DNA of 64,000 nt from Odobenus rosmarus divergens (taxonomy: Eukaryota; Chordata; Mammalia; Carnivora; Odobenidae): the NCBI RefSeq assembly GCF_000321225.1, contig NW_004450661.1, forward strand, positions 995,848 to 1,059,847. The letters are read 5' to 3'. The notes beneath the pieces are model-generated. The model searched no databases. It saw only the letters and a program-made list of their open reading frames with translations, and had not been told where the DNA came from. Positions 1 through 64,000 of the stretch are shown in pieces. A program made the translations under genes and the position numbers. Each line of letters opens with the position of its first letter. Within the stretch, counting starts at the first letter, position 1.

Positions 1-224
1 TGGCAGGGAGCGAAGGCAAGCTTTAGACATTCCACTCCTGAGGCTGTTTCATCCCCAAATCCAAGGTAAATAAAGGAGCTGGGGAGGCTGGCCTGCACCC
101 AGCAGCCCAGCCCTGAGTTCTAGCCTGACAGAGAGCTGAAAGGAGGACTTTCTGGCATTCCCACACGGGGGTGGGAAAGAGGCTGGGTCTGGGCAGGTCT
201 GAAGAGCCCTTGTTCCCTGTGGCC

Positions 225-255
225 CCCGGGCGGCGGGGGGGGGGGCGGGGGGAGA
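225..255 (+). repeat. G-rich run, quadruplex-capable
   Basis: Four or more G tracts lie within about 30 bases (cccgggcggc, a 12-base G run, cgggggg). This could fold as a G-quadruplex on the plus strand. Function is unknown. Confidence 0.7.
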
Positions 256-265
256 CACGACCCGA

Positions 266-1440
266 TTTGCTGACCTCTCTGGTAGCAGTCTATCAGGTAG
301 GAAGCCCAGCCTGTGATTGCTCACGGGCTGTGTGTGGGTGTGTGTAAGCAAATTGTGTAGTGCATTTGTGTGTTTATTGTTTATCTGAAATTCAGATTTA
401 TCAGGGTGTTCCAATATAGGGGGGTCAGGGCTCAGGAGAACCAGAGTGAGGCTGACGCTTCCATCCCTCTGCCCCTCCAGTTTCAGTGAGGTGAGGGCCA
501 GTTTCTGGAACATATCCCTGCTTTGACCTGCTCCCCACCCGAACGCAAGAGAAATCCTTGGGCTTTGGCTTTCCAGGCCAGCTGCTGGTGCCCCAGCCCA
601 CATAGCTAGGGCCCCTCCATCTTCAGTTCTGAAACTCCAGAGACTTTCATGTTAAGTGTTAATGTCCCATCCTGGAGCCCCTTTGAAGATGAAAAGCCCT
701 CCTGAGAAGTGAAGGGCTCTGTTGTTGTCATTAACATAATTACAAGCAATTTTTCCCATAGCCCTGTAGAAAACTAGGGGACTTCACTTCTTGTAAGAAA
801 TACCTACCCCGCTCTCCCAGGACACGGCCAACCTCTTCTCATCCAACCCTAAGGTAGCTGTCCCTGCCAGCCCCTTTCTCCGTTCCCACCCACCTAGACT
901 TAGACTTGGTTTTGGTTTCTATTTTACCTTTTCAGATGATTCAGCACCATGACAAGGCATCCAGCTCTCTGGGCACAGGAACTGCCACCCTCCCCTGCGA
1001 TATGTCTGTGCCTACTTTCCTGGGTTGAAAACACCTGGTGAATGGTAAAGCCTTGAGGTGCCATTTTGAGCCTGGACGGGACAGAAGGGATACCAGCTCC
1101 TGCCATTCCACCTCTCGAGCCAAATGCCCCGACTACTGGGAACCAACTCTTCCCTGATTCCAAGAATCAGTTGCTGCTGTGCAGAGTGACCATGTGGGAG
1201 GACATATAAGCATTTCTCTCTGGACGTAACTGGTCACACAATGGTAGCCAGGGCAGCTAAAGGCCATGCCCAGAGGCCCTGTACAGAGTCTGTTGTCTTC
1301 ATTGTTTCTAGGATTGCATCCTTCTGCTGTCCCCAGGGAGGGGATTGACTCTTCCACAGAAAGAGCCAAAGCATTTCCTTCCCTAAAGGTTTAGCAGAGA
1401 GGAGATGCTTAGCATTACTAATTGTGCCAAATTAATCTGT
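266..1440. other. intergenic, nothing recognised
   Basis: No gene or repeat family recognised. An AT-rich segment at about 725-760 carries TAAT-type homeodomain-like core sites, which is weak evidence of anything. Conservation cannot be judged here. Confidence 0.4.
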
Positions 1441-1462
1441 TTTGTCATAGGCCAAAGAAGCA

Positions 1463-1481
1463 TCTCTCTCTCTCTCTCTCT
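1463..1481. repeat. (CT)n microsatellite
   Basis: About nine CT units. Confidence 0.9.
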
Positions 1482-1840
1482 GGAATCCCAGGCCTCTAAA
1501 CAGCTTTGGGGTTTCCTGCTATACCTAGAGTATGACTTGTATCTGGGCTGTTACATGATCGTCAAAACTTACAGAAATGTCCGATGTGCTTACTGTTGAC
1601 AGTGCAGCTGCCCAACTGCCCAAGCTGGCCAAAAGTTCAAGAATTTCAGACTGTAGACTGATGATGGCCAATTAATAAGATGTTATAAAATTTCCCTGTC
1701 CCCTAAAATCAGTCTTCACTACCTTTGTATTGGTTTTACCCTAGATTCTCTTAGGAAATCACAACAAAGGAGAGTCCTGGACCCCAGAAGAATATGCGCC
1801 CAGGACCTGGTCCTTCCGACCTGCTCCTTTCCCCACAATA

Positions 1841-1890
1841 CACGTGTGCACACGCATGCATGCACACACACACATATATGCATGTATTCT
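1841..1890. repeat. alternating purine-pyrimidine tract
   Basis: acacgtgtgcacacgcatgc followed by CA and TA steps; such tracts can adopt Z-DNA. Confidence 0.7.
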
Positions 1891-2520
1891 GGAAGCAGCA
1901 GAGCCAACTCCTCCTCACCCTTCCTGTTTCATTCAGTTTAATTTAATAGGAACTTACACTTAGACAGTAAATATTGCTCAACAACTATAATAGCTCATAT
2001 TATTAGTGACCTAGTCTCTCTGAGATTCAGAATTACCCAAACACATCAGATGAATTTAGAGCGCCCTAACAGATGCTCAGTGACAGACAGTTGTGACTAG
2101 GCTGCTGAAATGACATTCACCATAAGATAGGGGAGAATCTGGACGGGTGTCCAAGGGCCTCAAGCCCATCAGAGGGGAGATCTGACTCTGGGAACAGCAT
2201 GAGGCTGATGCTGGAGCCTCCTTCCGACCCATCCAGTTGACATTGTGGGACTGTCTGGGGAAATGGGTATCAACTGAAGGCCTGTACCAGTGGGAGCTAG
2301 TTCTGGCTTGGCATGCCTGAGTCTGAGTGTAACAAATTGGAGGAGCCAAGGGAGGGGAAAGAGGGGAAGGGAGAGTGTCTGCTCTTGCCCCCAGAACACA
2401 GCCAGGCTTCAACAGTGATTGTTTAACCTGAGTGTGACCTTTGGGCTGTGCCAGCATTGTTGAGAGATTTGGCCAAAACAGGAGGAAAGGCTGTATTTCT
2501 GGCTAATGTATGCATGCGGA
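1891..2520. other. intergenic, nothing recognised
   Basis: No gene, RNA or repeat recognised; minus-strand frames here lack any family signature. Confidence 0.4.
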
Positions 2521-2891
2521 GGCCTGATGTCTTAGTCTGTTATAACAGAATACCATAACTGGGTGCCTTATAAACAACAGAAATTTGTTTCTCACAGTTC
2601 TGAGGCTGGGAAGTCTAAGATCATGGCACTGGCAGATAGGGAGTTTGATGACAACCTGCTTCCTGGTTCTTAGAAGGCCATCGTCTTGCTGTGTTCTCAC
2701 ATTGTGGAAGGGATGAGGGAGCTCTCTGGAGTCCCTTTTGTAAGGGCACAAATTCCATTCATGAGGGCTCCACCTTTATGACCTGATCATTTCCCAGAGG
2801 CCCCACTTCCAAATACTCTTACCTTGAGGGTTAGGATTTCAACATATGAATTTGGGGGGAAGGACACACACACTCAGTCCGTTGTACTCAG
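2521..2891 (-). mobile_element. MLT1-type MaLR solitary LTR, antisense
   Basis: The sequence reads as the reverse complement of a MaLR (ERVL-type) MLT1A/B LTR: tcttagtctgttataacag at one end, the internal block around cacagttctgaggctggga, and catatgaatttggggg followed by cactcagtccgttg at the other. It is an old, diverged, non-coding relic with no internal region. Confidence 0.75.
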
Positions 2892-3570
2892 CATCATTGG
2901 GATTCCTATATTAAAAGATACTTATTCCTTTTAGTTAAAGGCTGAAGTGCAGAGATAATGTTGAAGAATGACTATTCTTCAAGTAATATGCCCTACTTGG
3001 GAAACAAATGTATCTTCCCTGAGAAAAAAGGGTAGAGTTTTCTTCATTTTAAAATCAGGAATACATAGTTCTCTGACTTCCTTTTCTTTTAATGATTTTC
3101 AAGGTCCTTTTGTTTTCTGGAGAGCAAAGACTGATTTCAGGGTATATTCCTGGGTGGTTGAAAAAAATTTCCTCCTTGGATCCCAGCTGCCAATATTCAA
3201 CCCTTATCCAAACTACCCTCCTCTCCCTTTCCACTGAGACCTGCCTTGTCCCAAGTCACCATCATCCACACCAGCCACCAAAAGGATGGCTGTTACAGTT
3301 ACTTTAGGACTGGAGGACACAGTGATCCAAACATTCATTGGGCTCCCAAACCCCTAGCCCTGTCTTCGGGGAGAGCTGGAGAAGCTACCAGTTTGCAGAA
3401 GAAGGGTAGTATACTCCACGGTGCTCCACACTGAGCTCCAAACAGCTCTGCGATCTGCCCTTATGGAATTTTTAGTGCAAGACTTTATAATAAACTCATG
3501 AATGGACATCTTTAGTTACAAATTTTATGTCTAAAATTTTCAGTTCTAACCAGGATGAATGCATCAAGAA
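2892..3570. other. intergenic, nothing recognised
   Basis: Mixed AT-rich sequence without gene or repeat signature. Confidence 0.4.
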
Positions 3571-3581
3571 GAAAGCAAGGA

Positions 3582-3780
3582 GAGGGCGCCTGGGTGGCTC
3601 AGTTGGTTGAGCGACTGCCTTCAGCTCAGCTCATGATCCTGGAGTCCCGGGATCGAGTCCCATATGGGGCTCCCAGCTCAGCAGGGAGTCTGCTTCTCCC
3701 TCTGACCCTCTTTCCTCTCGTGTTTCTATCTCTCATTCTCTCTCTCTCAAATAAATAAAATAAAATCCTTAAAAAAAAAA
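3582..3780 (+). mobile_element. CAN SINE (tRNA-Lys derived), plus
   Basis: It has the tRNA-like head gggcgcctgggtggctcag, the A and B box region, a CT-rich body and an A tail. It is flanked by a perfect 11-bp duplication, gaaagcaagga, at 3571-3581 and 3781-3791. Confidence 0.95.
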
Positions 3781-3791
3781 GAAAGCAAGGA

Positions 3792-4742
3792 TAAATAAAA
3801 TGTACAAGAAGATGTAAGAAATCTTGTTCATGAGAAATGTATAGCTGTTAAATCTCAGAAAGGCTGATGCTTACTGGGGCTTCCCTATTTGAAGAAAAAA
3901 TCTGCCCCCACCAAACGGAAGGTAAATTATCGCCCAAGGAAAAAGAGTCAGATCACTGAAGCCTACCACACCAGATGTGATGGGCTCCTTGGTTTAGCCT
4001 GCAGCGTGGGGGCTACACTGGGGAGTGATATGGTCATAGTCAAATGTGGGAGAATGTAAGAGCCACCGCTATTGATTTGGGTTAATAGGCAATTGGATTT
4101 GATTTCATTCAAGACAGTAATTCCTCATTTTTCAAAAAGTAAGACCACAATCTATACCCACAATCTATATTTCTTCTCTCCAAAAGAAAAAAAAATTCTC
4201 ATAAATGGTCACATAGATTGGTTGGTGGACCTCAGAAGTGTCACAGTTTTCTTGGGTAACATGACACGTAAAAGACAAATGAGGAAGAAATGCATCACCT
4301 TTAAGTCAGGCCATTGCAGGCTGGATTAATCACTCCCCCTTTCTGCTCTCTCAGTGCATGGCTCATACTTTCATTAAAGAATTTATCATGTCGTGATGTC
4401 ACCGAGAATCATGGCTTCTAGTACTGTCTCTTCCCTCTGGACTGTGAGTTCCCTGAGCCCAGGGCTTTTGATTCTTCTGCATGAATGCCCTTGGCACTCA
4501 GTATATGCCTGGAGTGCAGTGGTACACAATCAGTGATTACTCAACAAGCAAATATCCTCCTGGTCCTAGACTGGACCCAGTGGCATATATGAAGTGTAAA
4601 CTCATTTAGTACTTAACGTGTGATGAAGATTTGAATCTGGATCCATCTGGGTCCAATACCCTCCATCTTCACCTCTTTGTTAATCTACCTTTCCTGAGAA
4701 GGATCAGTCAGTAAATGGAAGAAAATATCCTCCCCCAATGTC
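3792..4742. other. intergenic, nothing recognised
   Basis: No coding or repeat family identified. Short open frames are without family signature. Confidence 0.4.
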
Positions 4743-5020
4743 TGATCCTTCTCAGTCACTTTGCTGGTTCTTCCTCAACTCCCCAGTCTCTTAAATTTGC
4801 GGGGCCCCAGGGCTCAGTTCTCAGGCCTCCTCTCTGTATTTATACTAGGTGATCTCATCATGTCTTATTCATATGCTGACCACTCCCAGATGTGCCTGGG
4901 CCTCCTGGGATCTGGGACCTCTCCCCTGAAGCCCAGATGTGCACACATCTATGACTACCTCTTGGATCTCTCCGCTTGGGTGTCTAATACTATTCTCAAG
5001 CTCATGTGAGTCAAATGATC
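4743..5020 (+). mobile_element. L2 LINE fragment, sense
   Basis: The text tatactaggtgatctcatca, atatgctgaccactcccaga and cctctcccctgaagcccaga aligns with the 3' half of L2. Confidence 0.75.
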
Positions 5021-5403
5021 TTTTTTGTTAGGCAGATGGATGCAGGATCTCTGAGGCTAGAAAGGGAGAACAGAAGAAGTTAACAGCTATAGGGAGCAAG
5101 TCCCTTAGGTTAGCCCACGGGATGCCCTCGTGTTGTAACCATGCCCTGCACAGGGACCAGTATGGAGGGTGTGGATTTCTTAAACTGAATTCACCATAGT
5201 CTCTACTTAGGATGATTCTATCGGGGACACTTGAGATGCTAGTTTCTTCCACAATGTTGAGAAGTGAAAAAAAATGTTGAGAAGTAGAAGGAAGCATTTG
5301 GTAAAAATATGAAAAAGTCTCCAAAGTCTTGGTGGGCAGCATGGGTACCAAACTAACTATTCGGGGGGGGCATCAAAAAGGGAGATTTAATAGCCTTGTT
5401 TCT

Positions 5404-6120
5404 TAGACCAGATATTATTAGGATTTCTCTAAAGTCCACATCTGATCACGTAACCCCATGGCCCAAAATCCTTTAGTGGCTTCTCACCTCATGTGGGGTT
5501 GGGCCTGAACCCCCCGCAGCAAGGAATGCAAGGCCTTCAGCAGACGGCCTTCTCACCAGTTGGCCTCTCCAATCACGTTTCTCTCACCCATCCACCCCAG
5601 CAACATGGACTTGCCATTTTCCAAACACATCTTTACATCTTTGCTCGTGCTATTCCCTCTCCATGGAATGTTCTCTCCCTACTGTTCACTCAGGAAACCC
5701 TGACTTGGTGTATCCTCTGTGCAGCTCCCCATTACCCTCACCCTCCCCTCCACAGAAGAATGAGTTTCTTTATCCTCTGGGCTCCTAGAACCCCTTGTAC
5801 ATCCTTCTAATTCAGATCTTATTTTATTTTTTCAAAGCTTTATTTATTTAAGTAATCTCTAAATCCAACGTGGGGCTCAAACTCATTATTATCCTGAGAT
5901 CAAGAGTCACATGCTCTTCCAACTGAGCCAGCCAGGCACTCCCAAATAGAGATTTCAGCCCATGACAGTGTAATTATTTATTACTTGCTTTTGCCTCCCC
6001 AATTAGACTGTGACTTCTTCAAGGGCAAAGCCTGAGGTTGGAGCTTTAAAAATCCTTGATGCCTAGTGTCATGTCTTGAATACAGTGACTATTTAGTAAA
6101 TGTTTGATAAATTTATGCAT
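5404..6120 (+). mobile_element. L2 LINE 3' part, sense, split by a SINE
   Basis: The blocks tctgatcacgtaaccccatg, tcgtgctattccctctccat and, after the SINE at 5822-5943, gactgtgacttcttcaaggg with tttagtaaatgtttgataaa follow L2 order to its 3' end. Confidence 0.75.
5822..5943 (-). mobile_element. old tRNA-type SINE, antisense, inside an L2
   Basis: This is a shorter SINE with the tRNA-like part and an A-rich tail but no GA-rich body. It ends in gagccagccaggcactcc and splits an L2 copy. Confidence 0.75.
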
Positions 6121-6606
6121 GCTGAGCCCTGCCCCAAAATATGAAAAGTAGAATATAATTATGCCAATATTCCACTGGAGGGAGGGCTGTAAATCTTTGT
6201 CCCTTCTAGCACAGCATTTTAGGCTCCGTCTCAATCAGATTAGTATAATTTGATAAAATATTTCATTTTTAGGCTTGACCTAATATAAATCAACCTCTGA
6301 TAAGCCTGAGGGAAACGTATTTCTTAAAAACCACTATATGCCAGGCTCTGGGTTTGACAATGGGTACTTGTTATGGGTCCAGATGAACAGAAAGCGTAGG
6401 AACTAGATATATTAATATTTTACTTTTCTATGTTATGTAGAGTGTACTGAAGTGCATTACGAACTTTCCTTTCCTCAGAGTTTTGTTTTCTAAAACATGC
6501 TCCACCTTGAAAATGTATTGCCCCACACACAATAAATGCCATGGATCCGATGACTACACAGCTTTCTAATTTCCTGTTGTCCTATATCTCTCATATCCTG
6601 TCTTGA

Positions 6607-6630
6607 ACACACACACACACACACACACAC
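6607..6630. repeat. (CA)n microsatellite
   Basis: Twelve CA units. Confidence 0.95.
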
Positions 6631-6839
6631 TGTTCATGAAGTCAGCTGAAACAACTCATCCAGCCAAAGATCTAGAATCTAGATCAATTTGGAATTCAAT
6701 CCTCATGTTCAATGAAAGTGACCGACTGATGAATGCTCAAGGGCACCCCATCCCATCTACCTCAGCCTCAAAACAACAGTCCTGGCTGCTTCCTTGGCAT
6801 TAGCATTTATGGGTTCGGCATTTATCCCAGCGTATTGCA

Positions 6840-6985
6840 ATAATTTGCATACTTGTCCACACCTAAACAAGACTGTAAACTCCTTTAAGAGGCCAGCATG
6901 GGTCTTATTCTTTCTCCTGGCCTCAGCTGCTAGCATAACACCTGGCACACAGTGTTTAGTATATGCATTTTTTAATGAATAAATA
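6840..6985 (+). mobile_element. L2 LINE 3' end, sense
   Basis: It shows gactgtaaactcctttaaga, then taacacctggcacacagtgt and a final aatgaat, the L2 3' end. Confidence 0.65.
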
Positions 6986-7711
6986 GAATCATTTCATTAT
7001 AAGGGTAGTGAGATACTGATTTCTACCAGCATTTTCAGGGAGGGGCTGGATTGCTTTAGGGTGTAAAGAGACACATGTGTATATGTATGGTAGGGGAGCT
7101 GGTCTTGGGTGTAAGAAATGGTCTGACCTCTGGAGGAGAGGAGACAAATGCGTGGGAGTGCATATAAGAACCTTCCCCAGAACCCTCCCAAATCAGTAGC
7201 TGAGGAGTCCAAACTTCCATTATTAGAGAGTCATACCTTTGGGTTACATATGGCTCCCTGTCAACGTATCTTGAACCCATGTGACCTTGTTATTATGTAA
7301 GTTATCACATTAGTTTCAGAACTCAAATATCTTCAATATCTGATCTGTAGCTTCAAGTTGTACACCCCCCACACACATCCCCACCCCCACCCTCCCCAAA
7401 CTTCCCTCTCTGCTGAGAATCTGAGATAGACTCCTGCCAACATTCTGTAGTTTGCATTATAAAGTGTTTTGTTTATTCATCTTTTCAAACATATAGCTAT
7501 ACATCAAATAAGCTCTTTCAAACCATATACACCGTAATATTTGCAAGGGATGAAAACACATCAATTTGTAGAACTCCATGAGTTCATAATGATACTAAAA
7601 ACAAAAACAAAAACTTGATTGATCACCATTAGAAGATAGCGAATGCAACCTCTAGTGAATTAGTGAATTAATGAACTTAGACATTAAGGCACCAGTGGCT
7701 GGTAACATCAT

Positions 7712-7753
7712 AAATAAAAATAAAATAAATAAAATAAAATAAAAATAAAATAC
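7712..7753. repeat. (AAAAT)-like microsatellite
   Basis: Imperfect repeats of aaaat and aaataaaa. Confidence 0.8.
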
Positions 7754-7859
7754 TTCCTGTAGGAAGTACAAAATACCAACTATAATGAAGTCTGATCAAA
7801 GTTCTAGATCCAGCAAACTATTCACAAGAAATATAGAGAAGAGCAGACGACATTAAACC

Positions 7860-8260
7860 ATCAAAGTGTAAAGAAAACAAAGATGACATTTATTAAACAA
7901 TGAGAAATTTGAACACCAAATTAGATACATGATGTTATTAAATCATTTTTTTAGGTGAAATAATGCCACTGTGGCTATTTTCAAGAAAGAATCCTTATCT
8001 TGTCAAAATGTGTACTAAAATATTACAGATGAAATCATATGATGTTTGGGATTTGTTTCAAAAATAATGTGGGGCTGAGGGAGGTCACGGGCAATGTGCA
8101 GGTGTATTCATGAAACAAGATGGCCTTGTGTTGGCAATTGCTGAAGCTGAGTAATGGATACATGGGAGTGCATTATTCCATTTTGTCTACTTCTGTATTT
8201 CTTGACATTTTCCACAGAAAGTTTTTCTCTTTTAAATTATTAATACTTCCTTGTTATTCT
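7860..8260 (+). mobile_element. possible old L1M 3' end, sense
   Basis: The block ttgctgaagctgagtaatgg, then gtgcattattccattttgtc and tgacattttccacag, resembles a common L1M 3' UTR in sense orientation. The left edge is uncertain. Confidence 0.4.
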
Positions 8261-9592
8261 GATATTCTTGTCCTAAGGGACAGCCATTTCTCTCCCATCT
8301 TTTGAGATCATTATCCTAAGGAATCTCCAGGGAATTGCAAATACCCTGGGAAAAGTTACATTAATTCATTAATATCTCTGCACACTAGTTAAAAGATTAT
8401 TTCCTGGGCTGTCTTTACTCCTGAAAATACAGAGTGCCTGAGGATAAAAGTAGAAGAAAACCTTGGAGGAGGGAAAAGTAAGGGCTGGGTGTGAGAAAAA
8501 GAAAGGAAGAACAAATTTGGCCTTCATTACAGTTTTCCCAGGGCCTTCAGTATTTGGCACATGCATCTTCTTTGTGTGGGTTTTACTAAGAGAACTTTGT
8601 CACTGGAGGCATGAAAAAAATGTTTAAATTCTGGATTCTCAGGTTAAAATTTTACACAGGGTTCCCTTTTGTGTTGTTAAAGGCTAATATAAATATTTTT
8701 TAGGAGAAGAAGGACTCTTTTTTCATTGTCTAGTGAGCCAATGATGAGACCGCTGGGGTGGGGCTAAGGCATAGTTTTGCCTGAGCCTGAGAACCGTCTA
8801 GACCTGTCCACAAGACTACAAGGATGTGGAAACCAGGAAAGAATAAGGAGTCATCTCAAGTGCTCAAGAGTATGGCTTTTTACAGAAGATCTCTGGAAGA
8901 ACACCAAGAAACTGGTTGCCTCTGCGGAGAGAAGCTGGAGCACTTGGGACACGGTGGGAGGAAAAATAAAGTATGACTTTATTGTTACAGCCAGATTATA
9001 CTGTGGTTAGTGCCTTAAAATATATGATGACATTTTGCAAACAGCCTTTTGTTGACATAAATTAACCTTTTATCTTGAAATAGACGAAGACAGATGTGTG
9101 TTTGTGTATGGTTTCCTTGGCTGGGCCAGGTGCTGACACCACCGGCTATTTGCATATTTTCTTGATAGTCCTTCCTCTGCATGCCCTACCCCACCCCAAG
9201 CTCCCAGAATCTAATTAGGAACAGTAGATGGTCACTAGAAACAACAAGAATAGGATTCGAGTAGTTCTAGTGCAACTTCTCCATGGGTGACATGGCATTG
9301 GTCAAATCTCAAATTTCCCACAGAAGCACCCCTAATAGCAGAGCCAAGGGAACACTCTCTTTGAGGGCTCCTGTTTTACCTTAAATGTTCAGATGAATTC
9401 TGCAATCTATGATTTAGCACTTTGTTTTTATAGAACATGATATTAAGTTATTATTAGGGGAAAAAAGTTGCTGTGTTTATCCCGTGGGCTCAAGAAGACC
9501 CACACACCTGTGCATGTCCCTGAAATACTGAGTCTAGCTTTGTTTTGTGCTTTCTCCTCTTTATGTGTTGAGGTTATTATTTTGGTACATTA
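8261..9592. other. intergenic, nothing recognised
   Basis: An octamer motif (ATTTGCAT) occurs at about 9149 within ctatttgcatattt. No gene or clear repeat is seen. Confidence 0.4.
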
Positions 9593-9608
9593 AAATTCAT
9601 CAATTTTA

Positions 9609-9814
9609 TTTTATTTTTATTTTTTAAAAGATTTTATTTATTTATTTGACAGAGATAGAGATAAAGAACACAAGCAGGTGGAGTAGCAGAGGGTGAGAGA
9701 GAAGCAGGCTCTCTGCTGAGCAGAGAGCTTGACCTGGGGCTCCATCCCAGGACCCTGGGATCATGACCTGAGCGGAAGGCAGACACTTCACAGACTGAGC
9801 CACCCAGGTGCCCC
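9609..9814 (-). mobile_element. CAN SINE, antisense
   Basis: It runs from T-rich tail through the GA-rich body to gagccacccaggtgcccc. The 16-bp duplication aaattcatcaatttta (9593-9608) recurs with one change at 9815-9830. It sits in an old L1 fragment. Confidence 0.93.
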
Positions 9815-9830
9815 AAATTCACCAATTTTA

Positions 9831-9965
9831 AATGTACAGTTTAATTTTGGTAATTGCATATAAGATGTAACCACCGTCACCATCAAGATCTGGAACGATG
9901 ACACCACCTTAAAAAGTTTTCCTATCCCCCTTTGTCCAAGCGCAGTTTTGAGACACTTAATTCAG
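9831..9965 (-). mobile_element. old L1M fragment, antisense
   Basis: The sequence aatgtacagtttaattttgg through accaccgtcaccatcaag is the usual antisense 3' region of old L1 elements. It continues left of the SINE at 9609. Confidence 0.55.
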
Positions 9966-10598
9966 TATTATGGCATTCTCTAACATTGACTCTGGGTGAT
10001 TTGGGGAAAGTCACTTTCCTTCTCTGGAGGAGTTTCGGCTCTTAACATGACGAATGTAGGAGATTTATTTCTAGGGGCTCTTCCATTACTTTCAGGAAAT
10101 GGGGGGGGTGAGGGCGGGTATCTCAGCCTGTGTCCCCGTTCTTGTTACAGCACACATAGGTGGCCGACCCTAGTGGGTAAAAGCTTGTGGTCGCATCAAA
10201 CAAAATTTCCCATCCTCTCTTGTTAGTGTGTAAGGTTTTCCTTTTTTCTTTCTTTTCTTTTTCCTTTTCTTTTTTAGTGTGCAATGTTTTCTAAGCATCA
10301 GTTTCCTGCTCTGCAATATTGGGCATATGAACAGGACCTCTTTGTGTGTGCACTGCTGTGACAATGAAGTGAGATGCGCTGGTACCCTTAAATATTGGTT
10401 GGTATTTTTATTATAGCACAACATAAAGTCAGGGCATTTAAACAACTCCGCTACCACCCGTTTAAGGGGAGGAGTCCCATAGACCCAAAAGGAAGCACAA
10501 AGTAAGCCCACCCATCTAAGCACCCGGGCAGCCCCAAGCCTGCCCGCCCACCTTCTCGACCTCAGAGAACCAAAAGGCACGCGTGCATGCGCTTCCAA
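9966..10598. other. intergenic, upstream of the UTP25 promoter
   Basis: No gene recognised. A pyrimidine tract lies at about 10230-10275. The 142-codon minus-strand frame has no family signature. Confidence 0.4.
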
Positions 10599-10613
10599 AG
10601 AGCTTCACTGGAG

Positions 10614-10820
10614 GGGCACCTGGGTGGCTCAGTCAGTTAAGTGTCTGCCTTCGGCTCAGGTCATGATCCCAGGGTTCTGGGATCTGAGCCCCCGTTGGGC
10701 TTCCCTGCTCAGCGGGGAGTCTGCTTCTCCCTCTCCCTCTGCTGCTCCCCCTGCTTGTGTTTTCTCTGTGTCTGTCTCTCTCTGTCAAATAAATAAATTT
10801 AAAAATCTTAAAAAAAAAAA
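10614..10820 (+). mobile_element. CAN SINE in the UTP25 upstream promoter region
   Basis: It is a full-length plus-oriented copy with an A tail. Flanking copies of agagcttcactggag at 10599-10613 and 10821-10835 differ at one base. It ends about 200 bp before the UTP25 start codon. Confidence 0.95.
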
Positions 10821-10834
10821 AGAGCTTCACTAGA

Positions 10835-11018
10835 GGGCAGAATCGAGACCAGGAAGTTCTAACGCCTGTGGTACAGCTATGACGTAAAACGGCTCTGCTT
10901 TCTGGCAACCTGCTTCCGCCGTAAAGCGCCGTGGGCGACCCCGCGTGTGTGAGCTGACGAGACAGCTGCTTGGTGGGAAACGCGTCTCTTGAAGGTGCGC
11001 GGCTTTGACGTTTTTGCT
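10835..11018 (+). promoter_or_regulatory. UTP25 proximal promoter and 5' UTR, TATA-less and CpG-rich
   Basis: The stretch before the start codon is CpG-rich, and the CpG-rich zone continues through exon 1 into intron 1 to about 11300. It contains a CRE-like TGACGTAA at 10880-10887, an ETS-like CTTCCG at 10913-10918 and GGTGGGAAACGCG at about 10973, which resembles an E2F site. No TATA box is visible. The exact start of transcription cannot be read. A CAN SINE abuts the upstream edge. Confidence 0.6.
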
Positions 11019-11125
11019 ATGGGCAAACGCGGGAGCCGCAGCCAGAGCCAGCTGCTCACCACCCTGACTAAGAAGCAGAAGAAGCATCTTCGGGATTTCG
11101 GCGAGGAGCATCCCTTCTATGACAA
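11019..11125 (+). CDS. UTP25: UTP25 coding exon 1 (residues 1-36, phase 2 end)
   Basis: The ATG at 11019 has G at -3 and G at +4, a strong Kozak context, and gives the conserved MGKRGSR start. The upstream in-frame codon at 10989 is TTG and is not a plausible start. The exon ends in ...GAC AA and the donor is GTATGG at 11126. It encodes the basic N-terminus through HPFYDK. Confidence 0.95.
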
Positions 11126-14100
11126 GTATGGAGGGGCAGTGCCGGGGCCAGCGGCGCCCGTGGCTTTTCCCAACTTGGGCCCGCCGGTCTCCCTGGGCAT
11201 CGGGGCAAGGCTGCTCCCCACTCTTCCCGTGCTTCCCCAGCGCGCTCGGCTTGGGGGGGTGCCGGTGGCATCCCGCCCGAGATGGGGTTCTTCGTGGGTC
11301 CTCCTGCTTTTGTTGAGCCCTTAGCTTTAAGTTAGACCGCACGCCCCCTGTGGGGGTGGGGTGCTGGTTTTTGCACCGTCAGAGGTTTTCTAAGATTGTT
11401 TTTGGTTTTTCGTGTGTTTTTAAAGAATTGTCTCGGCCCTCAGACATCGCTCTTCTATCCAGTTACAATGAGGAAACCAGTGTATCGGTAATTGTGGGCT
11501 CCTCTCGAAGTGTCCAAACTCTCAGGGTCTTAGTGCTCACCCGCCACTCCACTTGGGGCCGCTTCATCAGCAATTAGGGGCATTATAATTAAGAAATGTG
11601 CTAGAAAAGGTCTTTTATTTGCTAAAGTGATACTTCTTTCCGATGAGAGCCAGTTAAGTCTGTCATGTGACCTTGTTAAACTTTTAATTTGTCAGTTACT
11701 ATCAGTTTGTTAGGTTCTTAAAATCCCTGTCCAGGTGCATATGTGGCTTTTACATGACTATACTTATGATGTATTTATAATAGTATACTCTGCTTTTTTG
11801 CTTTAAAGTTATCATTAGACTTTTTACTAATTGCTACATGCTAGTAGAGTTTAACATTACCTGTTTCTTCTCAGGGTTTCTGGAAAGGAGGCAAAACCAC
11901 AGATTTATCAACTGGTAATGCTTTATGCCTTTTTTTTATAGTAGTTGATTCTCAGTTGTTTAAGATTATATATAATGTTAATAAAGCCTGGCTACATTTC
12001 CACTCCTTTCGATTTTAGATGTAAGCTATTATTTTAGTAATATTGCTTAGTGTTGAATGCAGATGTCTGTTATAATGCCATTGTGATAACTAGTATGGTA
12101 GCCAGAGTTTGAAACTCTCCTGAGAGACTAGCCTATTAGAACCTGTCAAGGAGACTTACCAGAGGGCTCTTGGTGAATCCTAAAGGAGTATCTTGTTTAC
12201 TTAACATAAAAGGAGCCACAAACTGAAGAAAGGTCCTAACTCATTACAACAAACTGAAAAAACCAATACATTCTTTTGTTGTATTGCAATTTTCCTGTTG
12301 CTCCTTTCAGCATGCCAAATATCTGACACATAGATTAGATCTCCTTATAATCTAAAGCTCTGTTTTTAGTCCACTTTCTTCCCATACAGAACATAAGCAG
12401 TTCAAAGAAGATGAAAAGATTCTAAAATCATAGCTAGACTAGCTTTTTTGGGTTTTGGGTTTTGGGTTTTGGTTTCTTTTTGAGAGAGAGAAAGAGCACA
12501 CGCATGCATGGGGTAGGGAGGGGGAGAGAGAATTTTAAGCAGGCTCCACACCGAGCACAGAGCCCAAAGTGAGGCTGGATCCCATGACACTGAGATCATG
12601 ACCTGAGCCAAAATCAAGATTCAGACACTTAACTGACTGAGCCACTCAAGCATCCCACTAGACTAGCTTTTTAAAATAACTTGGTTGCTGTGCATCATTG
12701 AATAGATAAGAGTGCATATTTACAGAAAAGCTAATTTTTATTTATGCAAGTCGGAACCAGTTATATTTTTGGCCTAATGATAATCATAAGGTAGAAATAA
12801 GAATAATATGTTTGTTTTAAAATTTCCCTTTTTCCAGGGCGCCTGGGTGGCTCAGTCGGTTAAGTGTCTGTCTTTGGCTCAGGTCATGATCCCGGGGTCC
12901 TGGAATCAAGCCCCATGTAGGGCTCCCTGCCCAGTGGGGAGTCTGCTTCTCCCTCTCCCCCTCCCACCACACATGCTCTCTCTTTCTCTCTCAAATAAAT
13001 AAAATCTTTAAAAAGAAATAAAATAAAATTTCCCATTTTCCTTTTAGTCAGAGAGTTCAGATACTTCAGGTTCTGAAAGTGAGGCAGAGAGTGAACCAGA
13101 ACAAGTTTCTGGGTACCACAAACTACTTGCCACATTAAGGAATGCTCCAGAAGAAGATGAGGAGGAGGAAGATGAAGAAGAGGAAGAAGACAGTGCCGTA
13201 GATGAGGCGGAAATAAACAGTGAAGATGGTGATAGTGACGTCAGTGTGGAGAAAGAGACAACAGGAGAGTCTACCAAAGTGCAGGAGAGTAAGTGTCTTT
13301 GGTGTGTGGGCTCATCATCTTCATCAGGACAGATTGCCCCATGAGCACAGTGCCTTGTACTGTGTGAGTTGGATGAAAGCACATGGATCCAAAGCAGAGA
13401 CTCTTAACCTTGTTGATTCAGTGATATCTTTGAGAATCTGTGAAAACACAGGACCCTATGGCCAGAAAAATGCAGAAGTAATATTTTTGCTTATGATTTC
13501 CAGGACTTCATCAGTCCTAGGTAAAGATCCCTTGATTCAGAGGAAAGAGAACATAATGCTGTTTTTGACAGTCTCAAAGAGATCACTGGCCTTTCCTTAG
13601 AGAAACCAAGTTTAATGGAAGACAGACAAAATATACAAAAATTTTCAACAGCAGATTTGTATGGAATAGCTAGCTATAAGGCTTGAAGAGATTCCAGCTG
13701 GTTGCACATTGTCAGAGTAAATGAGGGGGGCTTCAGAGAACAGCTGAGATTGAAAGCTTAAAGAACTATATCTCACTCGGACTTCTAGGTGAATTTTTTC
13801 TTTTAACTTTAAAACTAACTTTATGGAGGTATGATTTACATGCAATAAAGTGTACCCGTTTTAAGTATACAATTAAATGAGTTTGACACATACATCTATG
13901 TTATTATCACTGAAATCAAGATTGAGAACATTTCCAATACTGCCAGAACGTGTCTTCTTGTCCTTCTGTAGTCAGTTCCCCTTCTCTGGCATGAGGCAAT
14001 CACTGACCTGTTTTCTTTCACTAAAGATTAGTTTTGTCTGTTCTAGAAATTCATATAAATGGAAGCATACAGTATGTACCCTTTTGTGTCTGGCTTCTTT

Positions 14101-14549
14101 GGCTCCTCACGTTTTTTGTGACTGATCAATGTTGTTCATGTATTAGTAATTCATGACTTTGTATTGCTGGTTTCGTATCTCATTGTCAATATGTATGAGT
14201 AACTTTTTATATCACACTGTAATGCCTGTTTTCCTTGCAGCTGTTTTTTCTCTATAAGGTGTCATACATCATTCTCAGTATTTTAATTCATCAGTTTTAC
14301 AGGGATAAAAGTTCATTGCCTCAGACTTAGGGTTTGTTTTGTTTTGTTTGTTTTTTATTTCCTGTTTTGGATTTTTAGAAGTGAAAAGTTTGTGCTTTTT
14401 TTTTTTATTATAAAAGTAATATATACTTACCATAAAAATTTAAGAGGGTAGTGTAGTTAACCTGTATCTCCACCACCTTGGGATAAACACCTTTAACATT
14501 TTATATAACCTTCCATTACTCTTTATGGATATATGTGTGAGTAAAAGTA

Positions 14550-14580
<31 letters not shown>

Positions 14581-17500
14581 ATGTGTATGTGCATAATGGG
14601 CTCATACACTTCTGTAACTTACTTTTTTCTTTAATAGTATACCACAGATCTTTTCCTTGTGAATAATCATGGATTCATATTAGCTTCTTTTTTTTTCTTT
14701 TTTTAAAGATTTTATTTGTTTATTTGACAGAGAGAGACATAGCGAGAGAGGGAACACAAGCAGGGGGAGTGGGAGGGGGAGAAGCAGGCTTCCTGCGGAG
14801 CAGGGAGCCCGATGTGGGGCTCGATCCAAGGACCCTGGGATCATGACCTGAGCCAAAGGCAGACGTTTAATGACTGAGCCACCCAGGCGCCCCCAAATTA
14901 GCTTCTTAATTACATGGTATTTCATTGTACATGATATGTGGTAATTTAATTAGTACTCCATTGATAGAAAAGGATGAAATCAATTTTTCCAGTTATTTCT
15001 TGTCATAAGCATTAGTGCTGCTTTGAACATCCTTACATGTACATCTTAGTGTACTTTGTCTAGTTATCATCTTAAAATAAATTTCTAGAAGTGGAAGTGG
15101 GTCAACCATCAGGCTTAATTTTGAAACTTAAGTCTTCCACCTGAATTTGCTTAAAAGTAAATAATAGCAATAAACATCAGTGTTGATTTAGGCTAAGGAA
15201 TTAAATTTTATTTGTCCATAGAAGTATAATTACATTTATGCATAAATAATTTTACAAAATGTTTCTCAAAATCACAGGTACGGTTTTACCAGCTGACCCT
15301 GAAGGAAAAGGTGGGGATGGGCTGCTTGGCACATCACAAGAATCCCTTGAGGAGTTTACAGATGCAAAACACGAGTCACTCTTCAGCCTGGAAACCAATT
15401 TTCTTGAAGAGGAAAGTGGAAGCACATGTTCTCTGAAAGTATCACAAGGTCAGAGCAGTGTGTGTTCGCATTCAGCAGGTGCTTAGTATGGGGGCTTGTG
15501 CACTAATACGTGTTAAATCTCCTATTACTGGAATGAGCAGCAATAGAAACAGTTTAGAACGTATATCTAGAACTGGGCAGAAATACTTCTCAGAACTATT
15601 TTGTGGTTTTCAGTGGTTAGGCTGTGCTGGGAGTCAGGAGGCTATTTAGTAAGACAGATGGCCTAAGAGTGATAGTAGGGAAGGCCAGTTCCACAAACTT
15701 CGTATTTCCACAGTTGGGGTTAGGGGAGGACTTCTGATTTTCTCCCCAAACAGGGAAGGAAGAGAAAGGAGAAAAATATTTCGTATTTTACTTTCTACCC
15801 TTCACTTGCTCTTTGTTATTGGAGTAGGAATTTCCAGATTTGTAAGACTCAGGACTGGCTAATTTCATTGGTCCTCATTACCACGGAGCACCTTTGAAGC
15901 CAAAAAGCGCCATTCTGTCTCTCCAGTCTCTCTCAGCCTCTTGGTCATGCCTCTGTCCCAGTGGCAGTGACTTGGACAAGGCCTGCCTCTGTATGGTAGG
16001 TGTAGGCAGGTCTCTGCTCTCTCAGGTCCACTTTCTCAGCCTGTACCTGGAGGCCAAGTCAGGTTGGTCTCATTCTGTATTCTGACTGCCATTTTTGGCC
16101 TCATTGCCCTTCTTCAACCCAGCTCTACCATTTTTTTTTTTTTTTTAAGATTTTATTTACTTATTTGACAGACAGCGAGAGAGGGAACACAAGCAGGGGG
16201 AGTGGGAGAGGGAGAAGCAGGCCTCCCGCTGAGCAGGGAGCCTGACGCGGGGCTCGATCCCAGGACCCTGGGACCATGACCTGAGCCGAAGGCAGATGCT
16301 TAACAACTGAGCCACCCAGGCGCCCCCACCCAGCTCTACCATTAATGAAGCTAAAATTTTAATTCTTTCTTGACTCATTTGGTTCTGTTGGCTATTGTGC
16401 TGGAGAAAGAGAAGTAGCAGGTAGAATTTGGGCACTAACGCCATTCCAAACCATCAAAACTTTAATAACCTTGGAGGAGGGGCGCCTGGGTGGCTCAGTT
16501 GGTTAAGCGCCTGATTGTTGATTTCTGCTTAGGTCATGATCTCAGGTTGTGTGAGCCTGTTGCGGGCTCTGCTGCTGGGCGTGGAGCCTGCTTAAGATTC
16601 TCTCCCTCTTCCTCTGCCCCTCCCCACCACTCACGTGCGCTCTCTCCTCCCTCCCTCTCTAAAAAAAAAAAACGAAATAAAAACCATGGAGGAGACATTA
16701 CTTGATTATCCTAAAATTCCTCTGGTGGTTTTGCCTGTACAGATTTATCAGCACCTAGAATTCTTATGTCCATTGTTCACTCTTAGGTGTTTAGTACAAA
16801 GTGCACTGCATTTGAAGTTTTACCATTTGGATCGTTGCATAGGCCATTTAACTTTTCTCTGCTTCTTAATGATGGGACTGGAAGGGAGGGTTGGGTGGCC
16901 AGCTCAGAGGACTGAAAATAACCCTGAGTGGAGGTACTAATCATTTGTTCACCCCAGTTGAGTATTGAGCATTTCTGTGTGTCCTGCAGTACAAGAGAAA
17001 TCAGGCATGGAACCTGCTCTCAGGGATCTTACAGTGTTGCGGTGGGTGGGTGGGGGCAGGGTGGGGTACTGTCTGGAGGATCCGAGGATAGCCTCTTAAG
17101 TGGAACCAGCACTGCGCCTGGCAGAGTAGGCTGTAGGGAAATATTTATTGTGAGTCAGGAGATAACACTAATCTGATAGTATTTGGACATACAAAAATGA
17201 GGTGAAGGGAAGGATAGAATTTTTAATTGAAGGAAGGAAATCCACAGAGGCAGAAGAATTTGAGGGCCATATAATTCAAAAATTATATTGGAGACGTAGA
17301 TTGGAGGTGTACATCCTAGAGTGCCCCAAATTTCAGACTGAAGTTTCTTCAAGGGTTTTGAGCTGAGAAGTAATGTGATTAGAGAAATGCTTTAGGAAAA
17401 AGAACCTGTTACAAACTTTTGAGCTGGGAGAGAGGATGGGGAAAGTAGATGGGAGAAAGGACGAGTTAACATTGTGAAAAGAGTGTGCCATTTAGAGGAA

Positions 17501-20500
17501 AGACCAAAAAATGCCTGCTGTTTCCTCCCAAGTTATCTGACATTCTTGATTTCTGAATTAGATCCATTTCTACAACATGTGAACAAAGAACTGAAGGAAA
17601 AAGAAATTCAGGCTGTTGCCACAAATCTTAAAACTACTCATCAGCTAAAAGTAAGTATTGCTTGGTCATCCCCGTCACAAACGAAGTGAAGCTCCAAGTA
17701 AAGCAAGGGTCTTGGGTTTCGGCAGTCTCCTTGAATGTATGATAGGCACCAGTGGTAGATGAGTTGATAGGCGAGATAGCATAGGAAGGCTGGAAGAGCC
17801 TCGTGGGGCACAGATGTAGCCAGGAGAGGCCCTGGGAAACTGGAGTGTGGGAGCCAGGGAAGAATGGCTTCAAAGACAGGCACACCAGGGTTTAGACCAG
17901 CATCTGAGAGGTTCTGTTACAGGACCCAAGGCAAGTTAATCTACCTTTTTTTTTTTTATCTTGTTCTCATCTCTTAGAGGGGGGCAGTAATGCTTACCTC
18001 AAAATGAAGTAATTTAGTTTACTGACTGATACATAGAAAAGTATTGAGTAAAACAGTAGCTACTGCTGCTGTTGGTTTGTTTGAAATACCTGAGATAGGT
18101 TCACAACTAAGTTACTCAGATGTGGAACAGTTTTTGCTTCTTTGTGTTTTTTGTTTTTTACCAGTGGATGCTGTTTTTAAGAGTTGGTCATCCTTTTTTA
18201 ATTGAAATTTTTATTAAAGTAATAATTACAGCTGCATTTTAAAGAAATAACACGAAGACATCCCTTATGCCCTTTGCCCAGTTTCCCCCAGTGGTAGCAT
18301 CTTGGTGAAACCATGCTACAGTATCGGGGCCAGGAAATTGACATTGACACACCCTTCTGTCTTACTCAGCTTTCATCAGTTTTGCTCCTACTCTTTTGTG
18401 TGTGTGTTTAGTTCTGTACTGTTTTATCAGGTGGAGGTTCCCCTTATCCACCCCAAAGTCATAATTCCCTGGAGATCCACCCCCAGTTCTTGGGGGTATA
18501 TCAATAATCCATTTCTTTTTATTGCTGAGATCATCCTTTTTTTTTTTTTTTTTTTTTACCCCCTTGAGATCAGCAATTTTGTTACAATGCAAAAATTCCC
18601 AAATTGGTATTTCACAAAAATATACTGTATGATTTTAATAGCTATATCTTAAAAAAAATGTATTCCATGCCCAAGTAAATTTGGAAAACTTGAGGTTAAA
18701 TACGGGAGAGTAGAGCTCTTGTCATAGGACTCATCAGAACCTTTTGTATCTAATATACTTTGTGACTCTCCCTGAGGGGGATTAGCTTTTGTGATGTTTA
18801 CCAAAGTTATTTGACCATGGAGCCCTTTTTTTTTTTAAAGATTTTATTTATTTATTTGAGAGAGAGAGAATGAGAGATAGAGCGCACGAGAGGGAAGAGG
18901 GTCAGAGGGAGAAGCAGACTCCCTGCCGAGCAGGGTGCCCGATGTGGGACTCGATCCCAGCACTCCAGGATCATGACCTGAGCCGAAGGCAGTCGCTTAA
19001 CCAACTGAGCCACCCAGGCGCCCTGGAGCCCTTTTTTTTCCTAGAATAAATTTTGATTTCCTAGAACATATTCCACAGAATAATTTGGGACACACTGACA
19101 TAGTGAAGAGCTCAGGTTGTAGTCAGAAACCTTGGGCTCTAGCTCTCAGCTCTCTTCTCTCCTGGGTCAAGTTTGTCTGAATCCTATAATCTCTCTGAAC
19201 CTCTGCTTTCCTAAACTGTAAGATGAGCATTATAGTGTCCGCCTTGGAGGTTGTTGGTGAGAATTAAATGAGGTGATCTGGCAAATCAGAGAGAGTTTGG
19301 TAAATTAGAAATTACTGTGTGAACGCAATGTATTATAATGAATTTCTAACTTATGTCTTGATCTGTCTTTTCCCTAGTGGCCCATATTGGGCCAGCTTGT
19401 CTTTTCATCCAAGTTTCAGAAGTTGGAGACATTTAAACCCTCAAAGGACATTGATTTAAAGTCACTTCATCTCCAGAAGCCTCTGGAATCCACCTGGACC
19501 AAGACCAACAGCCAGTTCCTCTCTGGTCTCCCAAAATCAAGTGGCCCCTTCACATCCCTCCAGAAAGAGCTCTTCTTAATTATGAATTCTTACCGGGACC
19601 TCTTCTACCCAGAAAGGACTGCCCTGAAGAATGGGGAGGAGATCCGCCATGTGTACTGCCTACATGTAATAAATCATGTCCTCAAAGCCAATGCCCAGGT
19701 GCTTGGTAACAATAGCAGATGCCGCAGCCAGAAACTTGGGGTGGGTGATGATGATGACTTCAGAGACCAAGGGCTAACAAGGCCCAAGGTAAGTGGCAGC
19801 AGGAGAGCTTTGTCCTCCAGAAGGAGGCTGCAAGTCACTGCCGTATAGGTGCCTGGCACTTGGCCGTACTCAGGTATTTTAATGATACGAATACTGGAAT
19901 AATGAATGAGTCCAAGAGCAAGCATGTTAGATGGGCCAGGTAGTGCCAGAACAGTGCCGCAGACAACTCAGTGGACTGTTCCTAACCGTGGACTTAATTG
20001 GAAATTCATGAATCAGAGGTACCTCTGTGATAATTCTCTTTAAAGATAACCCTGAACGTACATAAATGACAACTCCATTATAAATCTCTTTTTTTTTGAT
20101 TCTCAGAAATGAATGGAACCTTAGGAAGCCTTTTATCCAATCCCTAAATATTACAGCTATGGACAGACACCCAGATTCGTACAGGGCCTTGCTAAAGAGC
20201 CCCCCGGGAAGGAGTAGCAGAGATGGAATTAGAGCCAAGGATTCTCTTTACTGAGCCACACCCATAAGTAAACCTTGGAAAACAGAAATTCCTATTTTTC
20301 TATTGTACAGTTACTATTGCTTAAAGTGATGATTACATTTATTTGGGCTTGTAAGCCTAAGTTCCAGTGGGTTTAGAGCTTTGGTAGAAAATGTCTTTTA
20401 ATTGGGCCCACGTTATTCATGTTATGTGGCTACATCTTGTGTCGTCCATTCCCCATTCCCCCTTAGCCTGTATCCCTCCATATTGAAGAAGTCTTATCTT

Positions 20501-23500
20501 TTTAGATTGTTTCATTGAGTTTCATAGGATTCTAGGGTTTAGTACTGATGTGGCTCTTAGACATTTCTTGGTCCAGCCCCCTATGTGATAGCTGGGGAAC
20601 CCAAAGCCTAGATACTTCGTGTTGTAGCTGGGACAGTAACTTGGCTCTCTTCAGTCATGGGCACTCAGTGCTGCACTGTACTAGGCTGACTCACTGCACC
20701 CCTCCAGCTGTGCTGGTTCCCTTTCTGGAAAACTGTCTCAGCATCTTGAACGTAAGGATTGTAAGTTACCTGTTTCCGTTTAGAGTTACAGAAAAGAATG
20801 AGTCAGATTACCCATGAAGCACATTTAGAATTTGATGAATTGTGGGATCTGATAGAGGTTTTTTACATTGTTGATATTTACAGAAGGGTAGTTAGAAATT
20901 TATCATTGTTAAGCATATTCTATTTTCATTTTCACCAGTTGTAACTTTAAGCATTTTTGGAAATGTTTGGAAAACTGAGTCCTGCATTTCCCATTGAGAT
21001 ATGATCTTATTTCAGAAATGCTTTCTCATCATTTCTGAAAAATGTACTAGGGAACATAATAGAAAAGTAGTGATGCACTAATCCTTTCTTTTCCTTACCA
21101 GCTTTATTTGTTCTCTACTTATTATATACCGAATTCATTTATTTTATTTTTAAAATTTTTTTCCTAATTCATTTATTTTTTCAGCATATATTTATTCCTT
21201 GGGGCTTATGCATAAAAATACCGTACTAAGTTCTGTGGGAGACAGAAATGAGAGTAACATTCCTTGTATGTTTATATTGGATTTTTGCTAGTGGACACCT
21301 GTTGAAGGCATTGACCTAATCCTGAAAGATATTTCCACATTCTGGTTGAGAATTGCCTCCCGTAGGGCCATGAGATTAAAGTTCATAGGACACGGTGCTA
21401 TTGAGTACAGAAATTGCTATACGGTAGGTATGAGAGGTGCTCAGCTTCTAGTACTGAGCCAGGTCCTGTGCAAAGGGGGTGACCGAGATATGAGCCCTTC
21501 CAGGGCCTGCCGCTCTACAGAGGGTTCTTAAGCTCCATGTCCTCAGCAGGCTGCCCTGCAACAGCTGGTCCTTCCCCCGGTGCCACCAAGGCTGCCATGG
21601 CTTCCTCCACAGGTGCTGATAGTGGTGCCCTTCCGGGAAGCTGCTCTGCGAGTGGTACAGCTCTTCATCAGCCTCCTTGAGGGTGACAGTAAGAAGAAAA
21701 TAATTGTGAGCAACAAAAAGAGGTTTAAGGGAGAGTATGGCTCAGATCCTGAGGAAAGACCACCCAACCTGAAGAGGCCTGAGGATTACGAAGCCGTGTT
21801 TGTCGGCAACATCGATGACCACTTTCGGATCGGTAATTCCCTCTCGTCAGAACTCAAACCCTGAGGGACCTATGGTGTGAGGTTCACATGGCCGGAGGCT
21901 AGAAGCCTAGAATTAGGCATTCTCTCAGTGGGGTGAAATGTCCTCCTACCAGGACCGGGGTGCATTTGAGACATGTCTGCCAGGGGAGAGAGTCTTGCTT
22001 GGGTAACAGGGTGGAGCACCTCTGAAGCTGTATGTAAAGACACATGCACATTTATGGCAGAAATGTCTCGGCACACCCATAGCTAGTAGTTCTGCTACAG
22101 GGGGAGTTGGAAGTGACAGGGGCTGAGTGGGTCACTCTGGGGAGGCTGAATAAGCTGAGTGTCTATGCGTAATGGTAGACCTCCCTCCCACTGGCCATGT
22201 AGAGTGCCTACCCCAGAATTATCTCCACTCACAACTTACCGACTGCCCCTGAACTTGTCACATCTTTGCTTGTCTCTCATTCAACTCCTGTATACTTGGT
22301 TGGTTGTATATTGATAAAGTTCTTGGGAAAATGTCTTTTAGTCACATAAGCTCATTTGAAAAACATTTACTAAGCATCTGTTGTGTGCCAGCTACTGCTA
22401 AGAAGCTGAAGATATAGAAATAAAAGTTATGCTTCCTGCTGTTAAGGAAATCTGGCCTAATGGGAAAATAGTACAGAATGATAAGTGCTGATCAGAGGAT
22501 GCAGTGGATATTCTGGGAGCATTTAAAGCAATTTCTGTACTCAAAACAGGGATAGGATAGTTAGGGAACGCATCCTAGTGGAGTTGCCATTTATAGAAAG
22601 TTGAGACCTGATTAAGATTTAGTCTGTTACAAAGAGCGGTGGTCAGAGTGGAGGAAAAGTGTTCACACAGGGAACTGCACATGCAGAGGCATCAGGGTGA
22701 ATACGTCGAGCATGACCTAAGGTGTATATAGGCTTCAGCATGGCTGGAGTGTCAGGTGTGGGGACGAGAGAGTAGATGTTTAGTTTTAAACATTGTGCAG
22801 GTGTCCTGCAAGCTGCTGATATATATGTTAGTTTGGGGCTCAGGAAAGAGATGTGGACTGGAAATACAGATCTTTGTGGAGGTGGTGTTACAGCCGTGGT
22901 TAGTGAATAAATTTACCCATTTATTACCCATAAACTTATATAGGGTGTGAGTAGAACTTAGAGCCGAACCAGGGACTTGTGGAAGAGCTGTTTGGATCTG
23001 GAAACGTAGATATGGGCTGGCCAGGGCAGGGATAGAAAGAGAAATGAGTGTTAAAGAAATGGAAACCACCAGTGAGGAAAAGAACATTTCGAGGAGGATG
23101 TGCTCAATATACTGCTTTATGTGTTTGTGAGTGTCCTTGAATTGGTGACCTTAGCAAGAGTCCTTTCAGTGGAGTCCTGAGATTCAGGCCAGATTGCAGT
23201 GCACTGAGGAATGAGTGGGGAGACCACTCTGGAGAAGTTTGAGCCAAAAGGAAGAGAATGAGAGCTAGACAGGACCATAGAGGCAAGGGGGGGATGATTA
23301 TTTTAGGAAGGAAAACAACTGGAGCATGGTCACGTGCTAAGGGGAAAGATGTGAAGGTACAGCATGCATGGTGAGCGGTTGGAAGCTAATGGCTTGGTGG
23401 GAACTAATGATTGGTTGTGTACTTGGCTGTTTTGTGTAGGAGTGGCAATACTTCAGAGAAGCATCCGACTCTATGCCCCCTTTTACTCCTCCGACATCCT

Positions 23501-26500
23501 CATTGCCTCCCCACTGGGCTTGAGGACCATCATTGGTGCAGAAGGAGAGAAGAAGAGAGATTTTGACTTTTTGTCTTCCATTGAGCTTCTCATCATTGAT
23601 CAAGCTGACATTTACCTGATGCAGAACTGGGAGCATGTCCTGGTAATGGCGGTCATTCACATTTAGAATGACAACATTCACATTTAGAGAGAGAAGAAGC
23701 TCAGTAATTTAAGTTTTAAAGGGTTATTTAAGTCCAAATGAGTACTCAGTTTGGGAATGGAAATATTTCACGTTTTCCAATTTGAAAAAGCCTTTTGTCT
23801 CCTCTTCTACCCACAGGTTGGCAATAATTATGCAGAGAAGTAAAAATTTTTACCAGTATTTTCAAATCTCCCGAAAAGATTTCTTCCCCTTTAAGGTCAC
23901 CTCTGCTAATAGACCACTTCAGTGTGGCTGGTTGGTAGATTGGTTCCTCCTGACCAGGAATGTCTTTACCTAATATAATTCCTCCTACAGTTTATGCTCA
24001 TTTTCTTTTGTTTGGCCTTCAGTGGAAATGGGAAAACATTGCTCAAGATTTCTTAATGTATGATCTTGTCTTACAGAGAAATGTAGGATGTCCTTATCCT
24101 CCTACTATAGCTTGTGGCTGTAATTTTTTCCTCCTTCCCCACATACTCTGCAGTGTTGTCCATTTTAGGATTGGACAAAATTGCTTTGGAACAGTCCTTA
24201 TCACAGAACCATAGGTTTGTTTTTTTAAGGCATTTGAGAACTCACTTCTACAGTCCCAGGGCTTGTAGGGACCCAGAAAGATTGGGGCAAATAAAGGGGA
24301 TACTTTAATTTATAAAGTATGGAATACATTTATAGTACTCATTATCCTTTAATATATATTTCAAAGTGAAAATATAATTAAAATAGAAAAGGCATGTTGA
24401 TGGTTGAGTCATATTCTGTATTTTGAGGGAAAGGCATGTATAGTGGCTCTGGGGATATCCTAATGTTTTGAGAACCAGGTCACTGAAGAACAACAGCTCT
24501 ATTTTCCATGTCATTTCCTTTCTTATCCAAGTCTGAGACTGAGGAACCGCTAGAGTGACCGGGGTGGCATTTCAGAAGTTCCTTTCAAAGGAATATTCTT
24601 GGAGGTACTATTTTGATTCTTTTTGAAAGATCCAAGAGGTAGCCAGTTTTAGGTTACCTTCCTGTCGGGGGTGTTCACCTAAGTGGGCAATTCACACCTA
24701 TCTGAGCCTTGATTTTCTGGTGGAATTTGGAATTTGGCTGTACATACTCCATGGGGTTAGTAAGATGACAGACTTGTAAAATGCTTAGCAATGCCCAACA
24801 GGTACATCCTCAATAAAAATTAATACTAGTGTTATTTCTGCTCAAAGCATTTGATGAACCATATGAACCTACTGCCCTTGGATTCTCATGGGGTGGACTT
24901 CTCTCGAGTGAGGATGTGGAACCTCAATAATTGGTCCAAGTACTATCGCCAGACCCTGCTTTTTGGGGCCCTACAGGATGCCCAGATCAACTCCGTGTTC
25001 AACAAGTACTGCGTCAATCTGCAAGGCCAGGTGGGCTCCTCCTCGTTTCTGTGGATCTTCATGAAGCATTGTGTACTGTTTGGGTCATGAGGCTTAAGGC
25101 GAGGATGGCTCACTTCCTAATTTCTCATTGACTCCTGGCAGGTGGCTGTGAGGAACGTCCCAATGACAGGCTCCATCAGCCATGTCCTGGTGCAGCTTCC
25201 ACATGTCTTCCAGAGGATGGAAGCTGAAAACCTAGCTTCGGTGATTGATGCCAGGTACCTATCCCTCCCTAGTCCCTAGTCCCTGGGGATCACAGAGAGG
25301 GGGATTTAGCTTCAGGATATGGATTTAGAATTGGATTCTGTGTTGATTTTACTGACTACTGTTTACCAAATGATAGGAGATCATTGAACCCGGTCGTCAC
25401 TGACAGAGGAGGAAACTGAGGCCCAGAGAGGTCCTAGTTCTCCTAGCTAGTCAGTGGCAGCATTGGTACTGTAAATCAGGGATTCTTCCCACGAGATTGT
25501 GGCATTTCTTAATTACATTACACTGCTTAATGCTGCTAAGTGTTCCATGCCAACAACTTAATTATAAGCCCTTCAGGGCAAGAACTAATGCCCAGAAGCA
25601 AACATTGCAACCTTTAAATATTCAACTATAAGCTCTTTGCCTTTTGCCTCCTGCAAATACAAAGGTTCCAGTATTTCTAATTCTCTCTGCATCTTCCCTG
25701 TCTCTTCATTGTGTTTCATCGGGAGACCCATGGTAGGAGAAAGATGCTTTGCATATGAGAGGTATTCAGTAATTATGTGTTGATTAATTGACCACTGAAT
25801 GAATGAATGCATGAATGGTGTGCTTATCTACTTCTAGAATAATTCTCTGGGATACACTGACATCACGTCTGGTTTTTTACAGTGAATTGAGTTAGCACTT
25901 TTTTTTTTTTATCCTTACATAATCTCTTTGTGATGATGTAAACCAGATTGGCCTCTTTGAGGGAGGTAGAAGGAGACTGTGACTTGCCCAGGGTAAACAA
26001 GTTAGTGGTGACATTGTGGGCTAATCTCTAGATCATTGACTTTGCCCTTTGCTTTTTCAAATCAGGTTTAACTTTTTTGTGAACAAGATTTTGCCTCAGT
26101 ATCGTGACGCCGTCATGTCTCACACACTCATCTATGTCCCCTCCTACTTTGACTTTGTGCGCCTCCGGAATTACTTCAAGAAGGAAGAACTGAATTTCAC
26201 CCACATCTGCGAGTACACCCAGAAGTCTGGTATCTCCAGGGCTAGACAGTTCTTCCTTCAAGGAGAGAAACAATTCTTGCTCCTCACAGAGCGCTTCCAT
26301 TTCTACAAAAGGTAAAGTAGTGCTGGGTTTAGAGTGTCCTCTCAGGAGGGGAAGACGCAGTGCAAATTATGGCCTGCTTCTGAGTGTGTGGCAGTCTTTG
26401 CAGTGCTATAAGGTCCTCTTTCACTCTACTTTCTGTGGAGAAGCCAGAGGGTTTTGGAACTCTTCTTGGTTGGTTGGTCTCTTCCCAAAATGGGTATTGT

Positions 26501-29500
26501 TGAAAAGGTAGAGACAAGTGAGTGACTGTAGTATAATCTGTGTGTAGATCTGGAGTGGGTCCACACTTGGAATACTTCCTGTAGTTGTGGTTGTACACCT
26601 CAAAAAAGATATTACTCAATTGAACACTTTGAGGTAGCACAACTGAAGTGAATCTCGGAAGGAGAGGGAACTGTCATGGAAGCACAGACAAAATAGCAGA
26701 GGCTATGTGGTCTGTGGAATTGGAGGCTGAGCACACTGTCAGTGTTCAGAGAGTTACGGTGTGTTTTGAGGAGGTGCACACACACTTCCTCACAAGGAGA
26801 CCAGGACTGAGGGGCCCCTTGTTTGTGGGAGGCAAAAGGGGAGGGGCTTAGAGTTGATTATTTAGTGATTTCAGTATTTGCTTAGCTTCCCCATTATGTG
26901 AATTTTGACAAATTGCATTTGCTTTTTAGAAAAAATTCTAATTAGAGCGTTAGTAATATTGAGCCTTCTGTAACTATTTGCAGCCACTTGTGCCCCCAGA
27001 AGTCAGGTATTTTATTGTTTTGCCAAGTCTGTCTCTGCTGTCAAATGAAAAAGCCCTTTTTAAACCCTTATCTATAGAGAGATGAAAATTGCATCCTATT
27101 ATCTTTTCCTTCCTGATGTGCAATAATGTTCAGTGAATTGATGCCTTTGCCTTTACTGTTTAACTCTCAGTCATATATACTACTGAGGGGCATGTTTTCT
27201 CAGAGAACCCCAAACACAGAAGCCAGAATCTTTCAGGCTTTGGAGCATATTCGATGATGCTTGTTGGCATTGCTTTGCCTTTTAGTTTATGCTTATGTTA
27301 GGATGTGCTCCACAGACATGCTCTTGTTACCAAGATGGGGAGGGAGGAATCCAGCAGCCTGCCACAGCAGAGGAGGCTGACATGACATGACCTCTTTGGG
27401 TATTCTGCTGACTGGGTGATCTGAGAATGGAGAGATGAGAAATGGCTGCACTTGTGTTCCCTGGGCTCCCTTTTTGGCCATCTACACAGGGCTGCTTGGC
27501 CAAACAGTATTAATGCCTGCTTGTTGGCATCATTATTTGCTTTGTTCCAGTAAGTTGTTGTTTTCATTCATGTTGGAAAGTGATATTTTGGGGGAGTTTG
27601 CACCCAGCAGGTCTTAAGAGCCCTTCGTTTTCCATCAGCTTGACACATGAAAGCAAGCCTTTTAAGTGAAGTGGATGGATTGGAAAATGTCCCAGTGTGA
27701 TTGTTTATAGCAAGTATGAATTAGGCTGGGATGAAGACTGTTCTCAAAGAGCAGCTTTTTAAGGAGAGGGCATGATGTCTCAAGTAGGCATGACAGTCCC
27801 CTGTCTTACACCACTGTATTTACCAAACTCTTTTGCCCCCAAATCACAATAAAGACAAACCTAGCATGTATCACTTACTTGATACCCTGGGCCAGGTTAA
27901 TTGGTATATTCTGTGTTTAAGATGAATAGAAATAATGTGCTTCAGTGTTCTGCGACTGCTAATTATCTCAAGGTTTCCAACTATAGATTTTTTTGCTTGA
28001 GAGGTCACCAAGGTGATGAGAGGTGCTTTTATCTGCAATGCCTTTGTGATTTGATTTGACCTTGGGAGAGGTACATGTATGTTAAACTTTAGTATCCAAC
28101 TCTGAAATTCGTTATTTATATTCTCTGTGGAAGTAGGCAGTGTTAGAAATATCACTGCTCATTTGCAAGCTGGCAAAATATTTTCAACCTGAAGATTAGT
28201 CGTGTTTTGTGGGTTTGGGGGATGAAACCAGTAGAATTAGGATTGGACAGGCCTTTGGTCATGATGGCCTGCCTGAGGATGGGATGCTTCGCAGCTCTTT
28301 CCCTGAGCATGTCGCTGGGTTGCTACAGCCGGAGGATTCTCAACCAGGGTGTGAGTCAGAAACTCTGGAGGTGGGATTTATGGGGTTGGGAAAGGCTGCT
28401 GGTGTGTTCCTGAGTATCCCCGGCCCTACATGAGAATCCCAGTTCTGAAAGTAGCAGACCATCTTTATAGACAATGTGGAGGAGCTAGCCTTTCACATCA
28501 GCTGTAGGTGCCTCCTTTATCTTTCACGGTTGGCAGGTGAGCTAGACCTCTGGCATGTCCTTTGTCCTTAGTTTAAGGACATCCAGTACACACATATACA
28601 CACACACACACAGGCTTTTTTTTTTTTAAAGATACTAAATTGGGATCACACTGTACTTACGGGATTTTTTTTCTTTTATATGTTTTAAGTGCTTATTGAA
28701 AAACAATTTTAATCTGTTAACACTTTGGCATATATATGTGTATATCATGGGTCCATTTTTAAGTTGGTATATATAGCTCTGTCACATCCTCCCTTCCCCC
28801 AACTTTTTATTTGGAAAGATTTCATTTCAAAGGAAATTGTAAGACTAATAGTGAACATCTATAACTCCTTGGACTTCACCAGCTTTTAGCATTTTGCCAC
28901 ATTTGCATTCACCCCTCTTCTCTTTCTTTCCTTCTCTCTGTCCATTCACATCTTATTTTTCCTGCTGTGGAGCATTTGTAAATAAACTGCAGGAGGCTTA
29001 ATGATGCTGAACCCCTAACTCTTTCAGCGTGTAGTTCCTAACTTTTATCTAACCACAATACCATTATCATACCACTTGTTATTACTACAGTAATATCATC
29101 TGATATATAGTCTGTATTCAGATTTTCCTAGTTGTCCCTACGTTGACCATTATAGCTGTTTCATCCCCTAATCCAGGATTCAGTTAAGAATCATACATTA
29201 CATTTGGTTAATGTTTCTTTAGTCTATCTTAGTAGTTCTCAGCTGGGGGCAGTTTTCCTGGAGACATTTTTGGTTGTCAAGACTAGAGGGTTATTCTAGT
29301 GATCTAGTGGTTTTAATGGGTTGAGGTGAGGATGCTTCTAGATATCCTGGAGTGCACAGGATAGCCCCACAACAGAGAATTATCTGGCTCAATATGTCAT
29401 TAATGCCAAGGTTAAGAAACCTTGACCTAGAATAATTCTCTTGCTTTTTTTTTTCTTTGACTTTTTTTTTTAATGAATTCAATCCAGTTTCCTTTAGAAT

Positions 29501-32500
29501 GTTCCAGAGTCTGGATTGTCTAATTATTATTTTTTTTATTATTTAGATTAGTGGTTCCCAAACTTTGCCATACATTAGAATCCCCTTAGGGAGCTTTTAA
29601 AGATCCAAATACCCAGGTCATATCCCAATGCCAATTAAATCCCTGTGTCTGGGGCTGGGGATGAAGCATGGATACTTCATACATGCAAACAGGTGATTCA
29701 AAGTACAGCCAAGTTGGGAATCACTGACTTAAATATCTTTGGTAAGAACTCTACATAGAGGATATTATATACTTTACACTGCATCTTGTCACATAATGTC
29801 AGTTTATATCATATTTGGAGATGCTAAATTGTAATCATTTGGTCAAGGTGGGTCTGCTAGGGCGCCTGGGTGGCTCAAGTCACTAAGCGTCTGCCTTCAG
29901 CTCAGGTCATGATCCCAGGGTCCTGGGGTCGAGCCCCACATCGGGTTCCCTGCTTGGCGGCAAGCCTGCTTCTCCCTCTCCCACTCCCCCTGCTTGTGTT
30001 CCCTCTCTCGCTGTGTCTCTCTGTGTCAAATAAATAACTAAAATCTTAAAAAAAAAAAAAGAAAAAAGGTGGGTCTTCTAGATCTCTCCATTGTAAAGGT
30101 ACCTTTTCTATTTAATTAATAAGTAATCTATGAGGTGTGTATTGCATCCTTTTTTAATGGCTACATAGTGTCATGTTGTATGGATATATAATTAGCCCAG
30201 TTTCCTTTTAATGGTATATAGATTTTTTAAAAAATTGTTCTATTATATGCAACAGGGCCAAGAACATCCATATGCATAGTTGATGGCATAGTTGCTTACT
30301 TATTTCATTGGGATAAATGTGGAGAGGAAAACCTGTTAGCTCAAAATCTGTACACAATGAAAAATTTATTATACATTGCTGCTTATTTGCTCTCTACTAT
30401 CTTCCCTATATCTTGTCTCCCCCTCCCCAAAATACACACACCTGATAATTTGTACTCCATTGGCTTATTTCTGCAAAACCCCACTTGTTGCCAGTGACTT
30501 GATAGCCAAAATGATACATCAGTGTTTTAATGTCTTTTTCTTGGATTTTTGTTTTTTTATAACTATCTATTGAATGTAGAGGGTGAGATGAGTAGTACTT
30601 ACACCCAGGCACACCTCTTACTCTGTCAGGCCACTAGTGTTGGAGTTGTGAATCTAGTCAGGATTTGGTTATTTTTGTGGCTAACCTTCCACTCTTCACA
30701 GACTTCAAATTCTCTAGCACACAGTGGCTTAGTGTGGGGCCTGGGGTGCCAGAGGGTCTTTTCTGTGTCCTGATTGTCTCTCTGCTATCACCAAGCCCTG
30801 TTCTCCTGTGCCAGGGTAGGGGGTCTCTCCCCACTCTAGCCCCTCCCCCAGTAGCAGGCTGTTCTTGCTTGTTACTCCCTGTGAGGCTTGAGGTAGGGTT
30901 GGGGTTCTCTTGGTGCAGCTTGGTTTTAGGCAAGCCCTGTTCGTTCTGGGCTGTGGAGGTGGGGCCTTCTCAGCATTCCTGTAGCACACTCCATGGCAGC
31001 CGAACCCTACCTGGTATCTGTAAGGGGTCTTGGCAGGAAAGAGTTTCCTGCTTCTCCCACGGTGGTGGCAGACCTCTGCTTATGTCAGTGCAGGATCTTG
31101 GGCTGAGTGGATTTCGTGCTCTTTCCCCAGGGACAGTCGGCTGTTGCTTTCTACTCGGTATAAGTCTTGTGATGGGGAAGGGTTGGGTGGGGTTTTACTG
31201 CTCCAGATGACTTGCTTTATTTACCAACCCCCCCCAACAGTTGACCTTTGCCCCTCTCTCATCAATTTCAGAGTTTTGCTTCATATAGATAGGGGTCTGG
31301 GAAGTGAGTGGTTTCACCAAAGGGGTCCCTCTCAGGTCTTCTGCCTTGCCTCCCATCTTTCTCCAGGACTCCCAATGGAGGCCTGTGGAAAAGAATTCGT
31401 GAGTGAGTGTGAGCTAAAGGAGCGCCCACAAATCTCAGGGATTCTGAACTGTCACATAGGCCCACATTTGCCCTTTAAGAATTTGTTAAAAGTGTAGCTG
31501 TTTTCTTGCTACCCACTTTCTTGGCAGCTGCCGTCTTCCTTCTGTGCTCCTTCAGGAGTGAAGTAGTTCTTGTTTCCTGTCTCTGCAGAGGGCTTTGTCA
31601 CTTCAGAGTTCAGTTCAGTGGTGGGCTGGCTCTTGAGATCTGGTTGTGTGTCTCTTCCCAACTCCTGAGCTCAGTAACATGACATTGGTAGCTTGAAATT
31701 GTCCATGGTGGGAATATTTACACCACAGAAATTGGCAGTTGCTTCAAATCAGCACCCACTCTTCCTCAGTGAGAAGCAGTTATTAAGCATACACCAGCGC
31801 ACCATTGAATCAATTCACTTGGTTGCCTTGTGACATCAGCTGTCTAGGCCCAAGAAAAGGAATGCTTTTGTAAGTTATCTGGCTTTTTCTTGGTAGTGTG
31901 GAAGCAGTATTCTCTTGAGTTTACTGTATACTAAGCAGAAGAAGAACTCTATGTTTATTTTTGTTTATTTTGATAACTAGTGAGGTAGAACAGTTTCTTC
32001 AAGTCATTAACCGTTAGAATTTCTTCTTTATGATAAGGTTAAGGGTGAACCAAGTAGTGGATTGCAGTTATAGTTTGGAAGACGAGGATTGTTACAGAGG
32101 TCAGGATGATCCATGAGATAAGAAGACAAGGAAAGCTTATCCTCTGTGAATAAAATAAAATTCCCAAGGGAGTCTAACATCAGCAGTATAGGAGACAGCT
32201 TTAATAGGAAAAATCAGAACCTTGTCAACTATAAAATCTTTTGTTATGGGGCCCCAGAGGGAATAATTGACCTCGACCCAAACCATACGGTGAGTCCCTA
32301 GGGTCTCCACCCCCCACCACCACTGTGAGCAGCAGGGAAAGAAGTGCATACGCTGTTGAAATTAATTGCTTTTCCATAATGCTTAATGGGTCCTCAGGCA
32401 GGATTTTGTAAATGGATGAACTTGGGACATCTGCCATGGAGGTAGCATGTCTACAGAGTGACAAGAAAAGATTGATGGGAACGCATTTACAGTTTATGCA

Positions 32501-33146
32501 GTTTATCTCACACACTGGGTCTGACCTCCTCTCCATTGTAGAACATTCTGTTTTGCCTGATTATATTAAGGGTAATGTTAAGTTGTTAAGTATTTGCTTT
32601 TTAAGTTTTCTGTGACAGATCTTCAGTCCTAGTCTACCTCAGTCTACCCAGAGTAGACTCAAGAAATGATAAAATTTATTTTATCATGATCTTAAGCCAA
32701 ACATTAGGAATTCAAACGTGTTGTCACAAAATAAGTCCTTCCAACCCAAGTTAAAATAACCTTTTGTCTGTTGGCTGTGTGTGCGTTACCCTCCTCCTTG
32801 GGCGTGCAGCGGCAGGAGTGAGCTCTGCCCCTGTCAAACTCTCAGGTAGCTTTTCCATACATTTTCTCAAGTAGATATAGCCTCTCTTTCCCCTTCTAAT
32901 AGGTATACCATTAAAGGGATCAGGAACCTGATTTTCTATGAACTGCCAACGTACCCGCACTTCTACAGTGAAGTCTGTAACATGCTGAGCGCCACCAGCA
33001 GAGGAGGGGAAGCCACCTGGACTTGCACTGTCCTCTACTCCAAGTATGATGCCCAGAGGCTGGCTGCTGTGGTTGGTGTGGAGTGGGCTGCACAGATGCT
33101 ACAGTCCAAGAAGAATGTCCACCTCTTCATCACTGGAGAGAGATGA
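11019..33146 (+). CDS. UTP25: UTP25 (DIEXF), small-subunit processome component; complete 12-exon coding region
   Basis: The spliced product (755 residues) begins [13 protein letters not shown] and matches mammalian UTP25/DIEXF along its whole length, recognised from memory of the human protein. UTP25 is a nucleolar protein of the SSU processome needed for early pre-rRNA cleavages that release 18S rRNA; the zebrafish orthologue Def controls digestive organ growth and p53 turnover. Seen here: an acidic, Ser/Glu-rich N-terminus with an uninterrupted Asp/Glu tract at residues 84-97; a helicase-like core with PFREAA (359-364, like motif Ia), SPLGL (450-454, like motif Ib) and DQAD (480-483, in the place of DEAD); and a conserved C-terminal domain. 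No Walker A (GxGKT) is visible, as is known for this pseudo-helicase family. Joined exons: 11019-11125, 11875-11914, 13048-13288, 15278-15448, 17562-17650, 19378-19788, 21613-21832, 23440-23642, 24848-25030, 25142-25254, 26066-26311, 32903-33146; total 2268 nt with one stop. Confidence 0.97.
11875..11914 (+). CDS. UTP25: UTP25 coding exon 2 (40 nt microexon, residues 36-49)
   Basis: The acceptor is cttctcag at 11873-11874 and the donor GTAATG at 11915. The exon completes the split Lys codon and encodes [13 protein letters not shown], which aligns with the human segment VSRKEAKPQICQL. It is only 40 nt and too short to be found as an open frame. Confidence 0.93.
12449..12657 (-). mobile_element. 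diverged CAN SINE, antisense, UTP25 intron 2
   Basis: It has a T/G-rich tail with repeated gggtttt, a GA-rich body and the head gagccactcaagcatccc. The 15-bp duplication ctagactagcttttt at 12434-12448 and 12658-12672 is perfect. Confidence 0.9.
12836..13024 (+). mobile_element. CAN SINE directly before the UTP25 exon 3 acceptor
   Basis: A full plus-oriented copy. The 17-bp duplication, aaaatttcccttttt plus cc at 12819-12835, recurs with one change at 13025-13041. The downstream copy is the polypyrimidine tract of exon 3, six bases before its first base (13048). Confidence 0.96.
13048..13288 (+). CDS. UTP25: UTP25 coding exon 3 (residues 50-130, acidic region)
   Basis: The acceptor is ccttttag at 13046-13047 and the donor is GTAAGT from 13289. 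It encodes the Ser/Glu-rich stretch and the acidic tract (residues 84-97), expected to be disordered and typical of nucleolar proteins. A CAN SINE lies directly upstream and its target-site duplication forms the polypyrimidine tract of this exon. The exon adds 1 nt of phase for exon 4. Confidence 0.95.
13801..14210 (-). mobile_element. old L1M LINE fragment, antisense, UTP25 intron 3
   Basis: The stretch tatggaggtatgatttacat through aaatggaagcatacagtatg matches the antisense 3' end of old L1M elements. Confidence 0.7.
14551..14574. repeat. (GT)n microsatellite, UTP25 intron 3
   Basis: About twelve GT units, followed by TATG-type repeats. Confidence 0.9.
14690..14896 (-). mobile_element. CAN SINE, antisense, UTP25 intron 3
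   Basis: Standard antisense copy ending gagccacccaggcgcccc, with duplication attagcttctt at 14679-14689 and 14897-14907. It lies in an old LINE fragment. Confidence 0.93.
15278..15448 (+). CDS. UTP25: UTP25 coding exon 4 (residues 130-187)
   Basis: The acceptor is atcacag at 15276-15277. The donor, AAG|GTCAGA at 15449, is weaker than its neighbours. The exon encodes [10 protein letters not shown] and the well conserved block [20 protein letters not shown]. The first codon is split with exon 3 (Ser) and the last with exon 5 (Asp). Confidence 0.94.
16133..16327 (-). mobile_element. CAN SINE, antisense, UTP25 intron 4
   Basis: Standard antisense copy with a perfect 16-bp duplication, acccagctctaccatt, at 16117-16132 and 16328-16343. 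Confidence 0.95.
16480..16681 (+). mobile_element. CAN SINE of an older subfamily, UTP25 intron 4
   Basis: The head is ggcgcctgggtggctcag, but the middle differs from the common type (ttgatttctgcttaggtca). It is flanked by short imperfect repeats of ttggaggag and atggaggag and ends in an A tail. Confidence 0.9.
17562..17650 (+). CDS. UTP25: UTP25 coding exon 5 (residues 187-216)
   Basis: The acceptor is gaattag at 17560-17561 and the donor AAA|GTAAGT. The exon encodes [19 protein letters not shown] and then [11 protein letters not shown], matching the human segment apart from a few substitutions. Its 89 nt restore phase 0 at the end. Confidence 0.94.
18190..18610 (-). mobile_element. old L1M fragment, antisense, UTP25 intron 5
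   Basis: It contains cccagtttcccccagtggta and aaattgacattgacacacc, typical of antisense L1M 3' ends, and a 22-base T run at about 18536. Confidence 0.6.
18832..19023 (-). mobile_element. CAN SINE, antisense, UTP25 intron 5
   Basis: Standard antisense copy with duplication tggagccctttttttt starting at 18818 and 19024. The exact left edge is uncertain because the tail merges with the T run. Confidence 0.92.
19090..19300 (+). mobile_element. MIR SINE, sense, UTP25 intron 5
   Basis: The run ctctctgaacctctgctttc then taagatgagcattatagtgt and gaattaaatgaggtg follows MIR order. Confidence 0.65.
19378..19788 (+). CDS. UTP25: UTP25 coding exon 6 (residues 217-353)
   Basis: This is the largest exon (411 nt, 137 codons, phase 0 at both ends). 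The acceptor is tccctag at 19376-19377 and the donor AAG|GTAAGT. It starts [13 protein letters not shown] and includes [17 protein letters not shown] and a [15 protein letters not shown] end. It begins the conserved UTP25 core; no P-loop is present. Confidence 0.96.
21613..21832 (+). CDS. UTP25: UTP25 coding exon 7 (residues 354-427, helicase motif Ia-like)
   Basis: The acceptor is ctccacag at 21611-21612 and the donor G|GTAATT. The exon encodes [18 protein letters not shown], where PFREAA stands where DEAD-box proteins have PTRELA. It ends HFRI with the split Gly codon. Confidence 0.96.
23440..23642 (+). CDS. UTP25: UTP25 coding exon 8 (residues 427-494, motif Ib- and II-like)
   Basis: The acceptor is tgtgtag at 23438-23439 and the donor CTG|GTAATG. 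It contains [14 protein letters not shown] (like motif Ib) and [19 protein letters not shown], with DQAD at residues 480-483 in place of the DEAD box. The invariant catalytic Glu of the Walker B motif is replaced by Gln, consistent with a non-canonical helicase fold. Confidence 0.96.
24848..25030 (+). CDS. UTP25: UTP25 coding exon 9 (residues 495-555)
   Basis: The acceptor is ctcaaag at 24846-24847, with a weak pyrimidine tract, and the donor CAG|GTGGGC. The exon encodes [15 protein letters not shown] through KYCVNLQGQ and is phase 0 at both ends (61 codons). It matches human almost perfectly. Confidence 0.95.
25142..25254 (+). CDS. UTP25: UTP25 coding exon 10 (residues 556-593)
   Basis: The acceptor is ctggcag at 25140-25141 and the donor CAG|GTACCT. 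The exon encodes [19 protein letters not shown] through ENLASVIDA. Intron 9, only 111 nt, is the shortest in the gene. Confidence 0.95.
25375..25475 (-). mobile_element. MIR SINE, antisense, UTP25 intron 10
   Basis: It contains gaggaaactgaggcccagag and ctagtcagtggcag, the reverse complement of the MIR core. Confidence 0.65.
26066..26311 (+). CDS. UTP25: UTP25 coding exon 11 (residues 593-675)
   Basis: The acceptor is aaatcag at 26064-26065 and the donor AAG|GTAAAG. It encodes [37 protein letters not shown] and the [19 protein letters not shown] block, which corresponds to the second RecA-like half of the helicase-like core. Confidence 0.95.
28790..29225 (-). mobile_element. old L1M fragment, antisense, UTP25 intron 11
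   Basis: It carries ttagcattttgccacatttg, agaatcatacattacatttg and related blocks of an antisense L1M 3' UTR. Confidence 0.65.
29232..29425 (+). mobile_element. hAT-type non-autonomous element, UTP25 intron 11
   Basis: It runs from gtagttctcagctgggggca to ccaaggttaagaaaccttg, with the block gcacaggatagccccacaac. I recognise a common MER1-type element but not its exact name. Confidence 0.6.
29548..29732 (+). mobile_element. MER5-type hAT-Charlie relic, UTP25 intron 11
   Basis: Terminal tagtggttcccaaactttg and cagccaagttgggaatcactg form the inverted ends of a MER5-like element. Confidence 0.75.
29861..30065 (+). mobile_element. CAN SINE, plus, UTP25 intron 11
   Basis: Full copy with A tail. 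The 16-bp duplication aaggtgggtctgctag at 29845-29860 recurs with one change at 30066-30081. Confidence 0.95.
30082..32902. other. distal part of UTP25 intron 11, no gene recognised
   Basis: A plus-strand frame of 181 codons at 30665-31210 is open but low in complexity (rich in Gly, Leu, Ser and Cys) and has no recognisable domain; I treat it as chance. No repeat family is identified with confidence. Confidence 0.4.
32903..33146 (+). CDS. UTP25: UTP25 coding exon 12 and stop (residues 675-755)
   Basis: The acceptor is ttctaatag at 32901-32902. It encodes [20 protein letters not shown] through [10 protein letters not shown] and ends in TGA at 33144-33146. From memory the human protein ends GEK and has Arg where Trp736 (VEWAAQ) lies here. 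Intron 11 (6.6 kb) is the longest in the gene and carries most of its LINE and hAT relics. Confidence 0.95.
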
Positions 33147-33880
33147 GAATTTGTTGGGCAGGGAGTGGTGTTGGCGGAATACATAATGCTTGCTTCTGTG
33201 CCCTTGGACCCAGGTCTGATCACTTATATGAGAGAAGGACTGCTACAAGGAAGGAGCACCAGGCAGCATCATGTGTCCCTGAAAAGTTAAATGTAAACCA
33301 GATTTGGTCACGTCTTTCAGAGGTTAGGAGGGAGCTGATAGAATTCCGAGAGGTTAACGTGTCTACAGAGGAAAAACTTCTACTTGAAACTCTTTGTAAG
33401 CCATAAATTCTTTTATGGTTATTTTATTCTCTAATTTATTACACTTGGTAAATTCTTTCAGATTTGCCTACTTCTGTTTGATGCTTTCTTAAAGTAAGGC
33501 ATACGTGTCATTGCTTGAGAACTGGTTATGAGAAATTGGAATACTTGCTGCTGAATATCATAATTTTGGATCACAGGTTTTGCAAAAACTATTACTTTTC
33601 TCCAGCCAAACTTTTTTTAAACCTTAAACATTCTATTTTTATTCAACCTAGAAGAGTACATTCATTGATCTTTCTTTAATTCATAATAGTAAATGTTTTA
33701 TTTAAAATTTACACTTAAAATCACATTATTTAAAATAACATAATCTCTACTCTGTTTCAAGAATTTTGTGAAACTCTTGGTGTTGAAATAGCCATCTTTA
33801 ATATCACTGTCTTCATTATTACTGTAGTCATTTTGTAAGTTGTATAACAGCTAAAATGACAGGGAAGTTGCACTTTTAAA
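33147..33880 (+). other. UTP25 3' UTR and 3' flank, AT-rich
   Basis: This is AT-rich sequence directly after the UTP25 stop. No canonical AATAAA is seen close to the stop, so the terminal exon may run on for some kilobases. No repeat or second gene is recognised here. Confidence 0.4.
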
Positions 33881-34640
33881 AACATTTTTATCTTGAAATA
33901 TTCCCATAAAAATTACAAGTACCGAACCTAAACCATTTGAGAATAAGTTGCTAACGTGATGGGCCTTATCACTCATAAAAGTTACCCCTGAATTTAGTGT
34001 GTATTGCCTATAAACAAGGACCTAGTTCTGTGTAACCAAAAAAACAAATATCAAATCTAGACATTACCATTAATACCTATTGCCATCTAATCCTTGTACC
34101 CTATTTGCCAGATGTCCCAGTAATGTCCTCTATAACAAAAGGATACAGTTTAGAATTACATACTGCCTTTAATTGTCACATCTCTGTAGCGCCCTTTATT
34201 CTGGAAGAGTACCCCAGCTTTTCACTGGCCTTCTTGACTTTGACACTTTTGCAGATATCAGGTTGTTTATTTTTGGATAATGTTTCCCTTTGATAGGTTT
34301 AGTTTATGCATCGTTGGCGGGAACACTGATGTACTGCTGTGTCCTCCTCACTGCATCTCCTCAGGTGGCACACACTGTCCCCTTGCCCCAACACTGATGA
34401 TGCTAACTGACCACTGGTTTTTCTTTTGTTTTTGCTTAATTTTTTTTTTTAAGGTTTTATTTTTAAGTAATCTCTACATCCAGTGTGGGACTCGAACTCA
34501 CAGCCCCAATATCAAGAGGCGCATGTTCTACTGACCGAGCCAGCCACTTGTTTAAGGCAGTGTTTTGCCAGGCTTTTCCAGTACGGAGTTCCTCTTTTCC
34601 ACTTTATTAATTTATGTCCGTATGGACTTGTAGTTTCACC
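33880..34640 (-). mobile_element. old L1M fragment, antisense, split by a SINE
   Basis: The blocks tgctaacgtgatgggcctta, gccagatgtcccagtaatgt and gatatcaggttgtttatttt are those of an antisense L1M 3' end. A short SINE at 34442-34552 interrupts it. Confidence 0.6.
34442..34552 (-). mobile_element. old tRNA-type SINE, antisense
   Basis: Short form without GA-rich body: T run, aagtaatctctacatccag, then ctgaccgagccagcca. It sits in an antisense L1 relic. Confidence 0.7.
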
Positions 34641-35322
34641 TTCTATTCAGTGGGTTATAATCCATTACAATTGGTGTGGACATGTATACACACACAGCAT
34701 TTAAATTTTATTTCTGGATCCATGTACTGAAAACCATGAATTCACACCACACCTCTGATTCCAGTCTGACACCAAGGATACCTTCTAGTTTTCTCCCTCT
34801 CTGTAGTTGTAACTCCTCAGATAGTGAGACATGTGGCTCCCATTATCCTCAGTGGAACAACCCATAATTGGTACAGATTTTCTTTTACTTGGACACACTT
34901 AAAATTGCTTATCAAAAAAAAGTAGAATCATTTTTGGGGTAGTCTTCCTGCTGAATATTTAAATAGGCATTTTTATTTCTCTCTTTACTCAGCATGGAAC
35001 TATTCATTCCATATACAGCTGGGTTTTAGGGTTCCTAAAGTTCTGAAAATTGAGGTGACGGTCAAGCTGGCCGAACCCATGCTACAAAGGACTCTTTATA
35101 TTCATAGAGTATCCTGTGGTTATTGGCCTACTTGTGCTCTTGTTTACCATAGAGCCTGTAGATGATGAGAAAAATGAGTTCACTTGCCTAGTTCAGAGAT
35201 AGGAGGAAGAAGGGGACCCCCTCTTCTGTTTCCATGTTCATTACTCTGTGCATCGTAGCTGATTTTATCGCTTGCATTATCACTGTTCACAAGACTCCCA
35301 GATCTCCAACTTCTCTGGATCT

Positions 35323-35640
35323 CTACACATGTGTGAACCTGGATTTCAAGTCCATGATGGAATCTACATTGTTATTTAGCATCCCTAGTGATTTTAGTGC
35401 TGGCATGTAGCCAGCCAACTGCTTCTCGCCTGTAAGAACACTGAGGATTTCAAGTGTGTGAACAAGGTACTGCTTTTGTTCCTGGCTCAGCACCTGCAAA
35501 AGAAGGTAAGTCTCAGCAGTTGGCCCTGGCTCCTGAGTTGATTGCAAAAAGTTGATTCTTCGAATGGTTTCATTAAAAGGATGCCTTAACATCAGGTCTC
35601 TCACATACACAAAATAAGGGAGAGAAGAGAGTCTATTGGA
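35323..35640 (-). other. unassigned protein-like open frame (105 codons), possible exon or gene fossil
   Basis: The minus strand is open from a TAG (complement of 35641-35643) to a TAG at 35323-35325. The reading has balanced, protein-like composition with helical, leucine-rich stretches such as LLLQVLSQEQKQYLVHTLEI and ALKSLGMLNNNV, loosely like an armadillo-type repeat. No start ATG exists before an internal one. A pyrimidine-rich run before an AG near its 5' end and an AG|GTTCAC near its 3' end could be splice sites. I do not recognise the family; it may be an exon of an antisense gene, a fossil, or chance. Confidence 0.3.
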
Positions 35641-35684
35641 CTATGGATAATAATGCCTGAGCTGGAATTACATACTATCTTGAT

Positions 35685-35870
35685 TATTTTTTTTAAAGAT
35701 TTTATTTATTTGTCAGAGAGAGAGAGCAAGCGAACACAAACAGGGGCAGCAGGCAGAGGGAGAAGCAGGCTTCCTGCCGAGCAAGGAGCCCGATGGTGGG
35801 ACTCGATCCCAGGATCCTGGGATCATGTCCTGAGCCGAAGGCTTAACCGACTGAGCCACCCAGGTGTCCC
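35685..35870 (-). mobile_element. CAN SINE, antisense
   Basis: Antisense copy with duplication actatcttgat-type at about 35675-35684 and tatcttgat at 35871-35879. It faces a plus-oriented SINE 77 bp further on. Confidence 0.93.
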
Positions 35871-35947
35871 TATCTTGATGTTTCTTAGCAAGGTTCATTT
35901 GCAGCAAGCAAGTGCCTATCTGGTGCCTATAGCAAATTGATAAAAGA

Positions 35948-36132
35948 GGGGCACCTGGGTGGCTCTGTCGGTTAAGTGACTGCCTTTGGCTTGGGTCATG
36001 ATCTTGGGGTCCTGGGATCGAGCCCCACATAGGGCTACCTGCTCCGTGGGGAGTCTACTTCTCCGTCTGTCCCTTCCCTCTCCCCCACTTGTGCTCTCTC
36101 TCTCAAATAAGTAAAAAAAAATCTTAAAAAAA
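35948..36132 (+). mobile_element. CAN SINE, plus
   Basis: Full copy with the perfect 14-bp duplication aaattgataaaaga at 35934-35947 and 36133-36146. Confidence 0.95.
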
Positions 36133-36146
36133 AAATTGATAAAAGA

Positions 36147-38099
36147 ATGGTCTTAATCCTGGGAAGAGGTGGACTTACAAGGTCGGGAAAGGAACTTACC
36201 CAGAAAATAAGACTTAAAGTTTTCCTTCCCCATAGTAATAAGAACTAGCTTAGCACTTTTTTTTTTTTTGAGGGGGGAAAAAAAGCTATGAATCATGAAT
36301 GCTTCGTACAGCTGGCTGCACCATGTGCAATATTCAGAAAACAAGAACTAGCTAATCATAGAGAACCAGCAGCTAAACAGACCTCTGCTGGCTCCCAAAG
36401 GGCTTATAATTGGTGCAGATGGCCCCGGCGGGATGGGGAGTGTGTCCCTGCTGACTCCTTGCACCCCAGAGGGCCAGAAGGGGCTCATGAAGGCTCTTGG
36501 CCCTGATTGGGCCCTCGTGGGAACAAGGAGCCAGGCTGCTGAGGGTGGAGGGGGAAGGCAGGTGGTGTGGGAGCCTGCTGGCTGCCTTCTGCCCAGCCTT
36601 CCCAAGGCCACATTAGCAGATCTGGGTCGCAGAGTTTAGATTTGATGAGTCGAGGGCCTCAAGATGAGAGAAGGCCTGGGGTGAGAGAACCGGAGTTGGA
36701 AGTTCTTTATAATCATCTGAAGAGCTTCACTGTGGAACCTGCAGGTGGCTGTGAGGTGCCAGCCCCTTGCCGAAGAGGAGAGGGATGGCAATGCATCGAC
36801 TTCATCTTTCAGGGAGCATCCTCCGAGGGGGCGCGGGCTTCACAGCTAGCCTGCCCCTCCTTCCACCCCCGTCCTTCCAGTCTCTTCCCCAATTTCTCTG
36901 TCTTTAAAGACTTACGGTAGTGATCTTTAGTATCCGTTTTCTACTCCAAACTTCTCATTTAAAACTTTTCTGGAAGCCTAGCTAAATAGAATTCTAAACA
37001 AATTGCAGTCAGCTTTTCATTAGAGTCAGTAAATTGGGAGTACATACACAGATAATCCAAAGTTGATGTAATCTTTGGAAGGCGGAAGAGAGGAGAGCTC
37101 TCTCCTTCCCTCTGGGCCCGTCCACTCCCTCCCTGGTGAACCTCACCACAGTCGGCTGACAGAGGAAAGTGTGTTTCTGTCTAAAAGCTTAACAGTTCTT
37201 CTTCCTGTACCATTTGCTCTAGTCAGAGTTGCAATAAAATTCTCGGCATTTTCTGTCCTGTTTCTGAAACACGTGGTTCTGTCTCATCAAGTTTGCTTTG
37301 TTTCTGTTTCCCTTCTGTGAGGACTCTGCTTTCTTCAGATGTGGGAAGGAGTCGCCTCTGCTCGCCTCTCTGGCCACAACGCCATTATTTCTGTGGGAGG
37401 CAAGGGCACGAGAACAGAGCCCCAGGCTGGCCCTCTCAAAAGTGAGGGTCCTGTGCTCCACAAAGGAGTCAGGGCTTATTGGCCCCACAAAGAGAAACCC
37501 GCCCGCTGCTGGGACAGACAGCTGCACTTGCTTGTCCTCATGACAGCCCCTCGCATCAGGCGAGGGATGACACATTCCAGGGCTGCTCCTGGCCACGCGG
37601 GCGTGGTTTTCAGTCTCGGGCCCCTGCCGCTGGCTGTGACCAGGTGGGACCGAGCTGCGGCTGACAGGGAAGGAAGGCAGTTTGCCGCTTGGCTGAGTTG
37701 GAAGCTGCCCTGAATTCCTGCCCATCTGTTCTCCCAACTGAGCCAGGGCCAATGCTGTCTACCTCTTGCCAGCCCAGGGAGTGACGTGTAGACCAGTGTC
37801 CTGCAGCCCTCATCCTGCCTGCCCTCTGCAGTCTCCAGTGGGGCTCCCTGCAGAGCAATGGCCCTGGGCCCACAGCTGGTGTTTGCCCACAGATGCTTCT
37901 GCTTTTTGCGTTCTCCGTCATTTTTCAAAGCCGGTCCTGAGTGGCATGCTGAGACTGATGTCACCACTGACCTACCGGGGCTCAGCGTGGGTCCCCCTGC
38001 CCCTTTTCAGCCTTCTCCTCTTTATAAAATCGGGAAGAATCCCGCTGTGCTGACAGAGGGGCATGAAAGGAAGTGGAAGAGGCTGCTGTTTGCCCTGTA
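36147..38099. other. GC-rich, repeat-poor block after UTP25
   Basis: From about 36400 the sequence becomes GC-rich and is free of recognised transposons for 1.7 kb, which is unusual in this window. Several frames are open on both strands (177 codons at 37219-37752 minus, 163 at 37476-37967 minus), as expected from GC-rich DNA. It could be distal 3' UTR or a regulatory block. Confidence 0.35.
37233..37238 (+). terminator. candidate distal polyadenylation signal (AATAAA)
   Basis: AATAAA lies in repeat-free sequence 4.1 kb after the UTP25 stop and is followed at about 37285-37315 by a T/G-rich stretch (tttgctttgtttctgttt). It could end a long UTP25 3' UTR. This is inference only; AATAAA copies also occur in the SINE tails between. 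Confidence 0.25.
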
Positions 38100-38240
38100 G
38101 TCCCCTCCTCCTTCCTAGTAACAGGACCCTGAATTTTACTGGGGTGACAGAGTGCCCAGCTAAAACCATTTCCCAGTCCCCCTTGAAGGTGTGGCCAGGG
38201 AAACAAGCACTCACCATTGCTCATTTGAGGAAAGCTCTTT

Positions 38241-38639
38241 TTTTTTTTTTTTTAAAGATTTTTATTTATTTGGGGCACCTAGGTGGCTCATTTGTTAAGC
38301 GTCTGCCTTCGGCTCCGGTCGTGGTCCCGGGGTCCTGGGATCGAGCCCCGCGTCGGGCTCCCTGCTCTGCAGAGAGCCTGCTTCTCCCTCTCCCACTCCC
38401 CCTGCTTGTGTTCCCTCTCTCGCTGTGCTCACTCTGTCAAATAAATAAGTAAAATCTTAAAAAAGTTTATTTATTAGAGCATGAGCAGGGGGAGGGGCAG
38501 AGGGAGAGGGAGAAGCAGGCTCCCTGCTGAGCAGGAAAGCCCACGGGGTGGGGGTGGGGCTCAATGCCAAGACCCTGGGATCATGACCTGAGCCAAAAGC
38601 AGATGCTTAACCGACTGAGCCACCCAGGCCCCCCGTGAC
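38241..38639 (-). mobile_element. CAN SINE, antisense, split by a second SINE
   Basis: The outer antisense copy is in two parts, 38241-38271 (tail) and 38465-38639 (body and head). Flanks gaaagctcttt (38230-38240) and gagagctcttt (38640-38650) mark its insertion. Confidence 0.85.
38272..38464 (+). mobile_element. CAN SINE, plus, nested in another SINE
   Basis: Head ggggcacctaggtggctca to an A-rich tail, inserted into the T-rich tail of the antisense copy. It is therefore the younger of the two. Confidence 0.9.
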
Positions 38640-38912
38640 GAGAGCTCTTTGAGAGAGAGAGGAACGCCCCTTTGCCTCTTACTCTTCCCTTTTTCCTACC
38701 TGGAACACAGAAGTGATGGCTGAAGCTCTTGAGGGTGGCATTTTGCCCCGAAGATGGTGGAGCAGAAAGTGGCCTAGTTCTCTGGTCACATTCTGGAGGT
38801 GCCATACCAGTGCTACGTGGCCTCTCTTTGCTCTTTTAGGTGAAAACCTAAATCCCTAATTTGTTTAAGCCTCTGAGGCCAGGCTCTATTATTAGCAATT
38901 CCTAACTGATAC

Positions 38913-39839
38913 AGAGGACAAAAATGGGATCACAGAGTCCTGAAGTCCAGAGACTTTGCCCCTTCTTTTTTCTGTTCTCTGCAGGATCCAGCGTAGGGGC
39001 TGTACTTCAGGGTCGATGCCTGGCCATTGATGACAGTGGGGAGCGAGCACTGATGTACCGTCCCCTGCAGTCCACACTGGATCCATAAGAAGGAGGGAGG
39101 ACAAGGGTCTTTTCATACCATTTAATGGAAACTGTAGCAGAAAAATAATTGGCAAGAAAACAGACTTTAACTCTCTGAAAGCTGGTGACCACCTGCCTTT
39201 TATCTGTTCTGCTGTGTTTCAAGGTACAATTAGGTAATGAATCCAGATCCCCAGTTGGTTGGGAACTCAGAGGTCTTGTGATCCAGACTGCCACTTGACC
39301 CGTGTGTCACCTCTCGATCTCTGAGAGGCAGTCTCCAGCCTCTATGTGAATGCTTTCAAGGAAGAAGTACTTCTCACTGTAGTTTTTCTAATCAGCTCCA
39401 GTGAAAAAACACAAGAGTTTGTGAAGCTTCCATCTGTCAGTCCTAGTTCAGTTTCCGCGTTACACAGTACAAGCCTTTCTTCCATTTGTTAATAAGACAT
39501 CTACCATGTCCTCTCCGAGACTTCGTAGTTCCAAATCATTCTTTGTTCCTTCGATAATTTTTCTTTTCTTTTTTTCCTGAAAAGTGTAGTACTTTTGGTC
39601 TTACTAAAAAACAACCCATGTGCATTCAGCAAAAATAGGTAAAACAATGAAAAACAATACAAAATCAAAACTATACCTACTTGGTGATAACTTATTAATA
39701 CCTTGGTATGTTTCCTCCTAGATTGTTTTCTGCATGAATAATCATAACCAGCAGTTTCTATAAAGGGACATTTGCATTAAAAGGGGGTTTTGTTTGTAAT
39801 CTGCTTAGCACGGTGCCTGGCACATTATACTACAAGGTG
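38913..39839. other. intergenic, nothing recognised
   Basis: No gene or repeat recognised with confidence. Confidence 0.4.
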
Positions 39840-40270
39840 ACATTTTTTTTGGAGCACTTACTATGTGCCAAAACTCTTCTAAGCTCTTTTTGTGTATTAA
39901 ATCAGTTAATTCTCATACACCTGTTTGAAGTATAGGCACCATTATTTTCCCTGTTGTTGTTTTTTAAAGATTTTATTTATTTGACAGCGAGAGAGAGAAA
40001 GAGTGCAAGTGGGGGGAGCGGCAGGCAGAGGGAGAGGGAGAAGCAGTCTCCCGCTGAGCAGAGAGATGACGCTGGTCTCGATCCCAGAACCCTGGGATCA
40101 TGACCCGAGCCAAAGGCAGGCGCTTAACCTACTGAGCCACCCAGGCGTCCCTTCCCTTTTGTTTTGTGAAGGAATTTGGAGTTTGGAGATGTGAAGTGAC
40201 TTGCTTAGTCAGTAACACAGCTAGGATCTGAACCCAGGTAGTGTGATCCCAAAACTTACATTGTTTTTCA
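39840..40270 (-). mobile_element. MIR SINE, antisense, split by a CAN SINE
   Basis: The left part has gcacttactatgtgccaaaa; the right part, after the CAN SINE, has gtgacttgcttagtcagtaa and tctgaacccaggta. Confidence 0.75.
39959..40151 (-). mobile_element. CAN SINE, antisense, inside a MIR
   Basis: Antisense copy with duplication ttccctgttgtt at 39947-39958 and ttcccttttgtt at 40152-40163. It splits an antisense MIR. Confidence 0.9.
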
Positions 40271-40740
40271 CTACAGATCTTCCCTGACTTAGAATGGGAT
40301 TGTATCCAGGTAAACCCATCATAAGTTGAAAATACTGTAAATTGAAAATGCATTTAATACACCTAACCTACCATAGCCTAGCCTATCTTAAATATGCTCA
40401 GAACACTTATATTAGCCTACAGTTGGCAAAATCACCTGACAGAAAGCCTATTTTATAATAAAGTGCTGGATGTCTCATGCAACTGAAAACTGTACCGAAG
40501 AGCAGCATGGTTGTGTGGGTACAGAATGGTCCATAAGTGTATGGGCTGTTTACCCTCCTGACCGTGTGGCTGCCACCACCCAGTGTCACGACTGGGTATC
40601 CTACCATCAATCAGTAGTTCAGGAAAAGATCAAAATTCAAAATTAGAAGTATGGTTTTTACTGAACGTGTATGGCTTTCACACCCATAGTAACTGAAAAA
40701 TTGTAAGTCAGATCACTGTATGTCAGGGACTGTCCGTAGA
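40265..40740. mobile_element. Tigger-like DNA transposon relic
   Basis: It begins gatcttccctgacttagaat, runs through caggtaaacccatcataag and cctaacctaccatagcctag, and ends gatcactgtatgtcagggac. The ends resemble inverted repeats of Tigger-type elements. No coding capacity remains. Confidence 0.55.
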
Positions 40741-41134
40741 TAATTACTTCTCTAAAATGAAAAGCAAGCAACAAATAGTAGCCATAATTATTACTCTTCT
40801 TAAAGGGAGATCTGGTGAATTGTTGAGTTCTTAAAAGGACTGAGAGGATTATACTATTTTCTTGGGGGGAGGTTATTATAAACAAACACTAATTGTTTTG
40901 TATGCCATCCTTCTGGATCGCATGACATTCTAAAATGGAGTTTATGCTTCTGGAAAGCTTAATGTCTCGTATCGCAGAGGATTATTGAAGGCGTATTTTT
41001 AACTTCTTTGCTGCTCTCTTCTTGGTCCACCAAGCTTTACACAGAGAAATTAAATTTTTAATATCAAGCCAAATAAAAATTAAGATATATTTTCTTGAAA
41101 CACACACCTATATGGAAAAGTGGCGTAACAGTGG

Positions 41135-41510
41135 TTAAAATCATGGGCATGGTAGCAAAGCTGCCTGGGTTTAAATCTTTGCTTTGCTACTTTTTTTTTT
41201 TTTTTAAATAGGCTCCACACTCGGCATGGAGTCCAATATGGGGCTTTAACTCACAACCCTGAGATCAAGACCTGAGCTGAGATCAGGAGTTGGACGCTTA
41301 ACTGACTGAGCCACCCAGGCACCCCTGTTTTGCTACTTTATAGCTGTGTGATTTTTGGGCAGATTCTTTAAATTCTTTGTGCCTCAGTTGCCAGTCTGTA
41401 AAATGGGCGTGATAATAGTAATACCTTTCTCTAGAGTTGTTAAAATAGCTAAGTTACTTAATCCATGCTGGGCACTTAGAACACTGGCACATGATACTCA
41501 GTCTTGTATT
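41135..41510 (+). mobile_element. MIR SINE, sense, split by a CAN SINE
   Basis: The left part ends in ctgcctgggtttaaatcttt. The right part has atagctgtgtgatttttggg, cagtctgtaaaatgggcgtg and gctgggcacttagaac. Confidence 0.75.
41194..41328 (-). mobile_element. short CAN SINE variant, antisense, inside a MIR
   Basis: A 135-bp form lacking the GA-rich body, ending gagccacccaggcacccc. Duplication tttgctacttt at 41183-41193 and 41329-41339 is perfect. Confidence 0.9.
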
Positions 41511-41857
41511 AAAGACCTTCCCTTCCACATTACAAAGCTAAACAAAAACAAAGGAAAATCGTGGGGCATCAACTGTTATTTTAGATTATTCTTGCTTATA
41601 AGACTCATTCTTTTCAAGTAAATGAAGAAGAGATTTTGAGAGAGAATGCTTCAGAAGATAGCTGTGGGGATTTTACTCTAATTTTCAGCTAAGGATGAAG
41701 CAGCTTGAATTTTTAGGAGTTCTGAACACCAGAGGGCGCTGTAAACAAGGGCAGTAGCAGCTCTTCCTCATCCCTCTGGCTGCCTCTAAGCTGCTGCTGT
41801 CCTGCGCTGTGAGCTGGAGACCCAGGGACCCAGGTCTGTCTGTCGGTCTGTCTTACT

Positions 41858-41951
41858 CTTTTCTTCTTCTTCTTCTTCTTCTTTCTTCTTTCTTCTTTCT
41901 TCTTTCTTCTTCTTCTTTTCTTCTTCTTCTTTCTTCTGATTTTATTTATTT

Positions 41952-41982
<31 letters not shown>

Positions 41983-42076
41983 CTCAAGCAGGGGGAGTGG
42001 CAGGCAGAGGGAGAGGGAGAAGCGGGCTCCGGGCTGAGCAGGGAGCCCAATGCGGGGCTTGATCCCAGGACCCTGG
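41858..42076 (-). mobile_element. truncated CAN SINE with expanded TTC-rich tail
   Basis: The tail has become a TTC/TTTC microsatellite (41858-41937), followed by a GA-run and the SINE body. The copy stops at gatcccaggaccctgg (42076), so the 5' tRNA head is missing. Confidence 0.85.
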
Positions 42077-42409
42077 CTTCCCTTTACCACGCTCTGGCAA
42101 CACCTTTTCAGCAGTGAAAAGACTGGCCATAGATTCAGAATTCTGGGTGCTTGTCTGAACCCTCATCTAAGAGGGGCCAGAGTGTGCGTCACAGAGAGGG
42201 AAGTTTTCCCTGCTGCGTACCTCCCTGGCCTGTTGTCCATTCACCTCTCCCAGGCCCAGCTTGTCCCTCACTTCCTTCCTGACACTGTCCATTACAGCAC
42301 CTGTGCCAGGGCAGATGTCTTCTTAACACTTCCTCCTCTTTTTTTGGTCTTCTCAGGAACAGTATTGCCCAGGTCAAATGACATCAGGAGGCCATGGGAA
42401 AAGCTAAAT

Positions 42410-42570
42410 GAATTTATATTGACTGAACACCTACTATGGGCCAGGAACTTTCCTGGGTGCCTTACCTACACCATCTCATGACAAACTTAAAGCTAGTATC
42501 TATCACCGTTTTGAGGGGGTGAACAGATGCTCAGACAGTTTAGGTAGTTCTCCCGAAGTTAAACAGTAAT
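42410..42570 (-). mobile_element. MIR SINE, antisense
   Basis: It contains tgaacacctactatgggcca and, further on, ctcccgaagttaaacagtaa in antisense MIR order. Confidence 0.5.
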
Positions 42571-42849
42571 TGAAACAGCCAAAGCCACGTGTTTTTTCTG
42601 TCATCCCCATGTGATTGGCTCCAGGCAGGAGAGAAGTCAGGACCAACCACTGGGATGGAGAGGAATCTGCACAGGGATTTCTCCCTTTCCGTCTGGCCAG
42701 GTCTGGTCTGGTTTATCAGTGCAGTGCCTCCTGAGCATGAGTTCTTCCCTCTACTTCCCTTCCCACAGTTTTACTTCATTTATTACCCTTTTCCTGGTAT
42801 AGTACAGACTTTGGAACCTGATGGCCTAGGCTTTAATCCAAGCCTTGCT

Positions 42850-43000
42850 TTTTTCTGGATGTAGGATCTTTGGAAAGATGCTTACATTTGTCTGACCTCA
42901 GTTTCCTTATTTGCAAAGTGCAGATAATGATGTCTTTTTTGGGGAGTGATATTGTTAAGGATGAAATGAAACCACATACATATTTGTGGAGCTTGTAGAA
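42850..43000 (+). mobile_element. MIR SINE, sense
   Basis: It contains gacctcagtttccttatttg and caaagtgcagataatgatg, then gttaaggatgaaatgaa. Confidence 0.6.
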
Positions 43001-43677
43001 TTCCTCTTCTCCATTTCATTTGGACTGCCCATGGATTCATTCGTTCTACAAATACGCACGCACGCCCACAATGTGCCAGGAATGCTTCCGGGCACTTAGG
43101 ACACAGCAACAAGTGGGACAGACATGCTGCCTGCACTCAGAGAGTTAGATTCATGGGGAAGGCAGGAAGTAAACAATTAGAAGCTACATAAGAATATAAT
43201 TGCATATGGTACTTAATGCTGGAAGAAAATAAAGCAAGGATAGAGATCTTTGACCAACCTGTTGCCTTTGCCTGCAATGCCCAATCCCCACTTCTACACC
43301 TGTTGAACTCTTGCTCATCTTTCAAGGCCCCCTTTAAATGATCATCTTTGTGAAATCACAGTTTGCTGTCACACTTAATCATGCCTTCCTGTAGACTTTC
43401 CCACCGGTTGTCTAAATCTATCTGTGAGGTGAGAACAACCACTTTCTCTTGCTCATTGTTGCATTTTCCAAACCATTGTCCATCAAGAAAGCTTCTTGGA
43501 TACTCTGAAGAGGAAAACTGACACCATCACCCCAAGCACTACCTGATATGCCAGTTCCCAAGTGGCAAATCCTCAGGGTGAGCACTGAGAGAGTAGGGGG
43601 ACAGGGGGCAGGCATCCTGGAACCTCTGCAGGGGGCCAAAGGAGCAAGCTTCCAAACAACAGAATGAAACATCACAC

Positions 43678-43722
<45 letters not shown>

Positions 43723-45246
43723 CTTACAGGTAGAATGAAGGCAGGTAGGAGGGGAAAACCTACATTTTCTAGCAGGCCCAGAAGGCTTCCTGCAGGAGGC
43801 TAGATTTCTAGCAGCCACTGGAATGAAGGCATTGTCCATCAAAGGCACGCGGGGGCTGAGCGAGTCTGCGGGCCCTCCCTGCTCCCGGTGCGCCCCACTG
43901 CCACCTGCATCACTCCCTGCTCTGGCACCACGATGGCAGGCTCACACTTTTTATTTAGATACTCAGAGTCTGAATGCAGCTTCTCTCTGGGATCCTAATC
44001 ATTTCTCAGAAAGTAGCCACTCTGCACCTGGAACTGGAGTTTCTGACTTTTCCCGCTATCCATCTCCACACAGGGTGCAGAGGGGTTGGCAGGAGGGGGG
44101 ATGGATGTGTAGAAGCTGTCACAGGGTTGTTCCCAGTCACTGTGGGCGGGCAGGGAGAGTTCTCAGTTTTGCTCTGTTATGAAACCTGAGGCAAAGACTA
44201 AATCTAGTTGTGCTGACTTTAGCTCCCCTGGTGGGCGGAGGGGGAAGCTTGAGGCTCTTGGGTGTGGAAAGGAATGTTACCCAGCAGCCTTCCTTCATAG
44301 CTGCCTTTTGTCCCCCACAGGAATCTGAACTTAGAGGAAATGCCGGCTGGAATCCTAGGCTAGCTCCTTCCATGACAGAACTCCTGCTGTACCATGATTA
44401 AAATATGGCTCTGTGAGTGAAAGGAGTGTGGTAGTTTCCTTATGCTCATCAAAACAAAGCCAGGCGATGCTAATTGATGTTCTGTTTTTATTGCTATAGA
44501 TGTTCCTGCAAATTCCCACCAAGTTAACCAGTCCTTTATGTTCCCCTTCCTTGGGGATCTTTTGAGGGAGGGTGAAGCAACCTTTTCCAGGAAGAGAACG
44601 TTGATGACTATTCCTGGAGGTGGAGGGTTATTGAGGCCAGGGTTGGAGGAGAAGAGGCAGAGGCAGCCAAAGGGGAAGAATTCTGAGGGCTTGTTTCTTC
44701 CAGACTGGAAAGGGTATTGCAAAGACACCCCCCACAACTCCCCACTCCCCACAACCACCACCATGCCAAGCCTAGTATGAAAGCAATGCAACTGCCCCCT
44801 TTAAGAGTTCACACAAGTCTGGGAAATGAGCAGGTCAACAGACCAGAGTAACTGAAGACCAGATCAGAAGGCCTTCCCCTAAATATTGTAGACTCTGTAA
44901 GACCCCCAGGATCTTTGCACAAATCTGGAAAGGGGTGCCCTACCTGTGACTGAGATTGAGTTTCTAGTCAACTAAGGAGGGATGAGGTTCAGAGCAGATG
45001 AAATCTGTTGTAGAGAAATAAAATGAAATATGTTGCTTATACTCCTAAATTTTATGGAACAGGATGTATATTGGAATTAGAATATTGGTACAGCGCCCCA
45101 CACACTCATCCTAGGAGTAAACAATAGGGCAGAACTGGGAAGCAAAACCCCAAGCAGGACTCGAGTAGCTTTATTCTCAGCTTTCTAAAGGGAAGGAGGG
45201 CATGAGTTGGAGGAGAAAGTGGGACAACATTCTGGAATGGGGAGTG
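43001..45246. other. intergenic, mostly unassigned
   Basis: Holds a weak L2-like stretch near 43250-43400 and the TG repeat; the 43800-44400 part is GC-rich with frames open on both strands. No gene recognised. Confidence 0.4.
43680..43721. repeat. (TG)n microsatellite
   Basis: A perfect run of about twenty TG units, likely polymorphic. Confidence 0.95.
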
Positions 45247-45627
45247 TATTAGTTCGCTAGGGCTGCCTTAACAAAGCATCATAGACTAGGTCACTTAAAC
45301 AGAAATTTATTTTCAATTCCGGAAGCTGAAAGTCCAAGATGGTGTCAGCAGAGTTGGTTTCTTCTGAGGCCTCTCTCCTTGGCTTGCAGATGGCATCCTT
45401 CCCGCTGTGTCCTCACATGGTCTTTCCTCTATGTCTGTCTATGTCCTTATCTCTTCTCACAAAGACATAAATCATAATGGGTTAGGGCCTGCCCTAATGA
45501 CCTCATTTTACTTTAATTACTTCTTTAAAGGCCCTATCTCCGAATTAATTACATTCTGAAGTACTGGGGGTTAGGACTTCACCATATGGATTTGGGGGTG
45601 GGGAAGCTACAATTCAGCCCATAGCAG
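45247..45627 (-). mobile_element. MLT1-type MaLR LTR, antisense
   Basis: This is a second antisense MaLR LTR from a different subfamily: gtattagttcgctagggct at the left, the block cttctgaggcctctctcct in the middle, and gggggttaggacttcacca then ttcagcccatagca at the right. It is old and non-coding. Confidence 0.7.
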
Positions 45628-46479
45628 GTAGCCATACTCCCTTTCTGCTCAGACCTTAATCCAAATATGGATTCACCAGTTTATTAGGAGGGAGCCACAC
45701 CTCCAGGAGGAACTCATTTCTGGAGGAACAAATACAGGCTGCTGCAGATATGCTTACTAGAAAGGAAACTGAGAATCCATCTCTTTTCAACATTCACTGT
45801 TGTTACTTCCGGCACTGGGCTGTAAGACATAAGTCAGCCCTGTTGGTCTCTACCCACCCATTCCCACTGGCTGTGGAGAGACTGGGAGAAACATTCTGAT
45901 GTTTTAGTTTTCCTAAATGTTTGTGGGGCATCTTTGTCAAAGGCTGCAAATATTTTGCTACATAAAAACACCCAAATCTCAGCAAGCAAATAGTCTTTAA
46001 GAAAGTACGTTAGTTAAGTAGGAAAAGCTGGCCCTAGAAGATTGGCCATAGGGTGGGGTTGCTGGTCCACATAATAATAATGGTCTCTGCCCAGGGGGCT
46101 CAAATGTATGGACGACATCTATGGCTCCTCAGCGGGCGGCTCAGGCTTCCCCTTGGGTTCTGATGATGGGGGGTCCCAGTAGATGAGGAGTGATTACCAG
46201 GAGGCATTCATTCTCCTGATTTCTCCCTGCTCCAGGTGGGTAGGCAGTGGCTGCTTTCTCTCGTGCACCCTCTCCTATTGCACCCCACTCTCTGGATTCC
46301 CTTCCCTTGCCCATGGGGCATTCCGCCCTGTTAGTTTCCCCTAACCCTGCCTACACCTTTGTGAATAGACACCTTTAATTAATCTCTCCTTAACAACTCA
46401 TTTAAACGTGCCATCTGTTCCTCTCTGGACCTTGAACTTTCCTACATGCTAGGCATGGTTATAAATCTTGTTTTTTTTT
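45628..46479. other. intergenic, nothing recognised
   Basis: No gene or repeat recognised. Confidence 0.4.
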
Positions 46480-47425
46480 AAACACAGCTTTACTAAGATA
46501 TAATGTATCTATCATACAATTCACTCACTTAAAGTATACAATTCAATTTTTTTTAAAGATTTTGTTTATTTACTTGATGAGAGAGAGAGAGAGGACAAGC
46601 GGGGGGAGCGGCAGAGGGAGAGGGGGAGGGAGAAGCGGGCTCCCCGCTGAGCAGGGAGCCTGATGCAGGGACTGGATCCCAGGACCCTGGAATCATGACC
46701 TTGATCATCAAGGCAAATGCTTAACCGACTGAGCCACCCAGGTGCCCCAATTCAATTGTTTTTAGAATATTCACAGATATGCGCAAATATCACCACCGTC
46801 AATTTTAGAACATTTTCATCACTTCAAAAAGAAACCCCATTTCCTTTGGCTATCCACACCCTACCCTCGCCGTGCCCCTCAGCCCTAACCATCACTAATG
46901 TGTTTCCTATAGACTGCCTTATTCTGGGCATTGCACATGGACAAATTCATGTAGCATGTGGTCTTTTGCAACTGGCAATTATCAGTACTTCATTCCTTTT
47001 TGTGGCTAAATAATATTCTATGACATGGGTATATAGCCTTTTATTTAACCATTCGTCAATTGATCCATTCTACCTTTTGGCTGTTAGAATAGTGCTGCTG
47101 TGAGTATTTAGGTACAAGTTTTTGTGTGGACATATGTTTTCCTTTCTCCCGGAGTGGAACTGCTGAGTCATCAGGAAACTATATTTAGGCATTCAAGAAC
47201 TGCCAAAACAGCTGCACCATTTGGCATTTCTGCTGTAATGTAAGTGGAGGGTTCTGATTTCTTTACATCCTCACCAACACTTGTTATTATCTGAATTTTT
47301 CATGCTAGCCATCCTAGCGGGTGTGAAGGGGTATCTCATCGTGGTTCAGATTTGCATTTCCTTCATGACTAATGGTGGCAAACATCTTTCAATGCACCTC
47401 TTGGCTTGTATATTTTTTTTTATGC
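46480..47425 (-). mobile_element. old L1M LINE 3' end, antisense
   Basis: Antisense L1 3' sequence typical of old L1M families (tatcatacaattcactcact; tttttgtggctaaataatat), diverged and split by the SINE at 46549-46747. Confidence 0.8.
46549..46747 (-). mobile_element. CAN SINE, antisense, inside an L1 relic
   Basis: Standard copy with perfect 10-bp duplication caattcaatt at 46539-46548 and 46748-46757. Confidence 0.93.
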
Positions 47426-47427
47426 TC

Positions 47428-47600
47428 ACAGCTACTCCATGACCTGGGGGGTTGTTACCTCCATTTTACAGATGAGATGACTAAGACACAGAGAGGTGAA
47501 GTGGCTTACCTAAAGTTTACAGCCGAGGAGGGTTAGGCGAGAACATGAACTCTAGAGTTGGCTTCCATGCTCCTAAGTGCTATACCACCTGCCTTTGCAC
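47428..47600 (-). mobile_element. MIR SINE, antisense
   Basis: It contains ccattttacagatgagatga, cacagagaggtgaagtggct and gttggcttccatgctcc. Confidence 0.7.
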
Positions 47601-47689
47601 AAAACAAGAGGATTTGGAGGCTAGCAGAGCAATGAGGCAGAGTGGTCAAAGGACTTTTAAGAGAAGGAATATCTTCTACTCACTTTTAT

Positions 47690-49204
47690 TTTATTATTTT
47701 TTAAATTTTAGGTTTTTATTTTAATTCCAGTTAGTTAACATACAGTGTCACATTAGTTTCAGGTGTACAATATAGTAACTCACTTCCATATATTACCTGC
47801 TACTCATCACAACGAGTGTGCTCCTTAATCCCCGTCACCTAGTTCACCCATCCCCCCCGCCCACCTCCCCTCTGGTAACCATTAGTGTGTTCTCTGTAGT
47901 TAAGAGTCTGGGGGCGCCTGGGCGGCTCAGTCATTAAGCATCTGCCTTCGACTCGGGTCATGGTCCCAGGGTCCTGGGATCGAGCCCCACATCGGGCTCC
48001 CTGCTCAGCGGGAAGCCTGCTTCTCCCTCTCCGTCTGCCGCTCCCCCGGCTTGTGTTTCCTCTTTCGCTGTGTCTCTCTCTGTCAAATAAATAGATAAAA
48101 TCTTTTTTAAAAAAATAGTCTGTTTCTTGGTTTGTCTCTCTCTGTCTTATTTTTTCCCCATTGCTTGTTTGTTTTGTTTCTTAAATTCCACATATGGATA
48201 AAATCATATGGTATTTGTCTTTCTCTGACTGACTTATTTTGCTTAACTTTATACCCTCCAGGTACATCCATGTTGTGGCAAATGGCAAGAGTCATTCTTT
48301 TTTATGGCTGAATAATATATATATATATACACACACACCACATCTTCTTTATCCATTCATCAGTGATGGACGTTTGGGCTGCTTCCGTATCTTGGCTATT
48401 GTAAATAATGCTGCTATAAACATTGGGGTGCATGTATCTCTTCGAATTAGAATTCTTGTATTCTTTGGTCAAATACCCAGTAGCGCAATTGCTAGATCAT
48501 AAGGTAGTTCTATTTTTGACCTTTTGAAGAACCTCTGTAATGTTTTCCACAGTGGCTGCATCTGTTTGCATTCCTACCAACAGTGAATGAGGGTTCCTTT
48601 TTGTCCACATCCTCGTCAACACCTGGTGTTTCTTGTGTTGTTGGTTTTAACCATTCTGACAGGTGTGAAGTGATATCTCATTGATTTGCATTTCCCTGAT
48701 GGTAAGTGATGCTGAGCATCTTTTCATGTGTCTGTTGGCCATCTATATGTCTTCTCTGGAGAAATGTCTATTCATGTCTTCTGCCTATTTTTTAGTTGGA
48801 TTATTCGTTTTTTGGGTGTTGAGTTTTAAAAGTTCTTTATATATTTTGGATACTAACCGTTTATTGGATATGTCATTTGCAAATATCTTCTCCCATTCTG
48901 TCGGTTGTCTTTTAGTTTTGTTGATTGTTTCCTTTGCTGTGCAGAAGTTTTTTATTTTGATGTAGTCCCAATAGTTTATTTTTGCTTTTGTTTCTCTTGC
49001 CTCAGGAGACCTATCTAGAAAGAAGTTGCTATGGCTGATGTCAAAGAAGTTACTGCCTGTGCTCTCCTCTAGGAGTTTTATGATTTCAGGTCTCACATTT
49101 AGGTCTTTAATCCATTTTGAGTTTATTTTTGTATATGGTGTAAGATAGTGGTCCAGTTTCATTCTTTTGCATGTAGCTGTCCAGTTTTCCCAACACCGTT
49201 TCTA
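47690..49204 (-). mobile_element. 5'-truncated L1 LINE, antisense
   Basis: The left end is the L1 3' UTR (ccagttagttaacatacag). The minus-strand frame at 48785-49162 encodes the C-terminal part of L1 ORF2p, with the recognisable block [23 protein letters not shown]2 continues in broken frames to about 48240. The copy stops at about 49204 and is split by a SINE at 47911-48116. It is not active. Confidence 0.92.
47911..48116 (+). mobile_element. CAN SINE, plus, inside the younger L1
   Basis: Full copy with head gggcgcctgggcggctcag and A tail. The L1 text is interrupted at agagtctg (left) and resumes at agtctgtttcttgg (right). Confidence 0.92.
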
Positions 49205-51076
49205 CTATTCAATTTTAAGTTTTTTATGTTGCTGCATATAAATCTCGTTCATCTCCATGTTTGAATGGTTATTTTGTGGAAAGGGTTCAAGTTCTTCCAT
49301 GCTTGGGTTAAAGCCAGGATGAAAAGAAAGGAACAGACATAAGATATAGGGCAGCGAACAAGAACTCAGGGGCAAAATGTTGGTGCCAGGGCAGAACAAG
49401 CTCATGTTGATCCCCTAATAATTCGCAGAAATTTGGAAGAGGGATCTAGCTTTTGAATAATCCAGACAGTTCAAACAAACCTTATCTGGATCTGAAGGGG
49501 CTGGGAGACCCCAGCTGGGTTTCATCTGTGAAGTAGTTTCACAGAAGTGTGGCCAGACTTCTCTGCCCCTCCTCTCTGCTCTACCCAACTCAGTTCTTAG
49601 CCTCTTATCCAAACAAGCACGTGGGTGCCAAAGCCCTGTCAGTCCCCCTTCTCTCTTTCTATTAACACTGTATCCCCTGGCCTTTTTCCTCTGACCTTGA
49701 AGAGGCCATAAAATCAGCATCATTCTCCCAAATATTCCTCAAAGATGGGCCTGTTTAGGAGCTTTCTCCCCTCAAACTCATCCCAGGAATCTTCTTCCTT
49801 TTACTCTGTGTGCTCCCCCCATGCACACATGCCCACACATAACACACGTGCACGTGCACGTGCACAAACACCCATGCACCCCCCCATGCACACACACTCC
49901 TGGTTCATGGCCATACTGCCTGATGCTTCACTCTGATGTGAGAAAACAAGGTAACAAGAAGGAAGGAATGAGTCTGTGTATCAGGTATATTTTCTGAATT
50001 TCCATTCTGCATCCCCAACATCTGTCTGCTCGTTTATCAAGAGGAGCGGCGAGAGTTTAGGAATGATGGACAGTCCTCTGAGGAAGCAATGCCAGAAGCA
50101 TGATGAGCAGAAATGCTGAACAAGATGCTGGCTGGAGGAGGAATCAATCTCCCAGGCCGATTAGTTTGGGTGAGAGCCAAGAGAGGCAGAAACTTGTTAC
50201 AGCCACAGTCATCTTTTTTGCTAACTTTCCTTCTAGATCCTAGAATAAAACCAGGTAAGCTAACTGGTCTGACCATACCATGGCAATGTCTCAACACAGA
50301 TGACTATTATTAAAAAATGCATGTGATTCATCTCCCCAGGTGACCTGGAAGATATGTTAGGATGGGGGCTGTGACCTTTCTTCTGTCATTCACGGACTAA
50401 CCAGTACAACGCTGGGCCCAAAAGGTCACCAAGCAACTTGCTCAAGTGAGCTGGCTTCGAAGTAGAAATGAAAGGAACTTTCATTTTTTTAAAACAGAAA
50501 CTGTCTAATCTGTCAGCCGAGAAATGAAAGCCAGATGAGTCCAGTTTGTTATGGTGCATGGAAAATAAGATGGCTAACTGCAGACAGGGAATCCCACAGC
50601 AAATTTTAGAAGAGGGGTTTCTTTAAAACGTTAGAAACATGATTCTCACACAGACGTAGAGTCAAAGATTTATTCAATTCATTAGTGAGGGAACCAGCAG
50701 GATGCCGAAGCCAAATCAAGGGAGAATACAAGAGACTGTTTTCTATGATCGCTGAGAGAAAGGATGTGAAAGGAGGTCCGTGAAGTTAGATAACACTGGT
50801 TAACATCCTCCACAGTGATAAGATCAGACCCTTTGGGGGTTATGTTTGCTATTGGTTGGAATTCATTTGCATTTCTACTGAATAAACGTCATCTGCAACT
50901 TTGGGTGTTCTCAAGTTAACATCTAAGTTCCCAGAGGCCTGGCTCTCAGCATTAGTAATTAGTAAATCCCAATTCCTCCCCTGGAGCGTTGGGTGATCCT
51001 CAGGTGGGCTCGTGAGACAGTGGGATGGCAAGACATCAAACGGCACACACAATAATTTTGGTCTTATTTCCAAGTT
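49205..51076. other. intergenic, nothing recognised beyond the CACGTG repeat
   Basis: Unique-looking sequence without gene signature on either strand. Confidence 0.4.
49835..49870. repeat. CACGTG alternating repeat
   Basis: Repeated acgtgc units give overlapping CACGTG E-box palindromes and a Z-DNA-capable tract. Confidence 0.75.
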
Positions 51077-51089
51077 TTGGATGATTTTT

Positions 51090-51265
51090 TTTTTTTTAAG
51101 ATTTCATTTATTTATTTGACCGCACAAGCAGGGGGAGCGGCAGGGAGAGGGAGAAGCAGGCTCCCCGCTGAGCAGGGAGCCCAATATGGGGCTCGATCCC
51201 AGGACCCTGGGATCATGACCCGAGCCGAAGGCAGACGCTTAATGACTGAGCCACCCAGGCGCCCC
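51090..51265 (-). mobile_element. CAN SINE, antisense
   Basis: Standard copy with perfect 13-bp duplication ttggatgattttt at 51077-51089 and 51266-51278. The GA-rich part of the body is short. Confidence 0.94.
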
Positions 51266-51278
51266 TTGGATGATTTTT

Positions 51279-52714
51279 CTTAAGACACAGCTTCACTCTT
51301 TGTGAGACACCATTTGCCAGTAAATAAGTCACCATGCAGGATCACGTGTAAGCCCAGCAAATGGCTGTCAGAAGAAGTTCTCTCATCCAAACCACACACC
51401 CCACTTGCTTTTCCTCCCTGCACTCTTTCGCCATTTTTAACCTTCCTCCATGTACTTGAGTTGTGCGGCAATAACCACCTATATGGAATGAATAGACTTA
51501 CCTCTCTGACTTATTTTAAGCCCTCGATTTACAAGCCAGTATTTCCTAGCACGAATGCGAATCGCAGTTGTTAAGCAAGCGTTTGTTTTCTTTTTGTGTT
51601 GTCCCTCACAGACCAAAAGCCATTTCTCTGGACCCCACTCAAGTTCAGGTTGGCCATGCCAAAGCCATCCACTACGGCGGCTGTATTTATAGGCCAGCAG
51701 TGTCTGACAGGGAGGGAATTGCTTGTTGAATGACTTGGAGCACATCCCTGCCCTATTGAACCAGGGTTAATAAACTTAGCAATAGAGCTTTGGAGGCTTA
51801 CCCGTCCACCTCTGAGGGTATGGCTGGGGGCGAGCCCAGACTCACCTCAATGGCACTGTCAAACTGGCAGAGGTCATTGCTACCTGCCATACCAGCCGGG
51901 GATAACAAGCAAACAGCATTTCTATAGTTGAGCCCCATTTGCTACTATGAGCCTTCTAGCCCCCTCAGTGTCCTCTCTGCTGGTTCCGGGGGACCCCAAC
52001 GAGCATTTCACATGGGTATATAGAATAGTCTTCTGGCTTATCACTAGCATCGGTCCTTTATCTCCAGTCCTGCCCCAGCTTGCTGGGCTGAGTTCTATTA
52101 GAAAGGTCCCATGTGCCCATGCGGCCCCCCGGAGCAACCACAGACCACCACGCATTGTGCCAAAGCCACCAGCACCAGGGCCCCAAGTCCCCTGTGCTGT
52201 CTTATACCCTCCATGCCCCTGCCAGAACTCACTGAGTCTTCATCCTTTCCCTATTGCAGCCCTTCCTCTCTAGGACTCAGGCACTTACTACCTGAAGGGA
52301 GGACCGCCTGCATTTCTCTGCTCCTCTCCCATGACCTCAGATCTGTGCCACTCTACCCTTTGCTCCTTAAGTGAACTCCTTCCTGGAGGCTCACAGGAAA
52401 GGCCCCTTAGGAGGCCCATGCCATGATTCTCCAAAAATGCCCCAGGACGCCTGAATGCAAGGGGAACAAAGCTTAAGTCCCGAGCTAAGACCCTGTCACT
52501 CCTTCAAAGGGACATGCATGGAAAAACGGGATGTTACCCATCAGCTCTGACAGAAAGCTCACGAATATGGACTTGGCAAAGCAGAGGATCAAAGGGGATG
52601 GTTTCCTGGCTCTTCTGGATCAGATCTTCAGACTGAGCTTTTGTTATTCAGGTGAAGAAAGAATGGGATACTCAAGAAGAGAAGCAGGACCATGGAGACC
52701 TAGTGTACCATCTC
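51279..52714. other. intergenic, nothing recognised
   Basis: Pyrimidine- and proline-codon-rich frames at 51947-52374 have no family signature. No repeat recognised. Confidence 0.4.
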
Positions 52715-52801
52715 AGCTATATTGTTAATGAGTCTGGGCAAGTCACTTCCTTTTCCTGGCCTCACTTTCCTTACATATAAAATCAGAGTGGAGCTCTGTT
52801 A
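52715..52801 (+). mobile_element. MIR SINE, sense, next to MER20
   Basis: It contains gagtctgggcaagtcacttc and cctcactttccttacatata. The match appears to resume at 53016 after the MER20 insertion. Confidence 0.6.
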
Positions 52802-53015
52802 GACCAGAGGTCAGCAAACCTCTTCTGTCAAGGGCCAGAGAGTAAATAATTTAGGCTTGTGGGTCACATGGTCTGTATCACAACTACTCAACTCTACAGT
52901 TGTAGCGTGAAAGCAGCCATATAAAATACGTCACTGTGTTCCAATAAAGCTTGATTTATAAAAACAGGCAGTGGACTGGATTTGACCCACAAACCGTAGT
53001 TTGTGAACCCCAGGT
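52802..53015 (+). mobile_element. MER20, hAT-Charlie DNA transposon relic
   Basis: It opens with ccagaggtcagcaaacctct and ends tagtttgtgaaccccag, with the internal block ttccaataaagcttgattta, matching MER20 end to end. Some MER20 copies are known to act as regulatory elements in placental mammals; nothing here shows that this copy does. Confidence 0.85.
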
Positions 53016-56000
53016 CTAGGTGATCTCCAAAGTCCCATAAAGTCCCAATAATTCCCTTAGGTTAGAAGTGAATTTCTTTGATAGCACACATACAGTACAT
53101 TTAAATATAAAATCCCAAATATAATAACTCCAATAGTTTAGTCATTATTTTAGATAACACCTTTCCTTCTCTCTTCTCCAGGGATACATTTAATTTCAGC
53201 ATCTATTGAGAGCCTAGAAGGTGCCAGGTGGTGCCCATACTGTTGGGGAATCTAACAATACACATGACTAAATCATACACCTCAAGTTATTCACAGTGTA
53301 ATGAAAGAGGCATGCAAGTAATTACATAATTACAAAAACATTACAATAACTGCATAATCGTGCTATAATCGATGATCAAGACTTAAGTTCCATTACATCC
53401 CCATTTCAGGTGCAAGAGAGCACCAGCATCAAGGACACTGCAGGGTAACATGTGTAGGAGATACAGGACACTGGGTGAGCCATCTGAAAGTGCATTTCCG
53501 TGAGGAGTGATGGCTGTGACCACTCAGAGAAGTTCTGACTCAGACTGGGACCGGTCTGCAGAGCGATGCCGTGACAGATTGCCCTTGAGGATGGGAGGGT
53601 GGCCTTTTGTGGTAAAGTCACACCTTTGTTCCAGTGCAAAGAAGTGAGGAGTAGCTTGTGGAGCAGAACTGGTGAAGAGAGCATTGGTTCTGGAATGTGG
53701 CATGGGACATTCCATGTGAACAGGAAACACCAGGGAGAGCCATGCTGTAATGTTCACACGGCATGGCCCCCAGCTCCACAAAGCTTTGTATTTCTTGTTC
53801 TATTTCTTTTTTTCAGGAAGATGAAGAGATGGGTAGAGGAGATGCTTTGACCACCAGCAAGTCATCGTGCCTAAATTTTGGTCTTTGACATTTTTATTTC
53901 TAAAATCTCATCACAACTTGATATATCCTTTCCATAAAACCTGAGGTAAACGTGAAATTCATTTGACAATGTGGCTAGATGGATTGAAAGGCTTAACACA
54001 GCCAGATCTTGAAGAGCTACATGGATGGGAGGAGCAACAATGCAGTTAATTCAAAACACTCTCAACCCATTTCTAGTTGACTTGTGGACGTAGTACAGTT
54101 TTGCAAGAGCAAATTTATATTTTTCATATTTTGTGGAATCACAGAAGCTTAGAATTTTACCAGACCCCTTCATTTTACAGATACTGTGAAAGTTTAGAAT
54201 AGGGACATTAAGAACTTGCTTAAGGTTACATAGTTCATGGGAGAACCCAAATTAGAACCCAGGTCTTCTGATGCCAAAGTTAAAACTCTATGAACCACAG
54301 TAAGGACTGCATTTTACACCGTGACTCAGTGTGTATGCAAGAGCACACCTACAATTATAAACTGTCCGTTTCTGTTCTTTGCTCTTCTATTCAATTCTAT
54401 CCTTTGCTGGTCCTGGCCCACTCAATTGACTTCACAACCCACGAAAAGATTTCAGCTCAGCTCAGTTTGTGATAAACACTGCTTTAGGAGACCGTGTTAC
54501 TCATCTGCCGTCATAACCGTACACCAAATGGAAAGGAATGCTTTCTTACAACAGTGTGAACAAATATTTCCCTTTGAAAGATTACATTTCTGTGCCATTT
54601 TTCATGAAAGAATTTGTAGCTATTTATTTGGTTTTCTTGGGCAAAAAAAAAAAAATTTAAATATGCATCAAGGGAGTCACCAATCTGTCAAGTATTTTCA
54701 AACCATGTTCAAAACTCACTTTTGCCATGAATTCTTTCCAGTCTAAACTCATTGAGCTCTGATCCTCTTAACATTGATATGCATTTTTGCAATATATTCC
54801 GTCACTAATCCTAAACCTCATCCTTACCCCTTTCCTTCTAGGAAAATTGAGAAAAAAATTCCCATTGGTGCCTGGGGGACTCTTGCCGTGATAGTCCCAA
54901 ATCTAGGAGTGGGGATGGAAGCTCATATGTATGGTGTAGAATGACATGTCATCCATACAGATCAAAATTCTGTCTATCTGAGTGCTAAAAATAAGAATGC
55001 AAGTACAAAATCAAGCTGCTCCAGAATGGGACCCAGGCTTTTAAAAAATATACATAATTAGATTTCCAGTGCAATTTTAGAAACTTTTCAGCCTCTGAAC
55101 AGCACAGCCCCGTCTGGATTCAGCCTCCCACTAACCCTCCACCACAAACACCCTTTAGAGTTCTATACTCCCAGCAAGGATACCTTTGAAATTCATTTTG
55201 TTTTCTCAGCCGCTGGGGCTGCAGGAGGTCATGGCTAGGGGCAAGGAGCAGAAGGGAGAGCACAGGAAGCGAAAGGTTTTAGAAATCCTTGTACCGAAGA
55301 CTCAGGCTACAAAGTGAAGTATCACAGTCTGAGACCGTGGGTGGACTCACAGAAGACCTTAAAAAATGGCCCTCAGGCCTGATCTGTCTCCTTTCCCCGC
55401 TTCAACAGTTCTTTCCTAGTGCGGTTTCAGTTTCCTCCTTTTCCAAGAGGCAGCCGCAGAAAGAAGGGAGCCAGGAAGGCAGAGGCCAAAGGCTCTTCTC
55501 AGTGGCTGCCCCAACCATGCTCTGACAACTGAGCAGATAGGAAAATGGCTCCTGATTAAATAACTTCATAAAAAAGAGAGCATTTTCCATCTGAATGCGC
55601 TCCACAGTGCTCATGTTGGGTAATTTGTTGTTCTAATAAGCCAGAGAGGTTGAATTCCAAGGTTGCAGCGGTTGATAGTCCACAGAAACAGGGACCATGT
55701 TTTGGCAATGCCTTCACCCTGGGGAGGGTACCGAGGCAAACTGATAAATGACAGTTCCTCATAAGAAGGCTGCTCACTGGAGAACTGTAGGTTCAGGATC
55801 ATTTGGTGCCACCAGGACAAAACAAAAACAAAAACCAGAAAAAGCTCCTTTGCCATTTGGTAACTGAAAAATAAGCAGGAGAGGGCTTCCTTTTTGCAGA
55901 TCTGGCTGTGATGAGGAAGGAGGGCGCTCCTTCCATCCTATTTAGTCAGAAGCATGGAATTTCTCCACCTTCATTCAGCTCCATGGTTTAGGACAGTTGG

Positions 56001-56079
56001 AGGGGCAATGCCGCCCAATTTGAGACTGTGGGCCCTGAAAGTAGACCAAGTGTCCGTTCCAGCTCTAACACCCCCCACA
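53016..56079. other. intergenic, mostly unassigned
   Basis: Holds a MIR at 54160 and weak ancient-repeat traces at about 53190-53340. The 141-codon plus frame at 54321-54746 has no family signature. Confidence 0.4.
54160..54295 (-). mobile_element. MIR SINE, antisense
   Basis: It contains cattttacagatactgtgaa, cttgcttaaggttacatag and agaacccaggtcttctgatg. Confidence 0.65.
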
Positions 56080-56395
56080 GCTGAGTGACCTTGGACAAAC
56101 GGTGGCAATATGTCTAAGCCTCATTTTTCTCATCTGTCAAAAGACAATAAAAATACCTACCTCTTGGGGTGCTGGTGAAGAGTAAAGAAGATCGTATGTG
56201 TAGAGTACATAGTGTCTGGCAATAGAAAACACTCATGAAACAGTAGAGAGAGAGAGAGAGAAAGTGTTTTCTACTTTATAGATGAGGAAACAGAGGATTG
56301 GAGAGATTAAGTAGCCTGACCAAGGTCATCAAACCAGTGAATGGTAAGGTCAGGAGTCTCTTTGACCCTAAATCCAGCAACACAGTTCCATTGTT
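56080..56395. mobile_element. two adjacent MIR SINEs, sense then antisense
   Basis: 56080-56235 reads in sense (gagtgaccttggacaaacgg; ctcatctgtcaaaagacaat). 56270-56395 reads in antisense (gatgaggaaacagaggattg; ccaaggtcatcaaaccagtg). A GA run separates them. Confidence 0.6.
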
Positions 56396-56434
56396 GGTAC
56401 AGATGGAAGCAAGCATTTAAATGCATATAATTTT

Positions 56435-56648
56435 GGGACACCTGGGTGGCTCAGTCGGTTAAGCATCCGACCCTTGATTTCAGCTGGGGCCCTGGTCTCG
56501 GGGCCTTGGGGTCGAGTCCCATTTCAGGCTCTGCGTTCAGCAGGGAGTCTGCTTGAGATTCTTGGCTCTCCGTCTCCCTCTGCCCCTCCCACTGCTCTCA
56601 CGTGCGTGCTCTCTTTCTCAAATATCTAAATAAATCTTTAAAAAAAAT
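56435..56648 (+). mobile_element. older CAN SINE, plus, first of a tandem pair
   Basis: Head gggacacctgggtggctcag and the older-type middle (cccttgatttcagctgggg). Its target sequence aatgcatataatttt (56420-56434) recurs at 56835-56849, beyond the second SINE. Confidence 0.9.
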
Positions 56649-56654
56649 AAATGC

Positions 56655-56834
56655 GGGGCACCTGGGTGGCTCAGTCGGTTAAGTGTCTGCCTTCAGCTCA
56701 GATCATGATCCCAGGATCCTGGGATGGAGAGAGCCTGCTTTTGCCTCTCCCTCTGCTTGCTGCTCCCCCTGCTTGTGCTCTCTCTCCCTCTGTGTCAAAT
56801 AAGTAAGTAAAATCTTAAAAAAAAAAAAAAAATG
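56655..56834 (+). mobile_element. CAN SINE, plus, second of a tandem pair
   Basis: A full, younger-type copy that landed in the right-hand target duplication of the first SINE. It starts ggggcacctgggtggctca and ends in a 16-base A run. Confidence 0.92.
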
Positions 56835-56879
56835 AATGCATACAATTTTATTGCCTGAGGACTGAGCAAAACCATTTCT

Positions 56880-57060
56880 TTTTTTTTAATTTTTTTTAAA
56901 GATTTTTATTTATTTATTGAGAGAGAGAATGGTAGAGAGAGAGCATGAGGGGGGGGAGGGCCAGAGGGAGAAGCAGACTCCCCGCTGAGCAGGGAGCCAG
57001 ATGCGGGACTCCATCCTGGGCCGAAGGCAGTCACTTAACCAACTGAGCCACCCAGGCATG
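56880..57060 (-). mobile_element. CAN SINE, antisense, next to the tandem pair
   Basis: Antisense copy with a perfect 18-bp duplication, ctgagcaaaaccatttct, at 56862-56879 and 57061-57078. Confidence 0.95.
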
Positions 57061-57078
57061 CTGAGCAAAACCATTTCT

Positions 57079-58549
57079 GATATACTTGTCTAGGACAGGC
57101 CAATCACAGAGTATACAGATTATACTCCCTAAGGTATATCTTGGCAAAAATGATGCCAATTCCCTTTGGTTCTTGGGCCGATCTTGTTCAAGGATTCCAT
57201 TGCTCAGAGTGCCTGAGTCCCTTTGTCTCTGAATTCCAGAACATTTGTCTCTTGGGTTTCCTGTAGCCAGGCTCCTGCTACTTTAGTATCTAAAAAAGAC
57301 TCTTCTCTTATTTCCTGAGACCCAAAAGAAAATTGGTGGTCCTGGCTCCCTGCCTTCTGACTTCCACTTCTCTCTCAAGTTTCCATTTTAGTTTGGTTTC
57401 AGTGGAAAATTCCACTGCAGCCTTCTATGGATGAATGCAGCCTTGTTAATTATATTGATTCTACAGAGATCAATTTTTATAACTCTAACAGGGTTAGTTC
57501 CTGAGTTCCTGTGATCGTTAGATGATCATGGCCCCATTCCTCTGGGTACAGGGGTCCCTCAGGGAGGCTAACTGATGGAGGCCAGTCATCTGTCATGAGT
57601 CATTTCTATCATGCTGGGAAATAGAAATGTATGGCTTTGATCAATATCTTTCCCTAGGGCTCAGCATCTCTGGCTCCGTTTTTTCCCTTTCTACTGGAAT
57701 AAATTCCTCCTTGCCACTGTTTCTCTAAGGGCCTTGACTGCAAGAGAAATTGGAAACTGTACCGCAGTTGGGGCTGTGTTTAGTTCTCTTTCTCTTCACT
57801 CTGATTTCCTTGCTCTCTTCTTCCCTCCTCTCTTCCCACCTTTCCCCCTTGTCTCTCCTGTCCCTTCACTTCCCTTGCTCTCTTATCTTCTCCCTCCCAC
57901 CTCCCTCCTCCTAGCCTTCCTCCACCTGACTCCCCTCCTCCTATTCTCTCTCTGTGTTGAATTCTCAATTAAAATACATGTTGATTAGGTACCCAACTGA
58001 TCAGCCTAAGTAACTGGGTACCCAAAATGAGATGGTCTCTGCCCTCAAGGAACCTACAGCTCACAACCTAGTAGAAACTTCCTGTATGGCCCTTTTTCCA
58101 ATTTATATCGAGGACTGAAAAATCTAGGTATTATTTAGGGTTAGTAAAGATTCTCTTACAAGAAGTCAAAAACACTGTGAGGGTTGTGTGTGGATTAATG
58201 GTTCACACTTAGTATGAATTAACTCAATAGAATTGCTTTCTTGTTCCTACATTAAGCAGCTGCCCTAAAAGAATAAAGATTCTGGTTGGAAAAGTAGAAG
58301 TAGGGAATTTGGGATCATAAAACACTTTTGGAGGTTGGCAGCTTCAGGAAAGCACTTTAAAAAGCTTAAGGATACTGTTCATCAAGATAGAGATTCTTTT
58401 CACCCAAGGTTTGTCAGACGTCTCTGTGACCCATAGTTATGATTTAGGCCAAGGCCAAATCAGAGAATTTGAAGGGATTATAATTTTTATTTCTTCTGCT
58501 ATAAAAATCTTTGAGCCTACTCTGAGCAACAATAGTGGAACTTATTTCC
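57079..58549. other. intergenic with a CT-rich tract
   Basis: A strongly pyrimidine-rich tract lies at about 57780-57955. No gene recognised. Confidence 0.4.
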
Positions 58550-58700
58550 TGGCCAGCTTCTCCAGCTAGCCTGTAAGCTCCACGAGATTAGGACACTACC
58601 TGTCTTATCCCTAACTGTCCTCACTGCCCAAAACAATGCCTAGTCTACATATGGTAGGTGCTCAATAGATATTTATTGAATGAATGAATGAATGAATGGA
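58550..58700 (+). mobile_element. L2 LINE 3' end with AATG repeats, sense
   Basis: It has gcctgtaagctccacgagat, ggtaggtgctcaatagatat and the typical (tgaa)n end at 58678-58698. Confidence 0.75.
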
Positions 58701-61339
58701 GTGACAGGAGGATACCAATGTTCTAGGGGTACAAAGGGGGAGAAAATAACATCAGGTTGAAAGATTTGGTTTAGAAAGAGCTTCGTGGAGAAGGTTTTAA
58801 CAAAGAGTTAGTGGACTGATTGCCTGGAGCTCAAGGACAACTGGGGAGGAAAATAACTTTGCTGAGAAAGATAGGGAACATAACCAGCTGGAACAATAAC
58901 ACTTGATGAGAATGAACACTCTCACAATTAACCCTTTCTTGAACACAGTGGAAAGTACAGTCAGATCTGTGCATATGTGGGTTGGTAGGATGATTTTACC
59001 TACTTTCTGACCAGTCTGGGAATTGTCAGGAAAATGGAGGTGAATTCAGGGCAAGAAGGGCCCTGCCAGGGCCCCTGCCTGGTAGGTCTCATCATGCTCC
59101 ACAGGACAAAGCCGCTCACTGAAGTCTCCATTGGTCACTGGAACTCTCACAAAGGATGACAGGTACTATCTTTCTGAAGGTTGTCATTCCTTGAACCCAG
59201 GAACCCTCCCTAAATTTGTTCTACGGGGTTGTGCCTACCCAGAATGAGGGACGGGGTGGCCATGCAGTTCTTCTTTCAGGAAAGTCTTCACAACCCAGGA
59301 GGGCATAGGTGTGGGTGGGGATGATTCAGCCCCAAGGCAGGGAGGAGACCAAATGTCCTTCAGGGAGCCCATTTAGCCTGAGAATCCTGGATTATCAAGG
59401 GCAAGTGGCTGCATAATGATGACCTATTTTTCAGCTCCCTGAGTGATGGCAGGTGTGGTTAATGCAGCAGTCTTTCATCTTCTGCTGTGTATCACCTCCC
59501 CCCCCACCCCCCACCTAAACCTAGAGATTATTCCTTCCTTCCCGGTGTCCTTTCTTTTTCTTTGTCTGAAAATAACGAGATGTCATGAGTCTGCCATACA
59601 TCACCGTATCAGTAGCAAGTGGTGACTTCTGATTAGTGGGATACTGCGGGAGCAGCAGGAGGGACCATGGCAACAGCACTGGCTGCCCAGCCCGGCAGCC
59701 CTGTCGTCCCTCAGAGACCGGCGTTCTGTCTGTGTCAACAAGAATTTGTCTGGGGATTATTCATGTAGCTGGACATAATCAATTCAGCTGTTTGCTAGAG
59801 CAGCAAATGGGTTTTTTGCCAGTGATATTAGGATCAAGCTGAGTAATAGGATGTGTCCATACCAGAGTAATGTCCATTTATTAGCTTCTGTGGGAACACA
59901 CACATTAAGGAAATCACATTTTGCATGGCTCTGTAGCTGAGGGAGCTGCTTGTTAAAAATTTCCACTCAAGCAACCTCGAGCTAAGGATTTGTATTCCAA
60001 AGAGCTGGACCTATTTCTCCAAAAGTATTTACTTGAGAAGTAGAAAAATCCCACAAGCACAATGAGCACAAATGACTCTGCCTTATATAAAAATCTCTAT
60101 GGGAAAGTTAACCTTAGTCGAGGGGAAAGGCTATAGGTCTGTGGAGAGGGCAACCCAGGGCAAATGGCTGACATGCTGTCTTTCAACATAATGCCAACTG
60201 GCTTTTTTTAACAGTGACCTAGAGTCGACTTTAATTGCCTGTAAGGTTACACTTGGAGCAAGAAGAGCCATCTAGGCCATTGGGAGAAGTAGCTGCCTAC
60301 TGGACTGCAGGGACTGGGAGAAGGTTCCTTCAGTCCTCCTCAGACATCTCTCTTTTGCTTCACTGATGACTAAAATCCCGCCATTTCAGGTTCATTCCTT
60401 GGCTTGAGCTTTGTCCTTGCCCAAAGATATCACTAGGAAATGCCACATGTTAGGCCTCTTGGAATTGTATAGTGCAAAACTGGTAGGCTATGGGAGGACC
60501 TGGTGGAGAGGAGATTATAGGCAAGGTAGAGAGAGGGTAAATAGTAGTAGTTCCAGAAAGGTAAGAAAAAGTGGATTTGAAGACAAGTTTTGCCTATTTT
60601 GAGGCTTGCAAAAGAAAATTTAGTAAGTAGAAGTCCCAATCTCTGTCGCTGGGGAGCTTGCAAGTCTCAGACACTTTGTAAGGTACATCTCATGTAGCCT
60701 AGACATCAGGTCTCCACAGAGCCAATGTGCTAGGCTTCAAAATGTCTTCAGGGTATATTTTTCTCCAGCTGGGAAGGAAAAAGGAGAAATGAAGAGAAGA
60801 TTATCAGGTGAGACAAACCCACCTCTTCTTTCCCAACATAGAGGTCCTGAGGCAGTCCTGGGGGAGGGGATATGAATGATTCCCTGTTCCTCCATGAGCC
60901 TATCAAGCCATGTCTACCACAGGAGGAAGCCCCCTTGGCAGCAACTGGGCCTTTGAAGCAGTCAGTTTTGTGTGATCTCATGAAATTATCCAAATTCCCT
61001 GGAAGACAATAAGGCAATTCCTTCAGCTCAGAAAACAAAGGGGTCTACTGCCAGGCAAACACTTCCCTCAGCCCAGCTCCAGTGGCCCTGGTCCCCTTCT
61101 GTCATTTCCCAGATGCTCCTTCAGAGACCAGCTTGCCCTCCTTCGCCTTCACAGATGTCCCTTGTGCTTATTCAACTTCTCATACCTCTTTTCTCCTCAA
61201 GACTAAGTTCTGAGTTGTTTAGTAGCTCATCAGCTACCGTCTCCTTTGCTATCCTCAAAAACAAACCCAGAGGCCTTTTGTTTGTGTAACCAGTTGCCAT
61301 GAGGAAGAAACAGCCAGGATGCAAGGATGTTACAAACAT
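58701..61339. other. intergenic, nothing recognised
   Basis: No gene or repeat identified. Part of it (60770-60864) is copied at the window end. Confidence 0.4.
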
Positions 61340-61980
61340 GGGGTGAACACCAAAGCCCCAGAATTTTACTCCATGCTTCTGGTCACAGTCCCACACCCCT
61401 GGCCCCAGCTTATCCTCCCCGTTACTGCTCAGCCCTTGGCCCCCTTTTCTTCTTAGATCTGGACAATCACACGATGCCACTTCATCGGCCATCTTTAGCT
61501 GGACTTTCCAAGTCTCCATCTCTGGAATCAACTCCTTCTCTGAGCGTGAAAACCCCACATCCAACTGCAAGATCAGCAGTCTCACTTCAGTGTTCCCCAT
61601 CCGGGACCACTCAGCATGTCCCAAACAGAATTCCTTAAGACTTCCCCCAGAGTCTGCTCTCCTACCTGAATTATTTTGTATTGGCTTCAGCAGCCACCCT
61701 ATCACTTAAACCCCAAACCTGGAAAACTTCTCAGACAGCTTCTTCTCCTTCTTCCCCATACCCCCATATCTACCCACAAAGTCTTACCCCTACTTACCAT
61801 CTCTGTTCCCAACTTCTCCCTTCTTCTCTACTATTGCTCCCCATTCCCACCCCAGTTAGGCCCTCATCATTTTTCTCTCACATTTTCCAAAAGTAAGAGT
61901 TGTCCTTGATCTGACTTTTTTGGCAATATTACCACAGAATGGTTCCCAGAAGGCGGATATGATCATGTTATCCTCCTGAT
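61340..61980 (+). mobile_element. probable diverged L2 LINE, sense
   Basis: Pyrimidine-rich sequence with L2-like order: acatccaactgcaagatcag, catgtcccaaacagaattcc, then gttgtccttgatctgac. It continues past the SINE at 61998. Long open frames on both strands here are by-products. Part of it (61596-61668) is copied at the window end. Confidence 0.45.
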
Positions 61981-61997
61981 TAAAATCCTCAGCATAC

Positions 61998-62122
61998 AGG
62001 GGCGCCTGGCTGGCTCAGTCGGAAGAGCATGCAACTCTTGATCTTGGGGTCATGAGTGCAAGCCCCACATTGGCTGTAGAGATTACATAAACAAACAAAC
62101 AAACAAACTTGAAAAATAAAAG
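61998..62122 (+). mobile_element. short tRNA-type SINE, plus, inside an L2-like stretch
   Basis: Head ggggcgcctggctggctcag and tRNA-like body, no CT-rich part, ending in an acaaacaa repeat. Duplication aaaatcctcagcatac at 61982-61997 recurs with one change at 62124-62139. Confidence 0.9.
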
Positions 62123-62536
62123 TAAAATCCTCAGCACACAATCCAAGCTTCTTAGGATGGCCTGTGAGGTAGGCAACAAAGTGTCTCTGCTTAACACTGC
62201 AATTTTATCTCTGCTAAAGACACCTTCTTGCCTCATCCCGCTTCCCCCTTTTGCCATGTTCCAGGCCAACCATGCGTCTTCATGCTTTTTCTGCCTTATT
62301 CATGGTGTGCCCTCTGCCGCTCATTGACCTCATTGTTACTAAGTCATTTTTTTTTACAAGAGGACCTCCCTTTCTAGCAGGTAGGTCTGAAGTTAGGGCA
62401 GAACAATAATTGTGATGTAGCTGGCGAAGAACTCAGGGCAATTCAACTACCTTCTTCATCTAAGGTCCATTATGGTGGCTTGACATCATGACAGTGGACT
62501 GACCCTGTATTTCTAGTATAAATGGAAATACACTTT

Positions 62537-62732
62537 TTTTTTTAAAAGATTTTATTTGTTTATTTGAGAGAGAGAGAGAATGAGAGATAGAAAGCACGAG
62601 AGGGAAGAGGGTCAGAGGGAGAAGCAGACTCCCCGCTGAGCAGGAAGCCCAATGTGGGACTCGATCCCGGGACTCCAGGATCATGACCTGAGCCGAAGGC
62701 AGTCGCTTAACCAACTGAGCCACCCAGGCGCC
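62537..62732 (-). mobile_element. CAN SINE, antisense
   Basis: Standard copy with perfect 14-bp duplication tggaaatacacttt at 62523-62536 and 62733-62746. Confidence 0.95.
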
Positions 62733-62804
62733 TGGAAATACACTTTAACTGAGCTAATATGAAGAGCTTAAATAGATAAGGAAGCAATTTCTGGAGTCAA
62801 AACA

Positions 62805-62990
62805 CTTGGGTTCTCATGCTCATCACTTAACCCTTAGTTTCCTCATCTTTAAAATGGGAACAGTAATAATACTTATCTCAGAAGGTTGTTGTGAGAGTAA
62901 AGAAATTAATACAAGTAAAGATCTTAGATGTTAGAACAGTGCCTGGCAGAGAGTGCTTGCTAAATCTAAGCTGTTGATGTTGTTACTAGC
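62805..62990 (+). mobile_element. MIR SINE, sense
   Basis: It contains cttagtttcctcatctttaa, aggttgttgtgagagtaaag and agaacagtgcctggcagaga. Confidence 0.75.
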
Positions 62991-63356
62991 AGCAGCAGTA
63001 GTATTACTTATAGAATTCCATGTTCCTTATCAAATCATCAGAAGGATTTTACCGCCATCACTGTTGGAAAGAGTGTGGGAAGACTGTGTGACTCAGCAGT
63101 TATGTTTGCTTTCCCAGTGGTGGCAGAAACTGACTGACAGGTACTACAGTGCCAATGAAAACACACAACCCATTCCTCCTCACCCCACCCTGCTTTATAT
63201 TTGATAAAGGGAAATCCTGGCCTGGTAAACCTGATACTGGGTAAAAGCACTTCTTGCCTCTCTTTAGGCTTAAGCCACTAGAGCCTTCCACAGTTCGGCC
63301 AGAATCCATGGTACTGCCAATCACTCCATGGCCCTGCATCCCTGTGGGCTATAGTC

Positions 63357-63423
<67 letters not shown>

Positions 63424-63639
63424 CTCCCTCTCTCTTTCTTTCTTTTCCTTTCTTTCTCTTTCTTTCTTTCTTTCAGATTTATTTATTTATTCTGGCAGAG
63501 GGGAGAGGGAGAGAGAACCTCAAGCAGACTCTATACTGAGCGCGAAGCCCAACAAGGGGCTTGATCTCATCACCCTGAGATCACCACTTGAGCCAAAACC
63601 AAGAGTTGGATGCTCAACCGAAAGCCACCCAGGTGCCCC
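63357..63639 (-). mobile_element. old CAN SINE with expanded TTTC tail
   Basis: The body and head (63476-63639) are diverged. The tail is a TTTC microsatellite of about 119 bp (63357-63475). Flanks ctgtgggctatagtctc and ctgggggccacagtttc look like an old target duplication. Confidence 0.85.
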
Positions 63640-63791
63640 TGGGGGCCACAGTTTCTAAAGCTCCCCCACCTCCACGATCTCATGTGCTTCTCACAGTGAC
63701 CCATCCCCACCTGCAGACAGACTCTGTCGCACACCTCTGGAAAGGCATTCCATTGCCATTTGGATGGACACTCATTAAACAGCTTTTTCTT

Positions 63792-63832
63792 TTTTTTTTT
63801 TAAGATTTTATTTATTTATTTGACACAGAGAG
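63792..63832 (-). mobile_element. CAN SINE tail fragment, broken off
   Basis: T run, taagattttatttatttat and gacacagagag, then an abrupt switch at 63833 to sequence copied from 61596 onward. The rest of the SINE is absent. Confidence 0.85.
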
Positions 63833-63905
63833 CCCATCCGGGACCACTCAGCATGTCCCAAACAGAATTCCTTAAGACTTCCCCCAGAGTCTGCTCTCCT
63901 ACCTG
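63833..63905 (+). repeat. perfect direct copy of 61596-61668
   Basis: All 73 bases match 61596-61668 by eye. The source is otherwise single-copy in the window. It is joined at 63906 to a second copied segment. Confidence 0.95.
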
Positions 63906-64000
63906 TGGGAAGGAAAAAGGAGAAATGAAGAGAAGATTATCAGGTGAGACAAACCCACCTCTTCTTTCCCAACATAGAGGTCCTGAGGCAGTCCTGGGGG
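63906..64000 (+). repeat. perfect direct copy of 60770-60864, running off the window end
   Basis: All 95 bases match 60770-60864 by eye, and the match is cut only by the window edge. The order of the two copied segments is reversed relative to their sources. Confidence 0.95.

What the first reader, a model, noticed from the sequence alone, without database searches (positions are those of the whole stretch)
63792..64000. Window ends in a chimera of a broken SINE and two perfect direct copies of upstream sequence in reversed order
A CAN SINE starts normally at 63792 and breaks at 63832. The next 73 bases (63833-63905) are identical to 61596-61668, and the following 95 bases (63906-64000) are identical to 60770-60864 and continue past the window. 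Both copies are in the same orientation as their sources, but in reversed order, and I see no microhomology of note at the junctions. Perfect identity in otherwise single-copy, neutrally evolving DNA means very recent origin. The two readings are an assembly artefact (chimeric contig end or bad gap fill) or a template-switching rearrangement.
Basis: seen in the sequence. Interest (0 to 1): 0.75.

Follow-up and report, generated by a model that had tools for sequence, protein, structure and literature searches.

The report
Tandem-duplication-like junction inside a SINE
In what looks like a carnivore genome the window ends in a join where the sequence jumps back about 3 kb and starts again, with a 73-base scrap of the same stretch in the seam; it is either an ordinary small tandem duplication or an assembly mistake.

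Summary
63833-63905 equals 61596-61668 (73/73) and 63906-64000 equals 60770-60864 (95/95), both direct, with sharp ends. Outside SINE-like copies they hold all 110 repeated 30-mers of more than two letters. The break lies inside a minus-strand CAN-type SINE.

"A chimera of two copies in reversed order" is better read as one junction. From 63832 the sequence returns to 60770, with a 73-bp scrap of the intervening unit at the seam, as expected of a head-to-tail duplication of a 3,063-bp unit with one templated insertion. Untested prediction: past 64000 it continues as 60865-63832 and then the whole SINE.

Both joins are blunt where testable. This fits end-joining or an artefact; a weak in-register similarity before the second join keeps microhomeology-guided template switching open. 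Splicing is not supported, nor a plain 5'-truncated SINE insertion. Zero differences in 168 bases only bounds divergence below 1.8%, so "very recent" is overstated. An assembly artefact stays nearly as likely. The deciding sequence past 64000 could not be fetched: the genome search did not complete 12 times.

The parts
60770..63832 (+). inferred duplicated unit, 3,063 bp, first copy
   Evidence: Its start equals the sequence after the seam and its end is the last base before the seam (size). That the second copy runs through the whole unit is inferred.
60770..60864 (+). source of the 95-base copy at the window's end
   Evidence: 95/95 identical to 63906-64000, direct.
61596..61668 (+). source of the 73-base piece in the seam, inside the unit
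   Evidence: 73/73 identical to 63833-63905, direct.
63357..63474 (.). (TTTC)n microsatellite about 360 bp before the break; possible fragile site (inference)
   Evidence: Tandem Repeats Finder, period 4, 29.5 copies, 89% matches.
63783..63832 (-). tail end of a CAN-type SINE, cut at 63832
   Evidence: Matches reference positions 157-207; alignment with seven other copies of the window.
63833..63905 (+). 73-bp templated insert in the seam
   Evidence: Copy of 61596-61668; 0 exact microhomology on the left of the first join and on both sides of the second.
63906..64000 (+). start of the second copy of the unit, cut by the window end
   Evidence: Copy of 60770-60864 up to the last base of the window.

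Best explanation
This is the seam of a small head-to-tail (tandem) duplication of a 3,063-bp non-coding unit (60770-63832), with a 73-bp templated insertion from inside the unit (61596-61668). Inferred course: a break or stalled fork inside the CAN SINE, 31 bases past its T run; a short piece of nearby sequence copied or captured at the end; then joining to 60770 of the sister or re-replicated strand. Shown: the three pieces, their identity, order, orientation and blunt joins. Inferred: that the 60770 copy runs on through the whole unit, that the event is in the animal's DNA and not only in the assembly, and the repair route.
For: Both backward jumps are direct, and the inserted piece comes from inside the interval that the junction would duplicate, so one duplication junction with one insert covers all that is seen. 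The 60770 copy has not ended in the 95 bases held. The join is continuous: no N in the window. Known kind: templated-insertion cycles that re-replicate a segment of the host chromosome (PMC7025897, abstract and passages); tandem duplications, some with insertions at the junction, in brc-1 worms (PMC7368036, passages). Poly(dA:dT) is enriched near short-range template switches in great apes (PMC7954356, section 11).
Against: The continuation past 64000 was not seen. Blunt joins are equally what a ligation or assembly join gives: 56% of 20,000 random joins in the region are blunt by the same test. The majority of human germline templated insertions with resolvable junctions show microhomology (PMC8421209, passages), which is absent here in exact form. 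No reads, depth or second assembly could be examined.
Confidence: 0.5

Rival explanations
1. Assembly artefact: a false local duplication made by wrong gap filling or by chimeric library molecules, for instance junction reads of circularised mate-pair fragments, where a high-copy SINE interrupted the assembly.
For: False duplications covered 4-16% of three older vertebrate assemblies; they were most often separated by a gap and sometimes joined through incorrect gap filling (PMC9516828, abstract and passages). A later end joined to an earlier start on the same strand, over 3,063 bp, is also what a circularised fragment gives; mate-pair protocols circularise fragments (PMC3441570, passages; that some such ligations are blunt and without linker is recalled, and the match to this case is my inference). 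The joins are blunt and the break is inside a repeat.
Against: No gap of N at the seam. Two chimeric joins, both from the same 3 kb, have to be chained (implied circles of 2,237 and 899 bp). Overlap-based assemblers do not make joins without overlap unless a molecule carries the join (established knowledge).
Confidence: 0.42
2. A longer chain of local template switches (MMBIR/FoSTeS-like), in which the 60770 piece is just one more short scrap and further pieces follow past 64000.
For: Two local jumps are already seen. [quoted passage not shown] A weak in-register similarity precedes the second join: 11 of 21 bases match, reached by 0.9% of random pairs; best-of-window test 4.3%.
Against: No similarity before the first join (0 of 10 bases) nor after the second (1 of 10); the 4.3% is one of three tests and does not survive correction. 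No exact microhomology. One duplication junction needs fewer steps.
Confidence: 0.05
3. Chimeric retro-insertion: reverse transcription started at the SINE tail and switched to transcripts of the two upstream stretches (the minus strand reads A', B', SINE tail, poly-A).
For: The SINE is on the minus strand and keeps its tail but not its head, the order that tail-primed reverse transcription with template switching would give.
Against: Borders of the copied pieces carry no GT/AG pairs. The bases just after the break show no convincing target-site copy (best local score 6, reached by 11% of 3,000 random pairs), though a copy beyond 64000 cannot be excluded. Both templates would have to come from within about 3.1 kb of the target.
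Confidence: 0.03

Closest known systems
Tandem duplication with templated insertion / local cycle of templated insertions (PMC7025897)
   Same: A string of copied pieces returns to the host chromosome and re-replicates a segment of it; same-strand, backward return.
   Different: There somatic, in cancer, and typically between chromosomes; here (if real) germline, about 3 kb, with the insert taken from inside the unit. Full second copy not seen.
MMBIR-type templated insertions (PMC8421209)
   Same: Short local copied insert, more than one template.
   Different: No exact microhomology at the testable joins; only a weak similarity before the second.
False duplication in an assembly (PMC9516828)
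   Same: Adjacent identical duplicate; a seam that may be wrong gap filling.
   Different: No N gap in the seam; a third short piece lies in it; depth and read pairs unknown.

Membership tests
Tandem duplication with templated insertion | End of the unit joined head-to-tail, same strand, to its start | tested here: met
   63832 is followed, after 73 bp, by the direct copy of 60770 onward.
Tandem duplication with templated insertion | Insert at the seam copied from nearby sequence | tested here: met
   73/73 identical to 61596-61668, inside the unit.
Tandem duplication with templated insertion | Second copy covers the whole unit and rejoins the flank | not testable with these tools
   Window ends after 95 bases; genome search unanswered 12 times.
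MMBIR/FoSTeS template switching | Microhomology at the joins | tested here: inconclusive
   0 exact bases at the first join (left side; right side unknown) and at the second (both sides); weak in-register similarity before the second, 4.3% best-of-window, one of three tests.
False duplication (assembly) | Assembly gap between the copies | tested here: not met
   No N in the window. Gap filling is not excluded by this.
False duplication (assembly) | Reduced or missing read depth, discordant read pairs | not testable with these tools
   No reads are held.
SINE insertion, 5'-truncated | Target-site duplication directly after the truncation | tested here: inconclusive
   Best local score 6, reached by 11% of 3,000 random pairs; the bases after the break are a copy of 61596.

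The most novel reading that the evidence does not exclude
A germline tandem duplication in a carnivore that arose in one step by local re-copying from a break inside a CAN SINE near a (TTTC)n tract, with a 73-bp insert from about 2.2 kb away and no exact microhomology at the joins, fixed or segregating in the species: a base-resolved natural example of a blunt-joined local templated-insertion cycle.
Probability: 0.35. Interest if true: 0.25.

Novelty: new member of a known kind. Interest (0 to 1): 0.12.

Why it matters
If real, it is one base-resolved example of how small tandem duplications can form in a mammalian germline, with an insert that names its own template. If false, it marks an assembly error about 27-31 kb beyond the end of the UTP25 coding part that could be mistaken for lineage-specific sequence. 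An effect on genes is not apparent: four frames of the 60.7-63.2 kb stretch gave no Pfam match.

Tried and rejected
Splicing or back-splicing: not supported, the bases flanking the copied pieces form no GT/AG pair on either strand (the donor side of the first join on the + strand is unknown). Ordinary 5'-truncated SINE followed directly by its target-site duplication: not supported. Homology at the second join by gapped local alignment: score 6, reached by 33% of 5,000 random pairs. The matching score of 15 for the first join in that call is void, because the compared stretch includes the copied bases themselves; I discard it. In-register comparison: first join 0 of 10 matching before it; second join 11 of 21 before it (0.9% of random pairs; 4.3% best-of-window) and 1 of 10 after it; suggestive only. 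Purine/pyrimidine tracts: 19-base tracts within 60 bases of two of four breakpoints, 8 at the other two, against a window 95% quantile of 17; suggestive only. A SINE without head is not unusual in itself: of 31 SINE-like clusters 20 reach both ends, 4 lack the tail and 7 lack the head, at least one of the 7 (63398-63434) being a match to the microsatellite. Rfam, 59000-64000: 0 matches at gathering score. Exact patterns of 25 and 26 bases from the second join and from the source of its right side in viral contigs: 0 matches each, expected for animal DNA and uninformative. Six literature searches were for mechanisms and artefacts; none was for this locus, and no claim is made that it is unpublished.

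Full report
What is there. The copies are exact: 63833-63905 equals 61596-61668 and 63906-64000 equals 60770-60864, each stretch occurring exactly twice in the window, with sharp ends. In a self-comparison by BLAST, hits of 90% and more printed, these are the only 100% matches longer than 30 bases. Of 232 repeated 30-mers with more than two letters, both strands, 110 are not wholly inside SINE-like clusters, and all 110 lie on the two diagonals of this finding. The window holds no N.

The SINE. The copy at 63783-63832 is on the minus strand; its tail end faces lower coordinates (T run, then AAGATTTTATTTATTTATTTGACACAGAGAG). It was aligned with seven other copies of the window, and its BLAST match to reference copies ends at 63832 at reference position 157. 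Of 31 SINE-like clusters 20 reach both ends and 7 lack the head. The name CAN SINE, and the impression that these copies are of the non-dog caniform type, are recalled and come from no call.

Where it is. Six open frames on the + strand between 19387 and 33143 match UTP25 families of Pfam, PF22916 in four and PF06862 in two, in profile order, E from 8.3e-17 to 3.9e-35. The finding lies about 27-31 kb beyond the last of them. Four frames of the 60.7-63.2 kb stretch gave no family (one, three).

Reading the junction. The sequence runs to 63832, returns to 61596, copies 73 bases, returns again to 60770 and follows it to the end of the window. Both jumps keep the orientation. A tandem duplication of 60770-63832 (3,063 bp) has such a junction, here with a short copy of the unit's own sequence in the seam. 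Under this reading the reversed order is a consequence and not a second event, and the SINE should be complete at the end of the second copy.

Mechanism. The second join has no exact microhomology on either side and the first none on its left; what the SINE would have gone on with is unseen. Of 20,000 random joins in this region 56% were blunt by the two-sided test, so bluntness by itself says little; it removes the positive mark of microhomology-driven switching. Against this, 11 of the 21 bases before the second join match in register (0.9% of random pairs; best-of-window 4.3%), while the first join has 0 of 10 and the far side of the second 1 of 10. With three tests this is suggestive at most; it leaves a microhomeology-guided switch open. 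[quoted passage not shown] Blunt joints and small insertions are given as marks of NHEJ (PMC6258378, passages). Tandem duplications in brc-1 worms depend on polymerase theta (PMC7368036, passages). The break lies 31 bases past a T run, and poly(dA:dT) is enriched near short-range template switches in great apes (PMC7954356, section 11). A (TTTC)n tract ends about 360 bases before the break. If the event is real I take end-joining with a copied or captured local fragment as most likely.

The artefact. In three older vertebrate assemblies 4-16% of the sequence was falsely duplicated; the copies were most often separated by a gap and sometimes connected through incorrect gap filling (PMC9516828, abstract and passages). 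The polarity, the blunt joins and the 3.06-kb span are also what a circularised mate-pair fragment gives (circularisation described in PMC3441570, passages; blunt linker-free ligation is recalled; the match to this case is my inference). Against it: two separate chimeric joins from the same 3 kb are needed, and there is no gap. I give 0.50 to a real duplication, 0.42 to an artefact, 0.05 to a longer chain of switches and 0.03 to a retro-insertion; these are judgements, not computed.

Age. No difference in 168 bases gives a 95% upper bound of 1.77% divergence. With recalled neutral rates of 1.2-2.2e-9 per site per year that allows up to about 4-7 million years.

RNA-based readings. On the minus strand the order is A', B', SINE tail, poly-A, the layout of a chimeric retrocopy. 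But the borders form no GT/AG pair, no target-site copy follows the break convincingly, and both templates would have to lie within about 3.1 kb of the target.

Verdict. The interpretation moves from 'chimera of two reversed copies' to 'tandem-duplication-type junction with one templated insert'. Whether it is in the animal or only in the assembly cannot be told from this window. Either way the kind is known and the interest is low.

Noticed in passing
window 19387-33143 (+): Exons of UTP25: six open frames match PF22916 and PF06862 in profile order, which places the window over this gene.
   Followed up: partly
window 63357-63638: A (TTTC)n microsatellite (63357-63474) directly abuts the tail side of a minus-strand SINE (63495-63638), as if grown from its tail; a paper on carnivore microsatellites and SINEs was seen in a listing only (PMC1634856).
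   Followed up: no
window 48785-49162 (-): A 125-aa frame that reads like a LINE-1 ORF2 fragment (recalled resemblance; no Pfam match at E 0.01).
   Followed up: no
window 60770-60789: The 60770 breakpoint sits one base before a 19-base purine tract (60771-60789), and a 19-base pyrimidine tract lies at 63783-63801 before the other breakpoint.
   Followed up: partly
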